Assembly (NCBI GenBank): GCA_937884755.1
Contig: CAKZYJ010000206.1
Location: 1-32,973 of the forward strand
Direction of reading: 5' to 3'
DNA length: 32,973 nucleotides
Source: an uncultured Flammeovirgaceae bacterium
GTDB taxonomy: Bacteria; Bacteroidota; Bacteroidia; Cytophagales; Cyclobacteriaceae
The notes beneath the pieces are model-generated. The model was not told the origin of the DNA. It saw only the letters and a list, made by a program, of their open reading frames with translations, and made no database searches. This document shows, one piece after another, positions 1 through 32,973 of this stretch (its first letter is position 1; each line of letters begins with the position of its first letter). Both the position numbers and the translations under genes were made by a program.

Positions 1-2670
1 AATCTCAATATACCCTTCATAAATCACCCCAAAGTGCTCATCACGCTCACGTATGCTTAGATTAAAGTTTGCTACCTGACCACTTTTTACCGAACTCAAC
101 TCATTAAACGAAGGTAACATTGACCAATCACCTTCATAATATCGGTAGTTGAGACCACTTGCTTTTACTACCTCAGTAGAATCAGACTCAGGCTCGGATG
201 AAGAGCCAGATAGTGATTCAAAAGCGCCAATATCATAAGCACTATTAGCAGGTCTAGCATTTCCTAAGCAGTCTTCATCAATACCATACTGTCCTACGTC
301 TGTACCAGCATCCAATGCAGGAGAATTTTCAGTAATTTGAAAATTACCTTCTGAAAAGCTTTCGAAGTTGACTACGTTCGGCGAAGAGGCAAAATGGTTA
401 GTAGACTCCGCATAGTCTACCCCATTTAGTACAAATAGATAAGAGCGATCAGTATTACCATAGTCACCTAGTGAACCAGGAGATACGATTAAGTTATTAC
501 AAACTACATTATCAAACCCTTCATCATTGTATAATCTAATTCCATCGCGCCCCGGATTAATGATAGTATTATTGATAAACCGGGCTGAAACGGGTAATGG
601 CGAACGATCATCGCAAAAGATAGCATCCTCACCGGCATCTTTTATCACATTGTTAAAAACATCGACTTCACCAGTTCCAAATACTTGTATTCCAGAACCT
701 GTTCCACCTTCTACCCAATTGTTATATACTTTTCCAGTCGACTCACCACCTACAATAATTCCTGCCTGCTGCGATGATTTGTTTACAGTACCGTAATCTA
801 TTACTCGATTATTGTAAATCTCACAGTCTTTGCTCGCTCGACTTACTTGAATCCCATCCCAACCAGTACTCTCCAGAACATTATTGTAAACTCTGATATG
901 CTCAATATCATGAGGAATAACTTCCTGAGTACTTCCATTACAATTGATGTTAACTTTAAGGCTCGTATGCCCGATATAGAAACCTTCACCCTCAATACCG
1001 TGAATATAAAAATCATGGAAACTCACATTACGCATAGTATAGTTACTCTGCCAAGTAGAAGCGTCACAAGACGGATTAGTCTTCGCTAATACTCCCGCTT
1101 CTACTTTCGTAATCTCTATGTGGTCTAACTCAAAGTCACTGCTTTTGGTCGCAATAGCAAAACCAGAAGCTAGATATTTGATCTGTCCATCAACTTTAAA
1201 ACCATATTTATAGTCAGGATCTCCAGTACCAGTGAATCGGAAATACTGATTATTATTCATGACAATACCATAGTTGGTACTAGAACCGCCAATAAGTACC
1301 TGACCACCACAATTTTTGAATAATATTGGCTGTTCAGCACTACCTCTAAAATTGAATAGATTAAGATAGGGGTAATTTCCACCCTCAATACACACAACAT
1401 CGCCGGGTTGTACCCCTAAGTTTTCTCCATTCACATAAGGCTGAGAAGCAGTGATTGTATGGTCACATCCACAGTCATCAGTGGGTGGTGGTGAAGGAGA
1501 GGGCTCTGTAGCGGGTTCAGGCTCAGAAGTAACTGTTACCACAACTTGATCAGAATCTTCTGCGCCTTCATCATCAGTCACTTTTAAAGAAAAAGTGTAT
1601 GTTCCTTCTGAAAAAGACGTTACTGTTACGGTACTAGAAAGCGGATTAGTTAATGAAGCAGTAGAAGGCCCAGATACTTGTGACCAAGCATAGGAAGCGA
1701 TAGAACCATCTTGATCAAGAGATGCAGTACCATCTAGAGTAACCTCACTATCAGTAGGCAATTCTATATTTACATCATTTCCAGCTTCCGCTATTGGTAA
1801 TTGGTTCTCCGGCTCAGTAACTGGCGTATCCCATACTGTAGCCTCACTACGGCGCTGAAGCAACATCCATTCGTAGATAGTAGGAGCATTATAGGTATAA
1901 TCAGTTTCATAGGCTCTTACCCAAGCTCCACTATGCCCTACACCTGGATAGACTGTAAGCTCTGCCAGCTTGTCAGAAGAACAGTTATTTATTCCGTTGA
2001 CCCAGTCTCTAGAATATCTTATAGTAGTTCTGGTATCGGCATCACCGTGGTGTGCCCATACACTTACTTTCTTCTGAGAGATGTTACATACTTTAGAGCT
2101 ATTGAATGACTGATGTCCACAAATGGGAACCATTGCAGCAATTTTCCCAGCGTATTCAGCTTTGAAACTGGTATAAGCCCAGCATCCGCCGCCGCCCATA
2201 CTCAAGCCAGTCAGATAAATTCGATCGAGATCAACTCGATACGTTTTCTTAATATGCTCAATTACTAAATCTACGTAAAACGCTGGCCAAGAATTATACT
2301 TAGACCATAGTTGCGGCGATATTACGATAAGGGACTCCGTTTTCCCATTAACATTAAATTGCATAGGGTGTCCAGACTCAATACGTTTAGGAGGGCCGTT
2401 TTTCTTTAATCCTTCTAAGGACGCAATGCTATTTCCACGTTCACCCGCTCCATGAAGAAAAATGAGTACTGGATACTTTTTATTATTATCATTATAGTCA
2501 TCTGGTAAGTATTCCAAGTAACCTATTTTACCATAGTTTGGAACGCTAATTTCACGAGCGCTCTGCTGCCCCTGTGCATTCGTTACGATTGTTACTAAAA
2601 ACAATAGGAAGAATCTGCTAAGACTAAGCTGCTTCCTAAGTTTTTCAAATTGATGGTATCTCTTTTTCAT
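1..2670 (-). CDS. Secreted esterase / parallel beta-helix / PA14 protein, 3' end cut by window
   Basis: This reading frame is open for 890 codons from the ATG at 2668-2670 to the window edge, so the C-terminus is missing. The order is: signal peptide (about residues 1-34, hydrophobic core FFLLFLVTIVT); alpha/beta-hydrolase esterase (about 42-272) with HGAGERGN near the oxyanion hole and a likely triad of S157 in GLSMGG, D212 and H246; PKD/K319-like domain (about 289-382); Ser/Pro/Glu linker; right-handed parallel beta-helix (about 400-800) with many short Asn-rich turns; and the beginning of a PA14 domain (from about 822). It is a paralogue of the protein at 7260-10451, but the PKD domain sits before the beta-helix here and after it there. 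A T9SS sorting domain is expected beyond the window but is not seen. The substrate is unknown; polysaccharide de-esterification plus lyase or epimerase activity is an inference. Confidence 0.88.
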   Translation of the reverse strand, partial: MKKRYHQFEKLRKQLSLSRFFLLFLVTIVTNAQGQQSAREISVPNYGKIGYLEYLPDDYNDNNKKYPVLIFLHGAGERGNSIASLEGLKKNGPPKRIESGHPMQFNVNGKTESLIVISPQLWSKYNSWPAFYVDLVIEHIKKTYRVDLDRIYLTGLSMGGGGCWAYTSFKAEYAGKIAAMVPICGHQSFNSSKVCNISQKKVSVWAHHGDADTRTTIRYSRDWVNGINNCSSDKLAELTVYPGVGHSGAWVRAYETDYTYNAPTIYEWMLLQRRSEATVWDTPVTEPENQLPIAEAGNDVNIELPTDSEVTLDGTASLDQDGSIASYAWSQVSGPSTASLTNPLSSTVTVTSFSEGTYTFSLKVTDDEGAEDSDQVVVTVTSEPEPATEPSPSPPPTDDCGCDHTITASQPYVNGENLGVQPGDVVCIEGGNYPYLNLFNFRGSAEQPILFKNCGGQVLIGGSSTNYGIVMNNNQYFRFTGTGDPDYKYGFKVDGQIKYLASGFAIATKSSDFELDHIEITKVEAGVLAKTNPSCDASTWQSNYTMRNVSFHDFYIHGIEGEGFYIGHTSLKVNINCNGSTQEVIPHDIEHIRVYNNVLESTGWDGIQVSRASKDCEIYNNRVIDYGTVNKSSQQAGIIVGGESTGKVYNNWVEGGTGSGIQVFGTGEVDVFNNVIKDAGEDAIFCDDRSPLPVSARFINNTIINPGRDGIRLYNDEGFDNVVCNNLIVSPGSLGDYGNTDRSYLFVLNGVDYAESTNHFASSPNVVNFESFSEGNFQITENSPALDAGTDVGQYGIDEDCLGNARPANSAYDIGAFESLSGSSSEPESDSTEVVKASGLNYRYYEGDWSMLPSFNELSSVKSGQVANFNLSIRERDEHFGVIYEGYIEI
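605..1473 (-). repeat. Beta-helix module, copy 1 of a dispersed duplication
   Basis: This part of the partial gene encodes a beta-helix that aligns almost residue for residue with 8682-9551. DNA similarity is visible too: stretches of 20 or more bases are identical or nearly so, for example around 1080-1103 versus 9167-9190 and around 758-780 versus 8829-8851. Both modules begin at a CGCDHTITASQPYVNGE segment. This points to duplication of a coding module rather than a mobile element, since no transposase or terminal repeats are present. Confidence 0.75.
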
Positions 2671-3085
2671 ATTACAAATTGTTATTCAACTTTACATCTA
2701 CACGATGATTATAAATACAATTTGTATTATTCAATGAATATACCATCCATCAACCTAATACTAACTCATTACCCTTCAGCTAAGAGGCTAGTGTAAGAAA
2801 TAAGCAGTATCATACCTATTTCTACATATTTTTATTAAAATAATTATATAATTATTAGATAAATTAAATTTCTATTCTTTATTGATTTTCTGTAAGTGTT
2901 TGATAGACAAATTTTTATGAAATAAAAAATTTTTTTTAATTGAAATAGTTATATTTTATGACAACAGGATACTTTAGCCACCAGAAAACCATGACAATCT
3001 ACCATTTTCGCATTTTGAAACATGATCAACATAAATATAACTATTACAATATGAGAAAATACGATACTCAAGATAGACCCTATCT
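2671..3085. other. Gene-free AT-rich spacer with a short palindrome
   Basis: These 415 bases separate the secreted esterase gene (reading left) from the end of the phosphatase-family gene. I see no coding potential beyond short shadows. A 15-base inverted repeat (AATACAA-T-TTGTATT, 2714-2728) lies 44 bases upstream of the esterase start codon and could be an operator. No exact TAnnTTTG box was found on the minus strand here. Confidence 0.5.
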
Positions 3086-3086
3086 T
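3070..3086 (-). terminator. Weak hairpin at the stop codon of the phosphatase-family gene
   Basis: Seven-base arms AAGATAG and CTATCTT (plus-strand order 3070-3076 and 3080-3086) flank a three-base loop and touch the TAA stop codon of the gene ending at 3086. The minus-strand transcript has no immediate U-run after it, so termination is only a possibility. Confidence 0.3.
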
Positions 3087-4177
3087 TATTCTTTGCCTGT
3101 AGTAACTTGATAACTACCCCTAATTGGATAATGATCTGAAAAAGAAATATTATGATAAGTTTTGAATTCTTTGACTTTAATGTCTGGATTAACAAACTGA
3201 TGATCAATGCGGAGATAAGGAAAGAATTTTTTTCCAGATAACGTTCCTCCTAAACCTCCCCCAGCCTCCTCAAATGCATTGTTCATTATTTCGTTTAGTT
3301 TTGTATAAGTATAGCTAAGGGGCATTTCGTTGAAATCACCACAAACGATCACTCTGTAGGGACTGCTTCTTATTTCTTCAAGCACTATATTACACTGTTT
3401 TGCCTTGAGTAGAATGTTTTTCTTGATATCAGTCAGTAAGTCAGACAAATTTTTTTGAGAGAAAAGGTTTAAAGAGGCCAAGTGTACATTGATTATTCTG
3501 ATTGTGTCAGTGCCTATTAATAAGTCAGTGCATATCGCTCCATTATATCTATTCTCAGCCAGAAAAATTTCTTTATGATTAATAATTGGAAATCTAGAGA
3601 AGGTAATTATGCCTCGCCGAGTACCATTATTGTGAAGGGGTTTAGCCATGAAGTATGCCTCATACTTACCCTGCTGCTCAAAAAATTTTACATTATCAAA
3701 TATGTTGGAGTTGACATCATCGAAGAACTCCTGTAAGCATATTATATCAGGTGATTGACCTAATATCCAGTTTCGGGTGTTTAAAGCTTGCAGATGGTAT
3801 TCTGGCGAATAGTACTCTTTAGAGAATACCCGCCCTGCCCTAAAAAAGCTAGTGTTGTAGCTCAATACATCTAATGCTGCTTCATTTTGTTGATCTTTAC
3901 TTGCGCCAAATGAAATGACATATACACGCGACAGATAAAATAAACCCATCAGTAAAATAACGACTGATACAAAAGCGTACCAACTCTTTTTATAGACTAA
4001 TAGAGGTACCAGAAAAGTATGGGCTACCACTACAGGAAAAATTAAAAAAGTTAGTAATGCACAAATCCAAAAGGTTTCAGGTGACACTTCAGGGCTTATA
4101 AGTATAATAGAGCTGAAAAGGCCTGAAACAGCTAGTAATATATTTTTCACTACAGAAACACTATTCTTTTTTGACAT
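3086..4177 (-). CDS. Membrane-anchored endonuclease/exonuclease/phosphatase-family protein
   Basis: The N-terminal 90 residues contain about three membrane segments. A complete EEP (DNase I/sphingomyelinase-like) domain follows. Numbered from the ATG at 4177, the family's catalytic and metal-binding positions are all present: N108 in SYNT, E150 in LQE, H232 in NVHL, D281 and N283 in GDFN, D325 in RIDH, and D348/H349 in SDHYP. The fold hydrolyses phosphodiester or phosphomonoester bonds; the substrate (nucleic acid, phospholipid or inositol phosphate) cannot be told. A TTG three codons upstream (4186) could also start the frame, but the ATG is preferred. The start overlaps the end of the upstream membrane glycosyltransferase gene, so the two are probably co-translated. 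The catalytic domain is probably on the outer face of the inner membrane, by analogy with similar membrane-tethered EEP proteins. Confidence 0.88.
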   Translation of the reverse strand: MSKKNSVSVVKNILLAVSGLFSSIILISPEVSPETFWICALLTFLIFPVVVAHTFLVPLLVYKKSWYAFVSVVILLMGLFYLSRVYVISFGASKDQQNEAALDVLSYNTSFFRAGRVFSKEYYSPEYHLQALNTRNWILGQSPDIICLQEFFDDVNSNIFDNVKFFEQQGKYEAYFMAKPLHNNGTRRGIITFSRFPIINHKEIFLAENRYNGAICTDLLIGTDTIRIINVHLASLNLFSQKNLSDLLTDIKKNILLKAKQCNIVLEEIRSSPYRVIVCGDFNEMPLSYTYTKLNEIMNNAFEEAGGGLGGTLSGKKFFPYLRIDHQFVNPDIKVKEFKTYHNISFSDHYPIRGSYQVTTGKE

Positions 4178-5789
4178 AAACTTCAATATTCACGTTAGTA
4201 GGTCTTCTAGGTGCCAAAAATTCATCTGTCTTTTGATAGTTCTGTATTAGTGCGTCCCGAACATTGAACGGATAAAAATTATTTAAGAAAGGGATGTATT
4301 CAAACAGTACTAAATCGTAGTATTGGTCTTCAATTTTTTGTATGATTATCTCTTCTTCACGATCGAACATACTTACCCCTTTATGGTACCAAAGTGGATA
4401 ATTATCGCCAACCTCTAACTTATAGTCCATTGCGTAAGCCAAAGGTGTTAATTCTGACATGTTCAGTACCTTCAGATCACCCTTTTCCTTTACTACACTT
4501 AAATCCAATATTCTGTTAATACCTTCTACAGTAGGTTCGGGCATATATACTCGCTTAAATACTTCAATATCTGAAAACTTCCAGGCTGAGTCATCTATTG
4601 TAGTATCTGTACTAATTACATAGGTGTGGCGAGAAACAACGTTAGGATCTACTTCTTCTGATTGCGGGAATACTCTAGTTAAGACTCGATCAACATATTT
4701 CCAATATACTCCTGACCACCACAACATAACCAAACCTGCCAAGATTACCGTACGACTGGTATGCTGAAAATTTATCGATAAGGGAAGTTTAGATAATATG
4801 TAGACAAAAGCAAAACTATGGAAAAAGATATTGTTGTCAGGGGGTGTATAGCTAGTAACCTGAAAAATGGCAGCTTGTACCAGAATTCCAATCGTAAGCA
4901 GCAAAAATATCATCTCACTTTTATCTCCAAAAAATACCTTTACATTTTTTACATTTACTATTAGAATCACAATGATGACTAGCACATAGAATTTAATCCA
5001 CGATGAATTTGATAAAAACTCGTCTACAACATCGCCTAAAGAGAAGCGAGAATAATGAGGAAACTGCCCATAATTGAACCAATACCCAAAGTCAAAAGGT
5101 AAAAATGGCACTATTACGAGGCAGAAAAACCCAGCAAGAAACGCAATGAAGAAGAGAATGGGCTTAATATTCTTCTGAACGATCGTGTAATAGATGAGTA
5201 AAGCCAAACCTACAACAATAGCTAACCCACCCCCATCTTGCTTAGTAAAAAATGAAAACGTATAGAATAAGCAGCTTACTAACAGAAAGCCTATATTTTT
5301 TTGATCCCTGAGTAAATATTTCAGGAGAAAACTCAAACCAACAAACCCCCAAACAGTAACAGTATGGTTGTACCAAGGCCAAAAATTGAAGAATGAATAT
5401 GATATACAGAATAAAAGAATTGCTATGAGCCGAAGTCCTGGATTAACGTCCATTGTTTTCAAAATGGATCGAAATGTAAATCCAGAAACAATATTAATAA
5501 AAACCTGTGCCTTAACTAATGAAATCAGATAGGGGCCAAATATTTTAAAGAAGATAGCAGGGACTACCCAAAAAACAAAGCCCAGAGGTAATCCAAAGTC
5601 TTTATAAGGAATTTGGCCTTCAGATAAGCGATAAGCTCCTTCCCAGCTCAGAAAAATGTTGACTCGGTACGGAAAACTAAAGAATAAAGGTACAATAGCA
5701 AGTCCAATAATAACTCCTACCTCTAATAGTAGAATTTGCTTGTTAGATAATATGTGTGGAGATGCTTCTATACTACTGGACTTGCTCAT
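4161..5789 (-). CDS. Multi-spanning GT-C-like membrane glycosyltransferase (GT39/ArnT-type)
   Basis: A 542-residue protein with about 10-11 hydrophobic segments in the first 380 residues and a soluble C-terminal domain (about 390-542). The first loop after TM1 carries an acidic residue in SWEGAYRLSEG followed by PYKDFGLPLGF. This resembles GT-C enzymes of the GT39/RgtA-E class, which use polyprenyl-phosphate sugars and work on the periplasmic side. The exact donor and acceptor are unknown. The gene overlaps the following phosphatase-family gene by 17 bases (from its ATG at 4177) and diverges from the plus-strand gene at 5978. A role in adding a side-branch sugar to the exopolysaccharide or a lipid is inferred from context only. 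Confidence 0.75.
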   Translation of the reverse strand: MSKSSSIEASPHILSNKQILLLEVGVIIGLAIVPLFFSFPYRVNIFLSWEGAYRLSEGQIPYKDFGLPLGFVFWVVPAIFFKIFGPYLISLVKAQVFINIVSGFTFRSILKTMDVNPGLRLIAILLFCISYSFFNFWPWYNHTVTVWGFVGLSFLLKYLLRDQKNIGFLLVSCLFYTFSFFTKQDGGGLAIVVGLALLIYYTIVQKNIKPILFFIAFLAGFFCLVIVPFLPFDFGYWFNYGQFPHYSRFSLGDVVDEFLSNSSWIKFYVLVIIVILIVNVKNVKVFFGDKSEMIFLLLTIGILVQAAIFQVTSYTPPDNNIFFHSFAFVYILSKLPLSINFQHTSRTVILAGLVMLWWSGVYWKYVDRVLTRVFPQSEEVDPNVVSRHTYVISTDTTIDDSAWKFSDIEVFKRVYMPEPTVEGINRILDLSVVKEKGDLKVLNMSELTPLAYAMDYKLEVGDNYPLWYHKGVSMFDREEEIIIQKIEDQYYDLVLFEYIPFLNNFYPFNVRDALIQNYQKTDEFLAPRRPTNVNIEVYVKKE

Positions 5790-5902
5790 TACTGTCTAAA
5801 TCTATTTTCTTAGAAATAGTGCAATTTAAATAAAATCTGTAAAAATAAGTATCAATAGCATAACAATCACTGTGATAAAAATATAATATAAAAAAATAGT
5901 TA

Positions 5903-5910
5903 TATATTTG
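5903..5910 (+). promoter_or_regulatory. Candidate Bacteroidota -7 element
   Basis: TATATTTG matches the Bacteroidota TAnnTTTG consensus exactly and lies 67 bases before the ATG at 5978. A matching TTTG at about -33 is not evident, so this is moderate evidence in a very AT-rich region. Confidence 0.4.
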
Positions 5911-5977
5911 CTTGTGATAACAGTTACATACAGCTTTAGCAACATTTTTTCCTCCATTTACCTGGGTCATAGCTAAA

Positions 5978-7210
5978 ATGCAGAAAAAAGTATTGATACA
6001 TACCTTTTGTATTTTATTAACCTCTTACTTCTATAGTCATGGGCAGGCAGTTGGGCTGCAAGATGTTAAGCCAGTCATTATTCCTTCAGCTCCCTCCCCT
6101 ATCATTTCTGATAACGATTCTAAGCACTATTTTCTTAGAAGATTCTTCTCAAGAAATGGTTCATTTGGGGGGTTAGTTGAAAAAGACCAATTTACATTCA
6201 ACGATAGCCTTTTACTTTTTTATGAAGAGACCCCACTATCTTTTCTCAATGTGGAGCAGCAAAATGCATTAATTAGTATTGATAGCTATACAGTTTATTA
6301 TCACAACCGCAACCCTTCTAATAATAAGTTTAAGGGCATTTTTTTCTCTAATGCAGCATCATCAGAAGGGTCTTTACCGCAGAAACTGGTAGTTGACCAG
6401 TTTGATCTAACTGATGTTCATTCATTTCACATGAACCCGACTTCGGATGTATTACTATTTAGCCTTAAACATAAACAAGGACAGGGGCAAGAAGATTTAT
6501 ACGTTTCTACTTTTGAAAATGGACAATGGGCTTCACCTATAAATTTAGGAGAAACCATTAACACTGAGGGGTCTGAAATATCGCCTTTCTTAAGTACTGA
6601 CAAAACTACATTGTATTTCTCTAGTACTGGACACGATAGTCTTGGTAAAGGCGATATATTTATATCTAAACGCTTGTATAACTCTTGGAAGGTATGGTCA
6701 GCTCCTAAAAATCTAGGCACTGCTATTAACTCTCCCAACTATGAAGCTTACTTCAATATCGTAGATGATACTACAGCGTATTTTATTAGTAATAAGTATG
6801 GGCAAGGGCAATTGTGGCAGGCCTATATGGATGTCTCTCCTGTCAACCCTTTTCGAAACCTTCAAGACGAAAGAGAGTATTTGAGCAATCAAGAAATGAC
6901 TGGCCTACTTGGAGTTGCTATTGACTCAACAATCTTATTTTCTCCTAATCAATCAGAACTATCCTCTCAATCAAAAGAACTGCTATGGTTCGTTGCTAAT
7001 AATATCATACGGAAACCTGATATTATGATCAATATCGTCTTTCTCCCTGACGTTTCAACTACCGTATTAAAAGAGAGAATTATCGGAGTAAGCGAATACT
7101 TAAACTTTCTAGGCATCTCCCGAAACCGAATAAGTTCTCATGTATTATCACCAGAAAGCGATAATGTGGAAAATACTGACGCAATCTTTAATTTTTATCT
7201 CAAAAAATAA
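5978..7210 (+). CDS. Secreted PD40 beta-propeller protein with degenerate OmpA-like C-terminus
   Basis: A 410-residue protein with a signal peptide (about 1-23). Residues 150-285 contain PD40/WD40-like blades, visible as ISPFLSTDKTTLYFSS and DIFISKR, then INSPNYEAYFN and YFISNKYGQGQLWQ. Residues 318-410 resemble an OmpA/MotB peptidoglycan-binding domain: FSPNQSELSSQSKELL, then a KERIIGVSEYLNFLGI helix with the conserved Arg (R367). The usual ligand loop is several residues shorter than in OmpA, although D358 is present, so peptidoglycan binding is uncertain. PD40-OmpA proteins are common in Bacteroidota envelopes, and PorE of the T9SS has a related layout with added TPRs that are absent here. 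It is the only plus-strand gene in the left third and converges on the esterase gene at 7260. Its job is unknown; an envelope scaffold role is inference. Confidence 0.8.
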   Translation: MQKKVLIHTFCILLTSYFYSHGQAVGLQDVKPVIIPSAPSPIISDNDSKHYFLRRFFSRNGSFGGLVEKDQFTFNDSLLLFYEETPLSFLNVEQQNALISIDSYTVYYHNRNPSNNKFKGIFFSNAASSEGSLPQKLVVDQFDLTDVHSFHMNPTSDVLLFSLKHKQGQGQEDLYVSTFENGQWASPINLGETINTEGSEISPFLSTDKTTLYFSSTGHDSLGKGDIFISKRLYNSWKVWSAPKNLGTAINSPNYEAYFNIVDDTTAYFISNKYGQGQLWQAYMDVSPVNPFRNLQDEREYLSNQEMTGLLGVAIDSTILFSPNQSELSSQSKELLWFVANNIIRKPDIMINIVFLPDVSTTVLKERIIGVSEYLNFLGISRNRISSHVLSPESDNVENTDAIFNFYLKK

Positions 7211-7233
7211 AAGCTACCGTTCTGGTAGCTTTT
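7209..7233. terminator. Bidirectional intrinsic terminator between convergent genes
   Basis: A perfect 10-base inverted repeat, AAAAGCTACC and GGTAGCTTTT, with a 5-base loop GTTCT. It begins at the stop codon of the PD40/OmpA-like gene and lies 27 bases past the stop of the minus-strand esterase gene. U-rich tails follow in both directions (TTTT on plus, TTTTATTTTTTG on minus). Confidence 0.88.
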
Positions 7234-7259
7234 GAATATGGTATTTAGTACATGTTAGC

Positions 7260-10200
7260 TTATTGTTTAATAATCTTTCTGATATCACGCTTTCCACTCT
7301 CTGTTTCCAATACTATATAATATAACCCTGATCCACTGGCGAACTGGTTCATATCCAATTGAAAACTTTCCGTTTCTCTCACTGCCGTTACTTTATTTTC
7401 GTGAAGCAAAGCACCATTGTTTCCGAATACTTTAAGGGTTACTTTTTCACCTTTCATACCTAAAACAGAAATATTGAGCTTACGAAGAACAGGGTTAGGA
7501 TAAAACAGTATCTCTTCTTCCATCTCTAGATCATCCCTAAAAGCCACTTCTTCATCACTTATACCTTTGCTAGACCATTCCTCACGGGTACTATTATTTC
7601 TATATAGCACATTATTAGGAATCAATCGCTTACTAATATTTGGGCCTTTGTAGCGTACCTCTAGTACTTGACCGCCTCTTCTTTCAAAAAAGCTCACTTT
7701 AATGGCATGCTTTCCTTTACTTAGGTATTTGCTACCCGAGCGTTCCCTCTTGCCATGAAGCCCGTTATTATCCACTACCTTTGAGCCGTTAATATGCAGT
7801 AGACTCCCATCATCGGATGAGGTGTAAAACGTATACGTACCCGAGGTAGCAATATCAATATACCCCGTGAACTCAAAAGCAAATTCTTCATCCCGTGAGC
7901 GAGGGGCTAATTTAAAGTTAGATACTGTCCCACTTTTTTTAGGGTTTAGGCTACTAAAATTCGGTACCGATGACCAGTTCCCTTCATAGTATTTATAGTT
8001 TAGACCGTTTCCCCCAGAGGATGTAGACTTATTGACTGTAACTTTAACATCATCAGCTTTAGACGCCCCTTTATTATCTTTTACAGTGATTGAGAACACA
8101 TAAATACCTTCAACGAGATTAGATGCTGTTAGCTCTTTAGTAGCGGCGTTGGAAAGCGATGCCGAAGGTCCACTCTTTTTAGACCACTGATAAGAAGCTA
8201 TGCTCCCATCTGGATCGAAAGCACTAGCCGTTAACTTAACACTATTTGTGGGAAGAGCAATAGTCTTGTCTGAACCTGCATTTACTGTAGGAGGTTGATT
8301 AGTGACACTACCTGCATACTCGCTGGCTCCAACATCATATTTACCGCCTGATGGACGGCTGTTGCCATAATAACCATCATTTACTCCATAAGAACTAGCA
8401 TCAGCCCCCGTATTCACTACAGGTGAAGAGCTAGTCAACTTATATTCTTCTCCCGAGGGATTGGTGAATTTCACTTTATTTATATCACTCGTCTTGTAGT
8501 TATTTGACTCAGTGAGTTTAACATTACCATTTAGCTTCACAATATATTTACCATTACCACTCACAATAAGGTTGTTTCTTGCTACATTCCCAGAAGTAAC
8601 GTCACTGTACATCCTGATCCCCGCGTCGCGGGCTTTTATTATAGTATTGTTAACAAATCGTACCTTCATAGCTACAGGCGACCGATCATCACAAAAAATA
8701 GCGTCTTCGCCGGCATCTTTAATGATATTATTGTAAATTGTGATGGTTCCCGTACCAAAAATCTGGATACCTGATCCCGTACCTTTTTTCACCCAATTAT
8801 TATAGACCCTTCCCGTTGTATTTCCTCCCACAATAATTCCTGCCTGCTGCGAAGACTTATTGGCAGTCCCATAATTGTAAATACGGTTATTATAAATCCT
8901 ACAATCTTTGGAGGCCTGAGCTACTTGAATCCCATCCCAACCAGCATTTTCTATACGATTGTTATACACCCCTATCCCCTCTATCCGATGAGGCTCCACT
9001 TGTTTGGTTGACCCATTGCAATTAATTGTGACTTTAAGACTAGTGTGTCCAATGTAAAAACCTTCACCCTTAATGCCATGAATATAAAAATCATGAAACT
9101 TTACATTACGCATGGTATAATTACCTTTCCAGGTAGAGGCATCACAAGACGGATTGGTCTTCGCTAATACTCCCGCTTCTACCTTAGTTATATCTAAATG
9201 ATCAATCTCGAAATTGCTACTCTTACCAGCAATAGCAAAGCCCGAACCTAGATACTTACTTCCACCGTCTACTTTAAATCCGTATTTTGTACCACTATGC
9301 CCGGTGCCTGTAAAGCGTATATGATGATTGTTATTCATAACAATACCATAATTAGTACTTGAATTGCCAATTCGGACCTGCCCCCCACAGTTCTTTATTG
9401 TAATAGGCGCGCTTGAACTCCCTTTAAAGTTGAACAGATTCAAGTAAGGGTATTGCCCAGATTTCACACAGACTACATCACCAGGCCGCACCCCCAAACT
9501 CTCCCCGTTCACATAGGGTTGAGAAGCTGTAATTGTATGATCGCATCCACAATCACCAGAAGAGCTTGAGCTAGGAGGATCGGCAGGATCATCAGGTGAT
9601 GGAGTTTCTGATATTGAGCTCCCCCGTTTTTGCTGCAAAAGCCATTCATAGATATTTGGGTTGTGATAGTTATGATCTGTTCTGTAAGCCCTTTCCCAAG
9701 TTGCACTATGCCCCAAGTCATTATACGTAGTAAGTTTAGCTAGTCCTGAAGAACACCCATTTATACTATTTACCCAGTCCTTTGAGTATTGAAATGGTGT
9801 TCTGTCGTCGTCCTTGCTGTGAATCGCCCATGTGGCAACTTTGTTACTACAGATATTAGAAACATTAGATGAGTTATATGCTTGATGACCTGCAACAGGA
9901 ACAACGGCCGCAATCTTTTTAGCATATTCAGCTTTGTAGTTAATGTATGTCCAACACCCTCCCCCTCCTAGACTTAATCCAGTTAAGTAAATTCGATCAA
10001 GGTCAACCCGGTACGTTTTTTTAACATGTTCAACAACCAGATCTACGTAGAATGCTGGCCAAGAATTGTAGTCTGCTCTTAGCTGGGGAGAAATCACTAT
10101 AAATGATTGATCTTTTCCTCCAACTCTAAACTTCATGTTATGACCTTCATCAATTAGCTTAGGTGGGCCATTTTCTTTCACCTTATGTAGGTCAGAAGTA

Positions 10201-10451
10201 CCGTTCCCCCGCTCTCCGACACCATGCAGGAATATCATGACAGGGTACTTACTAGTGTTATTACTATAATTGTTGGGAAGATACTCAAGATAGCCAATAT
10301 CTGTGAAGTTAGATACCTTGATTAATTTATTTCTTTGCTGCGCCGAAGATATAGACGTAAGACAAAAAAAGATAATGGTTAAAAATAATACGCTTTTTTG
10401 CTTTTGCTTTGTGATAGAAGATAGTGTAAAAGTAGGTCTCATAGTAAACAT
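7260..10451 (-). CDS. T9SS-exported esterase / parallel beta-helix / PKD / PA14 protein
   Basis: A complete 1063-residue modular exoprotein. Domains: signal peptide (about 1-38); alpha/beta-hydrolase esterase (45-275) with HGVGERGN, nucleophile S160 in GLSLGG, likely D215 and H248; Ser/Pro/Asp linker; right-handed parallel beta-helix (about 300-715) beginning at CGCDHTITAS and rich in YNN turns; PKD/K319-like domain (719-807); PA14 domain (815-950, with SSDDGSLLHING); acidic linker; and a type A T9SS sorting domain (about 983-1063) starting FYPNP and ending in basic residues. The ATG at 10442 is an alternative start. The esterase resembles PHB-depolymerase/feruloyl-esterase-like enzymes, which remove acyl or aryl groups from polymers. 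Beta-helices of this kind include polysaccharide lyases and epimerases. Its place beside the polymerase operon suggests action on the cell's own polysaccharide, but this is inference. Confidence 0.93.
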   Translation of the reverse strand: MFTMRPTFTLSSITKQKQKSVLFLTIIFFCLTSISSAQQRNKLIKVSNFTDIGYLEYLPNNYSNNTSKYPVMIFLHGVGERGNGTSDLHKVKENGPPKLIDEGHNMKFRVGGKDQSFIVISPQLRADYNSWPAFYVDLVVEHVKKTYRVDLDRIYLTGLSLGGGGCWTYINYKAEYAKKIAAVVPVAGHQAYNSSNVSNICSNKVATWAIHSKDDDRTPFQYSKDWVNSINGCSSGLAKLTTYNDLGHSATWERAYRTDHNYHNPNIYEWLLQQKRGSSISETPSPDDPADPPSSSSSGDCGCDHTITASQPYVNGESLGVRPGDVVCVKSGQYPYLNLFNFKGSSSAPITIKNCGGQVRIGNSSTNYGIVMNNNHHIRFTGTGHSGTKYGFKVDGGSKYLGSGFAIAGKSSNFEIDHLDITKVEAGVLAKTNPSCDASTWKGNYTMRNVKFHDFYIHGIKGEGFYIGHTSLKVTINCNGSTKQVEPHRIEGIGVYNNRIENAGWDGIQVAQASKDCRIYNNRIYNYGTANKSSQQAGIIVGGNTTGRVYNNWVKKGTGSGIQIFGTGTITIYNNIIKDAGEDAIFCDDRSPVAMKVRFVNNTIIKARDAGIRMYSDVTSGNVARNNLIVSGNGKYIVKLNGNVKLTESNNYKTSDINKVKFTNPSGEEYKLTSSSPVVNTGADASSYGVNDGYYGNSRPSGGKYDVGASEYAGSVTNQPPTVNAGSDKTIALPTNSVKLTASAFDPDGSIASYQWSKKSGPSASLSNAATKELTASNLVEGIYVFSITVKDNKGASKADDVKVTVNKSTSSGGNGLNYKYYEGNWSSVPNFSSLNPKKSGTVSNFKLAPRSRDEEFAFEFTGYIDIATSGTYTFYTSSDDGSLLHINGSKVVDNNGLHGKRERSGSKYLSKGKHAIKVSFFERRGGQVLEVRYKGPNISKRLIPNNVLYRNNSTREEWSSKGISDEEVAFRDDLEMEEEILFYPNPVLRKLNISVLGMKGEKVTLKVFGNNGALLHENKVTAVRETESFQLDMNQFASGSGLYYIVLETESGKRDIRKIIKQ
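8682..9551 (-). repeat. Beta-helix module, copy 2 of a dispersed duplication
   Basis: This segment matches 605-1473 at protein level over its whole length and at DNA level in many patches. The esterase modules (about 9627-10319 here versus 1855-2547 in the partial gene) also align, but the PKD module does not lie at the same place. The duplication therefore predates or accompanied a domain rearrangement. Confidence 0.75.
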
Positions 10452-10796
10452 ATCAATATTATGAAACCTCTTGGCGCTAATTTCTTGCCACTAGTATACT
10501 TTTAAACTAGTACCATTTCGATACTTTTACTTAAGTTATTGTCTGTCGATTGGTTAGGTCAAACTACATTTATGTAACAATCAAGGTATTGCTTAGACTA
10601 AACCCAGAATATTTCACAAGAAATTATTCTATTAACTAACTCTTATGAAATTACTTTATGTTTATCATAAAATGTATTTATGCTTAAAGTCGACAATTAA
10701 TTCCTCTCTATTTAGATTTCTCTTCTTTCTTAGATTTGTAATATCCCTATCTTAATGATAAGCACTGTATCATTATGAAATTATGGCAAAGACTCT
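10452..10796. other. Gene-free spacer between polymerase and esterase genes
   Basis: These 345 AT-rich bases contain no convincing reading frame. An 8-base inverted repeat (TAATGATA and TATCATTA, 10753-10775) starts 22 bases past the polymerase stop codon and might stall transcription, though no U-run follows it. The promoter of the esterase gene must lie here, but no exact TAnnTTTG box is visible on the minus strand. Confidence 0.5.
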
Positions 10797-12281
10797 TTAC
10801 TTGGTCAATTTGTCAAACTTTTGTAGGCATACCACTATAGCCAGAGCCGGATAAAAAATTAAAGATCCTGGCAGTTGCCCGATAGCCACTTGAGCGTATT
10901 GAGCAATAATTACCGAGTAAAACATAGTGATAAATCCGATATAATACGTCCTTACCTTTCTGTTACGGCTCCGATAGTATCCAGCTATACTAACCCGCAA
11001 AATAATAAAATATAGGATACATGTAAGAATCAGTCCAATCCATCCAGTTTCCAGAGCAGTTCTAAGATAACCACTATCGGGTGGGAATCCTGCTAATGGA
11101 TGATCAGGGTTGTATTTTAGCCCTGTTACCCCACTGGTAGCCAACCCACCTCCGATCGGATGATCATATATATAAGGTTGTATACTTGCTCTATTAATAT
11201 CTCTGACGTTTAAGGAAGCATCTGACGAAAACTCAAACGTCGACCTTATCCTATTAATTGTCGAATTTCCATAAATTGGACCAAAGATAATTATAACAAA
11301 TACAGCCAGAAAGACTGTAGTAAGAATCATAGTATTTCTGTGGGTAATGGTCATAATTACAAAGATGGCGAAACCCGCTGGCAACATGGCATATGCTGTA
11401 CGAGTTCCTGAGTATGCCATTCCCAGAAACATAATAATACTAGCGACAATCAGTATAATTCTATTCTTTAACGAGACTGGACCAGTAGCTAATACCAAAG
11501 CAAATAGACCACTAATTGCCATAAGAATACCAAAGGCAGTAGGATCTGATAAAAATGAAAACTTCCGGAAACGCCCTTCTATAAAGTAAAGTCCAAAACG
11601 TAAATCATCTTGACGCACCCAATTCTCCTCAAATGGTAATAACCCAAACCATTCCTGATAGCAGCCGTACAATCCAGCCAAGAATGCTAGCCCTATCCAT
11701 ATAATGACAAATCGCTTAAGAAAACGTATGTTAAAAACATACAACACCACAAAATATGCCATGATAAAACCCAAAAGCTTTCTCATAATATGCAACCAAC
11801 CATCTAGTGAATGCATTTCAGGATTAAAAGCTTGAATGATCATATAAGCTACGTAGATCAGGTAGATTATAGTGACTGGGTTATTAGTATACTGCCACTT
11901 TCGTACGTTCTCCGTTGACTTTTTAAAGAAGATGCCTAAAAAGGTAACAAACAGTAATACTTCTACAACCGCACCTAAAGGAATTTCCTCACCAAAATAA
12001 CGTTTAATGATAAATATGAAAAATGATGAGAATAAGGTGAATAAAAATCCGAATTCGGCATTGAAGAGGCAAACTACAGCTACTACTCCGCCGACGATTA
12101 CCATCGTGAGGATCATTGCTAACGTTGCACCAATCTTTGAAAATAAAAAGGCAAGTACAACTGCACTCAGAAATAAGAAGGCATATCCAAGTGGGTTATT
12201 CAGCTTTTCTTCCAGAATTTTTTCGGATAGCCAGAGTACCAGACGGTCTATGTATCTCTGTTTTCTTTCTACTTTTTCCAT
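10797..12281 (-). CDS. O-antigen ligase/polymerase family protein (Wzy-type)
   Basis: A 494-residue integral membrane protein with roughly 11-12 hydrophobic segments. Between about residues 345 and 420 lies the large periplasmic loop typical of the O-antigen ligase/polymerase family. It contains an Arg-rich start (STINRIRSTFEF), then YIYDHPIGGGLATSGVTG and a GYLRTALETGWIGL segment matching the family's HPIxGxG...ETGxxG pattern. In a locus with a flippase and a phosphoglycosyl transferase, the likely role is polymerising lipid-linked repeat units at the periplasmic face. WaaL-type ligase function cannot be excluded by sequence. It is last in the minus operon starting at 14959 and follows the 35-residue membrane ORF by 22 bases. 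Confidence 0.88.
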   Translation of the reverse strand: MEKVERKQRYIDRLVLWLSEKILEEKLNNPLGYAFLFLSAVVLAFLFSKIGATLAMILTMVIVGGVVAVVCLFNAEFGFLFTLFSSFFIFIIKRYFGEEIPLGAVVEVLLFVTFLGIFFKKSTENVRKWQYTNNPVTIIYLIYVAYMIIQAFNPEMHSLDGWLHIMRKLLGFIMAYFVVLYVFNIRFLKRFVIIWIGLAFLAGLYGCYQEWFGLLPFEENWVRQDDLRFGLYFIEGRFRKFSFLSDPTAFGILMAISGLFALVLATGPVSLKNRIILIVASIIMFLGMAYSGTRTAYAMLPAGFAIFVIMTITHRNTMILTTVFLAVFVIIIFGPIYGNSTINRIRSTFEFSSDASLNVRDINRASIQPYIYDHPIGGGLATSGVTGLKYNPDHPLAGFPPDSGYLRTALETGWIGLILTCILYFIILRVSIAGYYRSRNRKVRTYYIGFITMFYSVIIAQYAQVAIGQLPGSLIFYPALAIVVCLQKFDKLTK

Positions 12282-12303
12282 ATCACACTAGCTTCACACA
12301 TGC

Positions 12304-12411
12304 TTAGAAAAATAATATCTTTATAAACAAGAAAATCATAGTAAAGGCAACGAATAATGTTACTATAATCTCTAGGATCGAGTCATCAGAAAATTTACCA
12401 TTCTTGCTCAT
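12304..12411 (-). CDS. 35-residue single-pass membrane microprotein
   Basis: A short frame runs from the ATG at 12409-12411 to the TAA at 12304-12306. Its start codon shares four bases (ATGA) with the TGA stop of the upstream glycosyltransferase, a classic sign of translational coupling, and it ends 22 bases before the polymerase start. The product has a polar N-terminus (MSKNGKFSDDS) followed by a single strongly hydrophobic helix of about 22 residues with one Lys near the C-terminus. I recognise no family. The position between glycosyltransferase and polymerase suggests a small membrane partner of the Wzy or Wzx protein, which is inference. Confidence 0.6.
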   Translation of the reverse strand: MSKNGKFSDDSILEIIVTLFVAFTMIFLFIKILFF

Positions 12412-13622
12412 ACTTCAATCATTTTGTTGAAATCACTGAACATATACTTTTTCATTTTTTCTACACTATCCTGCCATGTATGAGAGAACGCCAGTTTTAT
12501 TCTTTTTTCTACTTGGCGATCATTCTCCTTTTCTTGTAATGCTTTCTTAATATTAGCTATGTAATCTTCCGCACTTTTCCCTAAGTAAACATATTCTTTA
12601 AACATATTCATTGTCTCAGTAGCAGTAGCCACTACTGGTTTACCCGTAGCTAAGTATTCGTCTATTTTTCGCGGATAGTTACCAATTGTTGATGGATTAA
12701 TTGCTTGTGGATTTATACATACATCAAAGTTAGCAATGTAGTCTGGAACTTGTTCTTTTGGCGCAATCCCGAGAAAATGAATATTAGGTAAGCTGTGTAA
12801 GTCACTTTTTTGAAACCCTTCGTCTTCAGGGCCTACTAGCACAATACTCCAATCGCTATTTCTTTCAGCAATATATCTTATCACCGATATATCCAGCCTT
12901 GATGACAAAAGAGCACCTACGTAGCCTATAATAGGTCTCTTAATATTTTCTAAGTTCTTCGGAATAAGCCTTTTTCTCTCAATAAAATCACTCAGATCAC
13001 ACCCCTGACCAACATCAAACGATTTTTTGTTATATCTTGAAGCATATGATGCTAAGTAGGAAGAATTCGCCAACACCACATCAACTTCTTGAATGATTTT
13101 CTGCTCGTATCTTGCCCCATGTTTCTTAAAATACGACTGCTCGGTTAGATAATCTCTAATATAATAAACTGTTTTCACCTTTGTAATATAATCTTTGAAG
13201 TAGCGACCTCGCAAGAAATCATTGTCTATTAATATGGTAACATTATTAAATGAGAGTCTTTTCATAGTGTTACTTACAACACTAGCTAAACGATTACCAT
13301 TAACTCTACTCATAAAGTCAAATAGCCTTCTTGACCCAATCCACCCTATTGATTCTAAAACGATAGGTGGACTATAGACCCACAAATTCTCACTCACTAG
13401 TTCTAAAGCATCTTTTTTCCCCCGGATAACCTGAAGCCTGTTTTTCACCTTTCGATCCCGAAAATGTCGTATCCATGAGAAGCGATCTAAAGCGCGGTTT
13501 ACATATAAAACGCGATGACTTTTTGATAGTTCTAATGCAATATTCTTACAGTTACTCCCGATCTCAATATCCCATGGCTGTAGACCGATGATCACAAAAT
13601 CTGTTGATAAAGAGCTATCCAT
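12408..13622 (-). CDS. TuaH-like glycosyltransferase (GT-B fold)
   Basis: A 404-residue cytoplasmic protein. The N-terminal half has a DFVIIGLQPWDIEIGSN start similar to teichuronic-acid TuaH-type glycosyltransferases. The C-terminal half has the GT-B donor-binding pattern: IGYVGALLSSRLD, VCINPQ, then PRKIDEYLATGKPVV (about 317-331) with E322 and a later E336. It should transfer one sugar from a nucleotide donor to the growing lipid-linked repeat unit; the sugar is not predictable. It sits two bases after the flippase gene and overlaps the microprotein start by ATGA. Confidence 0.88.
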   Translation of the reverse strand: MDSSLSTDFVIIGLQPWDIEIGSNCKNIALELSKSHRVLYVNRALDRFSWIRHFRDRKVKNRLQVIRGKKDALELVSENLWVYSPPIVLESIGWIGSRRLFDFMSRVNGNRLASVVSNTMKRLSFNNVTILIDNDFLRGRYFKDYITKVKTVYYIRDYLTEQSYFKKHGARYEQKIIQEVDVVLANSSYLASYASRYNKKSFDVGQGCDLSDFIERKRLIPKNLENIKRPIIGYVGALLSSRLDISVIRYIAERNSDWSIVLVGPEDEGFQKSDLHSLPNIHFLGIAPKEQVPDYIANFDVCINPQAINPSTIGNYPRKIDEYLATGKPVVATATETMNMFKEYVYLGKSAEDYIANIKKALQEKENDRQVEKRIKLAFSHTWQDSVEKMKKYMFSDFNKMIEV

Positions 13623-13624
13623 TT

Positions 13625-14959
13625 CTAAAGAATTCTTTTACTTCTAATTATTCTATATATATCTTTATAAGACACAAAAATATCCATAAATATTTTTAGC
13701 GCATTAACTCCTAGTTTTTTGTATAATACCGTCTGACTAATTAAGTAGCTTACTAAATAGGTAAACAATGTACCGTAAGCGGCTCCTAGTAACCCAAAGA
13801 GCTTGATAAATACGTAGTTAGCAATAACGTTTGTGACTGCTAATGTAAAGATTACTTTAAAGTTAATATTTGGGTAGCCAGAAGCGTCCATCAGGGTTCC
13901 AAACTGCTTCAAAAAAGGCAGAAACAGACCGTAGAGGATAGTAACTTGCAGAATCCCTGCAGCTTCCACATACCCTGATCCGGCTATAATATGCAATATA
14001 GACTCAGGAAATAATAAAATGATAATGCTAGCCGGTAGTAAAAGTGCCATAATGATACCAACAGATCTTTCATAAAGGTATTTTCCTGAACTCTTATCCT
14101 CATTTATCATTTTCACACTTTTAGGAAAGATGACTTCAGCTGCTACTGTTGATGGAATATCAAGAAGGTTAGTAATTCGAATAGACACATTGTAAAGTGC
14201 GACTGCAGCGGTAGAAATATAGGAGGCAATCATAATTTGATCTGTACTTCTAAATATTAAACTACTAATGTTAGTAGCTAGCACAAACTTTCCGTAACCC
14301 CATAGTTTCTTTACCCATAATACTGAGTAAGTAATTTTCTTCGCTAGAAACTTCCTAGCGTGAGCATATCCCACAACAGATCCAAAGCCTATTCCTACCG
14401 CCTGTAAAAGCACTAGATAATGAAGCAATGTATAGCCATCAAACCAAAAAGTTAAAATTACAACTGAAGCAAAAAAAAACCCTTGACGAACTAAATAACT
14501 CGCTAGGATGCCTGAAAATGAAGAGTTTGCCTGTTGTATGTATTCAAAATGAGAGAAAGGAATCAATATTATTAGCGCAATAATATAATAGCAGAGCATT
14601 GTAGCTAGAGATGGAATATTCCATAGTTCTCCTAAAAAATCAGCACTTAAAAAAATTATAAACCCTGCTAATAAAGAAAAAAGACTATTAATAGATAAGG
14701 AGGCTGTTTCAATTTTACTATGTTCAGACTGGGGTTCTGAATTAATATATTTGATCAATGCGTTTTTAACCAGTCCAGCCTTACTGGTCTCGAGAATTGT
14801 GATAATTGTAAAGAATAAAGACCAAGTCCCCATTTCCTCTTTGGTAAGCACTCTTACTAACAAGAAGAAGCTACCAAACCCAAAAATCACAATACTTACC
14901 TTTTGCAATAGAGAGGCTATTCCTGAACGTACATAATATGAGGACTCTTTAAATTTCAA
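13625..14959 (-). CDS. Wzx-type polysaccharide flippase (MOP superfamily)
   Basis: A 444-residue membrane protein with about 12 hydrophobic segments, and an N-terminus (SGIASLLQKVSIVIFGFGSFFLLVRVLTKEEMGTWSL) with the look of the polysaccharide-biosynthesis/MurJ-MATE class. It would move undecaprenyl-linked repeat units across the inner membrane. The frame begins with a TTG at 14957-14959; the next in-frame ATG (codon 43) would remove TM1, and upstream only ATA/ATT codons occur before a stop, so the TTG is chosen. It is the first gene of the minus operon flippase-glycosyltransferase-microprotein-polymerase and is divergent from the acyltransferase at 15125. Confidence 0.9.
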   Translation of the reverse strand: MKFKESSYYVRSGIASLLQKVSIVIFGFGSFFLLVRVLTKEEMGTWSLFFTIITILETSKAGLVKNALIKYINSEPQSEHSKIETASLSINSLFSLLAGFIIFLSADFLGELWNIPSLATMLCYYIIALIILIPFSHFEYIQQANSSFSGILASYLVRQGFFFASVVILTFWFDGYTLLHYLVLLQAVGIGFGSVVGYAHARKFLAKKITYSVLWVKKLWGYGKFVLATNISSLIFRSTDQIMIASYISTAAVALYNVSIRITNLLDIPSTVAAEVIFPKSVKMINEDKSSGKYLYERSVGIIMALLLPASIIILLFPESILHIIAGSGYVEAAGILQVTILYGLFLPFLKQFGTLMDASGYPNINFKVIFTLAVTNVIANYVFIKLFGLLGAAYGTLFTYLVSYLISQTVLYKKLGVNALKIFMDIFVSYKDIYRIIRSKRIL

Positions 14960-15064
14960 TTGATAATAACTAGGATATATCCAGTAAATTTAACAAAGTA
15001 AATATACTACTCTAATAAAATATATAATAATAATATATAATAAGTTATATATTATTTAATTTAT

Positions 15065-15080
15065 TGGTATAAATATACCA
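15065..15080. promoter_or_regulatory. Palindrome in the divergent flippase/acyltransferase promoter region
   Basis: A 16-base inverted repeat, TGGTATA-AA-TATACCA, lies in the very AT-rich 165-base divergent spacer, 45 bases before the acyltransferase ATG. A near-consensus -7 box, TATATTTA (15089-15096), lies just downstream. It may be an operator, but chance is possible at this base composition. Confidence 0.35.
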
Positions 15081-15124
15081 TATTTATCTATATTTACTTG
15101 ATGACAAGTAATATATAGTAGGGA

Positions 15125-16195
15125 ATGCCAAACAACTCGCTATTCAACAGCAAGTCTATTTTAGAAGGAAAGCGTTTGCCTTGGGTTGACTATGCAAAAG
15201 GCATTGCCATTGTATTGGTAGTTTACCGCCACGTACTTATTGGCTTTACAAGATCAGGTCTGGAAGCAAATAAATACTTAATGCTAGCTAATGAAATGGT
15301 ATTCAGTTTCAGGATGCCGTTATTCTTTATTATTGCAGGAGTCTTTATTGAGAAAAGTCTTGGCAAGAGATCACTAAGCAGCTTCACAAAGTATAAGTTT
15401 GATACAATATTGTATCCTTACCTTATCTGGGCAACGATACAAGTTTCATTACAAGTAGCTTTATCACCGTATATAAATGCCAACCGCGGATTTATTGATT
15501 ATCTCTATATTTTGATTCATCCTAGAGCCATTGACCAATTTTGGTTTCTATACGCTTTGTTCAACGTTAGTGTCGTATATGGTCTTATTCAGCGCCATGC
15601 AAAACTACCTATTTACTGGCACCTCGTTTTAGCATTACTAGCTCATTATCTATCAACTTTTGTACAAGAATATGGCTTGATCCATGACTTATTGTACTAC
15701 TACATTTTTCTACTGCTTGGTGCGTACTCTGCCAACTTCTTTTTAAATAGAGAAAACTACCAAACACTGTCTTCAGGTAAACTTACCCTTCTAATAACAC
15801 CCATATTTATTGGCACCCAATGGTACTGGCTTACTACTCCTGATATTAATTTCATCTTATTTACCGGCATCGCGTTGATTGGATGCTTCTATATCTTATG
15901 CCTGTCTTTTATTTTGCAAAAAAATAGCTTGCTAAGATTTATTAGAATTATAGGTTATCACTCGCTTTACATCTACCTACTTCACGTATTAGTTACCTCA
16001 GCTGTACGAGTAATTGCTATAAAATTGGGGTTTACTTACGTTCCAGTATTATTGGTTATCAACATTTTCTTGGGAACCTGTATACCAATCATGTTTTACA
16101 ATATTGCAAAAAGAAGCTACCTGAGTCTATTATTTGAACCGAAAAAAGCGAAAGTGAATAAAAGTACTCTTGGAAGGAAAAGCACTTCTTTCTAG
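15125..16195 (+). CDS. Acyltransferase-3 family membrane protein (first)
   Basis: A 356-residue protein with about 10 membrane segments. The first carries the family signature LPWVDYAKGIAIVLVVYRH with the likely catalytic His at position 36. Acyltransferase-3 proteins move acetyl, succinyl or similar groups onto sugars of surface polysaccharides, usually from the cytoplasm to the periplasm. The gene is transcribed alone, divergent from the flippase operon, and converges on the co-polymerase gene with both stop codons overlapping at 16192-16195. Acetylation of the exopolysaccharide is likely from context, but the acyl group is unknown. Confidence 0.88.
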   Translation: MPNNSLFNSKSILEGKRLPWVDYAKGIAIVLVVYRHVLIGFTRSGLEANKYLMLANEMVFSFRMPLFFIIAGVFIEKSLGKRSLSSFTKYKFDTILYPYLIWATIQVSLQVALSPYINANRGFIDYLYILIHPRAIDQFWFLYALFNVSVVYGLIQRHAKLPIYWHLVLALLAHYLSTFVQEYGLIHDLLYYYIFLLLGAYSANFFLNRENYQTLSSGKLTLLITPIFIGTQWYWLTTPDINFILFTGIALIGCFYILCLSFILQKNSLLRFIRIIGYHSLYIYLLHVLVTSAVRVIAIKLGFTYVPVLLVINIFLGTCIPIMFYNIAKRSYLSLLFEPKKAKVNKSTLGRKSTSF

Positions 16196-18381
16196 TTAAG
16201 ATTCTCTCTCTTAACTTTGTTTAATATTGACCCTATGAATCGGCTTTCTTGCTTCTCTAAAAAGGCGATTGACTCTTTATCCAAAGGCTTGATCACACTA
16301 TCTGCTGCAAAAACGAGTATAATCCCATCCACATAGCGAGCTAATTCCTTCGAGTCAGTGTATTGGTTTAGAGCAGCTCCCTCCAAGAAAACATAATCAT
16401 ACTGACCACCAACCTCCTTAAGTTGGGAGATAAACTTACCTTCCGGAAATATCTCAGAAGGCGAGTAGTCACCCCGACTGCAACCCAAAATATCTACATT
16501 AGGTATACGACTTGCTCTAATCATTTTTGTGATTCCAACTAAATTACTTTCAATGCTGTGTGCACCTAGCGGTAACAGCCCCTCTATCTCAAGAGTTAGC
16601 GTATTATTGCTAAAGTTGGTATCAATAATTAAAACTCTTTTTTTGCCCAAACTGAGTGTTCTAGCGAGTGCTTTAACTACTGTAGTTTTACCTGCTCCTG
16701 GCGAGGTACTTGTAAATAAAATGACTTTCTTACTACTACTCTCAATTTCAAACCTCAGTTTTCTGATTAAATCTCTGAAAATATCTTTGTTTTCACTTTT
16801 TCTAGATTTATTACTAAAAATATTTTCTGAAGCAACCTCCTTCTGATTCAGCTTATTAATGACACCTATAATATCTGAGTTTAACTGTTTTCTGAAATTA
16901 GCAGATGTTTTTATTGAAACATCAACGTACTCTAGAAAGATAATTATCATCACACACAAGATGAAGCTGGTTACCCCGGAGAGCGCAGTGGTGATTAATC
17001 TTTTAGAAGATTCAGGTTCTACTGCAGGTTGTCCTTCTAGCGTTTGTCTGATATTATGATTTGATGCCAGATTGACATTAATTGCAGTGTTGTACTTTTC
17101 TTGAGCTCCCAAATATTCCTGACTAGCTAAGGCAAGATCACGCTCCAGTGTAGCAATTCTAGCTTCTTTAGAAGCATATGAACCTACACTAGCACGTAGG
17201 TCAGCTACTTTACTTGCCAGGGACCTAACATTATCTTGAGAAATAGCAAGTTCAGTTTCTAGGTCTCTCTTCTTACTTATCAAATCAGGCCTTCCTAACT
17301 GTTCTTCTCCTTCAAACGAAGCTGTACCATTAGCTTCTTCTAACTTTGTATAAAGTTGGTTTCGCAGATTATTAATTCTTTCTAGTAACTGATTATCAGT
17401 GGCTCCACCACTGATATATTCTTTATTTAAAACATTTATTTGCTCCCGAAGTGTTAGGATATCAGTATTCGTACTACTACTTGCTAAGAGTCCACGATTA
17501 CTGGTGGATAGATTACTAAGTCTCTTATTTATATCCTCAATGGATAATGCGAGAGCTTGAGACTCTCTTCGAGCTTCAGATAGAGCACTCTCATAACTTG
17601 CAATTTGTTCTATCTGGCTTGTGCTTTCCGCTTCAACATTAAGAACTCCTTGTGATGACTTAAATGCTCGTAAGGCCTCTTCTTTTTCATTAAGTTCTTG
17701 GCGTTTTTGTTCTACCAGATTAGCAAATGTTTTTACAGCTTCGTTAGATCGTTCGTACCATAATGAGTTATAATAGCGTAAAAACTCTGAGCACAAACTA
17801 TTTACAACAAAAGCTGATAATTCAGGATTATCTGAAAAGAATTGAATTTCAATATAATCAGTTCTTTTTACCCTATTGACAAACAGCAGCTCACTTAGCG
17901 ATACATAATCATATTGATAAAGCTTAAGCAGTTCTAATATTTTTTTCTCATCGGCATCAAAGGAGGTTAGCAGTTGCATTGAATCCAGATGGTTTTGCAG
18001 TACCACCTTTACTTTATCAAGGTCAAGATTACGAAGGAGAGCTGCTTTTTTATCTTGATCTTCTATTCTCCGAAAGGGAGGGCGATCGGTCTCGAGGTCA
18101 TGAATCATTAATTTGTAAGAGAGCAATCCTACTACCTTAGTCGAGATCAGTGTCTCAAGAACATTATTAAACTTAATATCAGCTTCATATACATTAAAAC
18201 GTTCTTCAGTCAATTTTACTTGCTCATTCACAGTAAAGCCTGTTGATAGCTGAGCACTTGATTTATATAATCTTATAAAATCTCGTGTAAAGATTAAAGC
18301 ACATAAAATAGCTACAATAGGAACTCCAATAAGTATCCACTTCCGTCTTAGCAAAGCTCTAATGAAATATACTATATCCAT
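16192..18381 (-). CDS. Wzz/Wzc-like polysaccharide co-polymerase with degenerate kinase domain
   Basis: A 729-residue protein. A Wzz domain has TM1 at about 15-31, a long periplasmic coiled-coil stretch (about 200-440) and TM2 at about 462-484. A cytoplasmic BY-kinase-like P-loop domain (about 535-729) follows. Walker A is intact (SPGAGKTT, 560-567) and Walker A' keeps D587, but the next Asp is N589. The Walker B region reads DYVFLEGAAL, with Glu (E667) replacing the usual Asp and AA replacing PP. The C-terminus ends KVKRENLN with no tyrosine cluster. The protein should control chain length and coordinate export; autophosphorylation on a tyrosine tail looks unlikely. Upstream, 36 bases before the start, lies a strong hairpin (18417-18458). 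Confidence 0.9.
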   Translation of the reverse strand: MDIVYFIRALLRRKWILIGVPIVAILCALIFTRDFIRLYKSSAQLSTGFTVNEQVKLTEERFNVYEADIKFNNVLETLISTKVVGLLSYKLMIHDLETDRPPFRRIEDQDKKAALLRNLDLDKVKVVLQNHLDSMQLLTSFDADEKKILELLKLYQYDYVSLSELLFVNRVKRTDYIEIQFFSDNPELSAFVVNSLCSEFLRYYNSLWYERSNEAVKTFANLVEQKRQELNEKEEALRAFKSSQGVLNVEAESTSQIEQIASYESALSEARRESQALALSIEDINKRLSNLSTSNRGLLASSSTNTDILTLREQINVLNKEYISGGATDNQLLERINNLRNQLYTKLEEANGTASFEGEEQLGRPDLISKKRDLETELAISQDNVRSLASKVADLRASVGSYASKEARIATLERDLALASQEYLGAQEKYNTAINVNLASNHNIRQTLEGQPAVEPESSKRLITTALSGVTSFILCVMIIIFLEYVDVSIKTSANFRKQLNSDIIGVINKLNQKEVASENIFSNKSRKSENKDIFRDLIRKLRFEIESSSKKVILFTSTSPGAGKTTVVKALARTLSLGKKRVLIIDTNFSNNTLTLEIEGLLPLGAHSIESNLVGITKMIRASRIPNVDILGCSRGDYSPSEIFPEGKFISQLKEVGGQYDYVFLEGAALNQYTDSKELARYVDGIILVFAADSVIKPLDKESIAFLEKQESRFIGSILNKVKRENLN
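16194..16220 (+). terminator. Terminator embedded in overlapping convergent stop codons
   Basis: Perfect 8-base arms AGTTAAGA (16194-16201) and TCTTAACT (16209-16216) with a 7-base loop, followed on the plus strand by TTGTTTAAT. It ends the acyltransferase transcript, and its stem overlaps both stop codons and lies within the last codons of the co-polymerase gene. On the minus strand no U-run follows. Confidence 0.65.
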
Positions 18382-18416
18382 GCTGTGTTATCTTAAGTAC
18401 TATAAAATAGACAAAA

Positions 18417-18458
18417 GCGTAAAAGTGACAGCCAACAAATTGCCCATCACTTTTACGC
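18417..18458 (-). terminator. Strong hairpin between T9SS hydrolase and co-polymerase genes
   Basis: Perfect 12-base arms GCGTAAAAGTGA and TCACTTTTACGC surround an 18-base loop. On the minus strand the second arm is followed by TTTTGTCTATTTT, as for an intrinsic terminator. It lies about 97 bases past the hydrolase stop codon and 36 bases before the co-polymerase start, so it may end the former transcript or act as a leader element for the latter. Confidence 0.65.
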
Positions 18459-18554
18459 CTTTAATCCTCCCTAATTTAATAAGATATATCTAAAAATACT
18501 AATTCATTATTTATAAACATACTAATAAATTATAAAGTATAATAAACTTTATTA

Positions 18555-21500
18555 CTACTTTTTTAGTATTCTAACCACTTTAAGATCATTTTTTGTCTTA
18601 ACTTTCAAGAAGTAGGTTCCTGGCTGTAATCGCTGAGAAGTGAAATCTATCTCCATTCCGTTTCCTTTTAGATTTGGTCGGGTATTTTCGTATAATAAAG
18701 CACCTGTAATACTATGCATTGAGATACTCAATACTTCATCGGTTATACCACGAATAATAACTCCTCTTTCAAATGGATTCGGGAATACTGCAAACTCCTC
18801 TTCAAAAGTCAACTGGTTTTCTATATTTTCTTCCACTAAACCAGGCTTTTTCTTCACATTGGCAATTCTCGCATTACCTTGATCCACGTCATAAGCCTGA
18901 ATAATTAGTGCTCCTAAATAGCCAAAACTTGCATTATCATCTAGGTCTATATCAATGTATATTTCCCCCAATGCATCGGCTGTCACATTGTTAATTTGAA
19001 CCGTCTGAGAGGTATTATACGACGCATTTAAAGAAACTGACTGAGTGCCAATTTTGTAAATCGTTGTACGGTTGCCTCCACCATTTCTACTGGCGAAGAA
19101 AACGAAGTTATACCCTTTAGATAGACTTAGACCACTTACTCTTAATTGAGCTGTATTGCCAGCATCTAACCAATAACTGCTCCGCATCACATTATCGGGA
19201 ACTACACCACTATTGTTGCCAGTATTCATTCCATATGGATTCTCTCCATCAAAGTTATCGGTAATGGTAACGTTAATTCCTCGATTTACACCAGAGTCAT
19301 CTCTCAGATTGTTAAAGCTATCACCAGTTTGAGGGATAATACTTGTATTATTCCAGGGCGATGCTTGAGCATTATATCGGTTAAAGTTTAGAGATACGGT
19401 ATACTGAAAAGTAGAGGCTTTTGCAACATTACTATATTCAGATGTACCATTATCATTTTTAGCTCGGACTTTATAATAATAGGTAGTATTGGCAATTAAT
19501 CCGTTATCAGTATAAGATGTCACATCAGGGTTCAGATCAGCCAACAACTGGTAGTTGCTATTTGAAGACTGTGCTCTCCATAGTTCAAACCCTATCTCAT
19601 CACTGCTATTATCAGCCCAGTTTAAACTAATCTGAGTCTTAGAATCTGGATTAGCAAACATATTGCTGGGAGCTAAAGGAAGACCATCATCTTCGTATGC
19701 TTGAATAATCAGGGCGTTTATATAAGCGTAGCTTGCTCCTCCTGCTTTCTTAGCTTGGATAAGAACTTTTCCAGTGACATCAGCCGACACACCATTGATT
19801 TGAACTGTATTTTGTGAGTTATAGGAAGCGTTTAATGATACTGTTTCACCGTTGATGGTATAATTAGTAGTACGATTTCCACCACCATTTCTACTAGCAA
19901 AGAAAATGAAGTTGTACTTATCTGTTGAAGTTAGACCACTCACCTCAATCCTGCGGTTGTTAGTGCTTCCTTCCCAATAGGCTGTTCGCATTACATTGTC
20001 TGGAACTACACCACTATTATTTCCAGTGTTCATCCCTAACTCATTTGCATTACCATCGCCCCACTTATCCAGAAGTTTTACTGATATTCCTGTATTCGCT
20101 CCAGCATCGTTCACAAGGTTACTAAGGGTGGTACCTGCATTTGCTCGAGAGTCCATGTTATTCCAAGGACTCCCTTCATTCATCTGGTCATTAAAGTTTA
20201 TGTAGACTGAAGTTATACTACCGTTAGTAATGATAATTCTAAATGGCTTAGTAGATCTCCCACCCTGATTGTCACGCGCGACTATCTCAATGTTTTCATA
20301 CGTCCCTATATCAGCAATACTAGGGTTTAATGAGAGCTCTCCATTACCACCACCTTGGTCTATGAAGGTGGCAAAACCGGGTAAACCGTTCATAGCTAGA
20401 GTCAGTACATCACCAGGGTTTACATCTTGGGCACTTACCGAAAGAGTTACTGTTTCATTATCTTTTATTGAAACACTATCGGTAGCAGTAATCGTTGGTG
20501 CGATATTCGGAGTTGAGTTTCTAAAGGCTGAATCAGGAATTCGCTGACGCCCTCCTACTCCATGAGCAGTATTCTTCCAATAAACTTCCATTCTTTGCCC
20601 ACCACCTCGCTCAAAGAAAGTAGCTGCAAATGGGTGACTCCCTTCTGTAAGATAAATAGTACCTTCTCGATAGCGTGAACCATGTAAACCATCGTTGTTT
20701 ACGACCAAATAGGCTTCGTCATAGGCACTTACGCCAGTATTAGGGTTAATGTATAGTTTACTACCATCGTCGGAACGAGTTTCAAAAGTATAGTTACCTG
20801 TTACTGGTATATCAATGTACCCCTCAAACAGAAACCCGAATTGATCGTTGCGAGTTCTAACACTAATATCAACATTGAGTACACTGCCACTGGCTTCTAC
20901 GGGTAGAGAGTTAAAATCAGGAAGGCTTCGCCAGTTACCATGATAGTACTTGTAAGTAAGCCCGGTCTCAATACTTTCACCAGTGACTGAATTACTAAAC
21001 CCAGATGCATTACCAGCTAAATCTTTGGCTCTCACTTTATAATCATATAAGCTTACTGGAGTTAAATCATCAGCTACGAAGCTAGTATTTACAGTACTTG
21101 CTAGATAAGTATCATTCTGAAATACTTCGTATTCTGTAACGCCAACAAAGTCAGTAGATGCATCCCAGGTCAATGATATACTGGTACTGGTTGAACCAGT
21201 AATTCTGAGATCCTGAGGGACTGTTGGTGCCTCAGTATCTGCTTGAGTTGTTTCAGATACATTAGACACATTTGAACTGCCTGAATCATTCACTCCACGT
21301 AACTTATAGTAATACAGAGTATTTGTAGATAAATCAGTATCATTATAATTTTCAGTATCTTTCGATAGTATCGTAACCAAACTGTAACCGCTATTTTGCT
21401 GAGTAGAACGATACACTTCGTAAGACTCTTCTACCGCAATATCATTCCACAATAAAGCAAGCTCAGTAGGAGAAACTACAGCTGCTGTAAAACCTGTAGG

Positions 21501-22844
21501 TCCGGCAAAAGCATTGTCATTTCCAACTGTTACCACTATAGGATCTGAAAAATCTCCAGGACACCCACCTTGCTCAGTAACCGACACACTGTATGATCCA
21601 GCACTGTTTACAGTAATAGACTGGGTAGTCGCACCATTAGACCACTCATATGCCTCGTAACCATCTGGCGCACTTAGTGTAACTGTATTCTTTCCATCTA
21701 ATGTAGGAAGAGCAGTACTACCATCAGCAGTAATAGTGACCGGTGGTGTTCCATCGCTAACTATAATCTCTACCGGATTCTCTGACCATTGCGACCACTC
21801 TCCATTTCTTCTGAATCGCCCATCGTAAATGCCTGGTTCAGTAACGGTAATTTCATGCGAATTGGCGCCAGAAATCAAGATGCCGTCTTTCCTCCATTCA
21901 TAATTACTAAAACCTGATGAAAAACCTAACTTCACGTCAATAGTCTCACCTTGGCAAAACACAGTCTTTCCAAAAAAGACGTGAGGGTTAGTCTTATGAG
22001 CTCGATTTATAAACGGGAAGAAATCTGACTCTCTATACATAGAGTACCACGTATTATGACCTCTACTTTCATAGAAAGTATAACGGATATTACCACCTCT
22101 ATTTCGTATCTTATCGATTAATTGTTCTGCAGTAAATGGGGTAGGGTTTCTGTCTTTGCCTCCTTGAGATAACCATAGAGGCAAATGTATATAACTATTA
22201 AGGTCTGAATTCTCCGTATATATAGGTGAAGCTGCACTCATTGGAATAGCAGCAGCAATTTTTCTAGCGTATTGAGGCTGAGAAATCCACTCCCAAACTG
22301 CTTGTCCTCCAGAAGATAAGCCATGTACAACAACTCGATCTAAATCAACCTTCACGTTATTAGCAAAATAATCCATTAGTTGACTGAGAGCAGCGAATTG
22401 ATTGTTTCCCCAGAAGCCATTTTGGCTTTGTGGATACATAATAAATGCATCTAGTGTCCCGTTATCAACGGCATTTCGTTGCTCTTGACCACCGTGCCGC
22501 ATAGACCACTCATTATCATAAATATTACCGCGCTCACCCACTCCGTGTAGCATGATGACTAATGGGTATTTCTTTCCATCATTTACGCCATGCTGATATG
22601 TTTTAGGAAACTTCAATCGGAAGGCCATAGCATTATAGTAGTAAGCCTTGTACGACGATGCATCCCAGTTTAATCTGGGAGTTACAACCCATTTTCCAAC
22701 CTGATTCCACGGTGGCTTGGCTGGCGGGTTATTGGAGTTGTAAACAACGATAGGATCGTTAGGATCCAGGACTTGCCCCATTACTGATGAAAGGCTGGTA
22801 AGTAATAGGGTTAGAGTAAAGATTTGAACAATAAGCTTTCTCAT
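18555..22844 (-). CDS. Large T9SS-exported modular esterase with PA14, FN3 and repeated jelly-roll-like modules
   Basis: A 1429-residue exoprotein. Domains in order: signal peptide (1-23); alpha/beta-hydrolase (about 60-285) with LHGVGERGN, nucleophile S177 in GLSSGG, D231 and H263; two Ig-like domains (about 290-362 and 370-440); two FN3 domains (about 445-535 and 538-625); PA14 (628-776); cadherin-like domain (about 778-873); repeat module A (879-1050); FN3 (1056-1146); repeat module B (1149-1319); and a type A T9SS sorting domain (about 1350-1429, with VFPNPF). The hydrolase is related to the esterases at 1-2670 and 7260-10451, but there is no beta-helix. PA14 and the repeats are probable carbohydrate-binding parts. 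The protein likely remains on the surface or is released after T9SS export and may de-esterify or bind polysaccharide (inference). Confidence 0.93.
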   Translation of the reverse strand: MRKLIVQIFTLTLLLTSLSSVMGQVLDPNDPIVVYNSNNPPAKPPWNQVGKWVVTPRLNWDASSYKAYYYNAMAFRLKFPKTYQHGVNDGKKYPLVIMLHGVGERGNIYDNEWSMRHGGQEQRNAVDNGTLDAFIMYPQSQNGFWGNNQFAALSQLMDYFANNVKVDLDRVVVHGLSSGGQAVWEWISQPQYARKIAAAIPMSAASPIYTENSDLNSYIHLPLWLSQGGKDRNPTPFTAEQLIDKIRNRGGNIRYTFYESRGHNTWYSMYRESDFFPFINRAHKTNPHVFFGKTVFCQGETIDVKLGFSSGFSNYEWRKDGILISGANSHEITVTEPGIYDGRFRRNGEWSQWSENPVEIIVSDGTPPVTITADGSTALPTLDGKNTVTLSAPDGYEAYEWSNGATTQSITVNSAGSYSVSVTEQGGCPGDFSDPIVVTVGNDNAFAGPTGFTAAVVSPTELALLWNDIAVEESYEVYRSTQQNSGYSLVTILSKDTENYNDTDLSTNTLYYYKLRGVNDSGSSNVSNVSETTQADTEAPTVPQDLRITGSTSTSISLTWDASTDFVGVTEYEVFQNDTYLASTVNTSFVADDLTPVSLYDYKVRAKDLAGNASGFSNSVTGESIETGLTYKYYHGNWRSLPDFNSLPVEASGSVLNVDISVRTRNDQFGFLFEGYIDIPVTGNYTFETRSDDGSKLYINPNTGVSAYDEAYLVVNNDGLHGSRYREGTIYLTEGSHPFAATFFERGGGQRMEVYWKNTAHGVGGRQRIPDSAFRNSTPNIAPTITATDSVSIKDNETVTLSVSAQDVNPGDVLTLAMNGLPGFATFIDQGGGNGELSLNPSIADIGTYENIEIVARDNQGGRSTKPFRIIITNGSITSVYINFNDQMNEGSPWNNMDSRANAGTTLSNLVNDAGANTGISVKLLDKWGDGNANELGMNTGNNSGVVPDNVMRTAYWEGSTNNRRIEVSGLTSTDKYNFIFFASRNGGGNRTTNYTINGETVSLNASYNSQNTVQINGVSADVTGKVLIQAKKAGGASYAYINALIIQAYEDDGLPLAPSNMFANPDSKTQISLNWADNSSDEIGFELWRAQSSNSNYQLLADLNPDVTSYTDNGLIANTTYYYKVRAKNDNGTSEYSNVAKASTFQYTVSLNFNRYNAQASPWNNTSIIPQTGDSFNNLRDDSGVNRGINVTITDNFDGENPYGMNTGNNSGVVPDNVMRSSYWLDAGNTAQLRVSGLSLSKGYNFVFFASRNGGGNRTTIYKIGTQSVSLNASYNTSQTVQINNVTADALGEIYIDIDLDDNASFGYLGALIIQAYDVDQGNARIANVKKKPGLVEENIENQLTFEEEFAVFPNPFERGVIIRGITDEVLSISMHSITGALLYENTRPNLKGNGMEIDFTSQRLQPGTYFLKVKTKNDLKVVRILKK
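18888..19400 (-). repeat. Intragenic repeat module B
   Basis: Encodes residues 1149-1319 of the large hydrolase. It matches module A at 19695-20210: both begin with an x-LNFN/INFN strand and SPWNN, share GMNTGNNSGVVPDNVMR and FFASRNGGGNRTT, and end in ALIIQAY. An FN3 domain separates the two. Confidence 0.85.
19695..20210 (-). repeat. Intragenic repeat module A
   Basis: Encodes residues 879-1050 of the large hydrolase and is the partner of 18888-19400. The shared Asn/Gly-rich blocks and length of about 170 residues fit a beta-sandwich binding module. I cannot name the family. Confidence 0.85.
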
Positions 22845-22902
22845 TTTATAGGTTTTTCCAGTAATTTTTATTGGCGCGACGTAAGTTTGGTGTAATTTTA
22901 TT

Positions 22903-22910
22903 CAAATATA
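22903..22910 (-). promoter_or_regulatory. Candidate -7 element of the large hydrolase gene
   Basis: Plus-strand CAAATATA reads TATATTTG on the minus strand, an exact TAnnTTTG match 58 bases upstream of the ATG at 22844. A -33 TTTG is not obvious. The 280-base spacer 22845-23124 contains no gene. Confidence 0.45.
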
Positions 22911-23072
22911 TTAATATTTTCAGAAGTTCCTATTATATTAGCTGAGATATATTCATAACATGTGAAAATATGTTGAATAGTGGATATTTACATCTGTTTT
23001 TTTCTATCTGATTAGAATTCAGTAACTTTTATTACTATTCCTTGTACACACTCTTTTCTTCCCTATCATATT

Positions 23073-23093
23073 GAGTTTTAAATAAGAAAACTC
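23073..23093 (-). terminator. Possible hairpin after the long operon
   Basis: Seven-base arms GAGTTTT and AAAACTC with a 7-base loop lie about 32 bases past the acyltransferase stop codon at 23125. It is AT-rich and lacks a U-run, so it is a weak terminator candidate at the end of the 32389-23125 operon. Confidence 0.3.
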
Positions 23094-23124
23094 TAATTAG
23101 TCCATTGAAATTGAATAAGTGGCT

Positions 23125-24306
23125 TCAATTTGCAGTACTCGCCTTTAAAATTTCTTCTTGATTCTCCCTGATTCTTTTTCCGTGAAGTACTGTGCCAATA
23201 ATTGTATAGCGAACTATATAATGATAAGTTAACAAAGTGACTATACTGGTAATAATTAAAACAACCCAAAAGCGCAACCAACCATAGACACTACTGGATA
23301 AAAGCGCTACCTCCATACATGTAACAATTGGAAAGTGGGCTAGATAAAGCCAGTATGCAGCATCTGATATATACCGAATAGTTTTATTCTCACTTGAAAA
23401 GAAGCGAACAAAACCTCCCAAACTTCCTCCTACAAGCAATAATGTTTGACATACCCCAATTGCTCGAGCTACCCAATATGTTTGTGGTGAGGCATCTGTA
23501 GTGCTAACTATAAAGTATAGATATGTAAATGGAATAACTAATATGCCTCCTGTAAGAAAAAACAAAACTGAATACCGTTTGAATTGCTCTATAACTTGTG
23601 ATTTTGTATGTAGTAAATATCCTACCAGAAAAAATATTCCATAATAGACAAATTGACCAATAGCTGGCCGAAGACCAGTATGGGGTTCAATTAAGATTAA
23701 ATTATTAATCTGGAGTATGAAATAAAGAAAGAAAGCTACACCAACAAATACCAAAGGGTTTGTAAGATTAGCTAAGACTGTCAGTTTAGATAGAATACTT
23801 GATCGTAATTCGGCTGGAATAACTATTTGCAGCGTTAACATACAACCATAAAACATCATTAAATAATATAAAAACCAAAGGTGCACTAAACCATTCCATT
23901 GTTTTATTGCACTAAATGTCTGAAGAACCGCTTCATAAGCAGATAACTCTTGAAGAAACATAAACTTATAATACAAGAGTGGCGCAAGTGATAGTGGTAT
24001 AATAACAATAATACTTACTACAAACGGAAGCAGTATTCTCTTCAAACGGTGCTGAATAAACTTCTCCTGCCCTATTTTCAGATAAAGTAATCGAGCAAAA
24101 AAACCCGCTACTAAAAAGAAGAGTTGCATTCGGAAAGAATGTATCCAGATATATAGGGCATCAAATCCGATTGTTTGAAAAGCAGGGTCACTGGGCCAAT
24201 TTGCATTGGTGAAAATACGATAAGGAATTGCAGCATGTAGTACAATACCTAACAGCATGGCAATTGCCCGCAATGCATCCATTCCGTGAATTCGCTTACT
24301 CAACAC
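23125..24306 (-). CDS. Acyltransferase-3 family membrane protein (second)
   Basis: A 393-residue protein with about 10-11 membrane segments. The first carries GMDALRAIAMLLGIVLHA with family-conserved R13 and H24. It resembles the OpgC/MdoC-like branch of acyltransferase-3, which succinylates or acetylates glucans or exopolysaccharide. The frame opens at a GTG (24304-24306), because the only in-frame ATG nearby (24282) would leave just the helix itself; a TTG at 24303 is also possible. It lies 32 bases after the TolC-like gene and is the last gene of the long operon. It is only distantly like the first acyltransferase, so the two probably modify different positions or groups. Confidence 0.88.
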   Translation of the reverse strand: MLSKRIHGMDALRAIAMLLGIVLHAAIPYRIFTNANWPSDPAFQTIGFDALYIWIHSFRMQLFFLVAGFFARLLYLKIGQEKFIQHRLKRILLPFVVSIIVIIPLSLAPLLYYKFMFLQELSAYEAVLQTFSAIKQWNGLVHLWFLYYLMMFYGCMLTLQIVIPAELRSSILSKLTVLANLTNPLVFVGVAFFLYFILQINNLILIEPHTGLRPAIGQFVYYGIFFLVGYLLHTKSQVIEQFKRYSVLFFLTGGILVIPFTYLYFIVSTTDASPQTYWVARAIGVCQTLLLVGGSLGGFVRFFSSENKTIRYISDAAYWLYLAHFPIVTCMEVALLSSSVYGWLRFWVVLIITSIVTLLTYHYIVRYTIIGTVLHGKRIRENQEEILKASTAN

Positions 24307-24338
24307 TTTCTAATCTAAGATTTTTACTAAGTTAGGAA

Positions 24339-25064
24339 TTACTTAATATCTTCTAACCTCACCCCGATTAGCTCCTCCAAAGCAATTTTAGCTACATTAA
24401 GATTGCGCTCGAGTGTAATTCTTTTGATTAACTCTGTATTGTATCGTAACGTAGACTCCTTAAAATCTTCAAGTGATACATCACCTCTTTTAAATCCCTG
24501 TTCGGCTAATAGGTATTCTGAATACTCATCTTCTGTTACTTCATTTTGCACATCAAATAGCTTTTGGTTCATCACGTAATCTTGATGCCGGGTTAATACT
24601 AAGGCGCGTAGTGCTAGCTTTTGCTGATTAATCTGCTCTATAGTAATCTCATGATTTACACTAGCCTGTTTCGTTTTTGCTGGAGTTAAAAATATAGTTC
24701 CTAGTGAGACAGAAACTCCAAAATTGTATCTTGGGAAGAATGGACTAAATGTAGGGTTCTGCTCCTGTACTTTTTCAGGGTTGATAGTAAATTCATTCAG
24801 GTTACCTGATGCAGATACATTTTCTAGCCATGACCATTTAGCTAAAGTATGATCATACCTAGCCACTTCTGCTCGATAAAGCAATTCCTGATTAGCCGGA
24901 TTATTTTCCCAGGCTAGTTGAACAAGTCTTTCAGCTAATCCAATCTCAGTGGCATCTTCAGGAAGTATAATCTTGTTGTAGTCAACATTCTGTGAATATC
25001 CCACAGTACATAGGAGCATGCATACGATTATCGCAAAGGTTTTCATACTATTAACCGATTTCAT
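24339..25064 (-). CDS. Half-length TolC-like outer-membrane protein
   Basis: A 241-residue protein with a signal peptide ending near VGYSQ. It has one TolC repeat only: a helix (about 40-80), two probable barrel strands (SASGNLNEF and RYNFGVSVSLGTIFL), then a long helical part (about 130-238) with the usual LALRALVLTRHQDY and LLAEQGFKRGDVSLEDF pattern. Normal TolC proteins have two such repeats and about 420-480 residues. The frame is intact and there is no room for a missing half: the start overlaps the methyltransferase end by 14 bases and the acyltransferase follows after 32. An ATG at 25046 gives an equally good signal peptide without overlap. If folded, it would need six copies to build a TolC-like barrel. 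It may serve in export of the polysaccharide. Confidence 0.85.
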   Translation of the reverse strand: MKSVNSMKTFAIIVCMLLCTVGYSQNVDYNKIILPEDATEIGLAERLVQLAWENNPANQELLYRAEVARYDHTLAKWSWLENVSASGNLNEFTINPEKVQEQNPTFSPFFPRYNFGVSVSLGTIFLTPAKTKQASVNHEITIEQINQQKLALRALVLTRHQDYVMNQKLFDVQNEVTEDEYSEYLLAEQGFKRGDVSLEDFKESTLRYNTELIKRITLERNLNVAKIALEELIGVRLEDIK

Positions 25065-25827
25065 GAGATTTCTTCCAAACTGTTAGGAAACCACTAGTAC
25101 AATAATGAGGGAGAAAATCAGCTACCGCACAATCTAACTTTTGAACTAACTTAACCCTTTTGGATAGTAGAGATACTGGAAAGACTTCTTCTACAAAGTT
25201 TGAGTTTTTAAAGTGCGTTATCTTAAATTGATGACTTTTTGATAGTCTTTCTAAATGCTTCTTGGTGAAGAATTGTACGTGATCTAAGTCGTCAGCATCA
25301 GATTGCACAGTTGTACCATTATACCCTAGCTTTTCCTTAAATTTTACAACCTGCTTCCATAACCATCCATCTTTACTTCTCAATCGCAGTATTGGTCTAG
25401 TAATTAAGGCTTCTCTTGGCCCCTGCCCGTTCGGTACGGTAACAATCAATACCCCCTGTTCTTTCAACGCTCCGTGTAGCGAGTTTAAAAGCTCAGAAGG
25501 GTCATAAAGATGCTCTAGTACTTCGCTACATACAATTGCATCATACTTTTCTTGTTCTAGATTCATGTTTTCGGCATCTACACAATCAAATTGAACATTT
25601 GAGAGAGTAGATTGCCGACGGGCAGTTTCAATTGTTTTTTCACTGACATCAATACCACGAACTTGAAAGCCAAATACCCCTAGTGCTCTACTGATTACTC
25701 CATTACCACAACCAACATCCAATACAATTCCATCTTCAGGAATATGCTTCTTGATGTTGTTGATAATGAAGTCTAACCGCTTCTGATCAGCAATTCTATT
25801 ATATGCTGCTGTGCTCTCTGCATTCAT
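25051..25827 (-). CDS. SAM-dependent class I methyltransferase (first listed, UbiG-like)
   Basis: A 258-residue protein with SAM motif I VLDVGCGNG near residue 40, acidic post-I GIDVSEKT, motif II-like YDAIVCSEVLEHLYDP and post-II GVLIVTVPNG. The core is of the Methyltransf_11/UbiG kind. In this locus it probably methylates a sugar of the repeat unit or its non-reducing end, but the target is not predictable. It is eight bases from the preceding GT4 gene and overlaps the TolC-like gene. Confidence 0.85.
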   Translation of the reverse strand: MNAESTAAYNRIADQKRLDFIINNIKKHIPEDGIVLDVGCGNGVISRALGVFGFQVRGIDVSEKTIETARRQSTLSNVQFDCVDAENMNLEQEKYDAIVCSEVLEHLYDPSELLNSLHGALKEQGVLIVTVPNGQGPREALITRPILRLRSKDGWLWKQVVKFKEKLGYNGTTVQSDADDLDHVQFFTKKHLERLSKSHQFKITHFKNSNFVEEVFPVSLLSKRVKLVQKLDCAVADFLPHYCTSGFLTVWKKSHEIG

Positions 25828-25835
25828 ATTGCTTT

Positions 25836-26960
25836 CTATCTATCAGTATTTTCGTATACTTTTTCAGTCTGATGTGTCATGGTTACAACATCATACTTTT
25901 GAGCGACTGTTTTCCGAGCTTGGCTTGCTAAACTCATCCTCAACTCCCTATCTTTTACTAGGAGTAGTATAGCGTCAGCCAACCCCTTTGAATCACCAGG
26001 CTTAATAAGAAGCCCATTCTCACCATTCTCAATAACTTCTTTTGACCCGTTTACTTCAGTAGCGATTACCGACTTTTCCATAGCCATTGCTTCCAATAGC
26101 CCAATAGGCAGCCCTTCCCATAAAGAAGGGAGACAGTAAATATCAATGGCATTTAAAACATCGGGAACATCTTGACGAAATGTGTCAAAGTATATAAAAG
26201 AATCAACTTGAAGTTCCCTGGCCTTTCTCATGGCTGCCTCTTTAAGATCTCCTTCTCCTATCATTAGTAAGCGTACCGTAGAGTCTTGCTTTAAAACCAG
26301 ACTAAAAGCTTCAATCATACTCAGCGGGTCTTTCTGCTCCGTGATTCTTTGTATATAACCTATCAGAGTTACATCTTTGGGAATACCATACTCTACCCTA
26401 ATGTCTTTATAAGTGTTAGCTGTATTAAACTTATTGAGGTTCACACCATTGGTGATTACTGTCGATTCTAATTGGCCAAAGTAGTGCTTTCCAGTCGCTT
26501 GATCACTCGGAGAAACAGAGATTACCGAATTTGCCTGATTCACCAGCCACTTTTCCGCCATTACTCTAAGCTTCTTGTTTAGTCGGGGGAGACTATCGTG
26601 AAACGACCATCCATGGACTGTGTAAATAATGGGGGTCTGTAGCTTTTTAGCCGCCCACCATACATTCGTATAAGCTCTGGTACCATGAACGTGAACAATA
26701 TCAATAGCCTCTCGTACCAAAATGCGCTTGACCTTCTTCCAAACTGCTAGATTAAATGGCGTTTCAGTAGGCACTACGTAGGTAGTAATACCCCACCTTT
26801 CCAAAGATTCAATCATAGGACCATCCGTAAAGCTGAGTACAATAGGCTCGTAGATACCCCGATCCATGTTTTCTACTAAACTAAGGAGATGGCTTTCTCC
26901 ACCGCCTACCTTGCCTTGCCTAATGGTCTCTAAAACTCTGATTTTACGATCTTCACCCAT
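25836..26960 (-). CDS. GT4 family glycosyltransferase
   Basis: A 374-residue GT-B glycosyltransferase. The N-terminus has a Gly-rich acceptor-side loop (GKVGGGESHLL, about 17-26); the C-terminal half has the retaining GT4 EX7E motif at E282 and E290 in LWEGLPIGLLEAM, plus VNGSKEVIENGENGLL. It transfers one sugar from a nucleotide donor in the cytoplasm. The frame also opens at a TTG at 26990 that would overlap the upstream methyltransferase by 20 bases. The ATG at 26960 is preferred because homology begins right after it and the gap to the upstream gene becomes 10 bases. Confidence 0.9.
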   Translation of the reverse strand: MGEDRKIRVLETIRQGKVGGGESHLLSLVENMDRGIYEPIVLSFTDGPMIESLERWGITTYVVPTETPFNLAVWKKVKRILVREAIDIVHVHGTRAYTNVWWAAKKLQTPIIYTVHGWSFHDSLPRLNKKLRVMAEKWLVNQANSVISVSPSDQATGKHYFGQLESTVITNGVNLNKFNTANTYKDIRVEYGIPKDVTLIGYIQRITEQKDPLSMIEAFSLVLKQDSTVRLLMIGEGDLKEAAMRKARELQVDSFIYFDTFRQDVPDVLNAIDIYCLPSLWEGLPIGLLEAMAMEKSVIATEVNGSKEVIENGENGLLIKPGDSKGLADAILLLVKDRELRMSLASQARKTVAQKYDVVTMTHQTEKVYENTDR

Positions 26961-26970
26961 TATATTACAA

Positions 26971-27639
26971 CTATAGCTTAGTAGCCACAATCATCATCTC
27001 CTTTATACCGGCTACACGCGAAAGCATGTTAGTAGTATGCCAATATAACCTTGAACTAATTTTGTTAAGACCGAGCAGCTTATGATAACCGGCACCACGT
27101 ATATAGTGATTTTCTTCTATCTTAAAACCTGTGGTAATTAATAAGTTATTAATAGCCTGAAAATTCCAGCAGTATAAATGTTGGTTAAGGTCTAACTCAA
27201 ACTCACCTTTTTTCATATGCCTTTCGTAGGGAATAACTAAAATAAGTCTCTTTCCTTTCTTAAGCTTACTGCGCATATCTTCCAGCATCGTTTTCGGATG
27301 AGGATGATGCTCTAAAACATGAGCAGAAAATACTACATCAAAACTCTCATCTTCCAAATCTTCTAATGAATTAGTAGCCTGAATACCTTTTGACCGGCAG
27401 AAATCAACCCCGTATTTAGAAATATCAAACCCTACTGCATTAGGTTGATAGAAAATATTTTGCCCTAAACCACATCCATAATCAAGTAAACGCTCATTTT
27501 TGCCTACACTCGAGAAAAACTTCTTCAATGCTACTTGAGCCCGAGCCTGATAGTAATCATCATTTTCATGATTATTGTGGCGGGTTGAATGATAGTTTTC
27601 TTCGTAATCAACCGTTGTCGTAACTGGTGCTGTATCCAT
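26971..27639 (-). CDS. SAM-dependent class I methyltransferase (second)
   Basis: A 222-residue protein with motif I RLLDYGCGLGQN (about 54), VGFDISKYG for the ribose-binding acidic residue, FDVVFSAHVLEHHPHP and a KKGKRLILVIPYE strand. It is a short Methyltransf_11/23-type enzyme, common among polysaccharide loci. It is not closely similar to the other methyltransferase, so each probably has its own substrate. It is 16 bases from the epimerase gene. Confidence 0.85.
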   Translation of the reverse strand: MDTAPVTTTVDYEENYHSTRHNNHENDDYYQARAQVALKKFFSSVGKNERLLDYGCGLGQNIFYQPNAVGFDISKYGVDFCRSKGIQATNSLEDLEDESFDVVFSAHVLEHHPHPKTMLEDMRSKLKKGKRLILVIPYERHMKKGEFELDLNQHLYCWNFQAINNLLITTGFKIEENHYIRGAGYHKLLGLNKISSRLYWHTTNMLSRVAGIKEMMIVATKL

Positions 27640-27655
27640 TTTAATAATTTTAAAG

Positions 27656-28669
27656 CTATTTAATCACTTCTTCTTGTTTAACTTCCCAACCTTGAGGCAG
27701 GTTCTCAGTAATCTCAATATTATCAAACTCGCTGCTTGCTCTCGCCCCTACTTGTTTAGCCCAGGCTGCCATTTTCTGAATACCTTTTTCAAGTGGAACA
27801 GCACCACCTACTTCAAAAGTACTGTGGGCTTTTTGATGATCAGAGTAAGCATGTTGGACTTCGTTTCTAGCTTGCAGATATTTAATATCAGGTTTTACTC
27901 CAAAGTTATCGCCAATTACTTTAGCCAACTCATTTACTGTGTAAGGCTGATCTGCTCCAATATTAAATACCTCATTGTAAGCTTGCTCTATGTTTACTGA
28001 CTTGCTAATAGGGATGGCTACATCGTCGATATAACTAAAAGCTCGCGTTTGAGTGCCATCACCAAAAATAGTGAGTGGTTTATTCTGCATGATTTGATTC
28101 ATGAAGATGCCAATCACATTACGGTACTTATCTCCAATATTTTGATTTTCTCCGTATACGTTATGCGGCCTGAAAACTATGTAATTCAACCCAAACATTT
28201 CATGAGCCGCCTTAAGATCAAGCTCAACTGCATACTTGGATACTCCGTAGGGGTCTTCTGGTATGGGAGTCATGTCCTCTCGCATAGGTAACTGCCCCTG
28301 ACCGTACACCGCAATTGAAGAAGTAAAAACAAAACATTTCACTTTGTGCTTCACTGATTCATTTATCAGATTCACACTACCTATCAAGTTATTATTGTAA
28401 TTAAAGTTCCTGATAAAATGAGATAAACCCTCAGCTGCATAAGCTGCCAAATGATATACATAATCAAATTGATACTCTTCAAACAGAGCTGCTAACAGTT
28501 TCTGGTCGGTAATCGAACCCCGTACAAACAAGGCCTCCTGAGGTACTTGATCTTCAAACCCGCCACTTAGATCATCGAGCACTACTACTTCATGCCCCAT
28601 TGCCAAGCAATGCTTTGCTACATGTGAGCCAATAAATCCCGCTCCTCCCGTAATCAATGACTTTATCAT
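27656..28669 (-). CDS. NAD-dependent sugar epimerase/dehydratase (extended SDR)
   Basis: A 337-residue extended short-chain dehydrogenase. The NAD-binding GGAGFIG motif is at residues 8-14, TSSIAVYG holds the catalytic Ser (about 117-118), and the YxxxK pair is Y141/K145 in YGVSK. FRPHNVYGENQN and SYIDDVA match UDP-sugar 4-epimerases and related dehydratases. It acts on a nucleotide sugar in the cytoplasm and is the only nucleotide-sugar enzyme in the window. The C-terminal 30 residues are an acidic extension beyond the usual fold. The precise sugar is unknown. Confidence 0.9.
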   Translation of the reverse strand: MIKSLITGGAGFIGSHVAKHCLAMGHEVVVLDDLSGGFEDQVPQEALFVRGSITDQKLLAALFEEYQFDYVYHLAAYAAEGLSHFIRNFNYNNNLIGSVNLINESVKHKVKCFVFTSSIAVYGQGQLPMREDMTPIPEDPYGVSKYAVELDLKAAHEMFGLNYIVFRPHNVYGENQNIGDKYRNVIGIFMNQIMQNKPLTIFGDGTQTRAFSYIDDVAIPISKSVNIEQAYNEVFNIGADQPYTVNELAKVIGDNFGVKPDIKYLQARNEVQHAYSDHQKAHSTFEVGGAVPLEKGIQKMAAWAKQVGARASSEFDNIEITENLPQGWEVKQEEVIK

Positions 28670-28681
28670 AATTTCTATAAT

Positions 28682-29575
28682 TTAATTTGATATACTAGTT
28701 GTAGTTAAATTCCAGGCCACCCCTTTCGTAAAAGCCTTTATGTGCCCAAACTGCGCATTCCTCAAATAGCGGAACAATGATTTTGGTATTACTGCTAAAG
28801 CGAAAAACACAGAGAAAACAATTAATTGAATTTTTTTACTATTCCGTCTCATGTACAGAATCCGATTACGCGTATGATAGTAGGCCTTAATTGCGCTTTC
28901 TTTGCCCATCGTAATGGACTCTTTGTGATAAATGATCGCCTTGGGTTGATAGTAAATCTTGTACCCAGCTCTACGTATTCTTGCTGACCAGTCCCATTCT
29001 TCGTAGTAAATAAAGAAGTTATTAGCGAACATACCTACTTCCTTGATAACACTTCGCTTTACCATCATAGCTGCCCCATGAGCACCGTACGTTTCTGTTA
29101 ACTTATCATGTTGCCCTTCATCTTTTTCCCTACTACCAACTGCCCCAGTACGACCAGTATAAGGGTTTATTGGCTTAAATCCTGCATACTGGATGATGTC
29201 AGGATGGTGAAAGAATTTAATCTTCGGACTTACTACTCCCACCTCATCATCTGCTAAAAATGGAGCAAGTAATTCCTCTAAAAGGTTGTCGGTTACTTCA
29301 GTATCATTATTTACAATGAACATATAGTCGCCTTTTGCCTCGCGCATACCCAAGTTATTACCACCTGTGAACCCTAGATTAGTTTCAGAAATTATTAGCC
29401 GGGTATGAGGATAGTGTCCAGCCTCAACCTGCTCTTTAGGGTTAATATTAGATCCATTATCAACAACAATAATCTCATAGTTAGGGTACGTGAGTTTTTT
29501 AGTAGATTCTAGAAACTCACAGGTAATATCCGTTTGATTATAATTAAGAGCTATAAGGGATATAAGCGGCTTCAT
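28682..29575 (-). CDS. GT2 glycosyltransferase, rhamnosyltransferase-like (WbbL type)
   Basis: A 297-residue GT-A enzyme. VVDNGSN (D39) and IVNNDTEVTD (D91, in place of DxD) are nucleotide-sugar and metal-binding signatures. NLGFTGGNNLGM, GAHGAAMMVKRS and YYEEWDWSARIRRAGY are typical of the WbbL/rhamnosyltransferase branch. A C-terminal hydrophobic segment suggests membrane association. A TTG at 29584 could start the frame with a four-base TTGA overlap; the ATG at 29575 is preferred. Confidence 0.9.
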   Translation of the reverse strand: MKPLISLIALNYNQTDITCEFLESTKKLTYPNYEIIVVDNGSNINPKEQVEAGHYPHTRLIISETNLGFTGGNNLGMREAKGDYMFIVNNDTEVTDNLLEELLAPFLADDEVGVVSPKIKFFHHPDIIQYAGFKPINPYTGRTGAVGSREKDEGQHDKLTETYGAHGAAMMVKRSVIKEVGMFANNFFIYYEEWDWSARIRRAGYKIYYQPKAIIYHKESITMGKESAIKAYYHTRNRILYMRRNSKKIQLIVFSVFFALAVIPKSLFRYLRNAQFGHIKAFTKGVAWNLTTTSISN

Positions 29576-29580
29576 ATTTA

Positions 29581-30768
29581 TCAAATTAAGTCATTGTCAA
29601 CTACCGTTTTTGTGTGGGTAGTATGCAGAAATTTTTTATTCGCCCCTTTCATATCGAAAAGAGACCTGATCATAATAAAAAGCACTTTTGGCAATATTAT
29701 GACAGATTGCATAAGTCTTTGATAGAGACTAGTTGGAATAGGAATAACTAGCCCTGCTATATAAAGTCCTAATAAAGTAAGCCAATGAAATACCGAGAGT
29801 GTCAAAAAATCTGACCATAGAAGATAAATAGCTATCAAGGCAAATAAGCACCCTACAGTTATCATTCTTGGCAGAAGAAGATTATACAACACCGCAATGT
29901 TAAAATAGCTAACATTCCCTTGAAAAAGCACCCTTAACCCTTTAGGAAGGTGTTTCAACAAATAAACATAGTGGCTGGAAACCCAGCGTCGTCTCTGATG
30001 CTCAAAGGCCTGAGTTGACTCTATTTTCTCATCATAGGCAATTGCCTTTTCTACATATTTTATATTTCCCTGATCTTCAATAATGGCTAATTGAAGTTCT
30101 TTGTCAAAGCCTCCTACTGCATCGATTTTTGCCAGATAATGTTTCAAATTTTTAAATGGGAAAGCCATACCCGAACCAATCAATGAGGAAGAAAGATTAG
30201 CAGCATTAAACCCCTTGCGAAAAATATGATTATTGATTACCTCATTAGCTGTATCAAGCACAGATATGGGGCTACTTATATTTTTCGCAACTCGCCTTCC
30301 CTGTAAATAAAGGTTTCCTTTCTGGTATTCTTCATTAATAACATTCAGAAAATTCGTATGCAAAAGATTATCTGCATCACTAATTAATACGATATCATAC
30401 AAGTCATCTGATAGTTGACTTAGTGCATAATTTAAAGATTTAGCTTTAGTGCTGTTCTTAAAAGACACTTCAAGTAACTGGATAGGATATTTTTTCAATT
30501 CTTGAAGTGTAGTTTTTTGAAAAGAATCCGCAATTACGACGACATCATATTTATCATCTGGGTAATCTTGAGATAACAAATTTTCTACTACGGATGCCAT
30601 AATATTATCTTCTCTGTAGGCAGGTACTAAAATGGCAACTCGCTTCTTGCCGAGAACAGCACCTCCTGCCCTCTCCTTTTTCATAAAGAGAGCAATCAAA
30701 GAGAAAAAACTTATATAAGTAACCGAAAAGCTAAAATAAGCCAGAAGGGCATATTCAATTATCTGCAT
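29581..30768 (-). CDS. Membrane GT2 glycosyltransferase (processive-type, cellulose/hyaluronan synthase-like)
   Basis: A 395-residue protein: one N-terminal TM (about 5-29), a cytoplasmic GT-A domain and three to four C-terminal membrane segments (about 285-375). Catalytic motifs are LVPAYRED, DAD at 131-133, ED at 231-232 and QRRRW at 258-262, the D,D,D,QxxRW signature of BcsA/HasA-type enzymes. It lacks a PilZ domain and is shorter than cellulose synthases, so it more likely adds one or a few sugars to the lipid-linked primer than a long homopolymer. It is 11 bases after the phosphoglycosyl transferase gene. Confidence 0.9.
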   Translation of the reverse strand: MQIIEYALLAYFSFSVTYISFFSLIALFMKKERAGGAVLGKKRVAILVPAYREDNIMASVVENLLSQDYPDDKYDVVVIADSFQKTTLQELKKYPIQLLEVSFKNSTKAKSLNYALSQLSDDLYDIVLISDADNLLHTNFLNVINEEYQKGNLYLQGRRVAKNISSPISVLDTANEVINNHIFRKGFNAANLSSSLIGSGMAFPFKNLKHYLAKIDAVGGFDKELQLAIIEDQGNIKYVEKAIAYDEKIESTQAFEHQRRRWVSSHYVYLLKHLPKGLRVLFQGNVSYFNIAVLYNLLLPRMITVGCLFALIAIYLLWSDFLTLSVFHWLTLLGLYIAGLVIPIPTSLYQRLMQSVIILPKVLFIMIRSLFDMKGANKKFLHTTHTKTVVDNDLI

Positions 30769-30779
30769 ACGAAATAGTA

Positions 30780-31907
30780 TTACTTCTGTAACATTGCAGG
30801 TACCGTCTTCCAGAGAATCTTAAGGTCATTTCGAAATGAGCTGTTTTTCATATACTTAAGATCCATTTTTATTCTCTCCGGAATACTAACTTCATCCTTC
30901 CTCTTTGATACTTGCCATAGCCCTGTGATACCTGAAGGCGCCAAAAATCTAGCAGCACTCCTATCCTCAGTCAGAGTTGCTGCTTCGTCTAAAGGGAGGG
31001 GGCGGTTACCTACTAAAGACATATCTCCTTTGAGTACATTAACTAGTTGTGGCAGCTCATCTAAGCTCGTCTTTCTCAGAAATTTACCTACTCTAGTCAC
31101 TCTGGGATCATCCTTAATCTTAAAAAAGAGTGGAGAACTAGGATCACTTTCTGTTTTGGATAAGTATTCGTTCATGCTACTTAGATCATTGCGCATATTA
31201 TCCGCCCCAACACTCATACTTCTAAATTTATAGAAATCGAAAACTTTGTAACCACTCCCTACTCTTTTTGAAATAAATAGAGCTGATCCTGGAGACTCTA
31301 TCTTGATAATTACAGAAATAAGAATCAAAATAGGGCTCAATAATACTAATAGAACAGACGCCAAAACAACATCAAGAACCCTTTTTGCAAAATGCCCCTT
31401 GCGTGAGAAAGAGCTGCTAAACTGTGATATTTTAAGCTGTGATGTGTTCGTCTTAAGATTCGTAAGGAAAAAGAGACGGGATAGGATGTTTTCCAATCCT
31501 AAGTTTTGATATAAAAAATCATCTACATAGTCTACTTCCAATGCCTTCTGCTTATACTTCTCATAAAATTTCTCTGAATAAATCACTAAAGGTATCTGCT
31601 TCTGAATAATATTCAGTCCAGAAGCAATGGAATCTAATGTGCTACAAGGGAGGTTAGCATCACACAATACTAATACAGAGCCGTTAGTAATACTTTCAGA
31701 GTAAGCAAATTGATTTAGAGCGTCTTCATGGTTAGCAAAAACTTTAAAGATAGCCGAAGTATTATTAGATAAGAAATCTGCCAACTGCGATTCCAGTCTG
31801 CAAACCTCCTTACCGATGAGGACTATTTTGTATTCTTTTGAATGAAGTTGATATTTCGTGTGTAAATCTTTTGAATGCAAGTCTGGTGAGTAGTAGTCAT
31901 AATCCAT
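30780..31907 (-). CDS. Initiating phosphoglycosyl transferase fused to a pseudo-receiver domain
   Basis: A 375-residue protein. The C-terminal part (about 173-375) is a monotopic phosphoglycosyl transferase (Bac_transf): a re-entrant helix with S191-P192, KFRSM at 227-231, the catalytic dyad D283-E284 in SLDELPQL and SLVGNRPLP. It transfers a sugar-1-phosphate to undecaprenyl phosphate and so starts the repeat unit. The N-terminal part (about 25-150) has the layout of a response-regulator receiver: IVLIGK at the first strand, VLVLCDANLP with D83 at the phosphoacceptor site, VIYSEK, and YVDDFLYQN where a conserved Lys is expected. The N-terminal acidic pair and the Lys are missing, so phosphorylation is doubtful. 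The true receiver encoded just upstream could partner with it (inference). Confidence 0.9.
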   Translation of the reverse strand: MDYDYYSPDLHSKDLHTKYQLHSKEYKIVLIGKEVCRLESQLADFLSNNTSAIFKVFANHEDALNQFAYSESITNGSVLVLCDANLPCSTLDSIASGLNIIQKQIPLVIYSEKFYEKYKQKALEVDYVDDFLYQNLGLENILSRLFFLTNLKTNTSQLKISQFSSSFSRKGHFAKRVLDVVLASVLLVLLSPILILISVIIKIESPGSALFISKRVGSGYKVFDFYKFRSMSVGADNMRNDLSSMNEYLSKTESDPSSPLFFKIKDDPRVTRVGKFLRKTSLDELPQLVNVLKGDMSLVGNRPLPLDEAATLTEDRSAARFLAPSGITGLWQVSKRKDEVSIPERIKMDLKYMKNSSFRNDLKILWKTVPAMLQK

Positions 31908-31927
31908 TGGTTAGCTATTTAAAGTGA

Positions 31928-32389
31928 TCAAGTGAGGCAACCTTTTCGCTCTATAATACGTGTTATGTGGCTTTCTATTTTTAATGGATCAAAAGGCTTC
32001 GGGATGAATGTGACCGGATTAGAATAATTGAATACCTGAGCCTCGACTGACGATTTTTCCTGTCCTGATAAGATAACTACAGGTGTCTTATTGTACAAGC
32101 CACTTTGGCTAAGTGATTCCAAGAAGTCAAAGCCATTAAGGCGAGGCATAGAAATATCCGATATTATTACGTCCGGACTATGCCCTTTCTTCAACCAAAG
32201 AAGCGCTTCAATACCATTGCCGACCACAGTGATATCGAAGTTACGCTTCAATACATTACACAAAATGACTCGGATCGCAAAATCATCATCAACAGCAAGT
32301 ATACTTCCGCATTTACTGCTTTCTTTTGAAAACCAAGAGAAGAACTTACCTCTTGTATTCATGTGGTTAACTTTGTTAATAAGCGACAT
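31928..32389 (-). CDS. Single-domain response regulator (CheY-like)
   Basis: A 153-residue protein: a 28-residue N-terminal extension with an aromatic patch (FFSWFS), then a complete receiver domain. Key residues are the acidic pair D34/D35 in AVDDD, phosphoacceptor D78 in IISDISMP, switch S108 in VILSG and K131 in PKPFDP. There is no output domain, so it must act by protein contact. It is the first gene of the long operon, 20 bases before the phosphoglycosyl transferase that bears a pseudo-receiver. No histidine kinase is present in the window. Control of polysaccharide initiation is a plausible role. Confidence 0.92.
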   Translation of the reverse strand: MSLINKVNHMNTRGKFFSWFSKESSKCGSILAVDDDFAIRVILCNVLKRNFDITVVGNGIEALLWLKKGHSPDVIISDISMPRLNGFDFLESLSQSGLYNKTPVVILSGQEKSSVEAQVFNYSNPVTFIPKPFDPLKIESHITRIIERKGCLT

Positions 32390-32467
32390 TTTATTGATGA
32401 ATTTAGGGATTCATCAAAGAGAATACACTATATACATATTAATAAGTATATTTATTAAGTATCTTAA

Positions 32468-32496
32468 CAAATGTAAGGATTTTCAACAATATTCAA
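32468..32496 (-). promoter_or_regulatory. Candidate promoter of the long polysaccharide operon
   Basis: On the minus strand TTG (32494-32496), 18 bases, then TACATTTG (32468-32475). The second box is an exact match to the Bacteroidota -7 TAnnTTTG consensus and the spacing is close to the usual 19-21. The box lies 78 bases before the response-regulator ATG, which leaves a leader of about 70 bases. Confidence 0.55.
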
Positions 32497-32973
32497 TAAT
32501 AAATTAAAAAAAAATAGTACTAAATCAACATTTAATATCTCAGAAATTAAATTTTGTTTAATTATTTTTATTGTTAAGTAAACAAACCTACCTATTGATT
32601 ACAAAATAGAAACCAATGTAAAAGAAGATATTACACAGTTGCTATATATGAATCTGTCAACTGTAATAATATCGTCTTCCCCCTTAGTTAACAAAAAGTT
32701 TTAAATAGCAAAGATGTTCATACACCTGTAGGCCTCTACCTCTAATCTGACTGAAGCTCCTACTCCAATAATTATGTGAAGCTATTCATTACCTTTTCCA
32801 AGACCTTAATACTATAATCTAATAGGACAGTGTGTTGCTACCTCATTTGACTCACTTTCTTCTGCTAGGCCTAGCTATGTATACTGTTACAGAACAGATA
32901 ATTTTCCTTCGGAAAGTGGGCAAACTTTTGTATCATCCCAATCTACTTGAGAAGTTACTTATGCTCAATTTTA
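32497..32973. other. Gene-free right end of the window
   Basis: No supported reading frame was found on either strand in these 477 bases. It contains a perfect 12-base palindrome GCTAGGCCTAGC at 32864-32875 and a short TTTCC-TTC-GGAAA hairpin at 32903-32915, neither with a clear role. The base composition becomes less AT-rich after about 32690, so a leader or the 3' region of a neighbouring gene outside the window is possible. Confidence 0.4.

Follow-up and report, generated by a model that had tools for sequence, protein, structure and literature searches.

The window, i.e. the whole stretch of 32,973 nucleotides from an uncultured Flammeovirgaceae bacterium that was analysed here, encodes within a polysaccharide locus a predicted secreted protein that joins a serine esterase to a right-handed β-helix in one chain. 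This protein is probably an enzyme that works in two steps, removing acyl groups from exopolysaccharide made by the cell itself and subsequently cleaving or epimerising the exposed chain; we infer both the cell's own polymer as the substrate and the catalytic role of the helix. By analogy, the best reading is that the fusion works in the manner of PsmE, built from other parts. To our knowledge, little is known about the changes that free-living Bacteroidota make to their exopolysaccharide once it has been exported, and no description of an esterase–helix fusion was found within the literature searches made, largely at the level of titles and abstracts. The features of the window are listed in Table 1.

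Table 1. Features of the window (positions in nucleotides).
Feature	Position	Strand	Remarks
Second, incomplete paralogue: esterase, PKD, β-helix, PA14 start	1..2670	-	890 aa
β-helix domain of second paralogue	187..1473	-	67% identity to first helix, identical groove residues
Complete esterase / β-helix / PKD / PA14 / T9SS protein	7260..10451	-	1063 aa
T9SS type A sorting domain of complete protein	7269..7502	-	
PA14 domain of complete protein	7614..8009	-	
K319L-like PKD domain of complete protein	8034..8300	-	
Right-handed β-helix domain of complete protein	8301..9563	-	
α/β-hydrolase esterase domain of complete protein	9606..10346	-	S160, D214, H248
Wzy-type polymerase / O-antigen ligase family	10797..12281	-	
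Wzx-type flippase	13625..14959	-	
Acyltransferase-3 (Acyl_transf_3)	15125..16195	+	
Wzz / tyrosine autokinase co-polymerase	16192..18381	-	
Third secreted esterase: Est, fn3, PA14, T9SS, without β-helix	18555..22844	-	
Acyltransferase-3	23125..24306	-	Nearest NCBIfam model MdoC, below its cut-off
Short TolC/OEP-like protein	24339..25064	-	
Glycosyltransferases, methyltransferase, GalE-like epimerase, initiating sugar transferase	25836..31907	-	

The one-chain architecture that had been proposed from the sequence alone was confirmed for the complete protein by database matches. Its esterase domain (approximately residues 36–282) matched Abhydrolase_2 in Pfam (2.1e-6) and 4q82 in the PDB (1.5e-23), followed by Pfam matches to Beta_helix (4.2e-20), a K319L-like PKD domain (2.8e-25), PA14 (6.4e-18) and the predicted T9SS sorting domain (Por_Secre_tail, 1.3e-8). 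This C-terminal domain, together with a SprA protein scoring above cut-off in the genome, marks the protein as predicted T9SS cargo, with the presence of the system judged from SprA alone among its parts. Chance or misread domains as the source of the architecture were ruled out by the E-values and by the recurrence of the fusion. The second paralogue, whose frame runs off the contig edge at base 1, gave Pfam matches to Abhydrolase_2 (4.9e-5), PKD (3.2e-25) and Beta_helix (3.6e-10), as predicted; its PA14 domain had no Pfam match and was recognisable only as a remnant of the first ~54 residues by similarity to the complete protein. The order of domains differs between the two (Est-helix-PKD-PA14-T9SS in the complete protein versus Est-PKD-helix-PA14 in the second). 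Both carry the catalytic Ser and His and an Asp at the aligned place, so that the claim of an intact serine esterase in each of them holds.

The esterase model (pLDDT 90.4) adopts an α/β-hydrolase fold. Its closest solved relatives were the Haliangium carboxylesterase 4q82 (Z 28.8, rmsd 2.4, 223 residues) and the thermostable esterase 3doh (Z 25.6), whose solved chains, judging from their length, are without a β-helix, unlike the fusions of the window. In the esterase alignment, Ser was present in 46/46 rows and His in 44 of the 45 rows with letters, and the third residue was Asp in 39 and Glu in 7; by alignment, the Ser-Asp/Glu-His catalytic residues of a predicted serine α/β-hydrolase esterase (Abhydrolase_2 / CE1-like) are thus conserved.

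The helix model (pLDDT 95.5) is a right-handed β-helix that resembles lyases, C5-epimerases and GH136 enzymes (Z ~27–30). Pel9A was the top structural row (Z 29.9), and the mannuronan C5-epimerase 2pyg (Z 29.6) and the PL6 lyase 7o84 (Z 27.2) likewise matched in fold. The groove is lined by K431, H453, H458, E463, Y466, D506, Q509 and Q535 (domain numbers 135, 157, 162, 167, 170, 210, 213 and 239, in this order). K135, H157, H162, E167, Y170, D/E210 and Q213 were each kept in 67–69 of the 69 sequences and fall on consecutive turns; conserved groove residues, whose absence would have spoken against the original prediction, are thus present. The suggested comparison with known enzymes bore out the resemblance in fold, and their catalytic patterns were compared at the level of sequence. 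The epimerase motif takes the form DPHE in AlgE, and the PL6 active site combines Ca-binding acids with a Lys and an Arg (E-x-E-x4-K, then Arg ~21 residues on). DPH[DE] of AlgE/AlgG occurred in 0/69 helix sequences, and plain AlgE/AlgG membership was dropped, with PL6 and GH136 kept as candidate affiliations; E-x-E-x4-K was found anywhere in 2/69, column 156 being mostly I/L/F; and no two columns seven apart were both ≥85% acidic, as GH136 spacing would demand. At the sequence level, none of these three patterns fits the groove. DPHD is the catalytic motif named for mannuronan C5-epimerases in the available text of PMC4444821. In the helix tree the fusions fall in three places; the AU test, on a quick tree, did not reject a single clade for all 15 fused rows (p = 0.284), and no number of fusion origins is therefore claimed.

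The predicted polysaccharide setting was verified by the identification of Wzy, Wzx, a Wzz/kinase protein, a sugar transferase and glycosyltransferases, and both of the acyltransferase-3 genes that had been noticed were found. The TolC/OEP-like gene, which is not adjacent to Wzy in the window, shares a stretch with Wzy in 65/69 loci. A Pfam scan of 20 window proteins showed no uronate-making gene. A PHROGs search gave no match up to an E-value of 0.01.

Recurrence of the fusion beside Wzx/Wzy genes, a further check proposed at the outset, was observed in additional lineages as well as on a plasmid. Outside the window's genus it was found in Chitinophaga, in a MAG (L117) and on plasmid CP139022.1, which holds the fusion together with a whole polysaccharide locus. 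In Chitinophaga, a single open frame encodes both esterase and helix in at least 70 of the 79 genomes (one of which is without Wzy at the limit used), and 62 of these 70 fusions lie within 35 kb of Wzy. In the first class of Chitinophaga genomes (n = 28), 22 were counted, G195–G197 (as L064, L066 and L068) agreed and G203, G226 and G207 were left out; in the second class (50 genomes, Wzy of <40% identity), fusions were called by a shared contig and open-frame length. Among the 9/79 genomes not counted as fused, G224, G235, G249 and G273 have a large helix frame, and their esterase may lie among matches beyond those listed. Reading of 22 Chitinophaga Wzy loci revealed an acyltransferase-3 in 22/22, a lone secreted esterase in 21/22 and the fusion itself in 17/22. 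An acyltransferase was present in every fusion-bearing Wzy locus read, comprising, outside Chitinophaga, the window, its second copy L042, L046/L047, L198/L217 and L117 with L219, and, within this genus, L064–L069, L076 and the 17 loci of the 22-locus set, with some genomes read twice.

The helix alone has a broader distribution than the fusion at polysaccharide loci. It lies within 35 kb of Wzy in 17 of the 26 helix-bearing Cytophagales genomes, leaving 9/26 without a helix near this Wzy, and 24 of 54 helix matches are near it. Under a strict marker rule (at least two of Wzy, Wzx, Wzz, sugar transferase and OEP in the fetched stretch), 15 of the 75 named helix loci, several pairs of which are near-copies and hence not independent, were scored as polysaccharide loci. 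The same rule selected 1/20 random control stretches, the positive one (L148) holding a Wzy locus of its own. By eye, no fewer than seven additional loci of the 75 (L071, L073, L091, L092, L106, L113 and L133) adjoin a sugar transferase and glycosyltransferases. Mucilaginibacter outside the strict-rule loci accounts for 25/75 helix loci, and at least 2 of the 75 lie beside SusC/SusD. A majority of homologues in unrelated contexts had been set as the outcome that would speak against the proposal, and for the helix family at large the 15/75 loci passing the strict rule go against it.

Co-occurrence was analysed at Cytophagales Wzy loci. Of 84 Wzy matches, the 15 lowest-scoring were left out and 69 loci were read. 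Wzy formed the centre of 60 stretches; the other nine comprised the window, seven helix-centred fetches and the control L148. Contig ends truncated several stretches, and L046+L047 span 40 kb. Because off-centre and unequal stretches favour helix rows, recounts on equal stretches and on Wzy-centred fetches are given. Helix and esterase co-occurred in 7/14 versus 8/55 loci (p = 0.0086) and, with loci trimmed to 10 kb either side, in 6/12 versus 8/57 (p = 0.011); the p-value was 0.099 by genus and 0.052 when only the 60 Wzy-centred fetches were counted, and the counts within the window's locus type were 4/9 versus 5/14. For esterase and acyltransferase, the link over the 69 loci was not significant (9/15 versus 18/54, p = 0.077; by genus, 0.19), nor was it on equal stretches (p = 0.14) or in the 60 Wzy-centred fetches (5/10 versus 16/50, p = 0.30), and it vanished within the window's locus type (6/9 versus 9/14). 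A strict esterase–acyltransferase rule was therefore dropped (p 0.08–0.30 across Cytophagales). Fusion-bearing Cytophagales loci had an acyltransferase in 5/5 cases versus 23/65 (p = 0.008), a test that is weak because its five loci include the window, the second copy of the window, another locus of that genus and L219, added by hand. Genes for both acyltransferase and esterase are present at the fusion-bearing Wzy loci read, without a significant general esterase–acyltransferase link in Cytophagales.

In the two-step reading, the acyltransferases of the locus, judging by their family, would acylate the polymer during synthesis, and the esterase–helix protein would leave the cell via the type IX system. 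Outside the cell, the esterase, given its fold and catalytic residues, is expected to remove acyl groups, upon which the helix may process the bared stretch by β-elimination, C5-epimerisation or, less likely, hydrolysis. The PKD and PA14 domains may act as spacers and as carbohydrate-binding or surface-holding parts. As PKD number and domain order vary, esterase and helix are probably loosely tethered to one polymer and not interlocked. The outcome would be a tuning of matrix viscosity, gelling or release. Lyase or epimerase chemistry would normally require a uronate; the lack of a uronate-making gene among the scanned window proteins and the groove that fits no tested pattern count against this reading, as do the non-significant esterase–acyltransferase link, the helices away from this Wzy and the L075 fusion beside SusC/SusD. 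More tentatively, the fusion may represent a widespread, unnamed type of T9SS-exported enzyme that is a standard component of Wzx/Wzy loci, even on a plasmid, couples deacylation to a new catalytic groove and, with the acyltransferases, forms a cycle of acylation, deacylation and processing at the cell surface; its groove (Lys, Glu, Tyr, Asp/Glu, Gln and two His) might then lie outside the described lyase, epimerase and hydrolase families.

The helix could instead be no enzyme and grip polymer, metal or a surface glycan to deliver the esterase, making the fusion a deacylase or matrix protein with a binding scaffold. The β-helix ABC-transporter partner NosD ranks with the best structural matches (Z 27.7; the Pfam NosD match is weak), no catalytic pattern tested matches, and there are helix relatives that carry no esterase, including lipoprotein-like ones. 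A surface that does nothing but bind tends to drift in sequence, whereas seven groove residues are kept at 67–69/69 on consecutive turns, as in catalytic grooves, and we consider this explanation somewhat unlikely. That the helix acts as a glycosidase akin to GH136 lacto-N-biosidase, hydrolysing the chain after its deacylation, is rather improbable: GH136 chains formed the first four Foldseek rows and gave the longest structural alignments of the 50 listed (375–383 residues, 19–20% identity, Z 26.9–27.5), yet the helix family has no pair of acidic columns seven apart (≥85%), unlike the catalytic pair D568 and D575 of ErLnb136, as given in the available text of PMC7335108.

Digestion of foreign polysaccharide (plant, algal, fungal or prey), with the placement of the fusion reflecting genome organisation or shared regulation, appears quite improbable. 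The esterase matches ranking below the top three include feruloyl esterases of gut Bacteroides and an acetyl xylan esterase from a fungus (Z ~20). The L075 fusion adjoins SusC/SusD and a Reg_prop sensor kinase, L070 likewise adjoins SusC/SusD, and L119 has a GH5 gene ~6 kb away from its double-helix protein. These points are opposed by the proximity of most Chitinophaga fusions to Wzy, by the plasmid that couples fusion and polysaccharide locus, and by the genome of L075, which bears a second fusion at its Wzy locus (L218).

Among known systems, PsmE of Pseudomonas syringae, a bifunctional deacetylase / mannuronan C5-epimerase, likewise carries an esterase and a second module, in its case the epimerase, on one secreted chain. 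According to the available text of PMC4444821, acetylation of alginate blocks its lyases and epimerases, and the deacetylase module is needed before epimerisation, stripping acetyl groups so that the epimerase can act on the bacterium's own polymer. The PsmE esterase module is a predicted SGNH enzyme and that of the window an α/β-hydrolase; the AlgE/AlgG-type motif is absent from the helix family (0/69), and the window protein is predicted to be exported by T9SS. RbmB, a Vibrio polysaccharide lyase, cuts the polysaccharide of its own species, a partly O-acetylated polymer produced through a Wzx/Wzy-like system; it shares the β-helix with our model (9ozd; Z 29.3, rmsd 3.0, 311 aligned, 15% identity), and the available text of PMC11637428 mentions no fused esterase, unlike in the window proteins. 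GH136 lacto-N-biosidases gave the longest structural matches to the helix among the 50 listed (381 aligned for LnbX, Z 27.5). GH136 enzymes depend on a partner domain for their activity. Klebsiella KpACE and WcsU balance an esterase and an acetyltransferase on the cell's own capsule, and, unlike for the window proteins, no β-helix fusion is described for them in the available text of PMC11556721.

The fusion occurs in most genomes of one genus beside the polymerase, bringing together one protein, one polymer and two predicted reactions. That it lies beside polysaccharide genes in some Bacteroidota of soil and water suggests, given the predicted activity, an inherent means of remodelling the slime these bacteria produce. 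If so, deacetylation followed by modification, as in PsmE, would have evolved a second time from different components, and the helix might constitute a new family of enzymes with a use in tailoring bacterial gums. The window also encodes a third secreted esterase (Table 1), which the original prediction had not included.

The domain content foreseen in the original prediction was confirmed for both secreted paralogues, each of which joins an esterase, a beta-helix, PKD and PA14 within a polysaccharide locus; the T9SS sorting domain of the complete protein and the two acyltransferase-3 genes of the locus were likewise recovered, and the type IX system component SprA is encoded in the same genome. 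The two beta-helices share 67% identity. In the window (C206:1-32973; parent assembly, 8.35 Mb), the fusions are surrounded by genes for Wzy, Wzx, a Wzz/kinase, an initiating sugar transferase, several glycosyltransferases and a GalE-like epimerase. The 542-aa protein, which gave no match in Pfam at E 0.1 or in NCBIfam at E 0.01, has relatives in 20/69 Wzy loci and, judged by eye, could be a membrane glycosyltransferase; a relative of the 241-aa protein was present in 65/69. The assembly, whose contamination is given as 3.74%, has the locus once more on contigs C204 and C12 (L042-L045), collinear with the first and at 55-87% amino-acid identity. As this copy could reflect either duplication or a relative assembled together with the genome, it was not counted as independent evidence.

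Features of the window's polysaccharide locus, by position
Position	Length (aa)	Feature
1-2670		Partial fusion protein: esterase, PKD, beta-helix, start of PA14, in that order
4161-5789	542	Many-pass membrane protein
7260-10451		Complete fusion protein: esterase, beta-helix, PKD, PA14, T9SS signal, in that order
18555-22844		Third secreted esterase, without helix
24339-25064	241	Short TolC/OEP-like protein

A scan of GTDB genomes yielded 75 named helix loci, and in nine a single frame encodes both esterase and helix. Eight of the nine belong to Chitinophaga or [Flexibacter] (L064-L069, L075, L076); the ninth (L117), with two copies of the fusion, stems from a MAG titled Thalassovita sp., yet its genes look Bacteroidota, including a Bacteroidota-type T9SS and polysaccharide locus, and it is probably a mis-labelled bin. 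Among 79 Chitinophaga-genus genomes, 78 encode a Wzy of this kind, 75 the helix and at least 70 the one-frame fusion, which lies within 35 kb of Wzy in 62 of the 70. As a 70-kb stretch makes up about 1% of such a genome, less than one fusion-Wzy neighbour would be expected under random gene placement. The Chitinophaga locus typically runs from the fusion through a lone esterase, a short OEP, Wzy, a glycosyltransferase, Wzx and an acyltransferase-3 to Wzz, in some cases with a second acyltransferase-3. The fusion also accompanies a complete exopolysaccharide locus on the 53.6-kb plasmid CP139022.1 of Flammeovirgaceae SG7u.111 (L217), comprising a sugar transferase, glycosyltransferases, a flippase, an O-antigen ligase family protein and three acyltransferases (an MBOAT and two others). 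In the helix tree, fusions fall in three places, and a single origin is not rejected.

Recurrence beside Wzx/Wzy genes, proposed as a check in the original prediction, was seen for Chitinophaga and CP139022.1. Pfam searches on the neighbours of three loci placed SusC/SusD next to the helix in two (L070, L075). Among 195 relatives, the helix was found in 26 genomes and Wzy in 78; the two lay within 35 kb of each other in 17/26 helix-bearing genomes (24/54 helix hits). In two of the nine remaining genomes (G010, G139), a helix adjoins polysaccharide genes that include a sugar transferase (L058, L071), G139 being equated with L071 solely via the spacing between its two helices. At least two of Wzy, Wzx, Wzz, sugar transferase and OEP were present in 15/75 named helix loci, compared with 1/20 random stretches. 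Mucilaginibacter contributes 25 of the 75 (within L088-L136) and none of the 15; several of its loci have a common neighbourhood without polysaccharide markers, and the sole helix protein whose start was read (L102) resembles a lipoprotein. Because the helix lies away from such markers in many loci, we regard it as a family of wider use and the fusion as the part tied to polysaccharide loci. The proposal that these proteins act on the cell's own polymer is partly supported: the case for it has grown stronger where the fusion is concerned and weaker for the helix family as a whole. Helix matches also occurred in MAGs titled Myxococcota (L127, L135), the match in the former not being marked as a helix frame when the locus was read.

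The esterase model (pLDDT 90.4) matched 4q82 (Z 28.8) and 3doh (Z 25.6), followed by feruloyl and acetyl-xylan esterases (Z ~20). In an alignment of 48 esterase rows, counting rows with letters at each site, the catalytic Ser was conserved in 46/46, the His in 44/45 and the acidic residue in 46/46 (Asp 39, Glu 7); all 15 fusion rows retain Ser, Asp and His. The helix model (69 sequences; pLDDT 95.5, pTM 0.94) matched, after realignment, Pel9A pectate lyase (Z 29.9), AlgE4 epimerase (29.6), RbmB (29.3), NosD (27.7), the GH136 enzyme LnbX (27.5 over 381 residues) and PL6 lyases (27.2), where differences below 1 are ties and a common fold gives no proof of function. The conserved groove that had been anticipated was found as a set of polar columns (domain numbering): K135, Y170, Q213 and D/E210 in 69/69 sequences, E167, H157 and H162 in 67/69, Q239 in 66/69, and E119 and E124, together with cysteines C140 and C182, in 65/69. 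Both window proteins retain the groove columns, save that E124 is Asp in the complete one. K135, E167/Y170, D210/Q213 and Q239 take similar strand positions on consecutive turns and should therefore stack on one face, as judged from the model's strand list rather than coordinates. The AlgE/AlgG motif DPH[DE] occurred in 0/69 helix sequences, the pattern E-x-E-x4-K in 2/69, and no acidic pair seven apart was conserved across the 69; the helix is possibly a new catalytic family.

According to PMC4444821, acetylation protects alginate from epimerases and many lyases, so that the esterase module of PsmE, a P. syringae deacetylase/C5-epimerase, must first clear the acetyl groups. RbmB is described in PMC11637428 as a beta-helix lyase able to cut its maker's own polysaccharide. 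The window fusion is best matched by the PsmE logic of deacetylating first and then acting on the chain, which would here be combined with RbmB-style self-cutting in one T9SS-exported chain. PKD number and place vary among fusions, with twelve behind the helix in L223, which argues for loose tethering.

The suggested cycle of acyl addition and removal is plausible. In 22 Chitinophaga Wzy loci, all from the first Wzy class, acyltransferase-3 was present in 22/22, a lone esterase in 21/22 and the fusion in 17/22; the near-universality of acyltransferase and esterase agrees with the cycle without being a test of it. Esterase and acyltransferase are not significantly linked at 69 Cytophagales Wzy loci, where an acyltransferase was found in 9/15 with and 18/54 without esterase (p 0.077; by genus, 0.19), in 8/14 versus 19/55 after trimming each locus to the 10 kb flanking Wzy on each side (p 0.14) and in 5/10 versus 16/50 of 60 Wzy-centred fetches (p 0.30). 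At these loci the esterase pairs more with the helix: 7/14 versus 8/55 (p 0.0086; by genus, 0.099), 6/12 versus 8/57 in equal stretches (p 0.011) and 3/6 versus 7/54 in Wzy-centred fetches (p 0.052). Both links are absent within the locus type having the 542-aa protein or an endonuclease/phosphatase-family gene. In most Chitinophaga polysaccharide loci read (L218, L222-L241), a T9SS protein of ~1000-1080 aa adjoins Wzz.
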